Part shown: one piece after another, positions 1 through 64,000 of the stretch
How the letters are laid out: every line of letters starts with the position of its first letter
How positions within the stretch are numbered: the first letter of the stretch is position 1
Assembly (NCBI RefSeq): GCF_003058225.1
Contig: NZ_QBUG01000010.1
Coordinates: 124,001 to 188,000, forward strand
Origin: Promicromonospora sp. AC04
Lineage (GTDB): Bacteria; Actinomycetota; Actinomycetes; Actinomycetales; Cellulomonadaceae
Length of the DNA: 64,000 nt
Direction: 5' to 3'
The notes under the pieces: model-generated
Database searches by the model: none
What the model was told of the DNA's origin: nothing
The model's input: the letters and a program-made list of their open reading frames with translations, nothing else
Program-made: the position numbers and the translations under genes

Positions 1-65
1 TCGCCCACGACGTAGCGGTCCTGGTTTCGTGATGCGCCGCCAAGAGTCGCAGCGAGTGTCTTCAT
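1..65 (-). CDS. N-terminus of a probable PP2C-like phosphatase (cut by window start)
   Basis: The minus strand has an ATG at 65 that shares its A with the TGA stop of the next gene (65-883), followed by 21 open codons running off the window. The visible residues begin MKTLAATLGGASRNQDRYVV. The N-Q-D-R-Y context resembles the start of PP2C-family Ser/Thr phosphatases, where an early N-x-D supplies a metal ligand. Only about 21 residues are visible, so the family call is tentative. The overlap implies translational coupling with the upstream HTH-sensor gene. Confidence 0.35.
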   Translation of the reverse strand, partial: MKTLAATLGGASRNQDRYVVG

Positions 66-883
66 CAGTGCACCTTTGGTCCCCACAGCGCATCGGTCTC
101 TGTCACGGTGAGGTCGTCGAATGTGCTCTCGACGACGAGCGAGAACGGCTCTTCGCGCACGGTGTCGAACAAGTCATCGAGGTTGCGTCGGAGGTACTCC
201 ACCGCCCCGATCGATCCGAGCGCGTGTACGCCCGCAACGACGAGCACCTGACGGTTGTTACGGACGAGGCGCGCCACGTAGGCGATGTCCTTCGTCTTGT
301 CACCGACGTCCCATGGTGAGACGAACACCTCCCCGGTCTGCCGATCTGTGATGACCCATCGGCCCTCGCTGTCAGGCTCGAATGACAGGTAGGGGTCGGC
401 CTCGATCGCCTCGGCTGTGACGTGGGATGACTTGGGGCCGCAGATTGCCACGGCGTCGGCGGGCGGCTCCCACTCGCCGCCGGGTGGGATCTCGTAGGAG
501 CGTGGCTGATGCCCGAGGAGTACGAGCAGTTCCGCCATCGCATCCGCTGCCGCCTGGTCCTCGCTGGCGATGACGCCGAGTGGTCGTTCATCCAGTGCGC
601 GTCGGGGAATAGCCACGGTGACCGGGCCGACGCCAAAGAACGCCCGGGCGACCGGTGGGGCGCTCTTCCGGATCTGCGTGATCCGGCCCTTGGTCACTCC
701 GCTCGCCTTCGCGATATCCGTGTACGAGCGGCCCTCTGTGTACGCGCGATCGATCGCGGCCCTGCGAAGGCGGGCGAGCTCGGCGCTCCGGTTCTTGTAG
801 ACGTCGATGAGTTCGGTGGCGCGTTGCGCCTGGCGGAGTGGGTCTTTCTCCGCCCTGATCTGCTCGAACTCGTCGGTGTCCAT
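65..883 (-). CDS. HTH DNA-binding protein with an unrecognised C-terminal sensor-like domain
   Basis: A 272-residue protein transcribed away from the transfer operon. Residues about 35-75 form a helix-turn-helix of the sigma-region-4/Homeodomain-like type (YTDIAKASGVTKGRITQIRK). The rest (about 85-272) has conserved-looking blocks: an ICGPKSS segment near 145, a strand-rich stretch reading WVITDRQTGEVFVSP, and VVAGVHALGSIGAVEYL near 215. I do not recognise this domain; its glycine/serine loops could bind a nucleotide or other ligand (inference). Its start codon lies 10 bp from the first of three phased repeats, so it probably represses or activates itself and the divergent transfer operon. 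It overlaps the start of the PP2C-like gene by one base. Confidence 0.6.
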   Translation of the reverse strand: MDTDEFEQIRAEKDPLRQAQRATELIDVYKNRSAELARLRRAAIDRAYTEGRSYTDIAKASGVTKGRITQIRKSAPPVARAFFGVGPVTVAIPRRALDERPLGVIASEDQAAADAMAELLVLLGHQPRSYEIPPGGEWEPPADAVAICGPKSSHVTAEAIEADPYLSFEPDSEGRWVITDRQTGEVFVSPWDVGDKTKDIAYVARLVRNNRQVLVVAGVHALGSIGAVEYLRRNLDDLFDTVREEPFSLVVESTFDDLTVTETDALWGPKVH

Positions 884-892
884 GGTTCCCGA

Positions 893-992
893 GTTTAGAC
901 CCCTTGACGGATCGCCCTGCGGGGCCTACCTTCGTGTTTAGACCCCTCAACTCGACGGGTTCTGAAGCGGGTCGGGTGTTTAGACCCCTCAA
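893..992 (+). promoter_or_regulatory. Three phased 15-bp direct repeats in the divergent control region
   Basis: GTTTAGACCCCTCAA occurs exactly at 936-950 and 978-992, and as GTTTAGACCCCTTGA at 893-907. The starts are 43 and 42 bp apart, about four helical turns, so all three sites face the same side of the DNA. The array fills the gap between the HTH-sensor gene (start 883) and the element's main operon (start 1008). The last copy abuts the AGGAGGAG ribosome binding site. Inference: binding sites for the HTH-sensor protein or another element regulator. Confidence 0.75.
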
Positions 993-1007
993 CAGGAGGA
1001 GAAGAGC

Positions 1008-1460
1008 ATGGCGATGCAGCGACGGTTTGCGGTGGCTCACGGGGACGTGTTCCCGGCGGGTGCGGTGATGAAGGGTGAGGTCCAGCCGGTGGGGGACTTC
1101 GATGCTCCGAAGCGTGAGGACGGGTCGCGTCCTCAGCAGCTCGACAAGGAGACGGGTCTGCCGCTGTGGCAGGTGGTGGTGGCTGACCTGGATGACGAGG
1201 GGAACAAGAGCGACGCGGGTGTGTCGGTCAAGATCCCGTCCCGGGTCCAGCCGGTGCCTCCGGTCGCGGTCTCGATCCCGGGCACGCCGATCACGCTGCG
1301 CCTGGTGGAGTTCGTGGGGCTGACGGCTCTGCCGTACGTGGACGACAACGGCAACCGGCCGCGTCTGGCGTGGTCGTACAAGGCCGAGGACATCTGCGCC
1401 CCGGGCAAGGCGGATGTGGCCACCCCGGCCCGCCCGGACGCCGGTAAGGCCGCGGCCTGA
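1008..1460 (+). CDS. Pra-like activator of replication/integration/excision (putative)
   Basis: A 150-residue soluble protein and the first gene of the long rightward operon. The start has a strong AGGAGGAG ribosome binding site. The stretch 'LDKETGLPLWQVVVADLD...VSVKIPSRVQPVPP' and the later 'LAWSYKAEDI' resemble proteins annotated in Streptomyces integrative elements as plasmid replication, integration and excision activators (Pra of pSAM2). The C-terminus is a short Ala/Pro tail. The family assignment is from memory of motif style, not a search; a DUF-type hypothetical is the alternative. The stop overlaps the next start (TGATG). Confidence 0.5.
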   Translation: MAMQRRFAVAHGDVFPAGAVMKGEVQPVGDFDAPKREDGSRPQQLDKETGLPLWQVVVADLDDEGNKSDAGVSVKIPSRVQPVPPVAVSIPGTPITLRLVEFVGLTALPYVDDNGNRPRLAWSYKAEDICAPGKADVATPARPDAGKAAA

Positions 1461-1720
1461 TGTCCCGGGCGTCGTCGCTGGCGGCCGCTGCGGACTACCT
1501 GTCTGAGGCCGTCCGTGGCCTGGCTGGTGCCGCTCGGTTGCTCGACCACGCCGGGGTGCTGGGTGGCGCGGACTCGGCTCGGGACCTGCACGGGCGGGCC
1601 GAGTCCCTGCACACCGATATCAGTCTCGCGGCCTCGGTCGCGCACCGGGCGGAACGCCCTGAGTTCTACGACGAGTCCGGCCGGTGGGTCGGGCGCACGG
1701 ATGGAACGGAGAAGAGCTGA
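1460..1720 (+). CDS. Small hypothetical protein of the element operon
   Basis: An 86-residue, Ala/Leu-rich, mostly helical protein (LAAAADYLSEAVRGLAGAARLLDHAG) with a charged C-terminus. No family recognised. The start overlaps the preceding stop and its own stop overlaps the next ATG, so it is translated in a chain of coupled small genes. Amphipathic helices suggest a small oligomeric or adaptor protein (inference). Confidence 0.6.
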   Translation: MSRASSLAAAADYLSEAVRGLAGAARLLDHAGVLGGADSARDLHGRAESLHTDISLAASVAHRAERPEFYDESGRWVGRTDGTEKS

Positions 1721-1968
1721 TGGCACGCACGCGTACTACCCGGCGGGTCAACCGTCGTGTCGTGGCAGCGCTGGAGGCAGCGGCGCAGACCGCTGAGACG
1801 GGCCGTGAAGGGCTGCGCAAGGCAGCGATGGCGATGGACGTGGTGCAGGCGGAGACGCGGCTGCATGACGACCTGGCCGACCGGGTCAATCACGCATGGG
1901 TCAACGCGGCAGACGCCGCTTTCGAGCTGCGGGCCCGGCTGGCCGCTGAACAGAACGGAGAGCGCTGA
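1720..1968 (+). CDS. Small helical protein, paralogue of the next gene
   Basis: An 82-residue protein. The ATG at 1720 overlaps the previous stop and follows GGAGAAG; a longer in-frame start at 1684 is less likely because it would lie inside the previous gene. Its N-terminus (TTRRVNRRVVAALEAA) matches the next gene's (TTRQVNRRAIAALEAA), indicating tandem duplication. Predicted all-helical; function unknown. Confidence 0.6.
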   Translation: MARTRTTRRVNRRVVAALEAAAQTAETGREGLRKAAMAMDVVQAETRLHDDLADRVNHAWVNAADAAFELRARLAAEQNGER

Positions 1969-2213
1969 TGGCACTGGATGAGACGACACGGCAGGTCAAC
2001 CGGCGCGCGATCGCGGCGTTGGAGGCGGCGAAGAAAGGGCTCGGTGATGCGGCCAATGAGCTCAGGGTGGCGTGCTGGCCGCTGGAGGACCTGAGCCAGG
2101 TCACCAACGCCCATGACCCGGCGCTGGAGGAGATGCACGCGGTCCTGGCCCGGGTCCGGGCTGCCCGGGAGGACGTGGCCCGTCGCTGGCTCGCTGAGAG
2201 CGAGGGCGAGTGA
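1968..2213 (+). CDS. Small helical protein, paralogue of the preceding gene
   Basis: An 81-residue protein whose ATG overlaps the previous stop. It shares the N-terminal TTRxVNRRxxAALEAA block with its upstream neighbour but diverges afterwards, with a long amphipathic C-terminal helix (LEEMHAVLARVRAAREDVARRW). The pair may be duplicated accessory proteins of conjugation or copy control; nothing in the sequence identifies the role. Confidence 0.6.
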   Translation: MALDETTRQVNRRAIAALEAAKKGLGDAANELRVACWPLEDLSQVTNAHDPALEEMHAVLARVRAAREDVARRWLAESEGE

Positions 2214-2431
2214 TGAACCAGGCAGAGCGGGAAGCCATGCAGGCAGTCCAGTGGTCGCTAGGTCAGGCGCTGGACGAGCTGGCGTGGGCGCTTACCCGAG
2301 CACCCGAAGCCCCGGGTACCGAAGAGACCGTGGCCCGGCTGGACAAGTGCGCGGACGTGCTCGATGAGGTCAAGACCGAGGTGGAGCGCCGGTTAGGCGT
2401 CCCGCTGTTCGTACCCGAAGGAGAGAGCTGA
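2213..2431 (+). CDS. Small acidic helical protein of the element operon
   Basis: 72 residues from the ATG at 2213, which overlaps the previous TGA; a GTG at 2210 directly before it is an alternative start. Leu/Ala/Glu-rich helices (MQAVQWSLGQALDELAWAL), no cysteines, no recognised family. The stop overlaps the next ATG at 2431. Confidence 0.55.
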   Translation: MNQAEREAMQAVQWSLGQALDELAWALTRAPEAPGTEETVARLDKCADVLDEVKTEVERRLGVPLFVPEGES

Positions 2432-2673
2432 TGTTTGAGCTGTTCAAGCGAGACAAGCGCCAGGTCCTGGAGCCCGAGGACGTCTACCACTTCGAGTCCG
2501 GATACCAGCACATGGACTTGGCCGCCGAGGCAATGCGCGTCGCCGCGTCACAGGTCGGAGAACTGGACATCGACCTCGGCGAACGCGCCTACAAGCTCGC
2601 CCAGCGAGCCCACCAGCTCCAGATCGACTTCCGCGCCGCCTACCAGCGCGCCGAGCAGGACGGAGAGTACTGA
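2431..2673 (+). CDS. Small helical protein preceding the DNA translocase
   Basis: 80 residues, start overlapping the previous stop, ribosome binding site AAGGAGAG. The C-terminal half is a long amphipathic helix (LGERAYKLAQRAHQLQIDF). Its stop overlaps the ATG of the FtsK-like translocase, so the two are translationally coupled. It could be a small partner of the translocase, but no family is recognised. Confidence 0.6.
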   Translation: MFELFKRDKRQVLEPEDVYHFESGYQHMDLAAEAMRVAASQVGELDIDLGERAYKLAQRAHQLQIDFRAAYQRAEQDGEY

Positions 2674-4316
2674 TGGATACCGACCGCCTGCGCTTGGCGC
2701 TGGACGAGCGAGTCAAGGCCGCCCGGGCACGCCTGCGGGCCGCCACGGTGGGTCGTCCCGGGTGGTCCGGCCGCACCTGGCGAATCCTGGCCTGGATCGC
2801 GTACCGGGACTGGATGTTCACCCGTGGCCTGACCATGTGGATGGCCAAGCACGCCGTGTTCGTCCTGGTCGTCGGGGCGGTCTCGTTCGGGTGGTGGGGC
2901 ATCCTCACCCTCGCCGACCTCCCCGGCGACCGGATCACCGGCCCGGTACTGCTGGCCCTGGTGTTCCTGTCCCCGGGCCTGGTGCATGGCCTGTGGGCCG
3001 CGATCACGCCGTACGGGTACCTGGTCCGCATGCACGGCCGCAAGATGGTCGCCTCCTGGCCCGCCGTCGCTGCCGCCTGCGGGATCGGTGAGCGTCAGGT
3101 CGGCGGTGAGGTCTTGGTCCCGAAGCTGTCCAAGATCCGCTACGAGACCGGTGCGATCGTCCTGCGGATCCACACCATGGCCGGACAGACCCTGGACACC
3201 CTGCACCGTGCCGCCCCCGCGATCACCACGACCTACAAGGCCCACGGGTTCTCCACCACGACCGTCCGCCCCGGGGTGCTCGACCTGGGCCTGTTCACCA
3301 CGGCACGCATCGCCGGGGCTGTTGCCCGGCTGCCGCGCCTGGAGGCCGCGACACCCGACTGCCTGGCCGTCGGCCGGACCCGCTCCGGACAGGTCGCCCA
3401 ACTCGTTGTCCGGGGACGGCACACCCTCGTCGTCGGTGCCACCGGCGCGGGCAAGGGCTCGGCGTTGTGGTCGGTGGTCGGCAACCTCGCCCCCGCCGTC
3501 CACACCGGCGCTATCGAGCTGTCCGGCCTGGACCTCAAGGGCGGCATCGAGCTGGAGATGGGCCGGACCCTGTTCACCCGCATCGCCTACGAATCCACCG
3601 ACTCCCTGCGGGTCCTGAACGAACTGGTGGCCATCATGAACCGCCGCAAGGAGACCATGCGCGGCGTCTCCCGCCTGCACGAGCCTCGCCCCGGTGACCC
3701 GCTGCACGTCCTGGTCATCGACGAGCTCGCCGACCTGATGGCCTACTCCGACTTCGAGACCCGGCGCGAGGCAGACCGGCTCATGTCCAAGCTCCTGACC
3801 CAAGGCCGCGCCCTCGGCGTCGTCGTCCTGTCCTGTGTGCAAAACCCCCGGCAGGAAGCCGTCGGGCAACGCAACCTCTACCCGCAGAAGATCGCGCTAC
3901 GCCTGGACTCCGACATCGAAACGGACATGGTCCTTGGCCCGGCGATGGCTCTTGCGCCGGCGCACACGATCCTGGAGACCGACCCGGGCACCGCGTACCT
4001 CGTGCGGGAGGACGGCTCCCCGGAGCTGATGCGGTTCGACTACTGGCCCGACGATCTGATCCGCGACGTCGCCCTCCGGTTCGCCGCGCCCCGCCCGGCT
4101 CGAGCCCCCTCGGGCTCGGTCTCCGTATCGGACGCGGACGCCGTGACGGCCTGGGCCACTGCCGGTCGACGCCTGCACACCGTCGCCGCCGACGTGCCCA
4201 ACGAGAACGGGCCCGGCAAGACCAGCGACAACCCCACACCACGCCAGCGCAAGCCCCGCGCACCGCGCAAGCCCCGCGCGCCCCGCCCGGCCGCTCCGGC
4301 CACTGAGGAGGTCTGA
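2673..4316 (+). CDS. FtsK/SpoIIIE-type conjugative DNA translocase (TraB/TraSA-like)
   Basis: A 547-residue protein. Two hydrophobic segments occur at about residues 65-85 and 88-115, anchoring it in the membrane. The motor domain follows, with Walker A GATGAGKGS near 255 and Walker B VLVIDELADLM near 347. The C-terminal tail (about 480-547) is basic, Pro/Arg/Lys-rich and probably binds DNA. Known: in actinomycete integrative elements one such protein pumps double-stranded DNA between mycelial cells without a relaxase. It sits in the coupled operon directly before the Spd-like gene, as in pSAM2-type elements. Confidence 0.85.
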   Translation: MDTDRLRLALDERVKAARARLRAATVGRPGWSGRTWRILAWIAYRDWMFTRGLTMWMAKHAVFVLVVGAVSFGWWGILTLADLPGDRITGPVLLALVFLSPGLVHGLWAAITPYGYLVRMHGRKMVASWPAVAAACGIGERQVGGEVLVPKLSKIRYETGAIVLRIHTMAGQTLDTLHRAAPAITTTYKAHGFSTTTVRPGVLDLGLFTTARIAGAVARLPRLEAATPDCLAVGRTRSGQVAQLVVRGRHTLVVGATGAGKGSALWSVVGNLAPAVHTGAIELSGLDLKGGIELEMGRTLFTRIAYESTDSLRVLNELVAIMNRRKETMRGVSRLHEPRPGDPLHVLVIDELADLMAYSDFETRREADRLMSKLLTQGRALGVVVLSCVQNPRQEAVGQRNLYPQKIALRLDSDIETDMVLGPAMALAPAHTILETDPGTAYLVREDGSPELMRFDYWPDDLIRDVALRFAAPRPARAPSGSVSVSDADAVTAWATAGRRLHTVAADVPNENGPGKTSDNPTPRQRKPRAPRKPRAPRPAAPATEEV

Positions 4317-4318
4317 CC

Positions 4319-4993
4319 ATGAACCGCACCGTCGTCCGGATCGCCGCTGACTCTCGCCCGGTGCTGACGTTCACCGTCGTGCTGACCGTGGCCGTCGCAC
4401 TGGCCTCGTTCGCCCTGTCATTCGCGTCACTGCGGGACGCCGCCCTGTGGGGCCGGGTCCCCGAGTCACTGGCGTTCCTCGTCCCCGTCGTCATCGACGC
4501 GAGCGTGCTCGTCTACGGCCTCGTCGCCCTGGTGCTGCGGGCTCGTGGCCGGTCCTCGGCGTGGGCCTGGACCCTGATGTTCGGCTTCACCGTCGTATCC
4601 ATCGGCGCGAACGCCGCCCACGCCTACGACGTCGACCCCGAACTCAAGACCCTCGTCGGCGTCGTCCTGGTGGCCCTCGCACCCCTGTCGGTCCTCACCT
4701 CGACACACGCCCTCGCGTCACTCGTCGTCGCAGACGGTCCCGCCGTCGAACCGGAGCCGGTCCCGGCTACTGAGCCAGTCGCCGTCGCAGTCGCACCCGA
4801 GCCCGTTCCGGTCGTGATCGAACCGGCGCTACCCGTCGCCACGCCTGCCCCTGAGGCTTTGCCGGCCGAACCGGTAAGTGCCCCGGTCGGTGCCGCTCCC
4901 GCTGCTCGCCGTCCCCGTCTGGGGCGGGTCCGCCCGGTCACTCAGGACGCCCTGGACCTGCCCGGTCTGAACATGGTGGGGGCCGACGCATGA
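4319..4993 (+). CDS. DUF2637 membrane protein (Spd-like plasmid spread protein)
   Basis: A 224-residue protein with four hydrophobic segments in residues 15-140 (a block beginning LTFTVVLTVAVALASFALSF and including LVPVVIDASVLVYGLVAL). A Pro/Glu/Val-rich linker follows, then a short basic end (PRLGRVRP). The first half fits DUF2637, common next to tra genes in actinomycete elements and thought to aid intramycelial spread. It starts 3 bp after the translocase stop. Confidence 0.7.
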   Translation: MNRTVVRIAADSRPVLTFTVVLTVAVALASFALSFASLRDAALWGRVPESLAFLVPVVIDASVLVYGLVALVLRARGRSSAWAWTLMFGFTVVSIGANAAHAYDVDPELKTLVGVVLVALAPLSVLTSTHALASLVVADGPAVEPEPVPATEPVAVAVAPEPVPVVIEPALPVATPAPEALPAEPVSAPVGAAPAARRPRLGRVRPVTQDALDLPGLNMVGADA

Positions 4994-5262
4994 TCGCCTC
5001 ACCGGGAGCAACGTTGCGCGCTTCTTGCGCCCGGCCGGAGAACCAGGACCTGCCCTGGATCGCTGAGGACGCCTCGCCCCTGGCACGGGCGCTGATGGCC
5101 CGGGTGTGCGCCTCCTGCCCGATTCTGGCCGCCTGCGCCCTCGAAGTCGCCACCACGTCGACCACGGCGGGGTTCTGGGCCGGACGGGACCGCACCCTGT
5201 GGCGTGATCCCGTGACGGTGCAGGACACCCTGCCCGGTCTCGAACTCGGCACGGCAGCATGA
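4990..5262 (+). CDS. WhiB-family iron-sulfur protein, compact
   Basis: 90 residues. Cysteines at 13, 40, 43 and 49 form the WhiB pattern C-xn-C-x2-C-x5-C for a 4Fe-4S cluster, followed by the characteristic G-[IV]-W-like turn (GFWAGRD). Only a short tail follows the turn and there is no obvious basic AT-hook, so DNA binding may go through sigma-factor contacts. Its presence inside the transfer operon suggests redox- or NO-sensitive control of the element (inference). It overlaps both neighbours by 4 bp. Confidence 0.75.
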   Translation: MIASPGATLRASCARPENQDLPWIAEDASPLARALMARVCASCPILAACALEVATTSTTAGFWAGRDRTLWRDPVTVQDTLPGLELGTAA

Positions 5263-6836
5263 ACACCGAAACACAGGGCACGTTCCCCGGGTTCGGGGAG
5301 CATGCACCGCTGGAGGTCGGTCCCGGTGCCCTGGGGTTCGCTACCCAGTCGGCCCGGGGCCGGTCCCTGCGCTCCGCCCTCCAAGCCTTCTCCGAGACTG
5401 CTGCCGCCGTCGGGTACTGCTCGCACCCGGTCAAGCTCTCCGGGTCCTCCATGACGATCGACACCACCACTGGCGAGGTCGTCGGGCAGTACTCCTCCGA
5501 CGACGCACCCATGGGCCAGCTCTACCGCCCCTGCGGCAACCGGCGTGAGGACGTCTGCCCGGCCTGCTCCCGCGTCTACGCCCGCGACACGTTCGCGATG
5601 ATCCGATCCGGCCTGCTCGGCGGCAAGACCGTGCCCGAGACGGTGGCAGACAACCCGCTCGTGTTCGCCACGCTGACCGCACCCTCGTTCGGCCACGTGC
5701 ACGGCATCCGGTCCAAGAACGGGCACAAGTCCGGGGGCATGTGCCGCCCCTACGACCGGAACAAAACCTGCGAGCACGGCCGGTCCAAGTCCTGCATGAC
5801 CACCCACTCGGAGAGTGACCCGGTGGTGGGTGCTCCGCTGTGCTGGGACTGCTACGACTGGACCTCAGCCGTCGTGTGGCAGTGGCACGCCCCGGAGCTC
5901 TGGCGGCGCTTCACGATCGCCCTCCGCCGTGCCCTGGCGGGCTACCTCGGCCTGACCGACTCCGAGTTGAAGCGGGCGGCGTCGGTGCAGTACGCCAAGG
6001 TCGGCGAATACCAGTCCCGCGGCCTGATCCACTTCCACGCCCTGGTCCGCCTCGACGGCCCCGACGGACCCGGCACGCCCGCCCCCGTCGACGGCGTGAC
6101 GCTTGCCGAGCTGATCGAGTCGGCCGCACGGGGTGTGCGGGTCGAGGTTCCTCCGGTCGATGGTGCAGACGTGCCGCGCGTGCTGGCCTTCAGGTCCCAG
6201 CTCGACACACGGACCGTCCGCACTGGCCTACCGGGGTCGGCTGCCGACGACGCTCGTTCGTCCGGCACTCTCGTGCCCGAACAGGTCGCGGGGTACCTCG
6301 CGAAGTACGCCACGAAGTCGACCGACGTCGACCCCGCATCACCCCGGCCGCACCTGGCCCGGATGACCCGTGAGTGCCGCCGGTTGGCTGACCGTGCCGC
6401 CACCTCGTGCCGCCGGCCCGGGTATGAGCCGGAGGAGGACGAAGACGGATGCGTCTGCGGGACGTGCGCTGAGTCGCCGTACCGGCTCCTGGCCAAGTGG
6501 GCGCACATGCTCGGCTTCCGAGGCCACTTCTCCACCAAGTCACGCCAGTACTCCGTGACCCTCGGGCGGCTGCGGCAAGCACGAGCACGGTTCGCCCGCC
6601 TCCAAGCCGAAGCCCAGCGAGCCGGTGAACCCCTCGACGTGACCGACCTGGAACGCCGCCTCCTGGCCGACGACGACGAAACAACCCTCGTCGTCGACGG
6701 CTCCTGGTCCTACGTCGGGACCGGCTGGCCAACCAACGGCGAGAAAGAACTCGCCGAGGCTGCCGCAGCTCGAGCACGCGAATACGCCAAGTGGAAAGCC
6801 GACCAGAACCGACAGGGAGGAAAGGCAGGGAAATGA
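5259..6836 (+). CDS. Rolling-circle-type replication initiator (RepSA-like)
   Basis: A 525-residue protein. A Cys-rich stretch lies near 88-103 and 165-200 (CGNRREDVCPAC, C-H motifs), a probable zinc-binding region. Residues about 132-145 (FATLTAPSFGHVHG) fit HUH motif I, HFHALVRLD near 258 fits motif II (His-x-His metal site), and AGYLAKYATKS near 346 carries the candidate nicking tyrosine. This matches pSAM2 RepSA-type initiators, which nick a double-strand origin to replicate the excised circle. The C-terminus is charged and helical. Confidence 0.8.
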   Translation: MNTETQGTFPGFGEHAPLEVGPGALGFATQSARGRSLRSALQAFSETAAAVGYCSHPVKLSGSSMTIDTTTGEVVGQYSSDDAPMGQLYRPCGNRREDVCPACSRVYARDTFAMIRSGLLGGKTVPETVADNPLVFATLTAPSFGHVHGIRSKNGHKSGGMCRPYDRNKTCEHGRSKSCMTTHSESDPVVGAPLCWDCYDWTSAVVWQWHAPELWRRFTIALRRALAGYLGLTDSELKRAASVQYAKVGEYQSRGLIHFHALVRLDGPDGPGTPAPVDGVTLAELIESAARGVRVEVPPVDGADVPRVLAFRSQLDTRTVRTGLPGSAADDARSSGTLVPEQVAGYLAKYATKSTDVDPASPRPHLARMTRECRRLADRAATSCRRPGYEPEEDEDGCVCGTCAESPYRLLAKWAHMLGFRGHFSTKSRQYSVTLGRLRQARARFARLQAEAQRAGEPLDVTDLERRLLADDDETTLVVDGSWSYVGTGWPTNGEKELAEAAAARAREYAKWKADQNRQGGKAGK

Positions 6837-7042
6837 CTACGGACATGGCAACGCCAATCACTGATCGCTTGTGGACGGTGCAGGACGTCTCGGCGTTCCT
6901 CGGTGTGCCCGTCGGCACGCTTTACGCCTGGAGGTCTACCGGTAAGGGTCCGGATGCTCGCCGCATCGGTAAGTACGTGCGCTATCGACCTGATGACGTG
7001 CGTGCGTGGGTTGCGGCCCTTCCCGTCGGGGTGGCGTCATGA
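6833..7042 (+). CDS. xis: Excisionase, MerR-like winged HTH
   Basis: 69 residues from the ATG at 6833, preceded by GGGAGGAAAGG and overlapping the Rep stop. It has the HTH_17/excisionase form: LWTVQDVSAFLGVPVGTLYAWR as helix-turn-helix, then the wing GKYVRYRPDDVRAWV. Known: such Xis proteins bend DNA at the att site and steer Int toward excision. The stop overlaps the int start (ATGA), so both are made together. Confidence 0.85.
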   Translation: MTTDMATPITDRLWTVQDVSAFLGVPVGTLYAWRSTGKGPDARRIGKYVRYRPDDVRAWVAALPVGVAS

Positions 7043-8223
7043 AGCAGCGACTGGAGCCGGGGGAGCGCGGTGAGGTCTACTACGAAGCTGTTTCGGCTGG
7101 CTGGCGTGCGGTGCAGTACTACCGCGACAACGCGGGGCGCCGGCGTAAGGGCACGGGCGTCGGAAAGACAAAGGACGCGGCCCGGCGAACGGCGAAACGG
7201 AACATCGATGCTGCCATTGCATCGGACGGCGAGACCTTCAAGAAGGGCACTCTCCTGGAGGTCGCGGTCCGGGAGTGGCTGAAGACGTATCGAACGCTTG
7301 TGGCCGATGGCTCACGCGCGCCGACGACGCTCGACCAGTACGAGCGCTACGCGCGGGTTGAGATCTACAAGACGATTGGACGAACGCGCATCTCGGATCT
7401 GACGACTGGCCGGGTCGATCAGTTCATCGCTGACCTGCGCGGTCGCAAGGGGTTCGCGACCGCAAAGGCGGTCCGTTCGATCCTGAACGGAACGTGCGGG
7501 ATGCTCGTTCGTCGCGATGTGCTCCGTTACAACCCGGTGAGAGATGTCGCGCGCCTCGAACAGGGGCGTCGAAATGCTCCACGTGCGCTGAGTATCGATG
7601 AAGCTGCCCGATTCCTTGCCATGCTCGATGGCAGTGAGTTCGCCCGGCGCCGTGACCTTCCGGACCTGATGCGTTTCCTGTTGGCGACCGGTGTTCGGAT
7701 CGGTGAGGCGCTTGCGTTGCGGTGGTCCGAGATTGACCTCGACGCGCAGGTGGTCCAGATCGATTGGACGGTCACGCGGGTCAAGGGGCGGGGGCTGGTG
7801 CGCAGTCCTGTCAAGACCGAGACGTCTGAGCGTTCGCTTCAGTTGCCGATCTGGTGCGTGGAGATCCTGCGCCGGCGTGCCGTCGGCCAGGCGCCGGACG
7901 CCCTGGTGTTCACCGATGCGAAGGGTGGGCTTCGGGATGTCGGGAACACGGGGAAGGACCTGCGGAAGGCGCGCGGCGAGGAGTTTGCTTGGGTCAAGTC
8001 GCACACGGCGCGGCGGACGGTGGCGACTCTGCTCGATGTCCAGGGGCTGAGTGCGCGGGCCATTGCTGACCAGCTCGGACACGCGCGCCCGTCGATGACG
8101 CAGGACGTGTACATGGGTCGCAAGATCGTGGGGCAGGTGACAAGCCCGCTCGATGGCCTGTTCGCGTCGACCAACGAAGAAGACCCCACCAGGAATGCCG
8201 ACACGGACGGGGACGCTGCGTGA
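7039..8223 (+). CDS. int: Tyrosine site-specific integrase
   Basis: 394 residues from the ATG that overlaps the xis stop. It has an N-terminal arm-type DNA-binding region, a SAM-like core-binding domain (about 80-165) and a catalytic domain with TGVRIGEALALRWSEID (first Arg), HTARRTVATLLD (His-x-x-Arg), LGHARPSMTQDVYM (His and nucleophilic Tyr). It is full length with all catalytic residues present, so it is probably active. It lies about 100 bp from the tRNA-Lys 3' end, the usual place for integrases that use tRNA genes as attB. Confidence 0.93.
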   Translation: MKQRLEPGERGEVYYEAVSAGWRAVQYYRDNAGRRRKGTGVGKTKDAARRTAKRNIDAAIASDGETFKKGTLLEVAVREWLKTYRTLVADGSRAPTTLDQYERYARVEIYKTIGRTRISDLTTGRVDQFIADLRGRKGFATAKAVRSILNGTCGMLVRRDVLRYNPVRDVARLEQGRRNAPRALSIDEAARFLAMLDGSEFARRRDLPDLMRFLLATGVRIGEALALRWSEIDLDAQVVQIDWTVTRVKGRGLVRSPVKTETSERSLQLPIWCVEILRRRAVGQAPDALVFTDAKGGLRDVGNTGKDLRKARGEEFAWVKSHTARRTVATLLDVQGLSARAIADQLGHARPSMTQDVYMGRKIVGQVTSPLDGLFASTNEEDPTRNADTDGDAA

Positions 8224-8237
8224 TCTGGGGAGACGTC

Positions 8238-8259
8238 GTCACCCGTGTTGTCACCCGTG
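8238..8259 (+). repeat. Tandem GTCACCCGTG pair between int and att
   Basis: GTCACCCGTG occurs at 8238-8247 and again at 8250-8259, one helical turn (12 bp) apart, 67 bp from the tRNA end. The position fits arm-type Int or Xis binding sites in the element's att region; this is inference from location. Confidence 0.5.
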
Positions 8260-8325
8260 CGGTGGTTCGGGAGCGGGCTGACCGCCTCGTTGGGTGCGAA
8301 TTGCCTGGTGGTGGCGCTGTCAGGG

Positions 8326-8370
8326 TGGGCCCCCCGGGGATCGAACCCGGAACCCGCGGATTAAAAGTCC
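8326..8370 (-). other. Predicted attR core inside the tRNA-Lys 3' half
   Basis: The element lies on the tRNA's 3' side, so the crossover should fall in the T-arm/anticodon half of the gene. The exact core cannot be set because the matching left copy is outside the window. The end coordinate is an estimate at the anticodon arm. Confidence 0.45.
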
Positions 8371-8398
8371 GCTGCTCTGCCAGTTGAGCTAGAGGCCC
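8326..8398 (-). tRNA. tRNA-Lys (anticodon TTT)
   Basis: A 73-nt cloverleaf on the minus strand. The acceptor stem GGGCCTC pairs with GGGGCCC (one G-U), followed by discriminator A. The D arm has GCTC/GAGC, the anticodon stem is GCGGA/TCCGC around CTTTTAA (anticodon TTT), and the T arm is CCGGG-TTCGATC-CCCGG. The CCA end is not encoded. It remains intact after the element's insertion, as expected when the element restores the 3' end. Confidence 0.96.
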
Positions 8399-8620
8399 GC
8401 GTGCCCGGGGACCGGGCGGCGCGAGTAGAAAGCCTACCGGTCAGGTCTCGCATAGTGGTTGGGCCCTCCGAGCGGGGCACCATACGTCTCCTGGCGGTGG
8501 CTGTCACGCGCTGTCCCACCCAGTGGGAGATATCGGGTTAAATGCGTCTCACGCTTGCAGTGTGGGTGCGGGCTTGGTTCGGTGGACGGGACCGCGGAGA
8601 ACCAATGTGAGGAGCTCATC

Positions 8621-8905
8621 GTGCTCACCGTGACTGACAACGCTCGTACGGCCGTCCAGGACCTCGCCCAGCAGGCTGGGGTACCGGTCGAGGGCGGGCT
8701 GCGCATCGCGCAGGCCTCCGGCCAGCCGGGGAACTTCGAGCTCGCGCTGGTTCCGGCGCCGCAGCCCGACGACCAGGTCGTCGACGCTTCGGGTGCCACC
8801 AACGTGTTCGTCGAGGCGCAGGCTGCTCCCGCTCTGGAGGCGCTGACCCTGGACACCGACCCCCGCGCCGAGGGCCCGGGATTCGTGCTCACGCCTTCGG
8901 CGTGA
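8621..8905 (+). CDS. HesB/IscA-like protein lacking cluster cysteines
   Basis: 94 residues from the GTG at 8621, with GAGGAG upstream. The N-terminus LTVTDNARTAVQDLAQQ and 'EGGLRIA' follow the HesB/IscA fold start. The three cysteines that hold an Fe-S cluster in IscA are absent, as in the actinobacterial HesB-like proteins often labelled 'adhesin'. A cluster-carrier role is therefore unlikely; function unknown. A strong hairpin terminator follows at 8941-8985. Confidence 0.7.
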   Translation: MLTVTDNARTAVQDLAQQAGVPVEGGLRIAQASGQPGNFELALVPAPQPDDQVVDASGATNVFVEAQAAPALEALTLDTDPRAEGPGFVLTPSA

Positions 8906-8940
8906 CCTCCGGCGCCCAGCACTGGGCGTCGACCGGACGA

Positions 8941-8985
8941 CAAGCCCCCCGGGACCCACCTGCCAGGTGGACCCCGGGGGGCTTG
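8941..8985 (+). terminator. Hairpin terminator after the HesB-like gene
   Basis: The arms CAAGCCCCCCGGG and CCCCGGGGGGCTTG pair over 13 bp, with an inner CCACCTG/CAGGTGG stem. It lies between convergent genes (8905 and 9025) and could serve both. Confidence 0.8.
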
Positions 8986-9024
8986 CCGTTGCTGGCCCAA
9001 CCGACCTCGCTGAGGTGCCGGCTG

Positions 9025-9792
9025 TTAGAGCGCCACGTCGAGGATCCACGCGCCGCCCAGCGCCAGCGCGCCCAGGGTGACCAGCAGGAACAGCGCGACC
9101 CAGAAGAAGCCGGCGACGCCGGTCAGGCGGGAGAGCATGTCGGCGTCGGACGTCCGCGCGTGGCCGCGGGAACGCTGGATCTGCAGCTCGAACACCGGGC
9201 GTACCGCGCCGAGCAGCAGGAACCACGTCACGGCGTAGGCGACGGCGCTCTGCACCTCGGGCGCCAGGAACCAGGTGACGAACACGAGGGCCGTGCCGCT
9301 GACGAGGATCGACCACAGGCCGAACCAGTTGCGGATCTGCAGGAGCAGCAGGGCGAGCAGCACCACGAGCAACCACAGGAGCCCTACGGCGTATCCCTGC
9401 CGCAGCAGCCATGCGGCACCCAGGCCGATGATGCCCGGCCCCACGTAGCCGGCGAACGCCGTGATGACCATCCCCGGGCCGCGGGGCTTGCCGCGCGAGA
9501 CGGTGAGGCCGGAGGTGTCGGAGTGCAGCCGGATGCCCTCGAGCTTTCGGCCCGTGAGCAGGGCGCCGAGGGCGTGCGACGCCTCGTGGGCGATGGTGAT
9601 CACATGCCGCGTCATGTGCCACAGGGGGCGGAAGATCACGACCACCAGGGCGATCGCGCACATGCCGAGCACCATCAGGTTCGACGGCGGGTCCACCGGG
9701 GTGACCGCGTTGGTCCAGATGGTGCCGAGCACGTCGCCGATGGCGGCGAACGGTCCGGCGGAGCTGGTCGCTGCGGGAATCATGCGCCACAT
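9025..9792 (-). CDS. M50-like membrane metallopeptidase
   Basis: About 255 residues. HEASH in 'ITIAHEASHALGALLTG' is the HExxH zinc motif in a membrane context, and five or six hydrophobic segments follow, such as LLWLLVVLLALLLLQI. This matches the small actinobacterial M50-family (peptidase M50B-like) proteins. The start is uncertain: ATG 9792 or 9783 fits the hydrophobic profile, whereas the open frame extends to 9849 with an unlikely Cys-rich prefix. No partner gene indicates its substrate. Confidence 0.7.
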   Translation of the reverse strand: MWRMIPAATSSAGPFAAIGDVLGTIWTNAVTPVDPPSNLMVLGMCAIALVVVIFRPLWHMTRHVITIAHEASHALGALLTGRKLEGIRLHSDTSGLTVSRGKPRGPGMVITAFAGYVGPGIIGLGAAWLLRQGYAVGLLWLLVVLLALLLLQIRNWFGLWSILVSGTALVFVTWFLAPEVQSAVAYAVTWFLLLGAVRPVFELQIQRSRGHARTSDADMLSRLTGVAGFFWVALFLLVTLGALALGGAWILDVAL

Positions 9793-9981
9793 AGAACCAC
9801 ACCGAACGTGACGTGCGCCGCAGCCATCGACGATCAGGCCGTGACACAATGGGTAGCCGTGGGCGGCTTCAGCCGCCCGACGTCGTGGCCCCGGCCCGGG
9901 TTAGCACCCCGCCGCCTGGTGTGAGCACGGCGGACCACCGGCGCGATACGCGCCGCCACCGAGCCCGAGAGGCCCATCTCC

Positions 9982-11532
9982 TTGACTACCTTTGCCGACC
10001 TCGGTCTGCCCGCGCCCGTTCTGCGCGTTTTGACAGACCGCGGCATCACCTCGCCGTTCCCCATCCAGACGGCGTCCCTGCCGGACTCCCTCGCCGGTCG
10101 CGACGTGCTCGGCCGCGGCCGCACCGGCTCCGGCAAGACCCTCGCGTTCGCGCTGCCGGTCGTGACCCGCCTCGCCACGTCCGCCGCTCGTTCCGCCTCG
10201 GCGGGACAGTCGCGCCGCGCGGCGGGCCGCCCCCGTGCGCTGATCCTGGCTCCCACGCGTGAGCTCGCCAACCAGATCGACGAGTCGATTGCGCCCCTGG
10301 CGCAGGCCCTCGGTCTGAAGACCACCACGATCTTCGGCGGCGTGGCGCAGTCGCGCCAGGTCACCGCGCTGAACGCGGGCGTCGACATCGTCATCGCCTG
10401 CCCGGGCCGGCTCGAGGACCTGCTCGGCCAGCGGCACCTGACGCTCGACGACGTCGAGATCACCGTGCTCGACGAGGCCGACCACATGGCCGACCTCGGG
10501 TTCCTGCCCGGCGTGAAGCGCATCCTCGACCGGACGGGCTCGCGAACGCAGCGCCTGCTGTTCTCGGCCACTCTCGACAACGGCGTGGACGTGCTGGTCA
10601 AGCGCTACCTGCACCAGCCGGTCACGCACTCCGTGGACGACGCCGCGGCGCCGCCGCCGCAGATGACGCACCACATCCTCGCCGTCGCCGACAAGGACGT
10701 GAAGAAGAACGTGGTGCACCAGCTCGCGCAGGGCACCGGCCGCCGCATGCTGTTCACGCGGACCAAGCACCAGGCCAAGAAGCTCGCCAAGCAGCTCACC
10801 GCCGCGGGCGTGCCCGCCGTCGACCTGCACGGCAACCTCGGCCAGGGTGCGCGCGAGCGCAACCTCGCCGCGTTCTCGTCCGGCGAGGTGAAGGTGCTGG
10901 TCGCGACCGACATCGCCGCCCGCGGCATCCACGTCGACGACGTCGAGCTCGTGGTGCACGTGGACCCGCCCGCCGAGCACAAGGCGTACCTGCACCGCTC
11001 CGGGCGGACGGCGCGAGCCGGCTCCGGCGGCGACGTCGTGACCATCATGCTGCCCGAGGAGCGCGGGGACGTGCGTGACCTGACCCGCAAGGCGAAGATC
11101 ACCGCCCGCCCGCAGGACGTCCGCCCCGGCGACGCCACGGTGACCAGCCTGGTCGGCGAGGTCGCGCCGTACGTCGAGTACGTGCCGCCGGCCCCGCAGC
11201 AGCAGCCGGCCCGCCAGGGCCAGCCGCGGCGGCAGGGTGGGCGCTCGCGCTCCGGTCAGGGCGGCTCGGGTCAGGGCGGCGCCCAGGGCGGGCGTCAGGG
11301 CTCCGGCCAGGGCGGCGCGCAGGGCGGCGGCCGGCAGGGCCAGTCGCGCGGTCAGGGCACCGGCGGCGCCGGCCAGGCGGCAGGGCAGCGCGGGGCCGCG
11401 CGTCCGGCGTCGGGCGGCGGGCGTACTGCCGCCGACCACTTCCCGCGGCCGGACGGCGCCGCCCCCCGCCGTCGTCGGCGGGGCGGCCGTGGCCGCGGCG
11501 CGGGCAACGCGAACGCGTCCGCCGCGAGCTGA
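9982..11532 (+). CDS. DEAD-box ATP-dependent RNA helicase
   Basis: 516 residues from a TTG start. In order: GRTGSGKT (motif I), APTRELANQ (Ia), LDEADHMAD (II, DEAD), FSATL (III), then in domain 2 ATDIAARGIHVDDV and HRSGRTARAG (VI). A 110-residue Gly/Gln/Arg-rich tail (repeated GQGG and RQG units) gives unspecific RNA binding and resembles the tails of cold- or ribosome-assembly helicases. It is followed by a perfect 15-bp terminator hairpin. Confidence 0.93.
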   Translation: MTTFADLGLPAPVLRVLTDRGITSPFPIQTASLPDSLAGRDVLGRGRTGSGKTLAFALPVVTRLATSAARSASAGQSRRAAGRPRALILAPTRELANQIDESIAPLAQALGLKTTTIFGGVAQSRQVTALNAGVDIVIACPGRLEDLLGQRHLTLDDVEITVLDEADHMADLGFLPGVKRILDRTGSRTQRLLFSATLDNGVDVLVKRYLHQPVTHSVDDAAAPPPQMTHHILAVADKDVKKNVVHQLAQGTGRRMLFTRTKHQAKKLAKQLTAAGVPAVDLHGNLGQGARERNLAAFSSGEVKVLVATDIAARGIHVDDVELVVHVDPPAEHKAYLHRSGRTARAGSGGDVVTIMLPEERGDVRDLTRKAKITARPQDVRPGDATVTSLVGEVAPYVEYVPPAPQQQPARQGQPRRQGGRSRSGQGGSGQGGAQGGRQGSGQGGAQGGGRQGQSRGQGTGGAGQAAGQRGAARPASGGGRTAADHFPRPDGAAPRRRRRGGRGRGAGNANASAAS

Positions 11533-11554
11533 CGCGGCCACAGCAGGACTTGTG

Positions 11555-11588
11555 GGGCCTTCCGACCGGTCGTCCGGTCGGAAGGCCC
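11555..11588 (+). terminator. Perfect 15-bp hairpin terminator
   Basis: GGGCCTTCCGACCGG, a TCGT loop, and its exact complement, 23 bp after the helicase stop. Confidence 0.85.
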
Positions 11589-11653
11589 TACGTGTTCGTC
11601 ACCGCCGGAACACCGGCGGCGAGCGGGGAGTTGCTCTGTGCGGAGGTGTTGAG

Positions 11654-12052
11654 ATGACGTACAAGATTTCGAAGTCCGACCAGGAGTGGCGCGAGCAGCT
11701 CTCGTCCCAGGAGTACGCGGTGCTGCGCCAGGCGGGCACCGAGCGGGCCTGGACGGGCGAACTGCTGGACGAGAAGCGCACCGGCGTCTACCGGTGTCGC
11801 GCGTGTGACGCCGAGCTGTTCCGCTCCGACACCAAGTTCGACTCGCACTGCGGCTGGCCGTCGTTCTACAGCCCGCTCGCCGGCGACTCCGTCGAGCTGA
11901 TCGAGGACCGCTCGCTGGGCATGGTGCGCACCGAGGTGCGCTGCGCGACCTGCGGTTCCCACCTGGGGCACGTGTTCGACGACGCGCCGCAGACCCCGAC
12001 GGGCGACCGGTTCTGCATGAACTCGGTGAGCCTCACGTTCGAGGAGAGCTGA
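11654..12052 (+). CDS. msrB: Peptide-methionine (R)-S-oxide reductase
   Basis: 132 residues from an ATG with ribosome binding site GGAGGTG. It reduces the R-sulfoxide of methionine in proteins. The catalytic Cys is in RFCMNS near the C-terminus. Two zinc pairs are present, CRAC and CATC, and the family motifs CGWPSF and GHVF(D) are visible. Length is typical. A single-gene unit, convergent with the MarR gene at 12069. Confidence 0.95.
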   Translation: MTYKISKSDQEWREQLSSQEYAVLRQAGTERAWTGELLDEKRTGVYRCRACDAELFRSDTKFDSHCGWPSFYSPLAGDSVELIEDRSLGMVRTEVRCATCGSHLGHVFDDAPQTPTGDRFCMNSVSLTFEES

Positions 12053-12068
12053 CGGCGAGCCGGCCGGC

Positions 12069-12617
12069 TCAGCGCCCGGCCAGCTTCCACGCCACGATGT
12101 CGGCAGAGTAGCGGTTGAGGAGCCGGGCGAGCTGGGCGACGTCGTCGGTCGCCCAGGTCGCGAGCGCTCCCTCCAGCATGGCGACCCGGCTGGTGCGTGC
12201 CCGCTCGAAGCGGGCGCTGCCGTCTGGCGTCAGGGTGATGTTCTGTCCGCGGCTGTCGTCGGGGTCGACCGTGCGCTCGACGAGCCCGAGCTCGACCAGG
12301 CGGCTGAGCTGTCGCGACACGGTGGCGCGCCCGACGCCGAAGAAGGTCGCGAGGTCCGAGCCGCGCGCGCCGGGCCGTTCGGCGATGTGTGCCAGGAGCG
12401 GGTAGGCGCTGGCGTCGAGCTCGGGGTGGACTCGCTGGGCGATCGACGCCCCGTTGGACTGCGCGCGGCGGATCACCAGCCGGAGCTCGCGCTCCAGGCC
12501 CTCGAACGGCCCCGGACCGGTCACCCTGTCACCGACCGTGTCGTCGCCGGCACCCGTGCCGGCGACGACACCGTCTTCGGACGTGTCCGTGCTGGACCTG
12601 CCTGTACTCGAGAGCAT
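12069..12617 (-). CDS. MarR-family transcription regulator
   Basis: About 182 residues with a MarR winged helix (ASAYPLLAHIAERPGARGSDLATFFGVGRATVSRQLSRLVELGLVERT, wing with DPDDSRGQ). The ATG at 12617 is chosen; a TTG at 12638 is possible. An inverted repeat CGCCA-N4-TGGCG (12619-12632) overlaps the presumed start region and may be an autoregulatory site. It lies downstream of, and in line with, the DHA2 exporter, so it could be a second regulator of that exporter. Confidence 0.8.
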   Translation of the reverse strand: MLSSTGRSSTDTSEDGVVAGTGAGDDTVGDRVTGPGPFEGLERELRLVIRRAQSNGASIAQRVHPELDASAYPLLAHIAERPGARGSDLATFFGVGRATVSRQLSRLVELGLVERTVDPDDSRGQNITLTPDGSARFERARTSRVAMLEGALATWATDDVAQLARLLNRYSADIVAWKLAGR

Positions 12618-12689
12618 GCGCCAATGATGGCGTGTCAAGCGCCCGGATCACAGTCCTGGGGCACGAATTCCCCCGCTTGCTGCGCACAC

Positions 12690-14306
12690 TTAGCCCACTG
12701 CTGGTTCGAGGTCCTTGAGCTGGTCGATGCCCGACCGGTGGCCCAGCGGGACCTCCTTGATGAGGGACACGCAGAGCAGCGCGATCAGGGCGAGCGGGAC
12801 GGCGGCGAGGAAGATGTCCGCGATGCCGTTCGCGTACGCCTTCTCGACGACCTCGACCAGGATGGGCGGCAGGGTCGAGAGGTCGGGCAGGGTGCCGCCT
12901 CCGGACTGGAGCGCGGCCGGGTCGATCCCCTGCTTGGCCAGCTCGGGGGCGATCTCGGTGATGCCGTCCCGCAGGCCGCCCTGCACGCTGTGCCCGAGGA
13001 TCGCGCCGAGCGCGGAGACGCCGATCGCGCCGCCGAGCGAGCGGAAGAACGTCACGGTCGACGTGCCACTGCCCGAGTCCTTGATGTGCAGCGTGTTCTG
13101 CGTGGCCAGCACCATGTTCTGCATGAGCAGGCCGACGCCGGAGCCCAGGACGAACAGGTAGATCGACACCAGCACGAACGACGTGTGGTAGTCGAGCGTC
13201 GACAGGAGCAGCAGTCCACCCGTCAGGAGCACACCACCCGCGACCATGAAGGGCTTGTACCTGCCGGTCTTGGAGATGAGTTGCCCGCCGACCGTGGACG
13301 ACAGGAACAGGCCGACGACCATCGGGATGGTGTAGAGGCCGGACTCGGTGGGCGTCTTGCCGCGCGAGAGCTGCATGTACTGGCTGAGGAACACCGACGA
13401 GCCGAACATCGCGACACCCACGGCCACCGAGCCGATGACGGCCAGCACCAGCGTCCGGTTCTTGAACAGGTACATCGGGATGAGCGGGTTCTTCACCCGT
13501 AGCTCGACGAGCACGGCGGCGGCGAGGACCGCGAGGGAGCCGCCGACCATCACCGCCGTCTGCCAGGAGAGCCAGTCGTACTCGGTGCCCGCGAAGGTGA
13601 TCCACAGCAGCAGGGTCGCGATCCCTGCGGCGATCAGCGTGGCGCCTGCGACGTCGATCTTCGCGGAGCCGCGCGGCCGCTTCGGCAGCTTGAGCGTCAT
13701 CTGCAGCACGATGATCGAGGCCACCGCGAACGGCAGGCCCACGAAGAAGTTCCAGCGCCAGCTGATCGCGTCGGTGAGGAAGCCACCCAGGATCGGGCCG
13801 CCGACCATGCCGATGCCCATGATCGAGCCCATGAGGCCCATGTACCGGCCGCGCTGGCGCGGGCTGATGATGTCGGCGATGAGCACCGCGGCCAGGGACT
13901 GCAGGCCGCCTGCGCCGATGCCCTGGAAGGCGCGGAACGTGATGAGCTGGCCGACGTCCTGCGAGAACCCGGCGGCCGCGGCCGACAGCACGGAGATGAC
14001 CAGGGCGACCTGGATCAGCGTCTTGCGGTTGGTGAGGTCGGCGAGCTTGCCCCAGATCGGGGTGGAGATCGTCGAGGTCAGCAGGGTGGCGGTCACCACC
14101 CACGTGAACGACGACTGCCCGCCCTCGAGGTCGGTGATGATCTTCGGCAGGGACGAGGAGACCACCGACATGGCCAGGACCGAGACGAACATGCCCAGGA
14201 GGATCCCGGACAGCGCCCGGAGCACCTCGCTGTGCGTCATGGCGGGTGGTTCGCCCTGGAGGTGGTCGGGCTCGACCGCTACGGACTGGGTGCTAGGGCT
14301 GGTCAT
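12690..14306 (-). CDS. DHA2-family (14-helix) MFS drug exporter
   Basis: 538 residues with 14 hydrophobic segments. Family marks: a first helix ending in LPKIITDL, WVVTATLLTSTISTPIWGKLADL, RAFQGIGAGG (motif C-like) and GPILGGFL. The start at ATG 14306 overlaps the stop of the upstream MarR gene, so it is coupled to its regulator. Proton-driven export of drugs or toxic amphiphiles is the usual role; the substrate is unknown. Confidence 0.9.
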   Translation of the reverse strand: MTSPSTQSVAVEPDHLQGEPPAMTHSEVLRALSGILLGMFVSVLAMSVVSSSLPKIITDLEGGQSSFTWVVTATLLTSTISTPIWGKLADLTNRKTLIQVALVISVLSAAAAGFSQDVGQLITFRAFQGIGAGGLQSLAAVLIADIISPRQRGRYMGLMGSIMGIGMVGGPILGGFLTDAISWRWNFFVGLPFAVASIIVLQMTLKLPKRPRGSAKIDVAGATLIAAGIATLLLWITFAGTEYDWLSWQTAVMVGGSLAVLAAAVLVELRVKNPLIPMYLFKNRTLVLAVIGSVAVGVAMFGSSVFLSQYMQLSRGKTPTESGLYTIPMVVGLFLSSTVGGQLISKTGRYKPFMVAGGVLLTGGLLLLSTLDYHTSFVLVSIYLFVLGSGVGLLMQNMVLATQNTLHIKDSGSGTSTVTFFRSLGGAIGVSALGAILGHSVQGGLRDGITEIAPELAKQGIDPAALQSGGGTLPDLSTLPPILVEVVEKAYANGIADIFLAAVPLALIALLCVSLIKEVPLGHRSGIDQLKDLEPAVG

Positions 14307-14806
14307 GCATACTCCTGCTCGTTCTGGGGCGATCTCCGGTGCGCGGTGTCCGCACTGATGGTGTCGACGAGGCGGTCCAGCGTGCGGGTCGCCTCGGCGA
14401 GGTCTTCGGGCGACCAGGCGGCGAACGCCCGGTCGATCAGGTTCGTGTACTGCTCGGAAGCCTCGGCTGCGAGCGCGCGCCCGGTGTCGGTCAGCTCGAT
14501 GGTGCGGACCCGCCGGTCCTCGTCGTCGACGGTCCGGACGACGTATCCGGCGTCGGCCAGGGTGCTCACCTGACGGCTCGCGACGGAGAGGTCGACCCGC
14601 AGGCGCGCCGCGATGTCGGTCAGCGAGACCGGGCCGCACTTGGTGAGCAGGTGCAGCACGGACAGGCCGGCCCTGGGCCAGTCGAGCTCGTTGGCGATGT
14701 GCGCCGCTGCTTCCCGCTGGGCGCGGGAAAGACTCTGGAGCGCGGTGATCAGGGCGACGGCTGGAGCTTCGGTGCCGGACGGCGTCCGGCTCATCTGGGA
14801 AGTCAT
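14303..14806 (-). CDS. MarR-family repressor of the DHA2 exporter
   Basis: 167 residues from the ATG at 14806 (GAGG ribosome binding site; longer in-frame starts would run through the operator). The MarR winged helix is clear (GPVSLTDIAARLRVDLSVASRQVSTLADAGYVVRTVDDEDRRVRTIELT). It overlaps the exporter start by 4 bp. A palindromic operator sits just upstream (14823-14854), so drug-induced derepression of its own operon is the likely circuit. Confidence 0.88.
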   Translation of the reverse strand: MTSQMSRTPSGTEAPAVALITALQSLSRAQREAAAHIANELDWPRAGLSVLHLLTKCGPVSLTDIAARLRVDLSVASRQVSTLADAGYVVRTVDDEDRRVRTIELTDTGRALAAEASEQYTNLIDRAFAAWSPEDLAEATRTLDRLVDTISADTAHRRSPQNEQEYA

Positions 14807-14822
14807 AGTGCCTCGCATTTGA

Positions 14823-14854
14823 TTGCTTAGGGCAACCATATCGCGATGGTTGCC
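14823..14854 (-). promoter_or_regulatory. MarR operator: overlapping palindromes
   Basis: TTGC-N5-GCAA at 14823-14835, a common MarR-site form, overlaps GGCAACCAT-N6-ATGGTTGCC at 14831-14854 (perfect 9-bp arms). It is 17-48 bp upstream of the MarR start codon. The binding assignment is inference. Confidence 0.7.
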
Positions 14855-14996
14855 GAATGCAAGGGTCTCCGGGAACTGTTTCGCCGGCCGCGGTGTGACC
14901 TGCGCGACACGGGTCCGAGCGCTGCTCCCGGCGCACGAGAACGGCGCCGCTCCCACGGGTGGGGGGCGGCGCCGTCGGATCGGCTGCGCGGGTGGG

Positions 14997-16436
14997 TCAG
15001 GCGCTGGTACGGGACTCCTCGCCCATGTCCTCGAGCTCCATGCCCTTGGTCTCGGGCACCTTGCTGAACACGAAGAAGAAGCTCAGCGCCGCGAAGGCCG
15101 CGTACATCAGGTACGGCACGCTGGCGCCGAAGGCGGACAGCAGCGGCGGGAACGTCAGGGTGATGGCGAAGTTGGCGATCCACTGCATGGCCGCCGCGAC
15201 GCCGAGGGCGGCGGCGCGGATGCGGTTGGGGAACATCTCGCCGAGCAGCACCCACACGAGCGGGCCCCACGAGGCACCGAAGAAGACGACGAACGCGTTG
15301 GCGCAGATCAGCGCGATGACGCCCCACGGGCCGCTCAGCGAGATGTCCTCGCCCGCGCCGGTCGCCTGCGTGAACGCGAGGGCCATCAGGCCGAGCGACA
15401 CGGTCATGCCGGCCGAGCCGATGAGCAGCAGCGGACGGCGGCCCACCTTGTCGATGAGCGCGATGGCGATGAACGTGACCGCGACGTTCGTGATCGAGGT
15501 GATGGTGGAGACCAGGAACGCCTGGCTCTCGTCGAAACCGACGGCCTGCCACAGCGTGCTCGAGTAGTAGAAGATCACGTTGATGCCGACGAACTGCTGG
15601 AACACCGAGAGCAGGATGCCCACCCAGACGATCGGCTTGAGGCCCAGCGCGCTACCCCTGAGCGAGCCCTGGGAGGCGTTGGCCTCGTCGATCGCGATGC
15701 TCCGGTGGATCTGGGCGAGTCGGTCGTCGGCGTCCTCGTCGGGGCCGAGCACGCTGGCCAGGACGGCGCGCGCCTCGTCGTCGCGCCCCTTCGCGGCGAG
15801 GTACCGCGGCGACTCGGGGATGCGCAGGGCGAGGATGCCGTAGACGGCGGCCGGGATCACGGCGACGAGGAACATCCAGCGCCAGGCCTCCCAGCCGAGC
15901 CACAGCACGTTGGCGGCGCCGCCGGCCGACTCGGCGAGGATCTGGTCGGAGAGCAGCGCGGCGAAGATACCCACGGTGATCGCGAGCTGCTGCAGCGAGC
16001 CGAGGCGGCCCCGCATCGCGGCGGGCGCGATCTCCGCGATGTACGCGGGCGCGATCACCGAGGCGATGCCGATGCCCACGCCGGCCATGAAGCGCCAGAT
16101 CGCGAGGTCCAGGGCGGAGAACGCGATGGCGGACAGGATGGAGGACACGAAGAACAGGACGGCGCCGAGCACCATGACGTGGGTGCGGCCCCAGCGGTCG
16201 GCGAGGCGTCCGCCCGCCCAGGCGCCGAGCGCGCACCCGAGCAGCGCGATGGCGACCACGAGGCCGGTGACGGAGGCGTCGAGGGAGAACTGGCCTTCGA
16301 TGGCGTTCACTGCGCCGTTGATCACGGAGCTGTCGAAGCCGAACAGGAAGCCGCCCACCGCTGCGGCGAAGGCGAGAGCCGTTGCCTTGCGGTGGGCCGA
16401 TTGTGCAGTGTTCGTGGCCGAAGGGGTGGCGCTCAT
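14997..16436 (-). CDS. Sugar porter (MFS, SP family)
   Basis: 479 residues and 12 hydrophobic segments, with the sugar-porter marks: GFLFGFDSSVINGA in helix 1, DRWGRTHVM after helix 2, PESPRYLAAKGR before the central loop, QQFVGINVIFYYSS in helix 7, and PETKGMELEDM at the C-terminus. It resembles proton-sugar symporters such as XylE/GlcP; xylose or glucose are plausible substrates but not resolved. Monocistronic; nothing nearby indicates the sugar. Confidence 0.9.
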   Translation of the reverse strand: MSATPSATNTAQSAHRKATALAFAAAVGGFLFGFDSSVINGAVNAIEGQFSLDASVTGLVVAIALLGCALGAWAGGRLADRWGRTHVMVLGAVLFFVSSILSAIAFSALDLAIWRFMAGVGIGIASVIAPAYIAEIAPAAMRGRLGSLQQLAITVGIFAALLSDQILAESAGGAANVLWLGWEAWRWMFLVAVIPAAVYGILALRIPESPRYLAAKGRDDEARAVLASVLGPDEDADDRLAQIHRSIAIDEANASQGSLRGSALGLKPIVWVGILLSVFQQFVGINVIFYYSSTLWQAVGFDESQAFLVSTITSITNVAVTFIAIALIDKVGRRPLLLIGSAGMTVSLGLMALAFTQATGAGEDISLSGPWGVIALICANAFVVFFGASWGPLVWVLLGEMFPNRIRAAALGVAAAMQWIANFAITLTFPPLLSAFGASVPYLMYAAFAALSFFFVFSKVPETKGMELEDMGEESRTSA

Positions 16437-16540
16437 ACGAACGATGCTAAATCGCCCGCCGGGCCGTTCGCGCGCGGAGCCGCTCGCTGTGAAAAGAGTC
16501 TCCGATCCGGCGCGGCTCCCCCTGCGGCCCGTTCCGGTCA

Positions 16541-16579
16541 GGTCGTCGGGTCGGGTCGTCAGGTCAGGTCGTCAGGTCA
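16541..16579 (+). repeat. 13-bp tandem repeat, three copies, reaching into the pit stop codon
   Basis: Copies start at 16541, 16554 and 16567 with GGTCGTC(G/A)GGTC(G/A). The third overlaps the minus-strand stop codon of the phosphate transporter gene (16572-16574). Probably replication slippage; no function assigned. Confidence 0.6.
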
Positions 16580-17576
16580 GGAAGGGCCACAGCGCCCACG
16601 TCGCCAGCGCGGCGACCAGGGCCGCGGCGGGGATCGTGAGGACCCAGGCGACGGCGATGTTCTTGGCCACGCCCCAGCGCACGGCGGAGAGCCTGCGGGT
16701 GGCGCCGACGCCCATGATCGCCGAGGTGATCGTGTGCGTGGTGGAGACCGGGGCGTGCAGCGCGAACGCATTGACGTACAGCACGAGCGCCGAGACGGAC
16801 TCGGCAACGAAGCCGCGGGCCGGGTCGAGCTCGATGATCTTGCGGCCGAGCGTCCGCATGATGCGCCAGCCGCCCGAGTACGTGCCGGCCGAGATGGCGG
16901 CCGCGGCGCACAGCTTGACCCACAGCGGGATGCCCGTCGCCGGGTTGGCCCAGCCGACGGTCAGCAGCGCCAGGTAGATGACGCCCATCGTCTTCTGCGC
17001 GTCCTGCAGGCCGTGGCCGAGGGCCATCGCCGCGGCGGAGGCGGTCTGCGCGATCCGGAAGCGCCGGTGCGCCTTGGCCGGCGCGGCGTTGCGGAAGATC
17101 CACATGATGCCGACCATCACCGCGAAGGCGAGGCCGAAGCCCACCAGCGGCGAGATGATCATGGGCAGGACGACCTTGTCCACGATCGCGCCCCAGTAGA
17201 CGCTCATGCCGCCCGCGAGCCCGGCGCCGACCAGGCCGCCGATGAGCGCGTGCGTGGACGACGAGGGGAGACCGAACCACCAGGTGATGAGATTCCACAC
17301 GATCGCTCCGAGCAGCGCGCACAGCACCACCGTGAGCTCGGCTTGGGTACTGGCCCCGGTCAGGTTGACGATCGACGTCGCGATGGTCTCCGCGACCTCG
17401 GTGCCCAGCAGGGCGCCGGCGAAGTTCATGGCGGCCGCCATGAGGAGCGCGACGCGGGGCGTCAGCGCCCGCGTCGACACCGACGTCGCGATCGCGTTGG
17501 CGGCGTCGTGAAAGCCGTTGGTGTAGTCGAAGCTCAGGGCGAGCGCCACCACGAGGACGACGAGGGCGACCTCCAA
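16572..17576 (-). CDS. pit: Low-affinity inorganic phosphate transporter
   Basis: 334 residues, about 8-10 membrane segments. The two PiT signature repeats are present: YTNGFHDAANAIATSVSTRAL at the N-terminus and the mirrored GVGATRRLSAVRWGVAKNI near the C-terminus. It uses a proton- or metal-phosphate symport mechanism in the family. The TTG start lies one base after the DUF47 stop and uses AAGGAG inside that gene, so the two are coupled. The usual DUF47-pit operon. Confidence 0.92.
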   Translation of the reverse strand: MEVALVVLVVALALSFDYTNGFHDAANAIATSVSTRALTPRVALLMAAAMNFAGALLGTEVAETIATSIVNLTGASTQAELTVVLCALLGAIVWNLITWWFGLPSSSTHALIGGLVGAGLAGGMSVYWGAIVDKVVLPMIISPLVGFGLAFAVMVGIMWIFRNAAPAKAHRRFRIAQTASAAAMALGHGLQDAQKTMGVIYLALLTVGWANPATGIPLWVKLCAAAAISAGTYSGGWRIMRTLGRKIIELDPARGFVAESVSALVLYVNAFALHAPVSTTHTITSAIMGVGATRRLSAVRWGVAKNIAVAWVLTIPAAALVAALATWALWPFLT

Positions 17577-17577
17577 C

Positions 17578-18195
17578 TCACGACTCCTTGAGGGCGATGG
17601 TCTCGACCAGGTTCGCCACCTTCTCGAAGCTGTCCGCGGCGTTCTCGAGAACCTCCACGATCTCCTTCAGCTTCATGAGCTGGACCGGGTCGTTCGCCAG
17701 GTCGTCGAAGAGCTGGGCGATGAGCTTCCGGTGCAGCTTGTCCGCCTGGTTCTCCAGGCGGTTCACCTCGATCCAGTAGTCGGTGAGCTTGTCCATCGAG
17801 CGCAGCCGGGGCATGGCCTCGGCCGTGAGCTCGGCGCACCGCTGCAGCACCTGGACCTGGTCGGACACGCGGTCCGGCAGGCCATCTACCTTGTACAGGA
17901 CGATGAGGTCGGCGGCCTCGTCCATCTCGTCCATGCAGTCGTCCAGCGCCGACGCCAGGCCGGAGATGTCCTCACGGTCGAACGGGGTGACGAAGGTCTG
18001 GTTGAGGCGGCGCATGATCGAGTGCGTGGCATCGTCGGCGAGATGTTCGACGTCGTGCATCTCGTCGGCGAGCTTCTCGCGGCCGGCCTTGTCCGCGCCG
18101 AGCAGCTCCGCCAGCAGGGACGAGCCCCGGACGAGGTGCTGGGCCAGGTCGGCGAGAAGATCGAAGTACTTGGTGTCGCGCGGAGTAAGGCGCAC
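17578..18195 (-). CDS. DUF47/PhoU-like regulator of the Pit transporter
   Basis: 205 residues from the GTG at 18195 (GGGAG ribosome binding site; family start form RLTPRDTKYFDLLADLA). An all-helical PhoU-like fold with the metal-binding E-x3-D style motifs (DDCMDEMDEAADL, NRLENQADKLHRKLIAQLF). Known: DUF47 proteins are encoded just before pit genes and modulate phosphate uptake. It is the first gene of the two-gene operon. Confidence 0.9.
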   Translation of the reverse strand: MRLTPRDTKYFDLLADLAQHLVRGSSLLAELLGADKAGREKLADEMHDVEHLADDATHSIMRRLNQTFVTPFDREDISGLASALDDCMDEMDEAADLIVLYKVDGLPDRVSDQVQVLQRCAELTAEAMPRLRSMDKLTDYWIEVNRLENQADKLHRKLIAQLFDDLANDPVQLMKLKEIVEVLENAADSFEKVANLVETIALKES

Positions 18196-18534
18196 GAAGG
18201 CTCCCGTTCTGAGGGCTCTGGAACAGGCATCAGCGTAGGGCTGTTGCCGACCATCGCCAATTTGCAAGGTCGCACTTTGGCAACTCGTGACACACGGCAC
18301 AGCCAGCGAGCACAACTCTGCCGACGGCATCGTCGGCCAGGAGGTGGGGGGAAAGAGAGCGACGCCGAACCGGGAGCGCCTCTCGGCGCGGGGCCGCTCG
18401 TAGCGGCTTGAGGTGGAGCCCGGGGCTTCCGCAGCCCGGCGTCGCCTGCACCATCTTAGTCGCGTGCGTGGATCTGCCAAGGGGGTCGGACGTCACACGG
18501 TGCGCCGGCGCGGAGGGCTTGACAGCGCTCGGAG
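18196..18534 (-). other. 339-bp gap: promoter region of the DUF47-pit operon
   Basis: No convincing gene. It should hold the leftward promoter for 18195. A GTTGCC...GGCAAC inverted pair (about 18242-18284) brackets an AT-richer core. I see no clear PHO box (repeated GTTCACC). Confidence 0.4.
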
Positions 18535-19170
18535 CTATTCCAGGGCGCCGGTTCTCCACAGGTCACCGGCCCGTTCCAGCTCCTCGGCGGTGCGTAGCAG
18601 CGAGCTTGCGCTGCGGGTCATCCGGGTGGCGCCGGTGGGGTCGGCGACCTCGCGGGAGTCCGCGTCGAACGCCGCTCCGGTCGACAGGATGCGGCAGAAC
18701 GCACCAGCCCGTTCGAGCGCTACGGCGAGGTCCCCGGTGAACACGCCGGACAGGACGGCGTCGGCGAGAATCTGCAGGTCACCCGGCTCCGGCGGGCTCG
18801 GCACACCAGCAACGGCCTCCTGGACGGGCGCGGCTTCCACACCGAGTCGATACCGGAGCATGACGGTAGCCATGTCGCGGCGTACCCACTCGCGCAGCAC
18901 GTACAGCCGCCAGAGCGCGCCGGGCAGGGAGACGGCGGCGGCGTCCGCCCACAGGCCCGCCACCGTGTCCAGGCCCTCGTTCTCGACGAGGTGGATGAGC
19001 CGCTCCACCACCTTCGGGTCCTCGGTGGTGCGGGCGCGGTCCACGAGGGCGCGTGCCGTCGCGTGCGCGACCTCGTCGCGCAGAGCAGGGTCCACTTCAC
19101 CCGGGAGCGCCTCGGCGTCCCGGGGGTCCAGCATGGCCGGCCGTCTCGGCGGTCGTTGGTCGCTGCTCAT
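18535..19170 (-). CDS. Hypothetical helical protein
   Basis: 211 residues, rich in Ala/Leu/Arg, no signal peptide or membrane segment. The centre (ADAAAVSLPGALWRLYVLREWVRRD) looks like a helical bundle; the C-terminus carries RTAEELERAGDLWRTGALE. No family recognised. Its place between the phosphate genes and the NUDIX gene, same strand, hints at a conserved actinobacterial neighbourhood, not a function. Confidence 0.6.
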   Translation of the reverse strand: MSSDQRPPRRPAMLDPRDAEALPGEVDPALRDEVAHATARALVDRARTTEDPKVVERLIHLVENEGLDTVAGLWADAAAVSLPGALWRLYVLREWVRRDMATVMLRYRLGVEAAPVQEAVAGVPSPPEPGDLQILADAVLSGVFTGDLAVALERAGAFCRILSTGAAFDADSREVADPTGATRMTRSASSLLRTAEELERAGDLWRTGALE

Positions 19171-19216
19171 GGTGACCGATAGTGCGCCGAAGAAGAGCGT
19201 GTGTCCACCACCACGG

Positions 19217-20230
19217 TCACCAGACCTGCGGGCTTACCTTCTCTGTGGCCACCACCCGCGGTCCCGAGGGGGTGTCGGCGACGTGGGCCACGAGCGCCTC
19301 CCCGGGCTCGAGGAACGGGTCGCGCGTGGGCAGGCCGTCGGCCACGGTGCGCGACGCGTGCTGCGCGAGCGCGTCCAGCACGGTGGGCAGGACCGGGCGG
19401 TGGGTGCAGATCACCGACGACTCGGTGGCCTCCTCGAGCAGCTCGCGCACGGTCGCGGCGACGCGCGACGGCGACCGCTCGTGCTGCGCCTCGGTGAGGT
19501 ACTCGCTGTAGCTCGGCCGCAGGCCAGCGGCCCGCACGTAAGGGTCGATGGTGGTGGCGCACCGCTCCCACCGCGAGCTGATCACGTGCTCGACGCCGTA
19601 GGCCGCCAGCACCGGGACCAGCGCGGACGCCTGCCCGTGCCCGAGCGGAGTGAGCGGACGGTCGCGCTCGGCGCCGTGCCAGGAGGTGCGCGGCACCGCC
19701 CGGCCGTGCCGCGCGATGACGAGCGTGCGGGTATCCAGCACACCCTCGGACTCGGCGGACACGAGGGCGTTCAGCGGCCCGCGGTCGGACGCCCGGGTGA
19801 GGCGCTGCGCGGCGTCGGCCGCGTTCAGCCACTCCACCCGGTCGACCTCCTCCCGGTCGACGGGGGCCACCGGCGCGCGCGCCGTGAGGGCCGCCGTGTC
19901 GTGGCCCCTGCGCGCGCGACGCGCCGCCCAGTAGTGCACGCGCTTCACGCGGCCCTCGGGCGTGAGGTACTGCAGGCCGGGCAGGGGCCGGCCGAGCACA
20001 ATCTCCTTGCCCGTCTCCTCGCCGACCTCGCGGATCGCGGCGCCCTGGAAGGACTCCCCGAACTCGAGCTTGCCCTTGGGCCACGACCAGTCGTCGTACC
20101 GGGGCCGGTGCACCAGCTGCACCTGGAGCGCGCCGCCGCGCCGACGCCAGACGAGCCCGCCCGCCGTCATCACGACAGGGGTGTGCATCCCCGTGGCGGG
20201 GGACGTCGCCATCGTCGCCTCTGTACCCAC
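19217..20230 (-). CDS. NUDIX hydrolase fused to histidine phosphatase (MutT1-like)
   Basis: About 337 residues. The N-terminal NUDIX domain has a clear box (GKLEFGESFQGAAIREVGEETGKEI, with R-E-x2-E-E). The C-terminal domain is a histidine-phosphatase fold beginning LVIARHGRA, with the second His in 'VICTHRPVLPTVLDAL'. Known: mycobacterial MutT1 has this layout and cleans 8-oxo-GTP or diadenosine polyphosphates. The start is chosen at GTG 20230 (GGAGG 6 bp upstream); ATG 20212 or a GTG at 20251 overlapping the ppk stop are alternatives. It follows ppk on the same strand, linking it to polyphosphate/nucleotide metabolism. Confidence 0.85.
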   Translation of the reverse strand: MGTEATMATSPATGMHTPVVMTAGGLVWRRRGGALQVQLVHRPRYDDWSWPKGKLEFGESFQGAAIREVGEETGKEIVLGRPLPGLQYLTPEGRVKRVHYWAARRARRGHDTAALTARAPVAPVDREEVDRVEWLNAADAAQRLTRASDRGPLNALVSAESEGVLDTRTLVIARHGRAVPRTSWHGAERDRPLTPLGHGQASALVPVLAAYGVEHVISSRWERCATTIDPYVRAAGLRPSYSEYLTEAQHERSPSRVAATVRELLEEATESSVICTHRPVLPTVLDALAQHASRTVADGLPTRDPFLEPGEALVAHVADTPSGPRVVATEKVSPQVW

Positions 20231-20247
20231 CACGGACCTCCGGCCCG

Positions 20248-22758
20248 TCACCGGACAGGCTCGAGCCGGCGCCGCTGCCGCTGGATGAGGACCGCCTGCA
20301 GGTCGCGGAGGCCGTTGCCCTCCGAACCCGACGACGGGCGCTCCCATCGGCCGTCCGGCAGGAGGTGCCACGACGCCGTCGTGTCCGCCATGGACTCGTC
20401 GAGCAGGCCGAGCAGCTCGCCCACGTGGGTCGGGTCGGAGATCCGGATGAGCGTCTCGACCCGGCGGTCGAGGTTACGGTGCATCAGGTCGGCCGAGCCG
20501 ATGTACACCTCGGGGCCGGACTCCGGCCCCTCGGCGATGGCCGGCCCGGCCGAGTTGGCGAAGACGAAGATACGCGAGTGCTCCAGGAACCGGCCCAGGA
20601 TGGACCGCACCCGGATGTTCTCGCTCAGGCCCGGGACGCCCACGCGGATCGCGCAGATGCCGCGCACCACGAGGTCGACCTGCACACCGGCCTGGGAGGC
20701 GCGGTACAGGGCGTCGATCACCGTCTCGTCGACCACCGAGTTGATCTTCATCTTGACCCAGGCCTCGTGGCCGGCGCGGGCGGCGTTCGCCTCGCGCTCG
20801 ATGCGCTCCACCAGGCCCGAGCGGACGGCGCGCGGTGCCACGAGCAGGCGGTGGAAGGTCGACTTGGGTGCGTACCCGGAGAGCTGGTTGAACAGGCGGG
20901 TCAGGTCCTGGCCCACGTCCGCGTTGCAGGTCAGCAGACCGTGGTCCGTGTAGAGGCGCGCCGTCTTGGGGTGGTAGTTGCCCGTGCCGACGTGGCAGTA
21001 GCGCAGCAGGGATCCGTCGGGCTCCTGGCGTACCACCAGCGACAGCTTGCAGTGCGTCTTCAGGCCCACGATCCCGTAGACCACGTGCACGCCCGCCTCC
21101 TCGAGCTTGCGCGCCCAGGAGATGTTGGCCTCCTCGTCGAACCGCGCCTTGATCTCGACCAGGGCCAGGACCTGCTTGCCGGCCTCGGCGGCGTCGATCA
21201 GCGCGTCCACGATGGGCGAGTCGCCCGACGTGCGGTACAGGGTCTGCTTGATCGCCAGCACGTTCGGGTCGGCCGCCGCCTGCTCCAGGAACGTCTGCAC
21301 GCTCGTGGAGAAGCTGTCGTAGGGGTGGTGCAGCAGGATGTCCCGGCGCCGGATCGCGGCGAAGACGTCGGTGGGCTTGGAGCTCTCCACTTCCGCGAGG
21401 TGCCGGTGCGTGGACGGCACGAACGGCGGGTAGTGCAGCGACGTCAGGTCGAGGTCCGCGATGAGGTTGAGGCCCGTGAGGTCCAGCAGCGCGGGCAGCT
21501 CGTAGACCTCTTCGTCCTTCACACCGAGCTCCCGGACGATCAGGTCCCGGATGCGCGGGCTGATGTCCTTCGCGATCTCCAGCCGCACCGGCGGGCCGAA
21601 CCGGCGCCGCAGGAGCTCCTTCTCCATGGCCTGGAGCAGGTTCTCGGCGTCGTCCTCCTCGACGTCCACGTCCTCGTTCCGGGTGACGCGGAACGTGTGG
21701 TTCTCCCGCACCTCCATGCCCGGGAACAGGTAGTCGAGGTGCTGCGCTATGACCTCCTCCAGCGGCACGAACGAGAGCGGCCCGCGCTGCGGGTCGGCCT
21801 TCTTGGTGCCGGGGCGGCGCGGCTTGCCAGACGCGTCGACCGCGATGAACCGCGGCAGCAGCGGCGGCACCTTGACGCGCGCGAAGTGTTCCTTGCCCGT
21901 TGCCGGGTTCGCCACCACCACCGCGAGGTTCAGGCTCAGCCCCGAGATGTAGGGGAAAGGGTGGGCCGGGTCCACCGCCAGCGGGGTGAGCACCGGGAAG
22001 ATCTGCTTGCGGAAGAACTTGTGCAGCCGCTCCTGCTCCTTGGTGTCCAGCTCTTCCCAGTGCACCAGCGTGATGCCCTCGGCGGCCAGCGCGGGCTGCA
22101 CCTCGTCCTCGAACACGCGCGCGTGCCGCTCCATGAGCGTGTGCGCCTCGTCCGAGATGCGCGACAGCGCCTGGCGCGGGCTGAGCCCCGACGCGCTCGT
22201 GACGGCGATGCCCGTCGCGATGCGGCGCTGCAGGCCGGCCACGCGCACCATGAAGAACTCGTCCAGGTTGGACGCGAAGATCGCCAGGAACCGGACGCGC
22301 TCCAGCAGCGGGATCCGCGGGTCCTCCGCGAGCTCCAGCACGCGCTGGTTGAACGCGAGCCAGCTCAGCTCACGGTCCGCGAACCGGTCGACGGGTAGCG
22401 GCTCACCCAGCAGCGGGTCGAGCAGGCTGGTCCCGGCGGGACCCTCCGCGATGTGCTCGGCGATGTGCGCGGCCAGGCTCGGGTCCAGGGTGTACGGGTC
22501 CATGATGTCCTCGGCCGAGGCATCGTCCGGCCTCGACGGGATCCGCTGGGCCTTCACGGCGTCGGCGGGTGCGGCCTGTGCCTTCACTGCCACGGCTCCC
22601 GCGCCGTCGCCGGACTTCTCCTCGCGGTTCCGGCCGCCGTCGGGCTTGCCGTTCGTGGACTCTGCGCCTGCGGTGCTGGGGCTCTGCTTCATGAATCGGC
22701 CGTTCTTGTCCCGGGTCCTGGCGGAGGAGTTCGCAGCGCTGTCCTTCATGTGGTTCAT
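20248..22758 (-). CDS. ppk: Polyphosphate kinase 1
   Basis: 836 residues. Makes polyphosphate from ATP reversibly. The first about 115 residues are low-complexity and basic, then [18 protein letters not shown] opens the PPK1 N domain. [31 protein letters not shown] and the catalytic-histidine region [19 protein letters not shown] follow. The C domain ends with [10 protein letters not shown]. It lies between mshD and the NUDIX gene. Confidence 0.95.
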
Positions 22759-22806
22759 GGTGTCACCGTTCGGTACACAGCGGGTAACGCTCCCGGAGAG
22801 CGTTCG

Positions 22807-23790
22807 TCACGGGCGGGCGTATTGAACGTGTACGGCAGCCCGGGTGAAGCCGGCGCGCTCGTACGTGGCCAGCGCGGGCGAGTTGTCGCCCTCCACGTAC
22901 AGCACGGCGCGCGTGGCTCCGGCCTGCGCGAGATGCGCCAGCCCGACGTCGGTCAGCAGTCGGCCCAGGCCCTTGCCCTGGTGCTCCGGGTCGACACCCA
23001 GCGCGTAGATCTCGCCGTCGCGCGCGTCGTCCGGCTGGCCCGGCTCGGTCTTGGTCCACTGGAACGCGACCGGGTCGGCGTCGTCCGCGCCGTCGGGAAC
23101 GAGAAGGAAGAAACCCTCCGGGTCGAACCACGGCTCGGCCTGGCGGGCACGAAGGTCGTCGAGAGTCATCCGTCCCTGCTCGGGATGGGTGGCGAACGCT
23201 CGGGCATTGACGCGGAGCCAGGCGGCGTCGTCGGCCCCGGGACGGAACGTGCGCAGGCGGTAGCCGGCGGGCGCCTCCGGTAGCCCGGGCGCCGCCGTCT
23301 CCGCTGCGAGCGGGCGGGTCGGGGTGGTCGGGGTGGTTGGGCGAGTGAGGAACAGGAGCTCGCGCACCGCGCGGAGCCCCGACGCCCGGGCGAACCCGCG
23401 GGCGGACTCGAGGTCGCCGTGCGCCCAGACGCGCAGCTGCTTGCCGTGCTGGCCGGGCTCGCCCGAGCGAGAGGGCAGCGTGGCGTCCCGCTCCGCGGTC
23501 CGCAGGAGCACGCGGCCGCGCCCGTTCCGGCGGTGCTCCGGATGGACCACCAGCTCGGCGCTCGCGGTCTCGCCCGAGCGGTCGATCTGCACGTAGCCGA
23601 TAGTGCTGCCCGCCGTGGTGTGCGCGACCACGTGGGTGATCCACTCCGCGTCCGTGCCGAGATTGAGCAGGGGCTGTTCGGACAGCGGTGCGACGCCGTC
23701 GTGCGCCTCCGCGGCCGCGGCCAGGCCTCGGACGGCCTGCTGGGCGTCGGCGTCGAGCGGGCCGATCTCGATGGGTGCAGCGATACGCAT
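22807..23790 (-). CDS. mshD: Mycothiol synthase (acetyl-CoA:Cys-GlcN-Ins acetyltransferase)
   Basis: 327 residues with two tandem GNAT domains, the MshD layout. The first is degenerate; the second has the acetyl-CoA loop ([21 protein letters not shown], i.e. Q-x2-G-x-G) and [18 protein letters not shown]. It completes mycothiol, the actinobacterial low-molecular-weight thiol, so it also supports the taxonomic reading. The start at ATG 23790 ([10 protein letters not shown]); an ATG 18 bp upstream is possible. Confidence 0.88.
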
Positions 23791-23902
23791 CTGCCCATCT
23801 TGCTCCATCTGCCGGAGCAGAACTTCGGCGCGGGGGCGTGGCCACGTTTCACACGTCCGCGCCGCCGCGGACACGCGGCGGAAACAGGTCGCCCCTAGCG
23901 TT

Positions 23903-23929
23903 CGGAATGTTCCTCTGATCAACATTCCG
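23903..23929 (+). promoter_or_regulatory. Operator of the first catabolic operon: CGGAATGTT-N9-AACATTCCG
   Basis: Perfect 9-bp inverted arms 30 bp upstream of the deaminase start. The same arms and the same 9-bp spacer recur at 32543-32567 before the second operon. Likely site of the XRE-cupin regulator encoded between them (inference). Confidence 0.75.
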
Positions 23930-23958
23930 CTCGGTCGACACCTCTGGGAGGAGATGCC

Positions 23959-25308
23959 GTGCAGCATGACGCGACGAGATCCGCGCCGCTCCCCGTCGGT
24001 ACGCCCGACGGCGCCGCGCCGCTCGCGGGCGCCCGTGTCGCCGCCCTGCTCGGGGTGCGGACCGTCGACGGAGCGGTCGTCGACGTCGAGATCTCCGGGG
24101 GCCAGGTCGCCGCGGTGGCGGCGAGCGGATCGTTGCCGCCCGTCCACGACCCGGCCGTGCGGCTGGACGCGAGCGGCTGGCTCGCGCTCCCGGCCGCGTG
24201 CGAGCCGCACGCCCACCTCGACAAGGCGCTCACCGCGGCGCGCGTCCCGGTCGAGACCGGGGAGGACCTCGTGGGCGCCGTCGCCCGGTGGCGGGAGCTC
24301 GCGCCCCATATCGACGGCGCCGACGTCCTCCGCCGCGCGCGGACCGCCGTCGAGCGCTACGTCGCCCGAGGCATCACGACCATCCGCACTCATGTCGACG
24401 CGCCCGCCGAGGGCGACCCGCTGCGTCTGCTCGACGCCCTGCTCACGCTTCGCGAGGAGCTCGCGGGGTCCGTGACGCTCCAGGTCTGCCTGCTCGGCGG
24501 CTGGCACACGCCGACCGAGGTCTTCGTCGAGGCGGCTGCTCGCGGCGTCGACGTGCTGGGCGGGTGCCCGCACCTCGCCCCGGACCCCCGCGCGGAGATC
24601 ACGCGAGTGCTCGACGTCGCGGAGCGCACCGGGCTTCCCGTGGACCTGCACGCCGACGAGCAGACTGCCCTGCCGGACAGCGGCAAGCTCGACGTCGAAG
24701 AGCTCGCCGAGCAGGTCATCGCGCGCGGCCTTACCCAGCGCGTGACCGCGAGCCACGCCGTCCGGCTCGGGTCGCTGCCGCCGGAGCGCCTGGCCCCCGT
24801 CGTCGATCTCATCGCGCGTGCCGGACTCGGCGTCGTGACGCTCCCGATCACCAACCTCTATCTCCAGGGCCGCGACGCCACGCATCTCGCGCCCCGCGGC
24901 GTGACCGCCGTCCGCGCGCTCCTGGACGCGGGGGTCCCCCTGGCGGCCGGGGCGGACAACATGCGCGACCCCTTCAACCCCGCGGGTAGCGGCGACCCCT
25001 TCGAGACGACGTCGCTGCTCATGACCGCGGCGCACCTCTCGGCCCGGGAGTCGCTCGACGCCGTGACCGCCGGGGCGCGGACGGTGCTCGGCCTGCCGCC
25101 GGCAGGTCTGTCCGTCGGCGACCGCGCCGACCTGGTCCTCGTACCCGACGTGCCGCTCGGCGACGTGCTGGCCGGCGCGGACCACTCGCGCGTGGTCCTC
25201 GCGGGCGGGCGCGTCGTGGCGGACACGCGCGTGCGCAGCAGCCTTTCCCTCTGGCCGGTCGCTCCGCCGGCCGCCGAGGTCTCCGAACCCGAACAGCTCG
25301 TGAGGTGA
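23959..25308 (+). CDS. Cytosine-deaminase-like amidohydrolase
   Basis: 449 residues from a GTG with GGAGGAG ribosome binding site. The amidohydrolase metal ligands are visible: EPHAHLDKA (HxH), [25 protein letters not shown] and [11 protein letters not shown] (final Asp). The order and the '[15 protein letters not shown]' block match CodA/AtzC-type deaminases, which hydrolyse exocyclic C-N bonds of pyrimidines and triazines. First gene of an operon with an ABC importer, so it probably acts on the imported compound. Cytosine itself is only one possibility. Confidence 0.8.
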
Positions 25309-25314
25309 TGACCA

Positions 25315-26085
25315 GTGAGCACAGTGACCACGACGACGCCACGACCGAAGTCCATGACGCGCACGCTCGTGCTCGACGACGTGAGCAAGACGTTCCCCAC
25401 CGGCACCGTCGCGCTCGACGGCGTGAGCCTCTCGGTCGCTGCCGGCGAGTTCGTCACTGTCGTCGGCCCGTCCGGGTGCGGTAAGTCGACCCTGCTGCGC
25501 CTCGCCTCGGGGCTCGACGAGGTGACCGGCGGGGAGATCGAGGTCAACGCCACCTCGACCTCCTACGTGTTCCAGGAGGCGACGCTGCTGGAGTGGCGCA
25601 GCGCGTTGCGGAACGTCGAGCTCGCCGGCGAGCTGCGCGGTGCCGCGAAGCCGGACCGGCGACGGCGGGCACAGGAGGCGCTCGACCTCGTGGGGCTGTC
25701 CGGCTTCGAGAAGCAGCACCCCCGGCAGCTCTCCGGCGGCATGCGGATGCGGGTGTCGATCGCCCGCGCGCTCGTCGCTGAGCCGGACCTCGCGCTGTTC
25801 GACGAGCCGTTCGGGGCGCTCGACGAGATCACCCGGCTGCGGATGCAGACGGAGCTGCAGAGCCTCTTCGAGCTCAAGAACTTCGCCGGGCTGTTCATCA
25901 CGCACTCCGTCTCTGAGGCGGTCTACCTGTCGACGCGGGTCGTCGTCATGAGTGGCCGTCCCGGCCGGGTGGTGGCCGACATCCCCGTCCCCTGGTCCTA
26001 CCCGCGCCCGCCCGAGCTCCGCTACGAACCCGAGTTCGCGGCGCTCACCGGCGAGGTCTCCGCGGCGCTCGGGGAGCACTCGTGA
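25315..26085 (+). CDS. ABC importer ATPase (NitT/TauT type)
   Basis: 256 residues from the GTG at 25315. Walker [11 protein letters not shown]-loop in [11 protein letters not shown], signature [15 protein letters not shown], Walker [15 protein letters not shown]-loop ITHSVSEA. The form fits the nitrate/taurine/aliphatic sulfonate/thiamine-precursor group. The stop overlaps the permease start by 4 bp. Confidence 0.9.
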
Positions 26086-26966
26086 GCGCCGCCGCGGTGA
26101 ACGCGCCCGCCGCAGACACCCAGAGCGGCACCCGTGACGTCGTCGCGCAGGCCCCCGCCCGGGCCGGCGTCCGACGTGGCCTGGTCTCGGCCGGGGCCAA
26201 GGTGTGGCCGCTCCTCGCCGCCGTCGGGGGCATCGTCGCCGTCTGGTACGCCGTCACCTACCTCGTGCTCAGCCCCGAGCGCCGGTTCCTGCTCCCGCCG
26301 CTGCACCAGGTCATCGGCACCACGGTGGGCAACCCGAACATCATGGGCCCCATGCTCGACGCCCTGGGGCAGACCGTCGGCGTAGCCCTGTCCGGCCTCG
26401 CGATCGCCGTGGTGCTCGGCATCGGGTACGCCGTGGTCATGGTGCAGGCGGGCTGGGTCGAGAAGATCCTCTACCCGTACGCGGTGATCCTGCAGACCAT
26501 CCCGATCCTCGCGCTCACACCGCTCATCGGGATCTGGATGGGCTACGGGTTCAGCGCCCGCATCGTGGTGTGCGTGATCATCGCCCTGTTCCCGATGATC
26601 GCGAACACGCTGTTCGGGCTCCAGTCGGCCGGGCCCGCCGCGCACGACCTGTTCACGCTGAACCGGGCCACGCGCGCGCAACGGCTCTTCAAGCTCCAGT
26701 TCCCGGCCGCTCTCCCGTCGATCTTCACGGGTCTGCGCAACGCCGCGGGCCTGAGCGTGATCGGCGCGATCGTCGGCGACTTCTTCTTCCAGCAGGGCCT
26801 GCCGGGGATCGGCGGCCTGCTGCGCGTCTACACGCTGCGACTCAACATGGACGCCCTGTTCACGGCCATCATCCTCACCGCCCTGTTCGGGGTCGCGGTG
26901 TTCTCGGTCTTCGCGGCGCTGGACCGTGCGGTCATCGGCCGCTGGTACGGCCGCGGCGCGCCCTGA
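26082..26966 (+). CDS. ABC importer permease (NitT/TauT type)
   Basis: 294 residues, six hydrophobic segments after a cytoplasmic N-terminus. The EAA-like coupling loop is [31 protein letters not shown], close to SsuC/TauC. GTG start overlapping the ATPase stop. Confidence 0.9.
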
Positions 26967-27048
26967 CCGCGGCGCCGTCCGACCAAAGCACGCCTTCCTC
27001 AGCCCCAGACCCCCCAGCCACACCCCCCGCCCCACCCTTGGAGTCCTC

Positions 27049-28233
27049 ATGTTCCGATCCCGGCCCCGACGCCTCGCCCTCGCCACGTTGACCGTCGTCC
27101 CGCTCCTCGCCCTGACCGCGTGCGGCGGGTCCGCCGACGCCCAGGGCGGAGCGGCCCAGCTCGACGTCCCGGCGGCGGAGGCGGACGGCCCGCTCGACCT
27201 CTCCGGCGTCTGCCCAGCGACCGTCGTCATGCAGCAGGACTGGCAGCCCGAGGCGGAGCACGGGGCGATGTACTCGCTCGTCGGGGCGGACCACACGGTG
27301 GACATCGAGGCCAAGTCGGTCACCGGCTCGCTGGTGGCCCAGGGTGTCGACACCGGGGTGGACATCGAGGTGCGCCCGGGCGGGCCGAACGTCAACTTCC
27401 AGCCCGTGCCGTCGCTCATGTACCTGGACGACTCGATCCTCCTCGGAGCGGTGACGACCGACGGGCAGATCGCCGGGCTGGCCGACAACCCCGTGGTCAC
27501 CGTGGCGTCCCAGCTCACCAACAGCCCGCAGATGGTCATGTGGGACCCGGAGAGCCACGAGGGCGCGACCACCATCAAGGAGGCCGCGGCCGACGGCGAC
27601 CCGCTGGTGGCCTCGGGCGACGTGTTCCCGCAGCTGCTCGCCGCCCAGGGCATCATCGACAAGTCCCAGATCGACCTCAGCTTCGAGGGGACGCCGCAGC
27701 GGTTCGTCTCCGACCCGAGCATCCTGCAGCAGGGGTTCGCGACTGCCGAGCCGTACAGCTACGAGAACGAGATCCCGCAGTGGAACAAGCCGGTCGACTA
27801 CCAGCTGATCTCCGAGGTCGGCTACTCGGTGTACCCGGAGGCGCTCGCGGTCCGCGCGGACAAGCTCGAGGAGAACGCCGACTGCCTCGCCAAGCTCGTG
27901 CCGATCATGCAGCAGTCGCAGATCGACTACCTCGAGGACCCGCAGGCCACGAACGAGCTGATCGTCGACCTCGTGGACCAGTACCAGACCGGATGGACCT
28001 ACTCGCTCGGCGTGGCCGACTACTCCGTCAAGGCCCAGAAGGACCTCGGCATCGTCACTGACGACCCGGCCTCCGGGGTGTTCGGCCAGATCGACCCCGA
28101 CCGCATGGCGGAGATCGTCGACACCTTCGGCACGCTCCTCGTCAACGCCGGCCAGATCGACTCCGCGGACATCGACCCCGAGTCGCTGTACACGAACGAG
28201 TTCATCGACGACTCGATCTCGATGGGAAGCTGA
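27049..28233 (+). CDS. Substrate-binding lipoprotein of the ABC importer
   Basis: 394 residues from the ATG at 27049 (TTGGAG ribosome binding site). Lipobox LLALTAC at about residues 19-25, so it is lipid-anchored outside the membrane. The mature part is a periplasmic-binding fold resembling NMT1/THI5-like proteins, with an unusually long acidic sequence (many D/E, few K). Trp/Tyr-rich patches (MQQDWQPEAEHGAMYSLVG, YQTGWTYSLGVADYS) could stack on an aromatic or heterocyclic ligand (inference). The overlap with the oxidase start couples uptake to catabolism. Confidence 0.82.
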   Translation: MFRSRPRRLALATLTVVPLLALTACGGSADAQGGAAQLDVPAAEADGPLDLSGVCPATVVMQQDWQPEAEHGAMYSLVGADHTVDIEAKSVTGSLVAQGVDTGVDIEVRPGGPNVNFQPVPSLMYLDDSILLGAVTTDGQIAGLADNPVVTVASQLTNSPQMVMWDPESHEGATTIKEAAADGDPLVASGDVFPQLLAAQGIIDKSQIDLSFEGTPQRFVSDPSILQQGFATAEPYSYENEIPQWNKPVDYQLISEVGYSVYPEALAVRADKLEENADCLAKLVPIMQQSQIDYLEDPQATNELIVDLVDQYQTGWTYSLGVADYSVKAQKDLGIVTDDPASGVFGQIDPDRMAEIVDTFGTLLVNAGQIDSADIDPESLYTNEFIDDSISMGS

Positions 28234-29585
28234 TGACCACTCCGACCACCGCCGAGCGGGCCGCGGCAGCCGCGACCGAGATCGCCGACCGGTTCGGGCC
28301 CGAGCTCGTCTCCACCGAGGCGGAGCTGCTGCTCAAGGCCTCCTCCGACTGGTCGCGCATGTCGCCGATCCTTCAGGAGAAGGTGCCGGCCGGCCGGTAC
28401 CTGCCGGACGCCGTCGTGCGCCCCCGCTCGGCGGACGAGGTGGCCGAGGTCCTGCGGATCGCCTACGAGCACGACGTCCCGGTGACGCCCCGCGGCTCGG
28501 GCACGGGAAACTACGGGCAGGCCACGCCGTTCGACGGCGGGCTCGTGCTCGACCTGCGCGGCCTCGACACGATCCGGGTCAATGACTCGGGCACGGTGAC
28601 AGCGGGCGCGGGGGCGAAGATCACCGCCATCGACGTCGCAGCGCGGGCCGCGGGCCGGGACATCTGGATCTACCCGTCCACCAAGGGATCGACCATCGGC
28701 GGGTTCGTCGGCGGTGGTTCGGCCGGTACGGGGACGATCGAGCACGGGTCCACCTCCGACGGCTACGTGCTCTCGCTCACCGTGGCGCCCATGGACGGTA
28801 GCGGCACCACGTTCACCGTGTCCGGCCCGGACGTCATGCCCTACGTGCACGTGTACGGGGTGACCGGGGTGATCGTCGAGCTGGAGATCGCCACCGACCC
28901 CGCGCGCGACTGGGTGGCGGTCTACGCCGAGTTCCAGGACTGGGCGTCGATGACGAGCGTGCACCGCTCGCTGCTCGACCTGCCGGTGCTGCCACGGCTC
29001 GCCTCCGCGGACCCGCCCGCGCTAGTGCCGAGCCTGCCAGCCGCCGTGCCGCTCGATCCCGCGCAGCACAGCCTGCGCGTGATCGCGGAGGCCTCGACCG
29101 TGGCGGAGATCGAGGCGCGGGTCGTGGCCGCTGGCGGCGTCGTCGTCGCGAGCCTCGCGGACTACGCGGAGACGGACAAGCTGTCGTCGATGTCGTACAA
29201 CCACCCGGTGTACTTCCTGCAGAAGGCGCACCCCGACCGCACGTGGTTCCACATGGAGACCGGCGGGCTCGCGCACTGGGAGCGCCCCGACGACGTCCGG
29301 GCGGTGTACGACGGCGACGTCCACCTGCACCTGGAGCTCATGGGCAGCGCACCGCTCGCGATGGTCGTCGCCGACTACGTCTCCGAGCAGGAGGCGCTCG
29401 CGGGGATCGAGCGCCTCGAGGCGCTCGGCCTCGGCGTGCACTCGCCGCACCAGTGGTACGTGGACCGGCACGTGGACCTCGCCCGCGAAACGGCCCGGAC
29501 CACGGACCCGAAGGGCCTGCTCAACCCGGGCAAGCTCGTGGACGCACCGCCGGTCGACACCCGCATCAACATCGGGGTGCGCTGA
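28233..29585 (+). CDS. FAD-binding (PCMH-type) oxidoreductase, GlcD-like
   Basis: 450 residues. The PCMH FAD domain has TPRGSGTGNYGQATPFDGGLV, then the pyrophosphate loop TIGGFVGGGSAGTGTIEHG. The C-terminal cap ends with TDPKGLLNPGKLV, the family finish. Such enzymes oxidise alpha-hydroxy acids, amines or phenols. In this operon it probably oxidises the ring or a hydroxy-acid intermediate (inference). ATG overlapping the lipoprotein stop. Confidence 0.8.
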   Translation: MTTPTTAERAAAAATEIADRFGPELVSTEAELLLKASSDWSRMSPILQEKVPAGRYLPDAVVRPRSADEVAEVLRIAYEHDVPVTPRGSGTGNYGQATPFDGGLVLDLRGLDTIRVNDSGTVTAGAGAKITAIDVAARAAGRDIWIYPSTKGSTIGGFVGGGSAGTGTIEHGSTSDGYVLSLTVAPMDGSGTTFTVSGPDVMPYVHVYGVTGVIVELEIATDPARDWVAVYAEFQDWASMTSVHRSLLDLPVLPRLASADPPALVPSLPAAVPLDPAQHSLRVIAEASTVAEIEARVVAAGGVVVASLADYAETDKLSSMSYNHPVYFLQKAHPDRTWFHMETGGLAHWERPDDVRAVYDGDVHLHLELMGSAPLAMVVADYVSEQEALAGIERLEALGLGVHSPHQWYVDRHVDLARETARTTDPKGLLNPGKLVDAPPVDTRINIGVR

Positions 29586-30409
29586 TGGGCGCGGCCCGGG
29601 TCCCGCGGTTCGCGGACCTGACGTGGCCGGAGATCGAGGCGCTGCCGGCGGACACGGTCGCGGTGCTGCCGCTCGGCGCGATCGAGCAGCACGGCCCGCA
29701 CCTGCCGGTGTCCACAGACCTCGTCACCGCCACGGAGGCGGCGGCAGCGGCGGTAGGGGCGGTGGCTGCCTCCGGCGCGGCCTCCGTCGTGCTGCTGGAA
29801 CCGCTCGCGTACACGAAGTCGGACGAGCACGCGGGATTCCCGGGCACCATCTGGCTGTCGTGGGACACGCTCATGCGGGTCCTGGTCGACGTCGGGCGGT
29901 CGCTGGCGGCGTCGGGCATCACGCGGCTGGCGTTCGTCAACGGCCATGGCGGCAACTCCGCGCTGGGCCAGGTCGCGAACCGCGAGCTGCGCCGCCGGTT
30001 CGGGCTGCGCACGTTCTTCGCCCACCTCGCGACGCCGCGCGACCAGGGCGGTGCCTCGGTGTCGGACGGCGAGCACGGGCTCGGCGTCCACGGCGGCCAC
30101 GGGGAGACGTCGCTCATGCTGCACCTGCGACCCGACCTGGTCCGCATGGACCTCGCGGAGCGCCGCGTGCCGGAGGACCTGCTCGCCTACGAGCAGATCG
30201 GATTCGGCCGCCCCACGTCGTTCGGCTGGCTGTCGAGCGACTTCGGTCCCGACGGTCATATCGGCGACCCGACGACGGCGTCAGCCGAGGCGGGCAAAGA
30301 GCTGTTCGAGCACGCCGTCGAGCAGCTGGCACGCACGCTCGTCGAGGCGTCCCGGTTCACGACGCCGGCCGACGGCGCGGGGGCGCTGGGCGCGCGGGAA
30401 CGGGCGTGA
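29585..30409 (+). CDS. Creatininase-family amide hydrolase
   Basis: 274 residues from the ATG that overlaps the oxidase stop. Metal-site motifs are intact: GAIEQHGPHLPVSTD (E, H, D ligands), FVNGHGGNSA and GVHGGHGETS (the family's HGGHGE-like site). The family opens cyclic amides such as creatinine or formamidopyrimidines, and also includes MftE. Context argues for hydrolysis of a lactam or cyclic ureide made by the neighbouring deaminase and oxidase. Confidence 0.85.
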   Translation: MGAARVPRFADLTWPEIEALPADTVAVLPLGAIEQHGPHLPVSTDLVTATEAAAAAVGAVAASGAASVVLLEPLAYTKSDEHAGFPGTIWLSWDTLMRVLVDVGRSLAASGITRLAFVNGHGGNSALGQVANRELRRRFGLRTFFAHLATPRDQGGASVSDGEHGLGVHGGHGETSLMLHLRPDLVRMDLAERRVPEDLLAYEQIGFGRPTSFGWLSSDFGPDGHIGDPTTASAEAGKELFEHAVEQLARTLVEASRFTTPADGAGALGARERA

Positions 30410-31848
30410 GTGCGCCTGGGCTCGGCGGGTCCGGCGCGAGTGCGTCCGGGGCCGACGGCGCGGCGCCGCGGCTGATCGTTCGCGGGGCGCTCGCGATCCG
30501 CACGGGGCCGGCTGCGGGGACCGGGCCCGGTCCGGGTGCGGGCGACGGCGAGGGCGAGCCGGGTGGCGACGTCGTCGTCGGCGGCGACGGCCGGGTGGTG
30601 AGTGTCGGGGCCGGGACGGGCGCGCGCGGCGCGCCCGCCGGCGTCGAGACGGTGGAGCTCGACGCGACGGGCTGCGTCGTCACGCCGGGGCTGGTGAACG
30701 CGCACCACCACCTGCTCCAGACGGCGTTCCGGACGCTGCCCGGAACGCGCGGCGTGCCGATGCGCGAGTGGCTCGCCCTGATGGCCGCCGCGTACCGGCG
30801 CGCCTCCGTGGACGCCGAGCTGGTGGGCGCCGCGGCGCTCGCCGGGCTCGCCGAGGCGCTGCTCAGCGGGGTCACCACTGTCGCGGACCATCATCTGACG
30901 TGGCCGGCCGCGCTCGATCCCGCCGAGACCGTGGACCTCGCCCGGGCAGCCGCCGGCGCGGCCGACGAGCTCGGGGCGCGGCTCGTCCTCGTCCGCGGCA
31001 CCGCGGGGGACGATCCCGAGACGGCGGCGCTGAGCGCCGACGCCATCGCTGCGGCGCTGGTCGGCGACGCGCCCGGCGGGGTGCGGGCGGACGGCGGCGT
31101 GCAGGTCGCCGTCGGCCCGGCCGGGGTGCACAGCGACAGCGAGGCGACCTTCCGGCTGCTGGGCGAGGTGGCGGCCCGCCGCGGGCTGCGGCGCCGCACG
31201 CAGGCCAACGAGCAGGTAGACGTCGCCGCGGCGCTCGAGCGCTACGGCAGGCGCCCGCTGGACCTGCTGGACGAGTGGGGCTGGCTCGCCCCCGACGTCA
31301 CGGTCGCGCACCTGTGCGACGTCACCTCCGACGAGATCGCCCGCGTGGCGGCGTCGGGGGCGCACGCGACCCATGCGCCCGGGTGCGACGTGCCGATGGG
31401 CTGGGGCGTCGCGCCCGTCGCGAACCTCCTCGCCGCGGGCGTCGTGGTGGGTCTCGGCACGAGCGGCGGAGGGTCGAACGACGCGGGCCACCTGCTCGCG
31501 GACGCCCGGCTCGGCATGCAGGTCTCCGCGCTGGTGGGCCGGCAGCTCACGGCGCGCGAGCTCCTGGACGCAGCGACCTCCGGGTCGGCGGACGGGCTCG
31601 GCAGGCCCGAGCTCGGCCGGCTCGAGGCCGGCTCGGCGGCGGACCTGTGCGTCTGGGACGTCGGCGGGGTCGCCGACGCCGGGGTGGCGGACCCGGTGGC
31701 CGGCCTGCTCTGGGCCGCGCCGGGCCGCCGGCCGCGCCATGTGGTCGTCGGGGGCCGGGTAGTCGTGCGGGACGGACGCCTGGTGGCGGCCGACGAGCGC
31801 GAGGTCGCCCGCGGGCTCAGTCGGCGCCTGGCGCGAATCGTTGCTTGA
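30406..31848 (+). CDS. AtzB/8-oxoguanine-deaminase-like amidohydrolase
   Basis: 480 residues from a GTG overlapping the creatininase stop. The N-terminus has a Gly-rich insertion (about residues 20-70) not typical of the family. The catalytic core has VNAHHHLLQTAFR (HxH-type), GPAGVHSDS, TVAHLCDVTSDEIARV and GLGTSGGGSNDAG. This pattern is typical of hydroxyatrazine hydrolase and 8-oxoguanine deaminase relatives. In the last block the usual Asp ligand is replaced by a GTSGGGSNDAG run, where aligned proteins have G-x-D-G. The 3' end overlaps the convergent regulator gene by 32 bp. Confidence 0.75.
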   Translation: MSAPGLGGSGASASGADGAAPRLIVRGALAIRTGPAAGTGPGPGAGDGEGEPGGDVVVGGDGRVVSVGAGTGARGAPAGVETVELDATGCVVTPGLVNAHHHLLQTAFRTLPGTRGVPMREWLALMAAAYRRASVDAELVGAAALAGLAEALLSGVTTVADHHLTWPAALDPAETVDLARAAAGAADELGARLVLVRGTAGDDPETAALSADAIAAALVGDAPGGVRADGGVQVAVGPAGVHSDSEATFRLLGEVAARRGLRRRTQANEQVDVAAALERYGRRPLDLLDEWGWLAPDVTVAHLCDVTSDEIARVAASGAHATHAPGCDVPMGWGVAPVANLLAAGVVVGLGTSGGGSNDAGHLLADARLGMQVSALVGRQLTARELLDAATSGSADGLGRPELGRLEAGSAADLCVWDVGGVADAGVADPVAGLLWAAPGRRPRHVVVGGRVVVRDGRLVAADEREVARGLSRRLARIVA

Positions 31849-32413
31849 CGACCAGCAGGCGGTAGGGCCTGCCGTCGGCGCTGCCCCAGCGGTGGCGGAT
31901 GCCGCCGCCGTAGTACGCGGAGTCGCCCGGCCCCAGCTCGTCGATGGCGCCGTCCAGGTCGAGCAGCACGTGCCCGTACACCACGTAGGCGTACTCGTCC
32001 TCGTCGTGCACCCAGTACGGGCCCGGGTCGCGCGTGGTGCCCGTGTACTCCAGCGGGTCGAACGGGCGGTCGCCGGCCGGCGCGAGCGCGCGGACCGTAC
32101 CGCCGTTCGCCGAGGCCCACGCTTCGCCGGTGCTGCGCACCACCGACGCGCTGCCTGCGTCGGACGTCGCGGTCCCGGAGAGCAGGATCTGCTGGGTCGT
32201 GCCGAGCGTCGTCGCCACCCGGAACAGGGAGGACATGCTCAGCCGCGCCCGGCCGCGCTCGACCTGGCTGAGGAACGAGTGCGAGAGCCCCGATGCCTGG
32301 GCGAGCTGGACGAGGGTCAGGCCCTGGTCGTGCCGGAGCGCGCGGATCTTCTGCCCCAGGCTGGTGACCGAGCGACCGAGGGGGTCCGTGTCCTCGTCGA
32401 TGAGCGCGTCCAT
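31817..32413 (-). CDS. XRE-cupin transcription regulator of the catabolic island
   Basis: 198 residues. An N-terminal XRE HTH (IRALRHDQGLTLVQLAQASGLSHSFLSQVERG) and a C-terminal cupin (about 120-195, YVVYGHVLLDLDGA...GDSAYYGGGIRHRW) that likely binds an effector. It lies between the two operons. Its own ribosome binding site region contains AACATC and GGAATG half-sites (32414-32424), like the operators before both operons, so autoregulation is likely (inference). Confidence 0.85.
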   Translation of the reverse strand: MDALIDEDTDPLGRSVTSLGQKIRALRHDQGLTLVQLAQASGLSHSFLSQVERGRARLSMSSLFRVATTLGTTQQILLSGTATSDAGSASVVRSTGEAWASANGGTVRALAPAGDRPFDPLEYTGTTRDPGPYWVHDEDEYAYVVYGHVLLDLDGAIDELGPGDSAYYGGGIRHRWGSADGRPYRLLVVKQRFAPGAD

Positions 32414-32542
32414 TCCTCGATGTTAGGGGACCGCGACGGTCGGACGGCGGCCGACGCCGGGGGACTTGCTGCCGTACCGGCGTCCGTAACAGAACCCGCG
32501 CGCCGGGGTGATCCCGGTGAAACATCGACCACCGAGGATGGA

Positions 32543-32567
32543 GGAATGTTGATGTCATCAACATCGC
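32543..32567 (+). promoter_or_regulatory. Operator of the second catabolic operon, overlapping the start codon
   Basis: GGAATGTT-N9-AACATCGC at 32543-32566, sharing the left arm, spacer length and AACAT of the site at 23903-23929. Nested in it is TGTTGATG-T-CATCAACA (32547-32563), a perfect palindrome. It spans the ATG at 32552, so a bound protein would also block translation or elongation. Another half-site, AACATCGA, lies at 32521-32528. Confidence 0.7.
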
Positions 32568-33082
32568 ATCCCGATTCCGTCGCCGACGGATTCCGGGACG
32601 CGATGGCCGGTCTGGCGAGCGGGGTGTGCGTGGTGACGACGGCGGCGGACGGCGTCCCAGCCGGGCTGACGACCACCGCGGTGATGAGCGTGAGCCTCGA
32701 CCCGCCGCTGGTGGCCGTCGGAGTCGGGCGGTCCAGCCGGACGCTGGCGCCGCTGCGCGAGGCGCGACGTTTCGCCGTGCACGTGCTGCCGCACGACCGC
32801 GAGGAGGTGGCGAAGGTCTTCGCCTCCAAGGCCCCGGACAAGTTCGCCGGCCTGGCGGTCCGTCCCGGCCTGGGCGGGGTTCCCGTCCTTGCCGACGATG
32901 CGCGCCACGTCCTCGAGTGCGAGACCTGGGCAGAGGTCGAGGCCGGAGACCACGTGCTGCTCCTCGGGCAGGTTGTCCGGGTGCACTCCGCGGGGGCCGC
33001 CCAGGGACGTGCGCTGGTGCACTTCGACCGGACGTTCCACCACGTCGGCGCGACCCGCGCGCCGGAGGTGCGGCACGGGTGA
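32552..33082 (+). CDS. Flavin reductase-like FMN-binding protein
   Basis: 176 residues from the ATG at 32552 (GGAGG 7 bp upstream; an ATG at 32546 is too close). The HpaC/flavin-reductase split barrel has FRDAMAGLASGVCVVTTAADGVPAGLTTTAVMSVSLDPPLV and the C-terminal 'LVHFDRTFHHVG'. It supplies reduced FMN or FAD to a partner monooxygenase in known pairs. The next gene is a flavoprotein, but it is oxidase-like, so the partner is not certain. Confidence 0.85.
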   Translation: MSSTSHPDSVADGFRDAMAGLASGVCVVTTAADGVPAGLTTTAVMSVSLDPPLVAVGVGRSSRTLAPLREARRFAVHVLPHDREEVAKVFASKAPDKFAGLAVRPGLGGVPVLADDARHVLECETWAEVEAGDHVLLLGQVVRVHSAGAAQGRALVHFDRTFHHVGATRAPEVRHG

Positions 33083-34473
33083 CCGACGGCGATGTCCTCG
33101 GACCCGTCGACCTGCCCGCGAGGGCGGTCCGCCCGGGCGACGACGCTTACGAGCCCGCCCGGCGGGCGCTCTCCGTCTCCGCTGTGGTGCCCGAGGACCG
33201 TCCCGCGCTCGTCGTCGCGGCGCACGACGTCGCGGACGTCGCGGCGGCCGTCCGACACGCCGGCCGGAGCGGCTTGCCCGTGACCGTCCGCTCCGGCGGG
33301 CACAGCACCGCGTTCGCCGCCCTGGGTGATGGCGCCCTCGCGCTCGACGTCGGCGCGCTCGACGACGTCGTCGTCGACCTCGGGTCGCGGACGGCGCGCG
33401 TCGGCCCGGGCGTGACGTCCTTGGCGCTCGCGGAGGCCCTTGACGGTACCGGGCTGGCGTTTCCGGTGGGGCACAAGGCAGGCGTCGGGTTCGGCGGTTT
33501 TCTGCTCGCCGGGGGCAACGGCTGGAACCAGGGCGCGTGGGGCAGCGCCTGCGAGTCGGTCCGGGATGCGGAGGTGGTGCTGGCCGATGGGAGGCAGGTC
33601 GTGCTCGACGCCGCCGCGGACCCCGAGGCGTTCGCGGTGCTGCGTGGCGGCGGTCCGGTGTTCCCGGGGGTGGTCACGTCCTTCGGGCTCCGCCTGTGGC
33701 CGGAGCCCGCCGTGCGGCGGTGTTCCGTGCACATGCGGGCCGCCGGCGCGGACGACCTCGCCGCCGTCGGGGCCTGGGCGGACAGCCTCGCCCGGGTGGT
33801 CGCGCCCGAGGTGGAGCTCACGCTGGTACTCGGAAAGGCCGACAGCGGACTCGGGATCGTCGCGTCGGTGACCGCGTTCGGGCGGGACGACCGGCACGCC
33901 GACGCGCTGCTCGCCCCCGTCACCCGGGAGCTGCCGCGCGTCACGGCCGCGGTCGTGTTCAGCTCGACGACCATGCCCGGCCTGCTCCGGGCCGAGCCCG
34001 CATGGCCGGAGTCGGGGTGCGTCGCGCAGCAGGCGTGGACCCGTGCGGGCTACGCAGAGGTGCTGCCTCGGCTGGCCCCATGGCTCCCCTCTGCGCCGTC
34101 GTCCGGGTCGAGCGTGCTGGTCAGCTCGGCGTCGTATCGCCGGTCGGCCCCGCCCGCCCCGGACACCCTGCACCGGCCCCTCGGGACGCTGACCGTCGCC
34201 GCCTACGCCGTCTGGCGGCCGGGTGACGCCGACGCCGCGAATCTCGCCTGGCCCACCGCGACGCTCGGCGCGCTCACCGACGTGACGACCGGACACTACG
34301 TCGGCGAGGCGGACCTGCGCCGCGCCCCTGGTCAGCTCGCCCGCTGCTGGGCGGACGGAGGAATCGACCGGGTCCGGGCGGTACGCGGTCGGCTCGATCC
34401 CACCGGCGTCTTCTCCGCGCCGCCCGGCCTGACCCCGGACCTGCTCCCGGCCGACCGCCCCGCTCGATCGTGA
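33079..34473 (+). CDS. FAD-linked (BBE-like) oxidoreductase
   Basis: 464 residues, GTG overlapping the reductase stop. FAD domain with VTVRSGGHSTAFAAL (His of the R-S-G-G-H motif that carries covalent FAD in BBE-type oxidases) and FPVGHKAGVGFGGFLLAGGNG. The substrate domain diverges from plant-type BBE, and the final BBE motif (usually Y-x-N-x) is not evident, ending DPTGVFSAPPG. It probably oxidises an intermediate of the pathway. Confidence 0.78.
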   Translation: MTDGDVLGPVDLPARAVRPGDDAYEPARRALSVSAVVPEDRPALVVAAHDVADVAAAVRHAGRSGLPVTVRSGGHSTAFAALGDGALALDVGALDDVVVDLGSRTARVGPGVTSLALAEALDGTGLAFPVGHKAGVGFGGFLLAGGNGWNQGAWGSACESVRDAEVVLADGRQVVLDAAADPEAFAVLRGGGPVFPGVVTSFGLRLWPEPAVRRCSVHMRAAGADDLAAVGAWADSLARVVAPEVELTLVLGKADSGLGIVASVTAFGRDDRHADALLAPVTRELPRVTAAVVFSSTTMPGLLRAEPAWPESGCVAQQAWTRAGYAEVLPRLAPWLPSAPSSGSSVLVSSASYRRSAPPAPDTLHRPLGTLTVAAYAVWRPGDADAANLAWPTATLGALTDVTTGHYVGEADLRRAPGQLARCWADGGIDRVRAVRGRLDPTGVFSAPPGLTPDLLPADRPARS

Positions 34474-34486
34474 CAGAAGGAGACCC

Positions 34487-35974
34487 GTGACCCACCCCGC
34501 TCCGCTTGCCCTCACCGTCGTCGACGCCCTGCTCCTGCCCGGTGCGGACACTGGACCCGAGTGGTACTTCGGCTGGCTCCAGGTCGGCACCGACGGGCGC
34601 ATAGTCGCCCTGGGTCCCGGGGACCCGCCGTCCGACACGCAGGGTGCGCCGGTGCTGGACGCCGGCGGCGCGATGGTGGCCCCCGGCTTCGTCTCCGCGC
34701 ACTCGCACCTGTTCACGTCCGGCCTGCGCGGCATCTCCCCCGACGCGACCCTGTACCCGTGGGTGCGCTCGATGATGGAGCTGTTCCGGCACACCGACGC
34801 GGAGGACATGTACTGGGCGACGCTGCACGGGTCGCTTGACTTCCTCGCCAACGGGGTGACCAGCGCGTACAACTTCATGCAGTCCGGTGTCACGTGGCTG
34901 TACGACCCGCGCACCGCACGTAACGTGCTCGGCCGGGTGCACCCCGACGACTACACGACCCGCCAGATGGACGGCACCGTCGATGCCGGCCTGCGTGCCG
35001 TGCACGCGATCCGGCTGGACGACGAGGCGGGTCCGGAGGACCAGGTGCTCGCGACCTTCGCGCGCAAGGTGGCCGCGGCGCGCGCCCCTGAGCGGGCGGG
35101 CCGCGACCAGCAGCTGGGGGTGTCCGTGATGGGCGCCGTCCAATGGGCGGCCACGTCGCGCACCGCGGAGCTCGAGGTGCGCGTGATGCGCGAGCACGGC
35201 ATCACCGACCAGGCCCACTTCGTGGAGACCGCCGAAGGGCTGGCCGTCCAGCGGGCCAAGTTCGCCTGGTACGAGGACGCCGGGGCGCTCGGTCCCGACC
35301 TGCTCCTCGGGCACTTCGTCCACCCCACCGACACGATGGTCGACCGCGTCTCGGCGGCGGGCAGCCCCGTGGTCTGGCAGCCGACGTCGAACGGGCGGCT
35401 CGGGTCCGGCGTCGCGGACGTCGTGCGCTACCGCGACGCCGGCATCGCGGTGGGCATCGGCCTGGACGACCAGTCGTGCACCGACATCTCCGACCCCTGG
35501 TCCAACATGCGGCTCGGCCTGTACTCGCAGCGTGCGCTGCACCACGACGCCGGGGTGCTCTCCCCGCGCGACGTGCTCCGCATGCACACGCTGGGGGCCG
35601 CCGAGGTGCTCGGCGTCGCCGACCGGGTGGGGAGCCTGGACGTCGGCAAGTACGCGGACTTCCTGCTCGTCGACCACCGGGCGCCGAGCACCGGCCCCGT
35701 ATGGGACGTCGTCGCGACCTACGTCCTCGCGTGCGGCCTGCGCAACCTGCGCGCGACGTACGTGGGCGGGCAGTGTGTCGCCCGCGACGGGCGCGGGACG
35801 ACGCCGCTCGCCGAGCGCGCCGACGCCGAGCTGGCCGAGCGGATCGAGCGAGCGGCGCACGCCGACGGGCGCAGGCTCGCGGTCACCGCGGAGCAGCTCA
35901 CCTCGGCGCGCGCCCGGAGGGACTCGCGCGGACCCGACAACGAGGCGGCCGGCGCGCACCAAGCCGCGAGATAG
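34487..35974 (+). CDS. AtzA/TrzN-like amidohydrolase
   Basis: 495 residues, GTG with AAGGAG ribosome binding site. Amidohydrolase motifs: VSAHSHLFTSGLRG (HxH), GHFVHPTDTMVDRV, and GLDDQSCTDISDP (Asp ligand, D-D-Q form). The 'RGIS...LYPWVRSMMELF' helix is typical of chlorohydrolase/deaminase relatives. It is the last gene of the flavin reductase operon and is followed by a strong terminator. The third amidohydrolase of the island. Confidence 0.82.
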   Translation: MTHPAPLALTVVDALLLPGADTGPEWYFGWLQVGTDGRIVALGPGDPPSDTQGAPVLDAGGAMVAPGFVSAHSHLFTSGLRGISPDATLYPWVRSMMELFRHTDAEDMYWATLHGSLDFLANGVTSAYNFMQSGVTWLYDPRTARNVLGRVHPDDYTTRQMDGTVDAGLRAVHAIRLDDEAGPEDQVLATFARKVAAARAPERAGRDQQLGVSVMGAVQWAATSRTAELEVRVMREHGITDQAHFVETAEGLAVQRAKFAWYEDAGALGPDLLLGHFVHPTDTMVDRVSAAGSPVVWQPTSNGRLGSGVADVVRYRDAGIAVGIGLDDQSCTDISDPWSNMRLGLYSQRALHHDAGVLSPRDVLRMHTLGAAEVLGVADRVGSLDVGKYADFLLVDHRAPSTGPVWDVVATYVLACGLRNLRATYVGGQCVARDGRGTTPLAERADAELAERIERAAHADGRRLAVTAEQLTSARARRDSRGPDNEAAGAHQAAR

Positions 35975-36042
35975 AACGCCAGCCAGACAGAACCATGGCG
36001 AAGTAGAACTGTGCACGATGTCCTGAGACATCACAGAACTGT

Positions 36043-36084
36043 GGCGAGATAGAACTGAAGCGCGATCTTCGGTTCTATCTCGCC
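36043..36084 (+). terminator. 18-bp hairpin terminator between convergent genes, with outer repeat arms
   Basis: GGCGAGATAGAACTGAAG, a 6-nt loop and its complement (one G-U). Outside it CGAAGTAGAAC (35999-36009) pairs with GTTCTACTTCG (36104-36114), and a further AGATAGAACGCC copy is at 35969-35980. The gap therefore holds a nested palindrome built from a repeated TAGAAC word. Confidence 0.75.
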
Positions 36085-36126
36085 GGGGTTCGCCTTCGCC
36101 CTGGTTCTACTTCGGCGAGAGGGGGG

Positions 36127-38157
36127 TCAGTCCTCCGAGGCGGCCGACGGCGCCGCCAGGCCCGCAGTGATCAGGTCCATCACGGAGGAGTCGGCCAGGG
36201 TCGTCGCGTCGCCCACCGCCCGGTCCTCGGCGACGTCGCGCAGCAGTCGGCGCATGATCTTGCCGGACCGGGTCTTGGGCAGCTCCTGCACCACGAGGAT
36301 CTTCTTCGGCTTCGCGATCGGGCCGATCTCCTTGCCCACGTGGTCGCGCAGCTCCTTCTGCACGTCGGCCGCGCCCTCCGGCGTCGCCGCCCGGCTCGCA
36401 TGGCTGCCGCGCAGGATCACGAACGCGACGACGGCCTGGCCGGTGGTCTCGTCGTTCGCGCCGACAACCGCGGCCTCCGCCACGATCGGGTTCGACACCA
36501 GCGCCGACTCGATCTCCGTGGTGGACAGGCGGTGGCCGGACACGTTCATCACGTCGTCCACGCGGCCCAGCAGCCAGATGTCGCCGTCCTCGTCCTTCTT
36601 GGCGCCGTCGCCGGCGAAGTAGAGGCCGTCGAACCGCGACCAGTACGTGTCCTTGTAGCGCTCCAGGTCGCCCCAGATGCCGCGGAGCATGGACGGCCAC
36701 GGCTCGGACAGCACGAGGTAGCCGCCACCACCGTCGGGCACGGGCTTGGCCTCGTCGTCGACGACGGTCGCCACGATGCCGGGCAGCGCCACCTGCGCCG
36801 AGCCGGGCTTGGTCCCGGTCACGCCCGGGAGCGGGCTGATCATGATGGCGCCGGTCTCCGTCTGCCACCACGTGTCGACGATCGGGGCCTTGTCGCCGCC
36901 GATGACGCGGCGGTACCACATCCACGCCTCGGGGTTGATGGGCTCGCCCACCGACCCGAGGACGCGCAGGGAGGAGAGGTCGAACCCGCCGGGGATGTCG
37001 TCGCCCCACTTCATGCAGGTGCGGATCGCCGTCGGCGCCGTGTAGAGGATCGAGACCTTGTACTTCTCGATGAGCTCCCACCAGCGGCCGCGGTGCGGGG
37101 AGTCGGGCGTGCCCTCGTACAGGACCTGGGTCGCGCCGTTCACGAGCGGCCCGTAGACCACGTAGGAGTGCCCGGTGACCCAGCCGACGTCGGCGGTGCA
37201 CCAGTAGACGTCGGTCTCCGGCTTCAGGTCGAACACGTTCTTGTGGGTGTATGCCGCCTGCGTGAGGTAGCCGCCGGTGGTGTGCAGGATGCCCTTCGGC
37301 TTCCCGGTGGTGCCGCTGGTGTACAGGATGAACAGCGGGTGCTCCGCCTCGACGGCGACCGGCTCGTGCTGGTCGGACGCCTCGGCAAGAGCCTCGTGCC
37401 ACCACACGTCGCGGCCCTCTACCCAGTCCACCTCCTGCTCGGTGCGCCGGACGACGAGCACCTTCCGCACGGTCGTCGGGTCGGCGCCCTCCTTGGGGGC
37501 GAGCGCCTCGTCGACGGCCGGCTTGAGGGCGGACGGGGCGCCGCGGCGGTAGCCGCCGTCGGCCGTGATGACCAGGGTGGCCTCGGCGTCGGCGATCCGG
37601 CTGCGCAGGGCGTCGGCGGAGAAACCGCCGAAGACGACGGAGTGCGGGGCGCCGATGCGGGCGCAGGCCAGCATCGCGACGACCGACTCGACGAGCATCG
37701 GCAGGTAGATGACCACGCGGTCGCCGGTCTGCACGCCCAGGGCGGTGAGCGCGTTGGCCGCGCGGGACACCTCCTGCTGCAGGTCGGCGTACGTGACCGT
37801 GCGGGTGTCGCCCGGCTCACCCTCGAAGTGGATGGCGACCCGGTCGCCGTTGCCGGCCTCGACGTGGCGGTCCACCGCGTTGTAGGCGGCGTTCAACGTG
37901 CCGTCGGCGAACCAGCGCGCGACGGGGGCTCCGCTCCAGTCCAGGGTCTCGGTGAACGGCGTCTTCCAGGTCACGAGGTTCTGAGCCTGCTCGGCCCAGA
38001 AGCCCAGGCGGTCGGCCGACGCCTTCTCGTACAGGTCGGCCTTCGCGTTCGCCTGGGCAGCGAACTCCGCGCTGGGCGGGAAGCTCCGGGTCTCGTGCAG
38101 AAGGTTCTCGAGGCTGGGGCTGGATGCCGAGCCCGACGTCGGGTTGGTGTCTGTCAC
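36127..38157 (-). CDS. acs: Acetyl-CoA synthetase
   Basis: 676 residues from the GTG at 38157 (GGAGG ribosome binding site; the longer open frame upstream has no family similarity). ATP-binding loop YTSGTTGKPKG, WWQTETGAIM, SGHRLSTTEIE and the acetylatable-lysine motif RTRSGKIMRR near the end are all present. Converts acetate, ATP and CoA to acetyl-CoA. Single gene, full length. Confidence 0.96.
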   Translation of the reverse strand: MTDTNPTSGSASSPSLENLLHETRSFPPSAEFAAQANAKADLYEKASADRLGFWAEQAQNLVTWKTPFTETLDWSGAPVARWFADGTLNAAYNAVDRHVEAGNGDRVAIHFEGEPGDTRTVTYADLQQEVSRAANALTALGVQTGDRVVIYLPMLVESVVAMLACARIGAPHSVVFGGFSADALRSRIADAEATLVITADGGYRRGAPSALKPAVDEALAPKEGADPTTVRKVLVVRRTEQEVDWVEGRDVWWHEALAEASDQHEPVAVEAEHPLFILYTSGTTGKPKGILHTTGGYLTQAAYTHKNVFDLKPETDVYWCTADVGWVTGHSYVVYGPLVNGATQVLYEGTPDSPHRGRWWELIEKYKVSILYTAPTAIRTCMKWGDDIPGGFDLSSLRVLGSVGEPINPEAWMWYRRVIGGDKAPIVDTWWQTETGAIMISPLPGVTGTKPGSAQVALPGIVATVVDDEAKPVPDGGGGYLVLSEPWPSMLRGIWGDLERYKDTYWSRFDGLYFAGDGAKKDEDGDIWLLGRVDDVMNVSGHRLSTTEIESALVSNPIVAEAAVVGANDETTGQAVVAFVILRGSHASRAATPEGAADVQKELRDHVGKEIGPIAKPKKILVVQELPKTRSGKIMRRLLRDVAEDRAVGDATTLADSSVMDLITAGLAAPSAASED

Positions 38158-38336
38158 GGTGTCCTCCGGTGCGCGTCTTCGCGTTCTTTCGGGCAGGGGC
38201 TTGGCGCTGCCTTGACGGTCTCTCTGCCCGGGAGTGTAGTCCCGGACGGTGACACCCCTCACAATCCGATGTCACCAGCTGAGACACCAGGTGCCTGCCA
38301 CGGAATGGCCCGGCGACCGGCCACGTTGGGGCAGGC

Positions 38337-39428
38337 GTGAGCCTCCTCTTCGAACCGATAGCTCTTCGCGGCCTGTCCCTGCCCAACCGCGTCTGGCTTG
38401 CGCCGATGTGCGAGTACTCGGCGGTCGACGGCGTCCCGAACGACTGGCACCTCGTCCACCTCGGTACCCGCGCCGTCGGCGGGTTCGGGCTGGTCCTGAC
38501 CGAGGCCACCGCCGTCGTGCCGGAGGGGCGCATCTCGCCGGAGGACACGGGCATCTGGAACGACGAGCAGACCGCCGCGTGGAAGCGCATCGTGGACTTC
38601 GTGCACGAGCGCGGGGCGCGCATCGGCATCCAGCTCGCCCACGCGGGGCGCAAGGCGTCGACCTTCCGTCCGTGGTCGCCCGTGCAGGGCAGCGTCCCGG
38701 TGTCCGACGGCGGCTGGCCGGCCCTCGGTCCGTCGGCCTCGCCCTACCCGGGGTACGCGACCCCGGCGGAGATGACGCCCGCGCAGGTGGCGGACGTTCC
38801 CGAGCAGTTCGCCGCGGCCGCGCGCCGGGCGCGCGAGGCCGGGTTCGACACGGTCGAGGTGCACGCCGCGCACGGGTACCTGCTCCACGAGTTCCTGTCG
38901 CCGCTCGCGAACTCCCGCACGGACGAGTACGGCGGGTCCGCGGAGGGACGCGCGCGGCTCGTCGAGGAGACGGTGGGAGCCGTGCGGTCCGCGTGGCCGG
39001 ACGACCTGCCCGTGCTGGTGCGGCTGTCGGCGACCGACTGGCTCGAGAACGGCCTCGCCGTGGACGACGTCGCCGCGGTCGCCGGCCGCATCGGCGCGCT
39101 CGGTGCGGACCTCGTCGACGTGTCGACCGGCGGTGTGGCGCCGGCGACGATCCCGGTCGGGCCGGGCTACCAGGTGCCGCACGCACGACGCGTGCGCGAG
39201 GTGACGGGCCTGCCGGTCAGTGCGGTCGGGCTGATCAGCGAGCCGGCCCAGGCCGAGCAGATTCTCGTGGAGGGCTCGGCGGACGCCGTCATGCTCGGGC
39301 GCGAGGCCCTGCGCGACCCGTACTGGCCGCTGCGTGCGGCACACACGCTGCGCGAGAAGATCGGGACGGTGCCCGTGGACTCCGGGGTGGGGGCGCAGCC
39401 GCAGTACAAGCGCGCGCAGTGGCGATGA
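38337..39428 (+). CDS. NADH:flavin oxidoreductase, old-yellow-enzyme (YqjM-like)
   Basis: 363 residues, GTG start. N-terminus LFEPIALRGLSLPNRVWLAPMCEYSA, ligand region IQLAHAGRKAS, HAAHGYLLHEFLSPLANSRTDEYGGS and the FMN phosphate site near VMLGREALRDPYWPL. Typical 'thermophilic-like' YqjM class that reduces activated C=C bonds. Probable role in detoxification of enones; the neighbour across the short gap is acs on the other strand. Confidence 0.9.
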   Translation: MSLLFEPIALRGLSLPNRVWLAPMCEYSAVDGVPNDWHLVHLGTRAVGGFGLVLTEATAVVPEGRISPEDTGIWNDEQTAAWKRIVDFVHERGARIGIQLAHAGRKASTFRPWSPVQGSVPVSDGGWPALGPSASPYPGYATPAEMTPAQVADVPEQFAAAARRAREAGFDTVEVHAAHGYLLHEFLSPLANSRTDEYGGSAEGRARLVEETVGAVRSAWPDDLPVLVRLSATDWLENGLAVDDVAAVAGRIGALGADLVDVSTGGVAPATIPVGPGYQVPHARRVREVTGLPVSAVGLISEPAQAEQILVEGSADAVMLGREALRDPYWPLRAAHTLREKIGTVPVDSGVGAQPQYKRAQWR

Positions 39429-39951
39429 CTCGTGATGGCTGTGCGGTGAGCGTGAATCACGGCTGAGGGCGATTCAACGCCGAGGGAATGTCGAGCGCGG
39501 TGATTCTTTTCCGGCCGGCGTGCATTCCGCGAAACGATTCGCCGAGCGGCCGGGCCCCTCGCACTTTCCGATCGCGATCCGGAAGTGCAAGGGCCCGGCC
39601 ACTACGGTGGCGAGATCTCGGCCCACGAGTACGGAATCCGGGAGCATCCTCAAGCCGGATACCGCTCTCACCAGCTGGCGGGGTGACCGTGCACTTCGCT
39701 CGCTGCCGAACGGGCCTAGACCCTTTCGACCCCCAGGGCACGGTCCCTGCCGCCCTGAATTCTTGCTGTGAACACAATCACACTGCCTTCCGCATACAAA
39801 AGCAACCTGGACACGCTGATCTTCACAATTGCCAATTCCTGTCATGCTGCCAATTGGCTGGGAAAATCTTCGGCCTTACCGTGGCTTGACCTGATGCGGT
39901 TGTTCGGTCGACCTCGAAGGGCTGATCTCGGGGTTGTTTCTGGCGCGGAGC
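39429..39951 (+). other. 523-bp gap with a large hairpin and lower-GC sequence, no supported gene
   Basis: A long hairpin at 39548-39600 has arms GGCCGGGCCC...GCACTTTCCG pairing with CGGAAGTGC...GGGCCCGGCC around ATCGCGAT; it could terminate the oxidoreductase transcript. From about 39760 to 39900 the DNA is markedly richer in A/T than the flanks (AACACAATCACACTG, CACAATTGCCAATTCCTG). Short open frames here have no motifs or ribosome binding sites. Possible gene remnant or small RNA locus. Confidence 0.5.
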
Positions 39952-40782
39952 TCAGCGGCGCCGCGACCGGCGTCGGGCCGCGCGCCAGACCAGCCAGACG
40001 GTGACGCCCACTGCCACCGCGCCCACCACCGCGAGGAGCGGGACGGGCTCGATGCGCGGGCGCAGCGCGATCGGGCGGGTGAACGCGAGCACACCCCAGC
40101 CGGACTGCGCCGCCCGGCGCTTGAGCACCCGGTCCGGGTTGACCACGTAGGCGTGCCCGACCGCGGACAGCATCGGGGCGTCCGTTATCGAGTCGGAGTA
40201 GGCGAAGCTGCGCGCGAGGTCGTAGTCCTCTCGCGCGGCGAGCCGGCGGACGCCCACCGCCTTGTTGTCGCCGTAGTTGTAGAAGTCGATCTCGCCGGTG
40301 AACCGGCCGTCCCGGACCGTCATCTGGGTGGAGAGCACATGGTCCGCGCCGAGCACGGCGGCGATGGGCTCCACCAGCACCGCGGCCGACGCCGACACCA
40401 CCACGACGTCCCGGCCCGCCGCGTGGTGCTCGGTGATGAGCTCGACCGCTTCCGCGTAGACGTACGGGTCGATGAGCTCGTGCACCGTCTGGGTCACGAT
40501 CTGCCGGACCTTCTCCACGTCCCAGCCCGTGACGAGCGACGACAGGTGCGCGCGCATCCGTTCCGTCTGGTCGGCGTCGGCGTTGCCGATCATGAAGACG
40601 AAGTGGGCGTAGGCGCTGCGCAGCACGTCGGCGTGCGAGATGAGCCCGCCCGCGATGAACGGCTTGGAGAACGCCGCCGACGAGCTGGTGGCGATGATCG
40701 TCTTGTCGAGGTCGAAGAACGCGGCGGCACGCGGAGCCCGCGGCAGCGGTCGAGGAGCGATCTGGGGAACCTGCTCGGTCAC
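39952..40782 (-). CDS. HAD-IB family hydrolase with C-terminal membrane anchor
   Basis: 276 residues, GTG start. HAD motif I is AAFFDLDKTIIATSSS (D-x-D), motif II VVVVSASAAV (Ser), motif III in SITDAPMLSAVGHAYVVNPD (D-D-like). This is the SerB/phosphatase-like HAD-IB subgroup. A hydrophobic helix (VPLLAVVGAVAVGVTVWLVW) and a basic tail anchor it in the membrane. Such genes sit divergent to ssd-tadA loci in many actinobacteria, as here. Confidence 0.88.
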   Translation of the reverse strand: MTEQVPQIAPRPLPRAPRAAAFFDLDKTIIATSSSAAFSKPFIAGGLISHADVLRSAYAHFVFMIGNADADQTERMRAHLSSLVTGWDVEKVRQIVTQTVHELIDPYVYAEAVELITEHHAAGRDVVVVSASAAVLVEPIAAVLGADHVLSTQMTVRDGRFTGEIDFYNYGDNKAVGVRRLAAREDYDLARSFAYSDSITDAPMLSAVGHAYVVNPDRVLKRRAAQSGWGVLAFTRPIALRPRIEPVPLLAVVGAVAVGVTVWLVWRAARRRSRRR

Positions 40783-41070
40783 GCGACGAGCCTAACGGGG
40801 TGTCCGGTCGTAGGACGGCTCTCAGCAGTGTGTTCTCCCATTCTGGATGAAATTCGTCCGTTCGAACGACAGACCCTGTTCACGGCGGGTCGGGTGTGCG
40901 AGCCCGACCACAGGCACCACTTTCCCCGGCCTGTGCACAGTCGCGCCGATGCGGGCAGCGCGGGGCGGCGTCGAGCGCCCAACCTGATTCCGGAGCCCGG
41001 GTGAAGTGCCCGGGCCGGGCCTGGTGGGTGCCGGGCGGAGGCCCGGGTCAGCCCGGGCAGAGGAGGCGCG

Positions 41071-41859
41071 ATGGTCAGCACAGTTGGCGGAGTGTCGTCG
41101 GAGCCGGGACGCGTGATCGGTGTGGTCGGGGCGTGCGGCGGAGCGGGCGCGTCAGTTGTGGCCGCGTGCGTGGCGCACGGGCTGCGGCGGAGCGGCGAGC
41201 GCGCAACGCTCGTGGACCTCGACGCGCACGCACCGGGGACGGACCTGCTTCTCGGGTCCGACGGCGGGCGCGGCGCACGCTGGCCGGACCTGGTCGGGGC
41301 GCGCGGCGAGGTGGAGGGGGTGGGCGTGGTTGCGGCCCTGCCCCGCTGGGGTGTGGTGCCGGTGCTGAGCGGCACCGCGCTGGGCGCACCGCCGGACGAC
41401 GACGTGGTGCTCGACGTCTGCCGTGGGCTGGTGCGAGCCGGCGAGACCCTGGTGCTCGACCTGCCGCGGCCCGGCGCCTGGGGCAGCGCGACCCGGCGGG
41501 GCGCCGGGCCCGCCGCGGAGGCGCCGGGCAGCGACGGCCTGGCCGTCCGGACCCTGCTGGCGGGGTGCGAGACGGCGCTGCTCGTGGTGCCGCTGACGCT
41601 GCCGGCAACGGTCGGTGCGCAACGGGCGCGCGACGCCCTGCGGGGAGCTGGTGTGCCCGACGTGCGGGTGGTGGCGCGCGGCCCCGCCCCCGGGGCGATC
41701 GACCAGGACGACGTCGTCGCCGCCCTGGGGCTGCCCGTCGTCGGGGTGATGGGTCGGGACGCCGGGCTCGCCCGGGCGATCGAGCGGGGCGAGGGCCCGG
41801 CGATGTCGCACCGAGCCACGCTCGGCCGGTTCGCCGCCGACGTGGCAGGTGCCCTGTGA
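41071..41859 (+). CDS. Ssd/CpaE-like MinD-family ATPase of the Tad locus
   Basis: 262 residues, ATG with AGGAGGCG ribosome binding site. The P-loop region reads GACGGAGAS, i.e. neither Walker lysine of MinD (K-G-G-x-G-K) is kept, as in mycobacterial Ssd septum-site proteins. VDLDAHAPGTD is the second motif. Known: in Tad systems CpaE localises the secretion machine; Ssd affects septation. The stop overlaps the tadA start by 4 bp. Confidence 0.82.
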   Translation: MVSTVGGVSSEPGRVIGVVGACGGAGASVVAACVAHGLRRSGERATLVDLDAHAPGTDLLLGSDGGRGARWPDLVGARGEVEGVGVVAALPRWGVVPVLSGTALGAPPDDDVVLDVCRGLVRAGETLVLDLPRPGAWGSATRRGAGPAAEAPGSDGLAVRTLLAGCETALLVVPLTLPATVGAQRARDALRGAGVPDVRVVARGPAPGAIDQDDVVAALGLPVVGVMGRDAGLARAIERGEGPAMSHRATLGRFAADVAGAL

Positions 41860-43016
41860 GTGCGCCGGCGGTCGAGGTCTCCCTGCTCGACGACGTCCGC
41901 GCGCGGCTTGCGACCGGACGCACCGGCGCGGACGCCGCCGTCCGTGACGCGGTACGGGACTCCGGGCGGGTGCTCGGGTCCGACGCACTGCGGGACCTGG
42001 AGCGTGCGGCCCGGGCCGAGCTCACCGGTGCGGGCCCGCTGCAGCCGCTGCTCGACCTGCCCGACGTGACGGACGTGCTCGTCAACGGCCCCCGCGACGT
42101 GTGGGTCGACCGCGGTGCGGGGCTCGTGCGGGTCCCGACCGACCTGGGATCGGCCACCGAGGTGCGGGCGCTCGCCGTCCGGCTGGCTGCGCTCGGCGGC
42201 CAGCGACTCGACGACGCCTGCCCCACCGTGGACGCGCGCCTGCCCGACGGCACCCGGCTGCACGCCGTGCTGGAGCCGCTCGCCGAAACAGGCGCGGTGG
42301 TCTCCCTCCGGGTGCTGCGGTCTCGCGCGTTCACGCTCGAAGAGCTCGTCGCCGGCGGCGCCCTGCCCGGCCAGTGGGCGGGCCTGCTGCGGTCGCTCGT
42401 CCTGCGGCGGGCGAACGTGCTGGTCAGCGGCGGCACGGGCACTGGAAAGACAACGCTGCTCAACGCCGTGCTGTCCCTGGTGCCCGACGACGAGCGCGTG
42501 GTGACCGTCGAAGAAGCCCGCGAGCTGCGACCAGCGCACCCGCACGTGGTGCACCTCGCCGCCCGACGCGCCAACGTCGAGGGCGCCGGTGCCGTGGACC
42601 TCGCAGACCTCGTGCGGAACGCGCTGCGCATGCGACCCGACCGGATAGTGCTCGGCGAGTGCCGGGGCGCCGAGGTGCGTGAGGTCCTCATGGCGATGAA
42701 CACCGGGCACGACGGTGGCTTCGCGACCCTGCACGCCAACGCGGTCGCCGTCGTACCGGCTCGGCTGGAGGCGCTCGCGGGCCTGGCCGGGATGACCCGG
42801 GAGGCGGTGGCCGCGCAGGCCGCCGGCGGGCTGGACGTGGTGCTGCACCTCCGGCGGTCGCGCGGGTCCCGGTACCTGGCGGAGATCGGGCTGGTCGGAC
42901 GCACCCGGGGCGGGGAGCTGGAGGTGCGGACGGCCGCGTGCTGGGACGGGAGTGGTGGCTGCGAGGTCGAGCCTGGCGCGTGGGGCGAGCTCGTGGGGAG
43001 GTACGGGCCGTGGTGA
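41856..43016 (+). CDS. tadA: TadA/CpaF secretion ATPase
   Basis: 386 residues from the GTG that overlaps the Ssd stop. N-terminal domain with LLDLPDVTDVLVNGPRDVWVDR, Walker A VSGGTGTGKTTLL, the Asp-box variant VVTVEEARELRP, the His box and Walker B region RMRPDRIVLGECRGAEVREVL, and GFATLHANA. It powers Flp pilus assembly. All motifs intact. Confidence 0.93.
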   Translation: MSAPAVEVSLLDDVRARLATGRTGADAAVRDAVRDSGRVLGSDALRDLERAARAELTGAGPLQPLLDLPDVTDVLVNGPRDVWVDRGAGLVRVPTDLGSATEVRALAVRLAALGGQRLDDACPTVDARLPDGTRLHAVLEPLAETGAVVSLRVLRSRAFTLEELVAGGALPGQWAGLLRSLVLRRANVLVSGGTGTGKTTLLNAVLSLVPDDERVVTVEEARELRPAHPHVVHLAARRANVEGAGAVDLADLVRNALRMRPDRIVLGECRGAEVREVLMAMNTGHDGGFATLHANAVAVVPARLEALAGLAGMTREAVAAQAAGGLDVVLHLRRSRGSRYLAEIGLVGRTRGGELEVRTAACWDGSGGCEVEPGAWGELVGRYGPW

Positions 43017-44152
43017 GAGTCGCGGAGTCGCTCGGTGTGGGCCTGCTCGTCGTCGTCGGTGCCTGGCTGGTGCTGGCGCGCGGTGGTCGTCGGTTGCGGG
43101 ACGTGCTGGCTCCTTCCGGTCCCGGTCCTGTCTCTAGCCGCGCTCCGGGTGTTGCTCCAGGTGCCGCGGCGGTGTCGGTCGGGGCGGCTGAGGCTGGGCG
43201 GGGTCGCAAGCGACCGGCCGGACGAGGTCCCGGCGGTGACGTCCGCGTGGTCGTGCTGCAGGTCGTCGCCCTTCTCAGGGCAGGGTCGCCACCCGGTGCG
43301 GCGTGGTCGCGCGCGGTCGGCGTCGAAGTAGACCTCGCCGGCGTGCCCGATATCGCAGCGCTCGCCCGGGTGCTCGGCGTCCGGCACGCGGAAGCGGTGG
43401 TCGCCGCGACCAGGCTCGCGCTCGACGTCGGGGCGCCGCTCGGGCGGGTCCTGGAGCAGGTCGCCGGAACGCTCGTCGCGGAGGCCGAGGCGCGAGCCGA
43501 ACGAGACGCGGCGCTCGCCGGTCCGCGGACGACGGGGCGGCTGCTCATGTGGTTGCCGATCGCCGGCGGGTTCCTCGGGTGGGCCCTCGGTGCCGACCCG
43601 GTGGCCACCGCGACGGACGGTGGTGTCGGCACGGCCGCGGTGGGCGCCGGCCTGGTGCTGCTCGTTGCCGGACGGGTCTGGTCGGACCGGCTGGTGGGCG
43701 CCGCCCGCGGCGCCGACCGGGCTGGCGTGGACGTCCAGGTGGTGCTGGAGCTCGTGGCTGGCGCCATGCGGGCCGGTGCGGGTGTGCCGCGCGCGCTCGA
43801 GGCGACGGGCGCCGCGGTCGGCGGGCCCGACGGCGAGGTGCTCACCCGGGCGGCGCACGCCCTGGTGCTCGGCGCCACGTGGGACCGGGCGTGGGCGTAC
43901 GCCCCGGCAGTGCTCGACCCGATGGTCCGCGCGCTGCGCGGCGCCTGGCTGGACGGTGCCGCACCGGGGGAAGCGCTCCGCGCCGCCGGTGAGGAGGTGC
44001 GGCACGTCCGGAGCTCCGCGGCGCGGACGGCGGCCGCCCGGCTCGGGGTGCGGCTCGTGCTTCCGCTCGGCGTCTGCTACCTGCCGGCGTTCGTGCTGGT
44101 GGGCCTGGTCCCGGTGCTGCTGGCGCTGGGGATCGACCTGCTCACGGGCTGA
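43013..44152 (+). CDS. Fused TadB-TadC inner-membrane platform protein
   Basis: 379 residues, GTG overlapping the tadA stop. Two type II secretion F-like repeats are visible: the first around residues 75-190 (LQVVALLRAGSPPGAAWSRAV ... LAGPRTTGRLLMWLPIAGG) and the second around 240-375 (LELVAGAMRAGAGVPRALEATG ... LGVRLVLPLGVCYLPAFVLVGLVPVL). Usually tadB and tadC are separate genes, so this is a natural fusion with no frameshift seen. Membrane segments occur near the N-terminus, in the middle and at the end. Confidence 0.8.
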   Translation: MRVAESLGVGLLVVVGAWLVLARGGRRLRDVLAPSGPGPVSSRAPGVAPGAAAVSVGAAEAGRGRKRPAGRGPGGDVRVVVLQVVALLRAGSPPGAAWSRAVGVEVDLAGVPDIAALARVLGVRHAEAVVAATRLALDVGAPLGRVLEQVAGTLVAEAEARAERDAALAGPRTTGRLLMWLPIAGGFLGWALGADPVATATDGGVGTAAVGAGLVLLVAGRVWSDRLVGAARGADRAGVDVQVVLELVAGAMRAGAGVPRALEATGAAVGGPDGEVLTRAAHALVLGATWDRAWAYAPAVLDPMVRALRGAWLDGAAPGEALRAAGEEVRHVRSSAARTAAARLGVRLVLPLGVCYLPAFVLVGLVPVLLALGIDLLTG

Positions 44153-44252
44153 GCCGGGACTCGCCTGGGGGCCCCAGAGGTCCCGGTGACCGGCGTCGGG
44201 CAGTCGGCGTCGGGCAGGAAAGAGGACTTCGGCGCGCTCGCGTGCGTCGATG

Positions 44253-44274
44253 CCGTCCGCCGCACGGCGGACGG
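44253..44274 (+). terminator. Perfect 10-bp hairpin between the platform and pilin genes
   Basis: CCGTCCGCCG-CA-CGGCGGACGG in the 198-bp gap of the Tad operon. The gap also has two copies of CGGCGTCGGGCAG (44191-44203 and 44205-44217). It may be a partial terminator or processing site that sets pilin levels apart from the machinery. Confidence 0.5.
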
Positions 44275-44350
44275 GGCCTGCTGCGGCGGGCCGTACAGGG
44301 TGCCCGCGTGCGGGCCGGATGCCCGGACACGGGCTGGAGAAGGAGGAGAC

Positions 44351-44569
44351 ATGACGATGACGACGGCGGTGGCCTGCCCCGAACCGGAGGACCGGTCGCA
44401 GGCGGAGGTCGACGGGCGCGAGTCGGAGAGAGGGCTGGCTACCGCCGAATACGCGATCGCGACGCTCGCCGCGGCCGGCTTCGCGGGCGCGCTGATGGTG
44501 GTCCTCAAGGGGGGTGACGTGAAGGGGATGCTCACGTCGCTGATCCACTCGGCGCTCTCGATCGGCTGA
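44351..44569 (+). CDS. DUF4244 Flp-pilin-like protein
   Basis: 72 residues with AGGAGGAG ribosome binding site. A short charged leader precedes RGLATAEYAIATLAAAGFAGALMVVL: Gly before the prepilin-type cleavage, Glu at the +5-like position, then one hydrophobic helix. It is the probable pilus subunit of the Tad system. Actinobacteria use this DUF4244 form in place of canonical Flp. Confidence 0.85.
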   Translation: MTMTTAVACPEPEDRSQAEVDGRESERGLATAEYAIATLAAAGFAGALMVVLKGGDVKGMLTSLIHSALSIG

Positions 44570-44572
44570 CCC

Positions 44573-44917
44573 ATGGCGGAGCGTGAGTCGGAACGGGGCA
44601 CGGTCACGGCGGAGCTGGCCATCGGGCTGCCCGTCGTGGTCCTCGTGCTCGTCGCCGTGCTCACCCTCGCGGCCGCGTCCACGGCGCAGATGCGTGCCCT
44701 GGACGCGGCCCGTGCGGGGGCGCGGGCGGTGGCGATCGGGGAGCAGGGGCCGGCGGTGGCAGCCGCGGTGACGCGGGTCGGAGGGCCCGAGGCCGAGGTG
44801 TCGGTCGCTCACGAGGGCGAGTGGGCCCGCGTGACGGTTACGCGGCCGGTCGCGGGCGGCTGGCTGGCCGGGCCGCTGCGAGCCACCGGCACGGCGGTTG
44901 CCTGGGTGGAGCCATGA
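44573..44917 (+). CDS. TadE-like pseudopilin
   Basis: 114 residues. Leader ESERGTVTAELAIGLPVVVLVLVAVLTLAAA: the TadE-type G|TVTAE cleavage region, a single membrane helix, then QMRALDAARAGARAVA. A minor pilin that processes or primes the fibre. It lies 3 bp after the pilin-like gene and overlaps the next start. Confidence 0.82.
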   Translation: MAERESERGTVTAELAIGLPVVVLVLVAVLTLAAASTAQMRALDAARAGARAVAIGEQGPAVAAAVTRVGGPEAEVSVAHEGEWARVTVTRPVAGGWLAGPLRATGTAVAWVEP

Positions 44918-45318
44918 GCGCCAGGTGGCGTGATCCGGAACGTGGCGCGGGCACCGTCCTGGTGCTCGGGATCGTCGCCGCGACGCTGCTGCTCGCCCTC
45001 GGGATCGCGGCGCTCGGCACCGCCCAGAACGTCCGCGGCGCGACACAGGCAGCGGCGGACCTCGGCGCCCTCGCCGGCGCCACCGCCCTGCGTGACGGCT
45101 TCGACCCGTGCGGGACGGCGGGCGCGGTCGTGGCGCGCAACGGTGCCGAGATCGCGTCGTGCGAGGTGCTCGGCGGAGGTGTGGTGCGGGTAGTGGCGAC
45201 ACGTGCAGCCGCCGGGCCGGGCGGGGAGCTCGGTAGCGCCCTGGGTCAGGCGCGGGCGTCCGCGCGAGCCGGGCCGCGGGTCGGTGCGCCGCCGGAGAAC
45301 GGATCAGAAATGGGATGA
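44914..45318 (+). CDS. TadG-like (Rv3660c-neighbour type) pilus-assembly protein
   Basis: 134 residues. RGAGTVLVLGIVAATLLLALGIAALG is the membrane helix, followed by NVRGATQAAADLGALAGATAL, the conserved TadE/G family helix. Two Cys (CGTAG... and SCEVLG) could form a disulfide outside. ATG overlapping the TadE stop. Last gene of the Tad operon. Confidence 0.8.
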   Translation: MSARWRDPERGAGTVLVLGIVAATLLLALGIAALGTAQNVRGATQAAADLGALAGATALRDGFDPCGTAGAVVARNGAEIASCEVLGGGVVRVVATRAAAGPGGELGSALGQARASARAGPRVGAPPENGSEMG

Positions 45319-45372
45319 CATGGCTTCCATACGCCTCGTAGTATTCCTGCTATGGATAGTACGGAGGATGCG

Positions 45373-46329
45373 ATGAGCGCTCAGGATGCGCTTTCGCCGT
45401 CGGGCGACGTTGCGCTCGACGTGCGTGACCTACGGATGCGGTACGGGACGAAGGACGTGCTCACGGGGGTGTCGTTCGCGGCGCTCCGGGGTGAGGTTCT
45501 CGCCCTGCTCGGCCCCAACGGCGCGGGCAAGACCACCACCATCGAGATCCTCGAGGGCTTCCGCATGCGGTCGGCAGGTGAGGTCTCGGTGCTCGGGGAA
45601 GACCCGGCGCACGGCGGTGAGGCATGGCGCGCGCGGCTGGGCGTCGTGCTCCAGTCCTGGCGGGACCACGGCCGGTGGCGGGTGCGGGACCTGCTCGGGT
45701 ACCTCGCGCGGTTCTACCGCCCGTACGCGACCGCGGAGGTCTCGCGGCCGTGGGACGTGGACGAGCTGATCAAGGTCGTGGGCCTAGCGGAGCTCGCGAA
45801 CGCCAAGGTGATGACGCTGTCGGGCGGTCAGCGGCGGCGCCTGGACGTGGCGATCGGCATCGTCGGGCGGCCGGAGCTCGTGTTCCTCGACGAGCCGACG
45901 GCGGGTTTCGACCCGCATGCCCGGCGGGAGTTCCACGACCTGGTGCACCGCCTGGCGGACTTCGAGAACACGACGGTCCTGCTCACGACGCACGACCTGG
46001 ACGAGGCCGAGAAGCTGGCCGACCGGATCCTGGTGCTCGACGAGGGCACGATCATCGCCAACGGTTCCGCGGACCAGCTGGCGCGCGAGCTGACCACCCA
46101 GGCGGAGGTGCGCTGGACGTCCGAGGGGCGCCGGCACGTGCACGCCGTGACGGAGGGTGACCCCACCGGGTTCGTCCGTCAGCTGCTGACCGGCGACCTC
46201 GGCGTCACCGAGCTGGAGGTCAAGCGGGCCAGCCTCGAGGACACCTACATGTCGCTCGTCCACCGGGCCGAGACGGACCAAGCACAGCAGACCGATCGGA
46301 CCGAGCAGACAGAGGAGGTGCAGTCATGA
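45373..46329 (+). CDS. ABC-2 exporter ATPase
   Basis: 318 residues from the ATG at 45373 (GGAGG 5 bp upstream; an in-frame ATG at 45352 is possible). Walker A LLGPNGAGKTTTIEILEGF, signature LSGGQRRRLDVAIGI, Walker B LVFLDEPTAGFDP, H-loop TTHDLDEAEKLAD. DrrA-like drug/lipid exporter ATPases have this shape. An AT-rich imperfect dyad (45338-45362) upstream is a promoter/operator candidate for the downstream XRE gene's product. Confidence 0.92.
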   Translation: MSAQDALSPSGDVALDVRDLRMRYGTKDVLTGVSFAALRGEVLALLGPNGAGKTTTIEILEGFRMRSAGEVSVLGEDPAHGGEAWRARLGVVLQSWRDHGRWRVRDLLGYLARFYRPYATAEVSRPWDVDELIKVVGLAELANAKVMTLSGGQRRRLDVAIGIVGRPELVFLDEPTAGFDPHARREFHDLVHRLADFENTTVLLTTHDLDEAEKLADRILVLDEGTIIANGSADQLARELTTQAEVRWTSEGRRHVHAVTEGDPTGFVRQLLTGDLGVTELEVKRASLEDTYMSLVHRAETDQAQQTDRTEQTEEVQS

Positions 46330-47192
46330 CCACGACCACGCAGCCGGAGGCACGCTGGGCGGCCGTGCGGGCCGGGCTCACCCGGGGCTGGCTCGAGACC
46401 AAGTACTCGATCAAGGAGCCGGGCGACCTCGTCTGGATCCTGGCGTTCCCCGTCATCTACGCCGTGGTTCTGCTGTTCATGCGGGGCAGCACGGTGCCGG
46501 GCACCGACTTCGCGCTGGGGGCCATGGTGCTGCCGAGCCTCGTCGGCATGGGGATCGCGTTCGGCGGGCTGACCGGGCCCGCCAGCACGATCGCCGTGGA
46601 CCGGGAGGACGGGACACTGCTCCGGGCGAAGGCGACGCCCAACGGGATGATCGGCTACCTGGTCGGCAAGATCCTGATGTTCGCGCTGACCACGCTGGTG
46701 AGCCTGATCGTGATGGTCATCCCCGGGGTCATGGTCGCCGGCGACCTGCGGCTGGACGCCCGTACCTGGCTCCTGCTGACACTGATCTTCCTGGTCGGCA
46801 TGGTTGCCACCGTCCCGATCAGCGTCGCGCTCGGGTCGCTGCTCAAGACCTCTTCGCAGACGGGGCTGCTGTTCCTGGGGTCGATGCTCCTGATCGTCCC
46901 GTCCGGCATCTTCTACCCGATCACCGCACTTCCCGAGTGGCTCCAGTGGGTGGGTCAGGCGTTCCCGTACTACTGGCTCGGGCTCGGCGCCCGGTCGGCG
47001 ATGCTCCCGGAGAGCATGGCCGCCGCGGAGATCGGCGGGTCGTGGCGCACTCTCGAGATGTTCGGGGTGCTCGGCGTCTGGGCAGTCGTGGGTATGGTGC
47101 TCGCGCCGATCGTGCTTCGCAGGATGGCCCGCAGGGAGTCGGGTTCCACAGTGGCGGCGGCGCGGGAGCGCTACATGACCAAGGGGTACTGA
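46326..47192 (+). CDS. ABC-2 exporter permease
   Basis: 288 residues, six hydrophobic segments. ABC-2 membrane domain with FGGLTGPASTIAVDREDGTLLRAKATP after helix 2 and IFYPITALPEWLQWVGQAFPYYW before the last helices. Start overlaps the ATPase stop. It exports an unknown substrate with its partner ATPase. Confidence 0.9.
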   Translation: MTTTTQPEARWAAVRAGLTRGWLETKYSIKEPGDLVWILAFPVIYAVVLLFMRGSTVPGTDFALGAMVLPSLVGMGIAFGGLTGPASTIAVDREDGTLLRAKATPNGMIGYLVGKILMFALTTLVSLIVMVIPGVMVAGDLRLDARTWLLLTLIFLVGMVATVPISVALGSLLKTSSQTGLLFLGSMLLIVPSGIFYPITALPEWLQWVGQAFPYYWLGLGARSAMLPESMAAAEIGGSWRTLEMFGVLGVWAVVGMVLAPIVLRRMARRESGSTVAAARERYMTKGY

Positions 47193-47193
47193 G

Positions 47194-47430
47194 TTGGTGG
47201 GGGAGCAGCCCGACGTCGTCCACAACCGCATTGCGATGCTGCGTGCCGAACGGGGCATCTCGCGGCGTGAGCTGTCGGAGGCACTCGGGGTGCACTACCA
47301 GACCGTCGGGTACCTCGAGCGCGGCGAGTACAGCCCGTCGCTGTACCTCGCGCTGCGGATAGCGGAGTACTTCGGCGTCGCCGTCGAGGTCGTGTTCTCG
47401 ACGAGCCCGTTCAAACGCCTGGGCGAGTAG
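47194..47430 (+). CDS. XRE-family HTH regulator of the exporter operon
   Basis: 78 residues, TTG (47194) or GTG (47197) start 1-4 bp after the permease stop. A compact XRE domain: RIAMLRAERGISRRELSEALGVHYQTVGYLERGEYSPSLYLALRIAEYFGVAVEVVF. Such small regulators are often encoded last in ABC-2 operons and control them; direct evidence here is only position. Confidence 0.82.
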   Translation: MVGEQPDVVHNRIAMLRAERGISRRELSEALGVHYQTVGYLERGEYSPSLYLALRIAEYFGVAVEVVFSTSPFKRLGE

Positions 47431-47435
47431 ATCTC

Positions 47436-47498
47436 GGTTGTGGGCGCGACCGTTGCGACTGTATGTCCGACTTAGGCGCCATGGTCGCGCCCACAACC
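47436..47498 (+). terminator. 16-bp perfect stem between convergent genes
   Basis: GGTTGTGGGCGCGACC at 47436-47451 and its exact complement at 47483-47498, with a 31-nt loop. It is in the gap between the XRE gene and the helicase gene and could terminate both. The long loop is unusual for a simple terminator. Confidence 0.7.
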
Positions 47499-47503
47499 AA
47501 GAC

Positions 47504-50143
47504 CTAGCCGCGCGCTCCGCCGTCGGGCGTGCCCTGGGGGACGTGGGACAGCACCGCGTCCAGGAGCCGTACGGCCGCGGCCTTGTCGAGCGGCGCGTTG
47601 TACGAGCCGCACTTCGGGGACTGCACGCATGCCGGGCACCCGTCGGCACAGGGGCAGGCCTCGATCGCGTCTCGGGTGGCCCGGAGCCACGTCGCGCCCA
47701 GGTCGTAGGCCCGCTCCGCGAAGCCCGCTCCGCCGGGGTAGGCGTCGTAGACGAACACCGTGGCCTCGCCGGTGTCGGGGTGCAGCTCGGTCGACACCCC
47801 GCCGAGGTCCCAGCGGTCGCACGTCGCCAGCAGGGGCAGCAGCCCGATCGACGCGTGCTCCGCGGCGTGCAGCGCACCCGGCGCCTGCTCGGGGGAGATG
47901 TCCGCGGCGCGCAGCACGAACTCCGGTACCGACCACCACACCGCGACGGTGCCGAGCGTGTGCTCGGGCAGCTCGAGCTGCTCCGTCCCCAGCACCTGCA
48001 TGTCCGGCACACGACGCCGCTGGAAGCTCACCACCTGCGACGTCACCTCGACCGACCCGAGGCCCCACGTCACGGGCCCCCACTCCCGGGTGACCAGGTC
48101 GTGGCCCGGGCCGTCCTCGCCCCCGTCGGGCCCTTCGGAGTCGTCCCAGCCCTCGATCGCCACCGACATGACCGAGCGAGACCACGTCCCGTAGTCGAGC
48201 TTTCGCCGCTGCACGACGGCGGTGTGGTCGGTCAGGTCGAGATACGTCACCACGTAGGTGGTGCCCTGGTGTACGTAGACGGCACCGTCGTGCACCTGGC
48301 CGTCCGCGGACGCCGCGTCGACCGTCCCGAGCATCCGGCCCGTCCCCTGCTCCACGACGCGCACCGGCGACCCACCCGCGCCGCGCAGGTCCGTGAGGCC
48401 AGCGGCGGCCTGGTGGTGGGTCCAGTACCACCCGGATGTCCGACGCCGGAGCGCACCCCGGGCGACCAGCACGTCCAGGATCCCGCGCACGTGGACAGGA
48501 TCGCCGAACGCCGCGAGGTCCTCGGTCCGCAGCGGCGCCTCCTGGGCCGCCGCGCACAGGTGCGGCGCCAGCACGTGGGGGTTCGCGGGGTCGAACACCG
48601 TGGCCTCGAGCGGGGCGTCGAACACCGCCTCGGGGTGGGTCACGAGGTAGGTGTCGAGCGGGTCCTCGCGCGCGACGAACGCGACCAGGCCGTCCGCGCC
48701 CGCGCGCCCGGCGCGGCCTGCCTGCTGCCACAGCGACATGCGCGTGCCCGGCCACCCGGCGATGAGCACCGCGTCCAGGCCGGAGATGTCCACACCGAGC
48801 TCGAGCGCGTTGGTCGTCGCCAGGCCGAGCAGGCCGCCCGTGCGGAGGGCCTGCTCCAGCTCGCGGCGCTCCTCCGGGAGATAGCCGCCGCGGTAGGCCG
48901 CGATCCGGCGGGCGGCGTCGGGGGCGTGGCGCAGATGGTCGCGGGCCTGCTGCGCCACGGACTCCGCGCCTCGGCGGGACCGGGTGAACGCGAGGCTGCG
49001 GGCGCCGGCCGCGGCGAGGTCGGCGAGCAGGTCGGCGACCTCGGCGGTCGCCGACCTGCGGGGGTGCTCCGGCGGGGCCTCGGTGGCGACGGCCTCGGTC
49101 TCCGGCTCCGGCTCGGCAGCGGCTAGGGCCCAGGGATCCGGTCCGGCGAGATCGGCTCGTTGCATCGAGTTCGGCTCATCGCTGGACCGATCTCGATGCG
49201 AACTGCCGACCTCGGCGGAGTCACCGTCAGCACGCGGTCGCCAGCCCATGATCTCGGGCGGCTGCCACAGCACCACGGTGCGGCGTCCGGAGGGGGAGGC
49301 GTCCTCCGTGACGGCGGCGACGTCGTCGGGCGGGATGCCGATGAGGCGGGCCGCGCTGACGGCGGGCTCGGCCGTCGTCGCCGAGGCGACGACGAAGGTG
49401 GGCGAACCCTCCCCGTACCGCGCCGCGAGGCGCGCCAGCCGGCGCAGCACCAGGGAGACGTGCGCGCCGAAGACGCCGCGGTAGGCGTGCCCCTCGTCGA
49501 CGACGACGTACCGCAGCCCCTTCAGCAGCCGTGACCAGCGGCGATGGTTCGGCAGCAGGGCGTAGTGGAGAAAGTCGGGGTTGGTGAGGACGACGTCGGC
49601 GTGGTCCTGCACCCAGGAGCGTTCCTCGCGGGAGGTGTCGCCGTCGCACGTGGCGACGCGGACATCCCGCGTGCCGGCCGCGTCGAGAAGGCGTTCGAGC
49701 CCGCTGAGCTGGTCCGCGGCCAGGGCCTTGGTGGGGCTGAGATAGATGGTCGTGGGGCGGACATGCGCCGACTGGATGTTCCCCGGGTCGAGCGTGGCGG
49801 CGGCAGCGGCGGTCCGGACCGCGGACAGCGCGGGCAGCCAGAACGCGAGCGACTTGCCCGAACCCGTCGACGTGGCCAGGGCGGTGTGCCGGCCCTGGTG
49901 GACGAGGTCGGCGGCCACTGCCTGGTGGGTCCAAGGCCGCTCGACGCCGAGCTTCCGGTACCCCTGCACCACCGTCGCGTCGGCCCAGGCGGGCCAGTCC
50001 GCGTGCTCGGCCTTGCGCTCCGGGAAGACGCGCGACGCCGTCAGCCGCTCGGCGCGCGCGCCACCGGCGAGGAGCACGTCGAGGAGGGGGTGGGTGGAGA
50101 CGTCGGGCACGCAGGACAGTGTCGCACTCGGGGTGTCTCTCAA
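47504..50143 (-). CDS. DEAD/DEAH helicase with DUF1998-type Zn-binding C-terminus (MrfA/Rv3649-like)
   Basis: 879 residues. Motif I in ATSTGSGKSLAF, Ia SPTKALAADQL, II VVDEGHAYRG (DEGH), III ASATTAEP, helicase C domain with TNALELGVDISGLDAVLIAGWPGTRMSLWQQAGRAGR. The C-terminal cysteine cluster CPCADGCPACVQSPKCGSYN binds metal. Known relatives repair mitomycin-type DNA damage. Around residues 305-350 it has an Asp/Glu/Ser/Pro-rich insertion (starting DSAEVGSSHRD) whose DNA is partly a palindrome (49162-49199). The N-terminal start is not certain; GTG codons at about 50104 are alternatives. Confidence 0.88.
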   Translation of the reverse strand: MRDTPSATLSCVPDVSTHPLLDVLLAGGARAERLTASRVFPERKAEHADWPAWADATVVQGYRKLGVERPWTHQAVAADLVHQGRHTALATSTGSGKSLAFWLPALSAVRTAAAAATLDPGNIQSAHVRPTTIYLSPTKALAADQLSGLERLLDAAGTRDVRVATCDGDTSREERSWVQDHADVVLTNPDFLHYALLPNHRRWSRLLKGLRYVVVDEGHAYRGVFGAHVSLVLRRLARLAARYGEGSPTFVVASATTAEPAVSAARLIGIPPDDVAAVTEDASPSGRRTVVLWQPPEIMGWRPRADGDSAEVGSSHRDRSSDEPNSMQRADLAGPDPWALAAAEPEPETEAVATEAPPEHPRRSATAEVADLLADLAAAGARSLAFTRSRRGAESVAQQARDHLRHAPDAARRIAAYRGGYLPEERRELEQALRTGGLLGLATTNALELGVDISGLDAVLIAGWPGTRMSLWQQAGRAGRAGADGLVAFVAREDPLDTYLVTHPEAVFDAPLEATVFDPANPHVLAPHLCAAAQEAPLRTEDLAAFGDPVHVRGILDVLVARGALRRRTSGWYWTHHQAAAGLTDLRGAGGSPVRVVEQGTGRMLGTVDAASADGQVHDGAVYVHQGTTYVVTYLDLTDHTAVVQRRKLDYGTWSRSVMSVAIEGWDDSEGPDGGEDGPGHDLVTREWGPVTWGLGSVEVTSQVVSFQRRRVPDMQVLGTEQLELPEHTLGTVAVWWSVPEFVLRAADISPEQAPGALHAAEHASIGLLPLLATCDRWDLGGVSTELHPDTGEATVFVYDAYPGGAGFAERAYDLGATWLRATRDAIEACPCADGCPACVQSPKCGSYNAPLDKAAAVRLLDAVLSHVPQGTPDGGARG
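49162..49199 (-). repeat. Palindrome inside the helicase coding region
   Basis: GCATCGAG at 49162-49169 and CTCGATGC at 49192-49199, with GTT and AAC flanking imperfectly. It falls in the family-atypical acidic insertion of the helicase. See the similar case inside moeA (58909-58949). Confidence 0.55.
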
Positions 50144-50286
50144 GGCGTGGTCAGGCTGCTCAGGGTGATCGGTATCGACTTGCTCAAGTCCGGAGAGTTC
50201 ACCCGCGAAATGGCTGAGTGGCGCGCCACGGCGCAGGTAGGTTCACGCCGTCACACCAGTTCAAGCGGTTGCCGCAGGAGGACTTG

Positions 50287-52620
50287 ATGAAACGCTCCCT
50301 GATTGCCGGAGCCACAGTGGCAGGGATGTTGTTCGGGGCGTTTGTCGCGCCTGCCACGGTGGCGGCGTCCGCGGAGACGACGCCATCGCCCGAGGTCGAC
50401 TGCGGCATCACGGTCTGGGGCGAGGCGGAGGCGGTGTCGCTCGCCGAGGCGTGCGACAAGGACGTCGAGGTGATGGGCGCCACCGGGGACGGTGCGCGGC
50501 TCTTCGCCGAGCCCGACGGGGAGATGCGGATCGAGGCCTCTGGCCTTGACCCCTACGTCACGACAGGGGCAGCGGCGCGCACCGCTCTCAACCGAGCATC
50601 CGGGGGCGACTACGGCTGGACGGGCACCCGGTGGGTCGGCTACTGCGACCCCGCCGAGTACGCCGAGGGGTGCGACGCCGCAGGCGTCCAACGGCTTGCC
50701 TGGCAGTTCGACGGCATCGGGATCCTCGAAGATCTTGCGCCGGGGGACATCACGTCGGCCGAGCTCATCCTGAACTCCAACGTGGCATGGCTCGACAACG
50801 TGGACTGCACGCCGAGCACCCTTGACCTCTATGACATCCCGCGGATCTCGGCCAGCACGGGCTGGTCGAGCACGTCGGCCTGGACGGCGGACCGTCGTGC
50901 CGGCGACATCACGTTCTACGCACCGGCGTGCGAGCAGTCCCCCGGCTACACCGGCTACTTCGACTTCGACGCGACGCAGCTCGCGGTCAATGCGGTGCGG
51001 GACGACCGGTCATCGGTGACGGTCGGCGTCCGGGCAGCGGACGAGACGTGCATGGCGTGCGGCTGGACCTCCTTCAAGCCGAGCGCGACCCTGATCATCC
51101 GTTTCAACAGGGCGCCGCTGACGCCGACCGACCTGATGATCGGCAGTGCCGACCTGGGCTGGGGGCAGGCATGTTCTGCCGAGCGAGTCATGCGTACCAC
51201 GACGCCTCGTCTGTCGGCAGACATCACTGACCCTGATCCGGCAAGTAATCCTGACGAGAGCGCTCCAGTCACCGCCACATTCCGGGTTGCTCGAGCGGAT
51301 GCGCCCGACGACGTGCTCTGGGAGGGGTCGGAGTCGTCCTCGCACGCGGACCGACACAGTCTTTCGGTGTCGTCGGGGATTCTGGAGAACGGCGCTCGCT
51401 ACGTGTGGTCTGTGTTCGGAACGGACGACGGCGGCCTGGCTGGCCCGATCGCATCGTGCACGTTCGCCGTCGACATCAGCGCTCCCGCCGCCCCGATCAT
51501 CATGCCCTTGGTGGGTGGCCAGGCGGTTTACCTCGAAAGAACCGTGCGGGGCGGCCTCGGAGTGCCAGGTTCGTTCCTGTTGACGAGCTCGTCGGACGAC
51601 GTCACGAGGTACCGGTACGGCGTCAATACACAGATCCCGTCGAACGAGATCGTTGCGACCGAGAACACGGTCCTGAACATCGCGCCCACCAGAACGGGCC
51701 TGAACTACCTGTCGATCGACGCGATCGACAAGGCGGGCAATGTCAGCGCGCAGGTCATCTTCGAGTTCTACGTCTCGTTCAATGCCCCAGTTCCGCCGCC
51801 CCCGGCGATCACCGTGACCGGTCCGACGTCGTACACGTTCGGGGACGTCGTCACCGCCTCGGTGACGCTCAGCGATGACGCGGCCACCCCGTACGGGACC
51901 GTGACGGTCAGGTCCGGCTCCACCGTGGTCGGCAGTGCGGCTTTTGACGAACGCACGGAGGAGCTGGAGCTCGACGGTCAGGCGCTGGGCGCGGGAACCA
52001 AGGCGCTGACATTCACGTACCAGGCGTTCTCGAATGCCCCGGCATGGAGCACGCAGCGGACCGTGACGGTCACGCCGCTGGTGTTCTCCATCTCGCGGCT
52101 CCCGTCGATCTCCGGCACCGCCCAGGTCGGTCAGACCCTCACCGCGATGCGGTGGACCTGGACCCCGACGCCCACGACGGTCAAGTACCAGTGGCGCCTC
52201 GACGGCCAAGCTGTTTCGGGTGCGACGTCGCGGACCTGGACGGTCCCGGCGTCGGCCAAGGGCAAGCGGGTCACGGTCGCGATCACCGGTTCGAAGACCG
52301 GGTACACGACCAAGACCGCAGTGAGCCCGTCGACGACAACGGTGAAGGCTGGGGCGTTCGTCGCGCCGCGCCCGACGATCACGGGGACCGCGAAGGTGGG
52401 TTCTACGCTCAAGGCGGTGCGCGGCACGTGGACGCCGCAGCCGTCCACGGTGAAGTACCAGTGGAAGGTCGGCGGCGTCGCAGTCACGGGCGCGACGGAC
52501 TACTGGTTCAAGGTGCCGGCTTCCGCGAAGGGCAAGCGGATCGCCGTCGTGGTCACCGGTTCAAAGCCGGGCTACGTGACCAAGACCGTTACCAGCCCGC
52601 TGACCAGCGTGATCCGCTGA
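50287..52620 (+). CDS. Secreted modular protein with Ig-like C-terminal repeats
   Basis: 777 residues from the ATG at 50287 (AGGAGG ribosome binding site). Signal peptide MKRSLIAGATVAGMLFGAFV with cleavage after about AASA. Residues about 100-270 form a Cys-containing beta-sandwich (AELILNSNVAW, CTPSTLDLYDI), possibly a DNRLRE-like stalk domain. A middle Fn3/Ig-like part follows (about 300-600). Residues about 601-777 are two tandem about 88-residue repeats with ISGTAQVGQTL / ITGTAKVGSTL, VKYQW and VPASAKGKR in each. No catalytic motif or anchoring signal was seen. It is probably an extracellular binding or surface protein. Followed by two hairpins. Confidence 0.72.
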   Translation: MKRSLIAGATVAGMLFGAFVAPATVAASAETTPSPEVDCGITVWGEAEAVSLAEACDKDVEVMGATGDGARLFAEPDGEMRIEASGLDPYVTTGAAARTALNRASGGDYGWTGTRWVGYCDPAEYAEGCDAAGVQRLAWQFDGIGILEDLAPGDITSAELILNSNVAWLDNVDCTPSTLDLYDIPRISASTGWSSTSAWTADRRAGDITFYAPACEQSPGYTGYFDFDATQLAVNAVRDDRSSVTVGVRAADETCMACGWTSFKPSATLIIRFNRAPLTPTDLMIGSADLGWGQACSAERVMRTTTPRLSADITDPDPASNPDESAPVTATFRVARADAPDDVLWEGSESSSHADRHSLSVSSGILENGARYVWSVFGTDDGGLAGPIASCTFAVDISAPAAPIIMPLVGGQAVYLERTVRGGLGVPGSFLLTSSSDDVTRYRYGVNTQIPSNEIVATENTVLNIAPTRTGLNYLSIDAIDKAGNVSAQVIFEFYVSFNAPVPPPPAITVTGPTSYTFGDVVTASVTLSDDAATPYGTVTVRSGSTVVGSAAFDERTEELELDGQALGAGTKALTFTYQAFSNAPAWSTQRTVTVTPLVFSISRLPSISGTAQVGQTLTAMRWTWTPTPTTVKYQWRLDGQAVSGATSRTWTVPASAKGKRVTVAITGSKTGYTTKTAVSPSTTTVKAGAFVAPRPTITGTAKVGSTLKAVRGTWTPQPSTVKYQWKVGGVAVTGATDYWFKVPASAKGKRIAVVVTGSKPGYVTKTVTSPLTSVIR

Positions 52621-52626
52621 ACGAAC

Positions 52627-52667
52627 CTGGGGCAGCTCACAGGTCCGACGACCGTGAGCTGCCCCAG
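52627..52667 (+). terminator. 14-bp hairpin terminator after the secreted protein gene
   Basis: CTGGGGCAGCTCAC and its complement with a 13-nt loop. Confidence 0.8.
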
Positions 52668-52670
52668 ACA

Positions 52671-52713
52671 GATCGAGCGTCCGGCGCGCCATCGGCGCAC
52701 CGAACGCTCGATC
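52671..52713 (-). terminator. Second hairpin, next to the ggt 3' end
   Basis: GATCGAGCGT at 52671-52680 and ACGCTCGATC at 52704-52713; it lies 29 bp beyond the ggt stop codon and probably terminates the leftward transcript. Confidence 0.65.
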
Positions 52714-52741
52714 AGGTCAATGCCCCGTCATCGGGATCAGG

Positions 52742-54568
52742 TCACTCTCCCGTAGGCCACACCACGCGGGCCGACCCGCCGCCGAGCCGAGTCGGCTCCG
52801 CTACGGCGGTGAGCAGGCCACCGGGACCGATCTCGATGGCGGTAGCCGCCCCGAGCGCCGCGCTGTACGGCCTGAACGCCTGCCCGTACCCGGCAAGCGC
52901 CGTGCCGTACCTGTCGACGAAGGCCTGCTCCGCCAGCGTGCTCGTCGAGGTCTGCGGCGTCGCCCGCGGTGCGGCGATCGCCTCCTCGATGGTCATGCCC
53001 AGGTCGATCCGGTGGATCAGCATCTGCAGGACCGTCGTGATGATGAACGACCCGCCCGGCGACCCGAGCGCGAGCACCGGACGCCCGTCCTCCAGCACGA
53101 TCGTCGGCGACATGGACGAGCGCGGGCGCTTGCCCGCCTCGATCCGGTTCGGGTCGGCGGCGTCGTACACGAGGCTGAAGTCCGTGAGCTCGTTGTTCAG
53201 CAGGAATCCGCGTCCGGGCACCACGATCCCCGACCCGCCGATCTGCTCGATCGTCAGCGTGTACTCGACTACGTTGCCCCACCGGTCCACCGCCGTGAGG
53301 TTCGTGGTCGACGTGCTCTCCGTGTCCTCGGGCTCGGTGCCGGGCGCGGCGGGTTCGCCGCACACGCCGTCGTACGACCTGGCGTCACCTGCCGCCACCG
53401 GCCTGGGGGCCGCTGCCGACGGGTTGATCAGGCACGCCCGCTCCTTTGCGTAGGTGTCGTCCAGGAGCCCGGCCAGCGGCACGTCCACGAAGTCGCTGTC
53501 GCCCAGGTAGGCGGCCCGGTCCGCATACGCCAGGGCACTCGCCTCGATGTAGTGGTGCATCACGGCCGGCTCGTCCAGAGACTCCAGGTCGAACTGCTCC
53601 AGGATGTTCAGCGCCTCGCCCACGGTGGCCCCGCCCGACGCCGGCGGCGCCATCCCGTAGACGTCGTACCCGCGGTACGAGACGACCGCCGGATCCCGGT
53701 CCACGACCTCGTACGACGCGAGGTCCTCGGTGGTCATCGAGCCGACCGGCACCGGGAGCTCCGTGCCGGTCGCGACCGGCGGCGCCTGCACCACGTCCGC
53801 GATCTCCTGGGCGAGCGCCCCCTCGTAGAACGCGTCCATGCCCCCGTCAGCGAGCATCCGGTACGTCGCCGCGAGCTCAGGGTTGCGGAACACCGACCCG
53901 ACCGCCGGCGCCTCGCCACCGGGCAGGAACAGCTCGCTCGTGGAGGTGATCGCCTCGAAGCGCTCCTGGTTGATCACGGTCTGGTCGTGGAAGAGCTGGT
54001 CGACGACGAAGCCCTCCTCCGCGACGGTCGTCGCCGGGCGCAGCGCCTGGCTCAGCGACGTCGTGCCCCACAGCTCCAGCGCGCGCTCCCACGTGGCAGG
54101 CGTTCCCGGGACGCCGACGCTGACGCCGCCGGTGACCAGGTCCGGGGTGAACGGGTACGGCTTTCCGGTCGCCGGGTCGATGAACGCGTCGTGCTCCATC
54201 GCCGCGGGCGCCGTCTCGCGCCCGTCGATGGTCTCGACCTCGCCGGTCGCGGCGTCGTAGTGCACGAAGAACCCGCCGCCGCCGATTCCTGCGCTGTACG
54301 GGTCGGTCACCCCGATCGCCGCCGCCATCGCGACCGCGGCGTCGGTGGCGTTGCCACCCTTCTTCAGCACGTTCAGGCCCACCTCGGAGACGACCGGGTC
54401 GAGCGAGCTGACCGCGCCGCCGTACCCGACTGACGTCGGCACCTTCGGCGGAACCTGCTTCGAGTCCGGGGTCGAGGCGTCGGCCGGGCTTGCCGCGATG
54501 GCACCGGCCAGCGCCAGGGCCAGTGCGCCCGTGACCGCTGACGAACGAACGACGAATCTCCTGCGCAT
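52742..54568 (-). CDS. ggt: Secreted gamma-glutamyltransferase
   Basis: 608 residues. Signal peptide at residues 1-31 (VTGALALALAGAIAA). The large-subunit marks include GGGFFVHYDAATGEVETIDGRETAP near 100. The nucleophile threonine begins the small subunit in STTNLTAVDRWGNVV near residue 421, the autocleavage site. SSMSPTIVLEDGRP and LGSPGGS follow. It cleaves glutathione and gamma-glutamyl amides outside the cell. The start has GAGGAG 12 bp upstream. Confidence 0.93.
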   Translation of the reverse strand: MRRRFVVRSSAVTGALALALAGAIAASPADASTPDSKQVPPKVPTSVGYGGAVSSLDPVVSEVGLNVLKKGGNATDAAVAMAAAIGVTDPYSAGIGGGGFFVHYDAATGEVETIDGRETAPAAMEHDAFIDPATGKPYPFTPDLVTGGVSVGVPGTPATWERALELWGTTSLSQALRPATTVAEEGFVVDQLFHDQTVINQERFEAITSTSELFLPGGEAPAVGSVFRNPELAATYRMLADGGMDAFYEGALAQEIADVVQAPPVATGTELPVPVGSMTTEDLASYEVVDRDPAVVSYRGYDVYGMAPPASGGATVGEALNILEQFDLESLDEPAVMHHYIEASALAYADRAAYLGDSDFVDVPLAGLLDDTYAKERACLINPSAAAPRPVAAGDARSYDGVCGEPAAPGTEPEDTESTSTTNLTAVDRWGNVVEYTLTIEQIGGSGIVVPGRGFLLNNELTDFSLVYDAADPNRIEAGKRPRSSMSPTIVLEDGRPVLALGSPGGSFIITTVLQMLIHRIDLGMTIEEAIAAPRATPQTSTSTLAEQAFVDRYGTALAGYGQAFRPYSAALGAATAIEIGPGGLLTAVAEPTRLGGGSARVVWPTGE

Positions 54569-54686
54569 GCTGATATTTGCTCCTCAGATGTGTTCGACCC
54601 GCTATGGGTCGGCAAGTCATAGACGCGCGGGATCACCATAAAGTTGTGGATGGGATGAAATTCGCCGCGCCGCGCCGGTCGTGCAC

Positions 54687-54713
54687 GGTCCGCTGACCAG
54701 CGCGATCCGTTGA
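54687..54713 (+). pseudogene. Remnant of a second secreted-protein 3' end
   Basis: The 25 bp at 54689-54713 match the last 25 bp of the secreted Ig-repeat gene (52596-52620) with three differences, and read in the same frame as PLTSAIR-stop versus PLTSVIR-stop. No upstream open frame continues it. It looks like the scar of a duplicated, deleted neighbour on the far side of ggt. Confidence 0.5.
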
Positions 54714-54728
54714 GCGGTCCGCGAGGGC

Positions 54729-55277
54729 TCAGAGGTCGAAGAGCGTGGGCTGCTCCAGGTAGACGCCCTCTGTCTCCAGCATGCGGAGCTTGGTGCGCGG
54801 GCCCCCGCGAGCGGAGAATCCGCCGATGCGGCGGCCCGCGGCCAGCACCCGGTGGCATGGCACGATCGGCGGGAACGGGTTGCGGCCCATCGCCTGACCC
54901 ACGGCCTGCGCCGCTCCGGGCGTACCCAGCTCGGCAGCGACCTCGCCGTAGGTGCGGGTCTCGCCGGGCGGGATGGCGCGAACCACCTCGTACACGCGGC
55001 GGTCGAAGTCGGGGAGGGCGCTCATGTTCAAGGGAATCTCCCCGAGGTCCCCGACGCCGTCGGCGAGCAGCCGCGTCAGCGCGGCGACCGCCGGCGCCAC
55101 CGGGGCGGGCGAGGCCTCGACGGCGCCCGGGTACCAGCCGCGCACCGCGCCCCGCACCTGGTCGGCGCTGCCGTGGGGGAGTGCGGATCCGACGATCTCC
55201 GCGTCCTCGTTCCAGACGAGCGCGCACTCGCCGATCGCCGTGGGGATCACCGCGAACTGAAGGCTGTTCTGGGCCAT
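54729..55277 (-). CDS. ogt: Methylated-DNA--protein-cysteine methyltransferase (Ogt-type)
   Basis: 182 residues from the ATG at 55277. The active-site motif PCHRVL is preceded by PIV and followed by GGFSARGGPRTKLRML. EVVRAIPPGETRTYGEVAAELGTPGAAQAVGQAMGRNPFP is the DNA-binding part of the family. Transfers O6-alkyl groups from guanine to its own Cys. No Ada regulatory domain. The next gene in line is an AraC regulator of another locus, so it stands alone. Confidence 0.93.
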   Translation of the reverse strand: MAQNSLQFAVIPTAIGECALVWNEDAEIVGSALPHGSADQVRGAVRGWYPGAVEASPAPVAPAVAALTRLLADGVGDLGEIPLNMSALPDFDRRVYEVVRAIPPGETRTYGEVAAELGTPGAAQAVGQAMGRNPFPPIVPCHRVLAAGRRIGGFSARGGPRTKLRMLETEGVYLEQPTLFDL

Positions 55278-55398
55278 GCGCCACACGATAGGCGGCACCA
55301 CCGACAGTCGATCCAGCGCCGCTCGCTCAGCGCCAGATGGTGGCGATCGTGGCGCCCGTCCGAGTCTCTGAGACGGAAGACGTCTATACGGGGATGGC

Positions 55399-56211
55399 TC
55401 AGGCGGCCAGTGCGCCGAGCGCGCGGCGCACTCGTGCCGGCGTCGTGCCGAGCGTCGCCTGGACGGCACGGGTCAGGTGCGCCTGGTCGGCGAAACCCAG
55501 GTCTCCGGCGATCGCGGCCAGATCGGCGTCGCCCGCCTCGAGCCTGGCCAGTACCCGGCTCAGCCTTACCCGGTTGCGGAACCGGGTCAGGCTGCTGCCG
55601 GTCTCCGCATGGAACACCCGGCTGAGGTGGGCGGGCGAGACCCCCAGGGCGCGGGCCAGGCTCACCAGGTCGCGTGACGAGGGGACGTCGTCCAGGACCG
55701 CCTCGCGCGCGTGCGCGGCCAGTCGCGCCCGTGCAGCGCGGGCGGACGGCGTCCGGGCTGTCGCGCGGGGGACGTCCGACGCCGAGGTATGGGCAGCGGT
55801 CGCCACCGTACGGACCAGGCGTTCGGCGGGGTCCGCCGCGTCGAGCGCCGTCCGGAGCAGGAGCCGGTGGGCCAGCTCCGTGGCGCCGTCGACCCGCACG
55901 GTGGTGGGCGCGGGCCGGTCTCCGACTATCTCCCGCCAGAGCGTGGCACCCACCGAGACGAACGTGCACACGTCGCCGCCGGACGGATGCGCGAAGCGCT
56001 GGTCCAGGCCGGGAATCTGGGCGTAGCCCTGCGTCACGTCCACGGACTGCTCGACGCCGCCGTTCACCAGCCGAAAGTGCCCTCGGCGGGGCAGGACGAG
56101 CCCGAACGTGTCGGGCGGCTCGGCCGCGGACCACCCCCGGTGGTCGTCCGAGCACGCCACCACCCGCACCGAGTACTCGGGCGTAGTGAGGACGGGTGTT
56201 GAGCGGCGCAC
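55399..56211 (-). CDS. AraC-family regulator, divergent from a DHA2 exporter
   Basis: 270 residues from the GTG at 56211. An N-terminal cupin-like ligand domain (FGLVLPRRGHFRLVNGGVEQ) and a C-terminal double HTH: SLARALGVSPAHLSRVFHAETGSSLTRFRNRVRLSRVLARLEAGDADLAAIAGDLGFADQAHLTRAVQATLGTTPARVRR. It is divergent from and close to the MFS gene, so it probably controls that exporter. The first start codon is not supported by a strong ribosome binding site. Confidence 0.87.
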   Translation of the reverse strand: MRRSTPVLTTPEYSVRVVACSDDHRGWSAAEPPDTFGLVLPRRGHFRLVNGGVEQSVDVTQGYAQIPGLDQRFAHPSGGDVCTFVSVGATLWREIVGDRPAPTTVRVDGATELAHRLLLRTALDAADPAERLVRTVATAAHTSASDVPRATARTPSARAARARLAAHAREAVLDDVPSSRDLVSLARALGVSPAHLSRVFHAETGSSLTRFRNRVRLSRVLARLEAGDADLAAIAGDLGFADQAHLTRAVQATLGTTPARVRRALGALAA

Positions 56212-56319
56212 GACCCCACCGTAGGCCGGGTCACCGACACTCCAGCCCACCTGGCCCAAGCCGGACGCCGAGCAAGGATGTTCAAGACCGGCGCGCGCCG
56301 CCGTCGGATCCTTGTGGCC

Positions 56320-57702
56320 ATGCGAAAACCCTTGCTCCTGACGGTGCTCCTCACCGCCCAGACCATGGCATCGATGGACGGCTCCATCGCGAACGTCGCA
56401 CTGCCGGCGATCCAGCGGGACCTCGGCGCGACGGGCGCGATGCAGCAGCTCGTGCTCTCGGTGTACCTGCTGGTGCTCGCGAGCCTCATTGTCACCGGGG
56501 CGCGGGTCGGTGACCTGTTCGGGCACCGCCGGGCGTTCCAGTGGGGGCTCGGGTTCTTCACCGTCGCGTCGCTCGCCTGCGGTCTTGCGCCGACGGCGGT
56601 CGTCCTGGTCGCGGCCCGTGCGCTCCAAGGGGCCGGGGCGGCGCTGCTGATCCCGCAGGTGTTCTCCCTGATCCAGCACCACTTCCAGGGCGCCGAGCGA
56701 CGCCGCGCCGTCGGCGTCTACTCCATGGTGCTGGCCCTGGGCGTTGCGCTGGGCCAGCTTCTCGGAGGGCTCCTGGTGTCGGCGGACCTGTTCGGGCTGT
56801 CGTGGCGGCCGGTGTTCCTCGTCAACGTGCCGGTGGGCGTGCTGCTGCTCGCAGCGGTGGGCCGGGTGCCGGCGCCGACCGCCGCCGGGGAGCGGACCGG
56901 TCGGGTTCGGGTCCGCCAGTTCGACCCGTTCGGGATCGTCGTCCTTGCGCTCGGCATGGCTGCCTTGACGACGCCACTGACGCTGGGCCGGGAGGCCGGC
57001 TGGCCGTGGTGGACGTGGCTCGCCCTGGGCGCATCGGTCGTCCTCCTCGTGTGGTTCGTGCGGCACCAGGCGCGGGCAGGGTCTCCCCTGCTCGATCTGG
57101 AGGTCCTGCGTCCGCGGGGAATGAAGCCGGGCCTGCTCGCGTGCGCCGTGGTGATGGGCTGCTACGCGGCCTTCCTGTTCACGTTCACACTGCACACCCA
57201 GGACGGCCTGGGCTGGACGCCGCTCGCTGCGGGGCTCGCCTTTCTCCCGTACACGATCGGGTTCGGGACCATCAGCCTGGCTTGGGCGCGGATGCCGGAA
57301 CGCGTCGTGCGCGTGCTGCCATTGGTCGGGCCGATCGTGCTGGCTGTCGTCCTGGCCGTGGTCGCGACCGGGGCGTCACCGTGGAGTCTCACTCCGCTCC
57401 TCGTGCTGGCGGGGGCGGGGCACGCGGCCGGGTACAGCCCGTTGATCGCGGGACTGTCCGACCTGGTGCCGCCCAGGATGGCGTCCGCGTTCTCGGCGCT
57501 CAACACCACAGGTCCGCTCGTTGCGCAGACGGTGGCGATCGCCGCGATCGGTGGCATCTACCTGGCATCTGGCCTGGCCTGGGCGCTGGGTACGACCGCG
57601 GCGGTGCTCGTTGTCGGGGCGAGTTGCGCGACGATCGCGCAGCGTTCGGCTCGGTCGGCGAGCACCCTGGCCGACGGCGACGCCGCGCCGGTCAGTCAGT
57701 GA
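56320..57702 (+). CDS. DHA2-family MFS exporter
   Basis: 460 residues from the ATG at 56320 (an ATG at 56278 gives 14 more basic residues). 14 membrane segments. MDGSIANVALPAIQRDLGA in helix 1, ARALQGAGAALLIPQVFSLIQ (motif C region), and the 'AGHAAGYSPLIAGLSDLVPPRMASAFSALNTTG' late block common in actinobacterial DHA2 pumps. Drug or metabolite export; the substrate is unknown. The 3' end overlaps the convergent DUF6457 gene by 11 bp. Confidence 0.9.
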   Translation: MRKPLLLTVLLTAQTMASMDGSIANVALPAIQRDLGATGAMQQLVLSVYLLVLASLIVTGARVGDLFGHRRAFQWGLGFFTVASLACGLAPTAVVLVAARALQGAGAALLIPQVFSLIQHHFQGAERRRAVGVYSMVLALGVALGQLLGGLLVSADLFGLSWRPVFLVNVPVGVLLLAAVGRVPAPTAAGERTGRVRVRQFDPFGIVVLALGMAALTTPLTLGREAGWPWWTWLALGASVVLLVWFVRHQARAGSPLLDLEVLRPRGMKPGLLACAVVMGCYAAFLFTFTLHTQDGLGWTPLAAGLAFLPYTIGFGTISLAWARMPERVVRVLPLVGPIVLAVVLAVVATGASPWSLTPLLVLAGAGHAAGYSPLIAGLSDLVPPRMASAFSALNTTGPLVAQTVAIAAIGGIYLASGLAWALGTTAAVLVVGASCATIAQRSARSASTLADGDAAPVSQ

Positions 57703-57976
57703 CCCAGCGAGCCGCGAGGGCGGTCGCCTTGTCCACGGCATCCTCCGCGGCGCCCGGCGCATCGCCCGCCGGCGCATCGCCCGCCGTCGCGGCGACCCCC
57801 GCCGCAGCAAGGCCGGCCGCGTACCCGACGGCGTAGGTGGTGACCGGCGCGGCCGGGCGGGCGACGGCGTGCGCGGCGTCGCGAGCGAGGTCGAGGACCG
57901 CTCCGACGTCGACCGTCCCCGGGGGAAGGCCGAGCTCGGCCTCCAGGGCCTGCACCCAGCTGTCGAGGTCTGCCAT
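57692..57976 (-). CDS. DUF6457 protein of the Mo-cofactor cluster
   Basis: 94 residues: LDSWVQALEAELGLPPGTVDVGAVLDLARDAAHAVARPAAPVTTYAVGYAAGLA, the typical DUF6457 opening. In other actinobacteria this short domain is next to or fused with MobA. It is the third gene of the moeA-mobA-DUF6457 run. Its molecular role is not known. The Ala/Gly/Pro-rich insertion (about 60-80) is a low-complexity addition. Confidence 0.82.
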   Translation of the reverse strand: MADLDSWVQALEAELGLPPGTVDVGAVLDLARDAAHAVARPAAPVTTYAVGYAAGLAAAGVAATAGDAPAGDAPGAAEDAVDKATALAARWVTD

Positions 57977-58015
57977 CTCGCGTCCTTTCGGGGTTCTCGC
58001 CGTCAGCGGTCTCGG

Positions 58016-58654
58016 TCAGAATTCCCCGCCGACGACGCGCGCGCCGAGGCGCGCCGCGTCGGCGGGGGTGTCGATGTCGTCGCTCCAGCCTGCCGGGTCC
58101 GGGACCTCGGCGCAGCGGAGCGCGCCGACCAGGCGCTTCATCGGCGCCCCGTCCGTCTCGATCCCGTCGAGAGCGGCGTCGAGGGCCGCGCGGCGGTACA
58201 GCCCGACCAGCCACTGAGCACGCCGGTCGCGCACCAGGTAGGCGCCGTCCACCGGTTCACGTGAAACTGCCCGCTCCAGGAGCGTGACCGCCCTGGCCGC
58301 GCGCGGCACGTCCACGGCGAGGAGCAGCACCCACGGTGCGCCCGGGTCCGGCAGGGCGCGCAGCCCGGCGGCGAGGCCCGCGACCGGCCCGCCGAACGGC
58401 GGGTCCTCCCTGGTGAGGCCGGGTGTGGGCCCGGCATAGCCCGACGTCGGGCCGGGGACCGGGAGCGCGTCAGCCAGCTCCGGCGGGCCCACCACCACGG
58501 CTCGGCGGGCCCGCGCGCTCGCCGCGAGGGCGCGGTCGAGCAGCCGCGTGCCGTCGACGACAAGACCCGCCTTGGACGTGCCGTCCAGCCGGGCGGACCG
58601 GCCGCCGGCCAGCACGACGGCGTCGTAAGCGATCTCGGGCTTCCGCGCGGTCAT
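58016..58654 (-). CDS. mobA: Molybdenum cofactor guanylyltransferase
   Basis: 212 residues from the ATG that overlaps the moeA stop (ATGA). The nucleotidyltransferase signature LAGGRSARLDGTSKAGLVVDG is clear, with later LLAVDVPRAA (metal Asp). It attaches GMP to the molybdenum cofactor, giving the bis-MGD form used by nitrate reductases such as the one at 63436. Coupled to moeA. Confidence 0.9.
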   Translation of the reverse strand: MTARKPEIAYDAVVLAGGRSARLDGTSKAGLVVDGTRLLDRALAASARARRAVVVGPPELADALPVPGPTSGYAGPTPGLTREDPPFGGPVAGLAAGLRALPDPGAPWVLLLAVDVPRAARAVTLLERAVSREPVDGAYLVRDRRAQWLVGLYRRAALDAALDGIETDGAPMKRLVGALRCAEVPDPAGWSDDIDTPADAARLGARVVGGEF

Positions 58655-60093
58655 CGCAGCATCAGCACCTGGACCAGGTCGCCGGCGCGCACCTTCTCGA
58701 CGTCGGGTGGGACGAGGGCCAGGCCGTCGGCGGCGGCGAGCGCGGACAGGGCGTGGTGCGAGCCTGTGGGCGCAACGCCGACGCGGCCGGCGGCGCTGTT
58801 GTCCGCCGGGCTCTCGTCGGGCAGGGGGACCAGGCGGACCGGGACGATGAGCAGGCGTCCGGGCGAGCAGGACCAGCCGGCCGCGGCAGCCAGTGTTACC
58901 GAGCGGAGTGTGTTGCTCTGCGTAGACGATGTCGACGCAGAGCAACACAGTCCGGAGAGATGGTCTTTCCCCGAGAGGGTCGCGCCCCGGAGCCGGCCGA
59001 TCGCGGGGCGGCCGAACAGCTCGAACGACGCGTACGCGCCCACCGGGTTGCCCGGCAGCGCGAGCCACGGCACACCGCGCCAGCGCGCCAGCGCCTGCGG
59101 CTTGCCGGGGGACATGGCGACGGTGGCGACGTCGACGTCCGTCGCGGCAGCATCGCGGCCGGCCGACGGCGCCGCAAGGACCTCCCGCACCACGTCCGCC
59201 GCGCCTGCCGACACGCCGCCCGCGGTCACGATCAGGTCGACACCGGCTCCGCCGCCCACCCCCGGGGCACCACGCACTTCGGTCTCGCGCACTTCGGTCT
59301 TGCGCATTTCGGTGTCACGCACAGCGGCGTCGGGCGTTGCAGTGTCGCGCACCGCGGCGTCGAGCGCCGCGCGCAGGGCCGCCGGATCGTCGGAGACCGG
59401 CCCGAGCCGGACGACGTCGGCCCCGGCCGCGCGCACCGCCGCAGCGAGCATCGGCCCGTTGGAGTCCGTGATCTGCCCCGGCCCGAGGGCGCCGCCGACC
59501 GGCACCAGCTCGGAGCCGGTGGAGATGACGGCTACCAGCGGCCGGCGTCGGACGGGAACGCGTACCGTGCCCGAGGCGGCCAGCGCGCCCACCATGGCCG
59601 CCGTCACCTCGGTCCCGGCGCGTGCGAGGAGCTCGCCCCGGCGGACGTCCTCGCCCGCGGCCCGGACATGCGGCCGCGGCCGGCGGGCGAGCGTGACCGA
59701 GCCTTCCGCACGGGGTGCGCCGGCGACGAACCGGCGGGTCGAGGTGTGCTCCACGGGGACCACGGCGTCCGCTCCGGGCGGGAGCGGGGCGCCGGTCATG
59801 ATCCGGACGGCCTGCCCCGGCCCGATACCGGTCACCTGACTCGGACCGGCGGCGACGTCGCCCGTCACCTGGAGCGTCACCGGCCCGCCACCGGACGGGA
59901 GGTCCGCCAGCCGCACGGCGTACCCGTCCATCGCGGCACTGTCGAAGGGCGGCACGGAGACCAGGGCGTGCAGGTCCTCGGCGAGGATCGAGCCGTCGGC
60001 GTCCGCGAGATCCAGCGAGACCACGGGCAGCGGCGAGACGAGCGCGATCACGCGCTCGACGTGCTCGGTGACGCTCCGCAACCTGGACTCCAT
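58651..60093 (-). CDS. moeA: Molybdopterin molybdenumtransferase, with an inserted palindrome
   Basis: 480 residues. MPT-binding marks: N-terminal FDSAAMDGYAVR, PGQAVRIMTGAPLPPGADAVVPVE, GPGQITDSNGPMLAA, VTAGGVSAG, and KPQALARW...GNPVGAYASF. Between GRPAIGRLRGA and SVTLAAAAGWSCSPG there are about 20-25 residues (GKDHLSGLCCSASTSSTQSN) not expected in MoeA. They are encoded by a 15-bp-arm palindrome (58909-58949). The frame stays open, so a working protein is likely. It inserts Mo into molybdopterin. Confidence 0.93.
   Translation of the reverse strand: MESRLRSVTEHVERVIALVSPLPVVSLDLADADGSILAEDLHALVSVPPFDSAAMDGYAVRLADLPSGGGPVTLQVTGDVAAGPSQVTGIGPGQAVRIMTGAPLPPGADAVVPVEHTSTRRFVAGAPRAEGSVTLARRPRPHVRAAGEDVRRGELLARAGTEVTAAMVGALAASGTVRVPVRRRPLVAVISTGSELVPVGGALGPGQITDSNGPMLAAAVRAAGADVVRLGPVSDDPAALRAALDAAVRDTATPDAAVRDTEMRKTEVRETEVRGAPGVGGGAGVDLIVTAGGVSAGAADVVREVLAAPSAGRDAAATDVDVATVAMSPGKPQALARWRGVPWLALPGNPVGAYASFELFGRPAIGRLRGATLSGKDHLSGLCCSASTSSTQSNTLRSVTLAAAAGWSCSPGRLLIVPVRLVPLPDESPADNSAAGRVGVAPTGSHHALSALAAADGLALVPPDVEKVRAGDLVQVLMLR
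58909..58949 (-). repeat. 15-bp-arm palindrome inserted in moeA
   Basis: TGTGTTGCTCTGCGT (58909-58923), an 11-nt loop and its exact complement (58935-58949). It lies in a Ser/Thr/Cys-rich stretch of MoeA absent from the usual family sequence. It resembles an in-frame REP-type insertion. Confidence 0.75.
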
Positions 60094-60174
60094 GGGACGA
60101 CGCTAGGCGAGCCGCGTTCGAACGGGATTTCCGCTGCCTCACAGTAAGGCGTCGATCCCTGTGAGCGCGGGATC

Positions 60175-60188
60175 TCTTGACATCAAGA
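60175..60188 (+). promoter_or_regulatory. Palindromic site TCTTGA-CA-TCAAGA upstream of the VOC gene
   Basis: A perfect 6-bp-arm palindrome 25 bp before the VOC start. Such TCTTGA...TCAAGA sites are typical of MarR- and related repressors. CTCACAG (60138-60144) and CTGTGAG (60159-60165) form another inverted repeat in the same moeA-VOC gap. Confidence 0.6.
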
Positions 60189-60212
60189 TATCTGCTGGGG
60201 AGGGTGTGCGCC

Positions 60213-60602
60213 ATGAGGCTTCACCATGTGCAGGTCGCCTGCCCCCGCGGCGGGGAGGACGCCGCCCGCCGCTTCTATGCCGACGGTCTTGGCCTCACCG
60301 AGGTCGCGAAGCCCGAGGCCCTCGCGGCGCGAGGCGGCTGCTGGTTCCGCGACTTCGACGCGGACGGACGCACGGTCGCCGAGATCCACGTCGGCGTCGA
60401 GGACCCGTTCGCTCCCGCCCGCAAGGCGCACCCCGCCTTCGTGGCCGACGACGTCGTGCACCTCGAGTCCATCGGCGCCCGCCTCGAAGAGCTCGGATTC
60501 CAGGTCACCTGGAAGGACCGTTACACCTTCGACGGCTACGAACGCTTCCACGCGTTCGACGGCGCGGGCAACCGCGTGGAGGTCCTGACCCCTGTGGTGT
60601 GA
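60213..60602 (+). CDS. VOC/glyoxalase-superfamily protein
   Basis: 129 residues from the ATG at 60213 (GGGGAGGG upstream). A two-module VOC fold: LHHVQVACPRGGEDAARRFYADGLGLTEV at the start (His metal ligand) and DYERF-like GYERFHAFDGAGNRVEVLTP at the end (Glu ligand). Function among glyoxalase, dioxygenase or resistance members cannot be decided. Divergent from moeA, under the palindrome at 60175. Confidence 0.85.
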   Translation: MRLHHVQVACPRGGEDAARRFYADGLGLTEVAKPEALAARGGCWFRDFDADGRTVAEIHVGVEDPFAPARKAHPAFVADDVVHLESIGARLEELGFQVTWKDRYTFDGYERFHAFDGAGNRVEVLTPVV

Positions 60603-60646
60603 CGGCGTCGAATGTTGGGACGTCCTGGCCGAACGGAGCCAGAGGT

Positions 60647-61243
60647 TCAGGGGTTCTCGGAGATGGTCTCGTCGAACATCTTGAACAGAGGGTCGAAGTC
60701 GCGCTCCTCGGCGGCGCGGCAGGCGGCGTCGTTCACCTCCCCCTGGACGGGGCGCCAGTCGAGGAAAAACCCGGCGTCCCGCACCACGCGGCTCCAGAAG
60801 ATGCGCTGTGTGCGCCCGTTCCCCTCGCGGAACGGGTGCAGGTAGTTGAACTGGTCGTAGTGGAAGGCGAGCCTCTGGATGAGCCGATCACGAGACATCC
60901 CGCGGAGGAGCCCGTCCTCGCGTAGCGCCTCCGCGGCATATCCGGCAGACCGCTCGATCATCGCCGCGGGCACGAAGAACTCAGCGCCGTCCGCGGTCTT
61001 GCGGATATCGACGGTGCGGACCTGTCCTGCCCAGTCGTAAACGTCCTGGAACAGGTGGTGATGGATCGCGCAGAGTTCTGCGAGGTCGTTGGTGGCTTGG
61101 ATCTGGCGCGTATGGATCTGTGTCGCACGCGCCCAGGTGAGGTCGGCCTCGGCCTCGTCCAACGCACTTTGGGAGGAGGAGCCAACGAGATTGCGCAGGA
61201 TGCCGGTGCCGGAGTCGACGTACGGATCGCGGAACTCACTCAA
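60647..61243 (-). CDS. fic: Fic-domain AMP-transferase toxin
   Basis: 198 residues. The Fic loop is HPFREGNGRTQR, the full consensus HxFxxGNGRxxR, so it should transfer AMP. AIHHHLFQDVYDWAGQVRTVDI is the conserved pre-loop region. The protein has no inhibitory alpha helix of its own in an obvious S/TxxxE(G/N) form, in line with class I Fic proteins that need a separate antitoxin, supplied by the overlapping gene 61236-61766. Antitoxin is upstream in the same transcript; ATG overlaps its stop by 8 bp. Confidence 0.9.
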   Translation of the reverse strand: MSEFRDPYVDSGTGILRNLVGSSSQSALDEAEADLTWARATQIHTRQIQATNDLAELCAIHHHLFQDVYDWAGQVRTVDIRKTADGAEFFVPAAMIERSAGYAAEALREDGLLRGMSRDRLIQRLAFHYDQFNYLHPFREGNGRTQRIFWSRVVRDAGFFLDWRPVQGEVNDAACRAAEERDFDPLFKMFDETISENP

Positions 61244-61766
61244 GGCCGTACCGTGCCCGCGTGATCCGGACGAGCTCGTCCTCGTCGATCTTGCCGCTCA
61301 CATAGGCGACCGCATCTGCGCGCGCCGCGTCGCTGACCGGAAGGTCTTCCATCTCGTTGTTGTGCATTGCCTCCTCGACGATCCGCTGCCGCTCAGCCCG
61401 CTGTGCAGCGCGATACGCGATCACATCGACCATCGCCACGCGGCGGTACGTGTTCACCTTCGTGAACGGCATCGCCCCGGTCTCCAGCAGCTTGACCAGC
61501 GTGGGCCGTGAGACGCCGAGAATATCGGCGGCCTCTTGAGTGGTGAGCATCCGCGCACGGTCCACGATCGTGACGGAGCTGCCCGTGCGTAGGGACCGGG
61601 TCGCGGAGTCGAGCAGGCGGCGGAGCTGCTCGGGGAGGTCCACGGCATCGCCGCTCTCGGTGTGGAGCGACAGGTGGCCAGAACCGGCAAGGAGCTCGCT
61701 GACCTGGGTCAGTGCCTCCAGGTCCGCCACGGACGGCGTGATCGTGTTCTCGTCGATCGTCGACAT
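61236..61766 (-). CDS. HTH-VbhA-like fused antitoxin for Fic
   Basis: 176 residues. Residues about 70-130: an excisionase-type HTH (MLTTQEAADILGVSRPTLVKLLETGAMPFTKV) for autorepression. Residues about 140-176: a VbhA-like helix (VEEAMHNNEMEDLPVSD ... YVSGKIDEDELV). In VbhA the inhibitory motif is [S/T]xxxE[G/N]. Here the matching place appears to read NxxxED (in HNNEMED), a departure. The first 60 residues are unassigned. First gene of the pair. Confidence 0.78.
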   Translation of the reverse strand: MSTIDENTITPSVADLEALTQVSELLAGSGHLSLHTESGDAVDLPEQLRRLLDSATRSLRTGSSVTIVDRARMLTTQEAADILGVSRPTLVKLLETGAMPFTKVNTYRRVAMVDVIAYRAAQRAERQRIVEEAMHNNEMEDLPVSDAARADAVAYVSGKIDEDELVRITRARYGLE

Positions 61767-62050
61767 GGCTCTACCCTAAGTCGAAAAAGTCGAAACGGCC
61801 ATCGTGTGGCCAAGGGCGAGCGCGCGCGACCGGACCGCGGCCCAGATGCCGCGAGCAACCCCTCACACCCGGGACCGGCCCCCTGTGCGTTCTTCCTTAC
61901 GGTCGATTAACTGCTCTTGGCCGGGCGATGAAACACCGTCTCCCTAGGTTCCTACTTGTCGGTCCGACGTCGGGCCGGCCCCGGATTCGGCATCTGTCGG
62001 TCCGGGCGCGCCCGGCGTCGTCGGGCATACGCCCACGCAGGGAGGACAAC

Positions 62051-63433
62051 GTGTCCACTCCGACAACGCACGACGACCAGACCCCCACCACGAGCGAGCC
62101 CGCCGGCTCGACCACCACCGGCACCGCGCCGGAGGCCGCCGCGACCACGTCGTTCGTGCAGCGCCACACCGGACGCTGGATCGAGCACTGGGACCCCGAG
62201 GACAAGACCCTCTGGGAGGACGGCGGACGCCGGACCGCCCGGCGCAACCTCGTGCTCTCGATCTTCGCCGAGTTCCTCGGCTTCGGCGCCTGGGCCCTGT
62301 GGTCGATCGTCGTGCCGCAGCTGCCCGCCGCCGGCTTCGACCTGACCGTCGACCAGATGTTCTGGCTCATCTCGGTCCCGAGCCTCGTCGGCGCGACCCT
62401 CCGCATCCCCTACACGTTCGCGGTCCCCGTGTTCGGCGGACGCAACTGGACCATCGCGTCCGCGCTGCTCCTGCTCCTGCCCACGGGCGCGCTGATCCTC
62501 GTGGTCGGCGACCCGACCACGCCGTTCCCCGTCCTGCTCGTCGCCGCGGCGCTCGCGGGCCTGGGCGGCGGCAACTTCGCCTCGTCGATGGCGAACATCT
62601 CCTTCTTCTTCCCCGAGAAGGAGAAGGGCGCGGCCCTGGGCTGGAACGCCGCCGGCGGCAACATCGGCACGGCGGCCGTGCAGCTCGCGGTGCCGCTCGT
62701 CATCGTGACCGGGGCGGGCGTGGCGCTCGACCGGGCCGGCCTGATCTTCATCCCGTTCATCCTGCTCGCCGCGTTCCTCGCGTGGCGCTGGATGGACAAC
62801 CTCACCGAGGCCAAGGCGGACCCGCGCTCGTTCGGTGTCGCGGTCCACGACAAGCACACGTGGATCATCAGCTTCATCTACATCGGAACGTTCGGGTCGT
62901 TCATCGGCTACGCGGGTGCCTTCCCGACTCTGCTCAAGGGCGAGTTCCCGGAGGTCGCCCTGCCGCTCGCGTTCATGGGCGCGCTCGTGGGGTCGATCGC
63001 TCGGCCGGTCGGCGGCATCCTCGCCGACCGCGTCGGCGGCGTGGCGGTGACCCTCGGGTCCTTCGCCGTCATGGCGCTCGGCGCCATGGGCGCGATCTAC
63101 GCTCTCGGGACGGGCAGCTTCGCGATGTTCTTCGGCTCGTTCCTCGTCCTGTTCGTCGCGACGGGCATGGGCAACGGGTCCGTGTACCGGATGATCCCGG
63201 CGGTCTTCCGGGCGAGCGGCGGGACGGTGAAGGCCGCCGCCGGGTGCATCGGCATCGCCGGCGCGATCGGCGCGTTCGGCGGGTTCCTCATCCCGCGCGG
63301 GTTCGCCCTCTCCACGACCCTGGCCGGGTCGCTCGTGCCCGCGCTGTGGCTGTTCATCGGGGTGTACGCCGTGATGGCCTTCGTGACCTGGTTCGTCTAC
63401 GGCCGCGGCGCCATGGCCGAGGCACGGGTCTGA
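62051..63433 (+). CDS. narK: Nitrate/nitrite MFS transporter
   Basis: 460 residues from the GTG at 62051 (GGGAGG ribosome binding site). A Thr/Ser-rich N-terminal extension of about 35 residues precedes 12 membrane segments. The nitrate signature GGGNFASSMANISFFFPEKEKG and a second GSVYRMIPAVF block, with the substrate arginines, are seen. The gene precedes the molybdopterin oxidoreductase (63436) by 2 bp, so import and reduction of nitrate are co-expressed. The 284-bp upstream gap (61767-62050) must hold its promoter; no convincing GlnR box was found. Confidence 0.93.
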   Translation: MSTPTTHDDQTPTTSEPAGSTTTGTAPEAAATTSFVQRHTGRWIEHWDPEDKTLWEDGGRRTARRNLVLSIFAEFLGFGAWALWSIVVPQLPAAGFDLTVDQMFWLISVPSLVGATLRIPYTFAVPVFGGRNWTIASALLLLLPTGALILVVGDPTTPFPVLLVAAALAGLGGGNFASSMANISFFFPEKEKGAALGWNAAGGNIGTAAVQLAVPLVIVTGAGVALDRAGLIFIPFILLAAFLAWRWMDNLTEAKADPRSFGVAVHDKHTWIISFIYIGTFGSFIGYAGAFPTLLKGEFPEVALPLAFMGALVGSIARPVGGILADRVGGVAVTLGSFAVMALGAMGAIYALGTGSFAMFFGSFLVLFVATGMGNGSVYRMIPAVFRASGGTVKAAAGCIGIAGAIGAFGGFLIPRGFALSTTLAGSLVPALWLFIGVYAVMAFVTWFVYGRGAMAEARV

Positions 63434-63435
63434 AC

Positions 63436-64000
63436 ATGCCCGCCTCCCCCGGAACCCTGGTCGACTCGCACTGTCCCTACTGCGCGCTGCAGTGCGGGAT
63501 GTCGCTGACGCCCGGTCCCACGACAGGACCGCGCGAGGGCGCAGCTGTGCCGAGCACGCCAGAGGTGCAGCCCCGCGACTTCCCCACCAACCGGGGCGGG
63601 CTGTGCCAGAAGGGGTGGACGTCCGCAGCGGTGCTCGGGGCGTCCGACCGGATAGTCACCCCGCTGGTCCGGGGCGACTCCGGGGAGCTCGAGCCGACGA
63701 GCTGGGACGCGGCCCTCGACCTGGTCGCGTCCCGGCTCGGCGCCCTCGCCGCGGAGCACGGGCCGGAGGCGGTCGCGGTATTCGGCGGCGGCGGGCTGAC
63801 CAACGAGAAGGCGTACGCGCTCGGCAAGTTCGCGCGCACCGTGCTGCGCACGCCGAACATCGACTACAACGGACGGTTCTGCATGGCGTCCGCGGCGGCC
63901 GGGATGAACCGGTCGTTCGGCGTCGACCGCGGCCTGCCCTTCCCGCTGGCCGACCTCGGCGGCGCCCAGGCCGTGCTGCTCCTCGGCTCGAACATCGCCG
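63436..64000 (+). CDS. Molybdopterin oxidoreductase, nitrate reductase type (cut by window end)
   Basis: 188 residues visible from the ATG at 63436. The N-terminus DSHCPYCALQCGMSL carries C-x2-C-x3-C and the fourth ligand is in GGLCQKGW, a 4Fe-4S site as in NasC/NarB. AVFGGGGLTNEKAYALGKFARTVLRTPNIDYNGRFCMASAAAG is the typical molybdopterin-binding start. With NarK, it is most likely the assimilatory nitrate reductase large subunit, and needs MoeA/MobA products. The C-terminal three quarters are not in the window. Confidence 0.9.
   Translation, partial: MPASPGTLVDSHCPYCALQCGMSLTPGPTTGPREGAAVPSTPEVQPRDFPTNRGGLCQKGWTSAAVLGASDRIVTPLVRGDSGELEPTSWDAALDLVASRLGALAAEHGPEAVAVFGGGGLTNEKAYALGKFARTVLRTPNIDYNGRFCMASAAAGMNRSFGVDRGLPFPLADLGGAQAVLLLGSNIA

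Follow-up and report, generated by a model that had tools for sequence, protein, structure and literature searches.

A two-operon gene cluster of Promicromonospora sp. AC04 that may serve the uptake and degradation of pterins

The window, a stretch of 64,000 nucleotides from Promicromonospora sp. AC04, contains two tight operon-like runs of genes, A to G (positions 23959 to 31848) and H to J (32546 to 35974), which flank the XRE-cupin regulator gene R, as read from open reading frame (ORF) coordinates and family matches. Genes A to J are on the plus strand, and R is on the minus strand. Adjacent genes overlap or lie no more than 13 bp apart, with the sole exception of an 82-bp gap between C and D, a spacing that suggests two operons, one of A-G and the other of H-I-J. 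An earlier note on this DNA had proposed two operons, a regulator gene between them, and a common operator, and the ORFs, family matches, and exact operator copies agree with that proposal; the importer, the three amidohydrolases, and the two FAD enzymes that it listed were likewise recovered among the ORFs and family matches. Its gene list omitted H (32546 to 33082, with a start at 32546 or 32552), a flavin reductase gene (Flavin_Reduct, 1.4e-40). Within the genus, 4 of 13 genomes, including the window's own, carry E, and the loci of the other three E-carrying congeners contain A to G, R, and H in identical order.

The palindromic operator GGAATGTTNNNNNNATCAACAT is found exactly at 23904 and 32543, one copy at the head of each operon. 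O1 (23904 to 23928; GGAATGTT-n9-AACATTCC) lies upstream of A and is usually conserved in regulator-carrying relatives, and O2 (32543 to 32564), which contains ATGTTGAT-GTC-ATCAACAT, lies over the start of H and has a counterpart in the corresponding position of three congeners, with 2, 0, and 2 mismatches. The 6.85-Mb genome contained zero further sites at up to 2 mismatches. At up to 3 mismatches, the genome-wide search gave 10 matches, comprising O1 and O2, both again on the opposite strand (2 mismatches), and six sites with 3 mismatches; a reversed control pattern gave 2 matches. The pattern was derived from O1 and O2 themselves, and its conservation in relatives is the independent test: with up to 4 mismatches of 18 allowed, 17 of 23 R-carrying sequences (the window counted) had an operator close to the beginning of A, compared with 1 of 8 sequences without R. 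R (31817 to 32413) encodes an XRE-type helix-turn-helix and cupin regulator (HTH_31, 1.6e-11; Cupin_2, 7.7e-09), and control of the operons appears to run via R and the operator. The cupin domain would sense a pathway compound, a ligand role that we infer, and R would act at O1 and O2, possibly as a repressor and possibly as an activator. A search for sigma-70-like promoters near both operators found none, which is uninformative in a high-GC actinobacterium. Regulons of the xanthine (NMT1) riboswitch resemble the cluster in that they too are linked to THI5-like proteins and amidohydrolases, according to the available part of PMC7373994, but the window contains no such riboswitch (RF03054 was sought upstream of the genes, and a tRNA alone reached threshold in the window), and its control is apparently by R and the operator. 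Xanthine riboswitch control of the operons was rejected on account of this absence.

A (23959 to 25308) is a CodA/AtzC-type amidohydrolase (Pfam Amidohydro_3), distantly AtzC-like, in which the motifs HxH, H, H, and D, constituting the catalytic metal site of its family, are all present. In a single FastTree run, A, most of the cluster-borne A genes, and the Variovorax pterin deaminase orthologue formed one clade (support, 0.909), outside which fell CodA of E. coli and further CodA-like proteins. A thus did not group with the cytosine deaminase CodA. The tree and the motifs suggest that A is probably a pterin deaminase, at 31% identity to the Variovorax orthologue. According to the available sections of PMC9513972, the pterin deaminase of Variovorax sp. 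F1 (EC 3.5.4.11) deaminates folic and pteroic acids, and Arad3529 of Agrobacterium radiobacter K84 is named beside it. The probable orthologue was recognized by its start (MKLEALR, versus MKLEAVR in the published primer), its length (399 to 400 amino acids), and an adjoining RidA gene, and it is this orthologue, in place of the F1 and Arad3529 sequences, with which A was compared. The published start primer matched 17 places in three Variovorax genomes, two of them the orthologue, with the other places examined as loci being unrelated by eye, and it gave no match at a useful place in the relative loci. The same start-pattern search did not find the orthologue in the third Variovorax genome. 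In the other two genomes, homologues of C, D, and E are found approximately 3 to 6 kb away from the orthologue gene, and the surrounding 16 kb, a stretch ending within or just past C, gave no match for B or F. Both of these genomes also carry a second cluster of like kind (L124 and L132), the A protein of which is only 38% identical to the orthologue, which raises the possibility that substrates vary among such clusters.

The gene set recurs in several phyla, with A, B, C, D, and F often found beside E; the Nocardioides luteus locus (L058), for one, matches the window in the arrangement of A to G. E (28233 to 29585) is an FAD-dependent enzyme (FAD_binding_4) and a probable flavin oxygenase, whose best solved relative is PDB 6v42 by both sequence (6e-47; profile, 4.6e-188) and fold (TM, 0.86), with near-full-length homology. 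The title of that entry, from which alone its role is known, describes a flavin oxygenase with bound cofactor "involved in folate catabolism." E differs from 6V42/6V43 in having only 27% identity, and the sequences closest to these entries come from Hoeflea and Mesorhizobium: over its aligned part, 6v42 is 76 to 87% identical to E of one Hoeflea locus and three Mesorhizobium loci, each of which also has A, B, and C. No literature naming 6V42/6V43 was found in the papers searched. E is usually accompanied by a reductase gene. In 36 of 54 loci from outside the actinobacteria and cyanobacteria it is of the Flavodoxin_2 type, in 12 of 15 named loci from actinobacteria it is a 2Fe-2S type, and in the window the gene is H. 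Of the "two FAD oxidases" previously proposed, the two FAD enzymes stand, and E, given its kinship to 6v42 and the reductase genes beside it, has more the look of an oxygenase supplied by a partner reductase than of a simple oxidase. In addition, an MTHFR-like gene (partial matches to methylenetetrahydrofolate reductase models) occurred in 13 of the 102 loci searched, all among the 35 actinobacterial loci; none of 13 genomes from the genus yielded it. The cyanobacterial relatives of E are mostly without the set (A type, 1 of 11; F, 2 of 11).

The transporter genes comprise B (25315 to 26085), an ATPase of the Tau/Ssu/Nrt type (ABC_tran, 1.8e-28; best models, taurine and sulfonate, under the cutoff); C (26082 to 26966), a permease (BPD_transp_1, 5.7e-20); and D (27049 to 28233), a solute-binding lipoprotein. 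D had no match in Pfam, and its fold and profile similarity place it among the THI5/NMT1-like proteins: its profile matched the thiamin-binding protein 4nmy (1.3e-31) and the formylaminopyrimidine-binding protein 3ix1 (1.9e-21), the latter being the best Foldseek match. Since the nearest solved relatives of D bind thiamin and formyl-aminomethyl-methylpyrimidine, the cluster could instead take up and break down thiamin or the pyrimidine part of it (HMP or formylaminopyrimidine), a role that we consider quite improbable, as A and E point towards pterins and no thiaminase, TenA, or ThiD-like match was found among the scanned proteins, which represent part of the window's genes.

F (29585 to 30409) belongs to the Pfam creatininase family (Creatininase, 1.8e-72), as the earlier note had stated, but it is not a true creatininase, scoring 101.9 bits against the NCBIfam creatininase cutoff of 235, and its score for MftE (146.9 bits; cutoff, 172) was also below threshold. 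The motif NGHGGN replaces the NGHYEN of creatininase and was present in 25 of 26 actinobacterial relatives of F and in 0 of 46 others, so F may catalyze differing steps in different lineages. F is probably an amidase or formamidase. Family membership would fit catabolism of creatinine or a cyclic ureide, which the score and the motif make scarcely credible, and that role was rejected. A precedent for formamidase activity is BrbF, which is annotated as a creatinine amidohydrolase and acts as a formamidase on a pyrimidine riboflavin precursor, so the same annotation can cover enzymes acting on pyrimidine formamides; BrbF is biosynthetic, serving riboflavin synthesis, and F is likened to it by annotation, not by sequence (PMC9478397, in the part available).

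The oddest part of the cluster is G (30406 to 31848), an atypical TrzN-like amidohydrolase of the TRZ/ATZ type, a family that includes TrzN and 8-oxoguanine deaminase and to which J (34487 to 35974; Amidohydro_1, 1.8e-34), with ordinary metal-site motifs, also belongs. TrzN, which has four His metal ligands, is the best solved relative of G (1.2e-58). In the alignment with TrzN, G keeps HxH, one more His, and Glu269, with Gln266 in place of a probable ligand His and Ser353 in place of the usual Asp; TrzN likewise lacks the Asp at the position of Ser353 but has His where G has Gln266. The Gln and Ser were present in all of 7 sequences compared and also in all of 14 relatives sharing 64 to 89% identity; since G and J cross-match at 27 to 29%, the looser G/J columns were not taken as counts. 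G as an ordinary TrzN was rejected, because one of the four His aligns with Gln266. Degradation of an s-triazine or related xenobiotic, to which the TrzN match and the distant likeness of A to AtzC might point, is very unlikely, given that G forms a separate subfamily with an altered metal site and that the set has a distribution across phyla not expected of a xenobiotic pathway of recent origin. The first rival to the pterin reading is catabolism of an oxidized purine (guanine, 8-oxoguanine, or xanthine type) by import, deamination, oxygenation, and ring opening. The 8-oxoguanine deaminase model was the best for G and equal best for J, genes for a uricase and a CMP-type deaminase neighbor the cluster at locus L059, as does an XdhC gene at locus L066, and a xanthine riboswitch precedes the transporter genes in L096. 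Of the 21 relative loci tested, however, only 1 has that riboswitch; A clusters with pterin deaminase and not with cytosine deaminases (in a tree without guanine deaminases), and the best solved relative of E is a folate entry, and we regard the purine alternative as unlikely.

An imported N-rich heterocycle as the substrate, as the earlier note envisaged, is well supported. The candidates then named were pyrimidine, purine, triazine, and cyclic ureide compounds; the relatives of A, D, and E make a pterin or folate-derived pteridine likelier. We consider it probable that the regulon serves uptake and degradation of pterins, whether as free pteridines or as the pterin moiety of folate. This reading draws on the clade of A and the C, D, and E homologues near the Variovorax orthologue gene, the title of 6v42, the ligands of the relatives of D, the reductase beside E, the MTHFR-like gene in actinobacterial loci, and the BrbF precedent. 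We infer all activities, at identities of 27 to 31%, as well as the step order, and the values of 31% for A and 27% for E leave room for substrate drift. D-C-B would import the pteridine; A would remove the 2-amino group, converting pterin to lumazine; H would supply reduced flavin to E, which would oxygenate or open the deaminated ring; and F, G, and J would hydrolyze the resulting amide or aminopyrimidine pieces. Possible, though doubtful, is a complete aerobic route for opening the folate pterin ring that has relatives among actinobacteria, proteobacteria, and Paenibacillus. In such a route, E would open a lumazine-type ring by a flavin-oxygen adduct, F would remove a formyl or oxalyl amide, and G, with its metal-site Gln, would perform a step novel to its family.

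Several observations run against pterins, namely the second Variovorax cluster, the absence of B and F near the orthologue, the lack of the MTHFR-like gene in the genus, and the cyanobacterial gaps. The confinement of NGHGGN mostly to actinobacteria, the xanthine riboswitch at one locus, and the 8-oxoguanine deaminase models for G and J are of the same kind. With a protein from L065 (an M20 peptidase by eye) as the query for a carboxypeptidase G-like neighbor, no other of the 102 loci matched, so this search lends nothing to the folate reading.

Although most organisms make folate and pterins, little is known of the genes by which these compounds are destroyed. The earlier statement that no named pathway has this gene set holds for the cluster as a whole, for which the literature search found no description, PMC9513972 being the one paper with a bearing on it, but a pterin deaminase has been published there and 6V42 has been deposited as a folate catabolism enzyme. 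In the sections available, PMC9513972 couples the deaminase with carboxypeptidase G, does not mention transporter, flavin enzyme, or creatininase-family neighbors, and traces folate to deaminopteroic acid, leaving further breakdown open. If correct, the pterin reading provides candidates for the importer, oxygenase, hydrolases, and regulator of pterin breakdown, shows that a large part of the set stays together in different phyla, and opens breakdown of the pterin ring to gene-by-gene tests; genes of the clade labeled cytosine deaminase or creatinine amidohydrolase would need renaming. The accessory gene I (33079 to 34473) encodes an FAD enzyme of the EncM/6-hydroxynicotine oxidase kind (FAD_binding_4, 6e-25; its best solved relatives include EncM and 6-HDNO), which would oxidize a side chain or reduced pterin; it is extra to this strain, since at an E value of 1e-30 the window's own genome was the 1 of 13 in the genus to give a match.

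The eleven genes within 23904-35974 of the window form a real set whose co-regulation is very probable and whose most likely role is the catabolism of pterin or of folate-derived pteridines. Judged by gene spacing, the plus-strand genes A to G (23959-31848) would form operon 1, encoding, in this order, a CodA/AtzC-like amidohydrolase, an ABC ATPase, a permease, a lipoprotein, an FAD enzyme, a creatininase-family protein, and a TRZ/ATZ amidohydrolase; the plus-strand genes H, I, and J (32546-35974), encoding a flavin reductase, a second FAD enzyme, and a second TRZ/ATZ amidohydrolase, would form operon 2. Gene R, encoding an XRE-type regulator with a cupin domain, lies between both operons on the minus strand. 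The earlier note had called the regulon undescribed; parts of the set are already known elsewhere, and the new variants are the actinobacterial regulon and enzyme G. We infer the whole reaction order, in which a pteridine would first be imported, A would deaminate pterin to lumazine, E would oxygenate lumazine with reduced flavin from H, and the opened ring would be hydrolysed by F, G, and J.

The best solved relatives of A are E. coli cytosine deaminases (about 3e-39), and all of its NCBIfam scores are below threshold. According to PMC9513972, the pterin deaminase of Variovorax sp. F1 has 399 residues and acts on folic and pteroic acid; its start primer encodes MKLEAVR, and its gene is followed by a conserved endoribonuclease gene. 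A search of three Variovorax genomes found, in two of them, a CodA-like protein of 399-400 amino acids with the start MKLEALR, its gene adjoining a RidA-type gene (Ribonuc_L-PSP); by length, start, and RidA neighbour, this protein is taken to be the probable orthologue of the F1 enzyme. Within the 16-kb stretches around it, C, D, and E have homologues at a distance of about 3-6 kb, and a 2Fe-2S reductase is encoded as well; B and F gave no match there. Both genomes also hold a second cluster (L124 and L132), where the A protein shares 38% identity with the orthologue. A FastTree analysis of 76 sequences placed window A, the orthologue, and most of the A genes located in clusters in one clade (0.909), separate from the CodA of E. 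coli and from further CodA-like proteins; window A and the orthologue are 31% identical. Outside this clade fell the second A copies of L075, L077, and L096 and, just outside, L165 and L182; in its genome, L165 also has a relative of D at a distance of about 5 kb. The best, sub-threshold model for both the orthologue (L148:8113-9312) and window A (23959-25305) is NF005759, whose name, cytosine deaminase, may mislead annotation of this clade. Immediately upstream of the orthologue is a xylose-isomerase-like TIM-barrel gene (L148:7298-8113).

For the FAD enzyme E, the best PDB sequence match was 6v42 (6e-47), titled "Crystal structure of the flavin oxygenase with cofactor bound involved in folate catabolism". 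This entry was also matched, at 4.6e-188, by a profile built from 44 relatives of E, and it was nearest to the predicted structure of E (pLDDT 90.7; TM 0.86, 27% identity). The aligned part of 6v42 was 87, 77, 77, and 76% identical to the E proteins of L136, L116, L107, and L108 (one Hoeflea and three Mesorhizobium loci), where A, B, and C are also present, so the crystallised enzyme probably stems from a cluster of this kind. A literature search found no paper naming 6V42 or 6V43.

An E-alignment scan of named genomes confirmed at least 464 stretches, and the best 80, some cut by contig ends, contained an A-type gene in 57 cases, the ATPase in 64, the permease in 63, the binding protein in 59, and the creatininase-family gene in 59, with A, B, C, and F all together in 46. 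Among the matches listed, the set was found in Nocardioides, Microbacterium, Curtobacterium, rhizobia, Rhodobacteraceae, Variovorax, Hydrogenophaga, and Paenibacillus. In verrucomicrobial loci, L073, L097, and L114 for example, F, B, and C were present and an A-type match was not. The 11 cyanobacterial loci among these best 80 were mostly without the set (A-type in 1, F in 2), and the E-like proteins there therefore probably play another role. Of the same 80, the 54 loci from outside the actinobacteria and cyanobacteria included 36 with a Flavodoxin_2-type gene beside E, and the 15 named actinobacterial loci included 12 with a 2Fe-2S reductase. In the window and three congeners, H is present and a 2Fe-2S reductase of that kind is not; L043 has both. 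A recurring yet changing reductase would fit E as an oxygenase needing reduced flavin. A set of 296 genomes from the class yielded D relatives in 33, including the genome of the window. Among 20 fetched loci (three via E within the genus and seventeen via D, mostly best D matches and not a random draw), A, E, and F were also present in all but L051, L053, and L057 (17/20). Within the genus, E was found in 4 of 13 genomes and I in 1 of 13 (E-value 1e-30).

The lipoprotein D had no Pfam family match. Its predicted fold (pLDDT 88.3) most resembled one protein that binds formylaminopyrimidine and one that binds thiamin, followed by THI5, and a profile search returned the same three kinds; fold and profile matches together support a pyrimidine-like or pteridine-like ligand. 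These thiamin- and formylaminopyrimidine-binding relatives also keep thiamin alive as a rival explanation. Another pointer to folate is a gene with partial methylenetetrahydrofolate-reductase model matches (PF12225 over 34 residues; PRK08645 at 52-63 bits, the cut-off being 453). Of the 102 loci searched, 13 carried this gene, one of them as a partial match, and all 13 belong to the 35 actinobacterial loci; the lack of a match in any of the 13 genomes of the window's genus counts against this link. The rival reading of a purine substrate could draw on uricase and CMP-type deaminase genes near the cluster in L059, an XdhC gene near that in L066, and a xanthine riboswitch in one locus, L096, of 21 relative loci tested; a search of the window for this riboswitch found none. 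Pterin breakdown feeding into purines would fit as well, and classical work reportedly describes a route via xanthine-8-carboxylate. The L096 riboswitch (4305-4355) precedes a gene that by eye resembles a dioxygenase, upstream of the homologous cluster's transporter genes; xanthine riboswitches have also been linked to THI5-like proteins and amidohydrolases (PMC7373994).

R is predicted to bind two candidate operators, O1 before A and O2 over the start of H, where a genome-wide pattern search found GGAATGTTNNNNNNATCAACAT exactly (23904 and 32543); allowing up to two mismatches, the whole genome had no further site besides the opposite-strand reading of these two. The position of O2 suggests that R may act as a repressor when ligand is absent. 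Because the pattern had been derived from the two window sites, the test was moved to relatives: 36 sequences (the window and 35 loci) were searched for the palindrome AATGTTGATNNNATCAACATT in the interval that starts 450 bp before A and extends 150 bp into it; 5 of them lacked A and were left out. Sites with no more than 4 mismatches of 18 lay near A in 17 of 23 sequences with R versus 1 of 8 without R (Fisher p 0.004), the loci, with four congeners (window included) and five Curtobacterium, not being independent. Each of these 18 sites was equalled by 0 of 100 Markov-shuffled regions; the sole R-less locus with a site was L061. Six sequences with R lacked such a site: L041, L042, and L043 have one in other parts of the locus, including close to R; the site in L049 is weaker (6 mismatches, matched by 0/100 shuffles); and L046 and L054 have nothing near A beyond what shuffling readily yields (10 and 8 mismatches, with 99 and 6 of 100 shuffles as good). 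In Microbacterium, the J homologue has a site resembling the operator, with 2-3 mismatches, where it probably starts (L061:15343, L062:10336, and L065:15436), comparable to gene H in the window.

The creatininase-family protein F has NGHGGN in place of the creatininase NGHYEN and scored below the cut-offs for both creatininase and MftE. NGHGGN occurred in 25 of 26 actinobacterial F relatives versus 0 of 46 others, and the family may thus not be uniform. In PMC9478397, a protein annotated as creatinine amidohydrolase is a formamidase acting on a pyrimidine precursor of riboflavin. The amidohydrolase J has ordinary metal motifs. Aligned with TrzN over 414 residues, G retains HxH, a third His, and the Glu, with Gln266 replacing a fourth His and Ser353 at the TrzN Thr; in TrzN, these four His serve as zinc ligands and the Glu as the acid. 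Gln and Ser were kept in 14 of 14 G relatives at 64-89% identity, and the next eight (about 33% identity or less) comprised five with the ordinary Asp motif and three without a motif match. A separate comparison found both residues in 7 of 7 G sequences, including the window's and that of L050, which is not among the relatives just listed. A search of 396 phylum genomes at an E-value of 1e-100 found G in two, that of the window and G138, whose locus L045 also holds the cluster.

Downstream of operon 2, the convergent acetyl-CoA synthetase gene acs lies on the minus strand (36107-38262), and between J and acs (35965-36116) the repeat GTTCTAYYTCGCC occurs five times in both orientations with up to 1 mismatch. 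The related GTTCTAYNTCGCC has 38 exact genome copies versus 1 for the reversed control, several being inverted pairs, and these repeats are like those of the REP family. Elsewhere in the window, an integrated pSAM2-like element (2673-8398) carries an FtsK/SpoIIIE protein, a RepSA replication initiator, and a phage integrase, with a tRNA-Lys gene at its end, and a type II secretion F-domain protein (42938-44149) adjoins genes resembling, by eye, a Tad-type secretion cluster.
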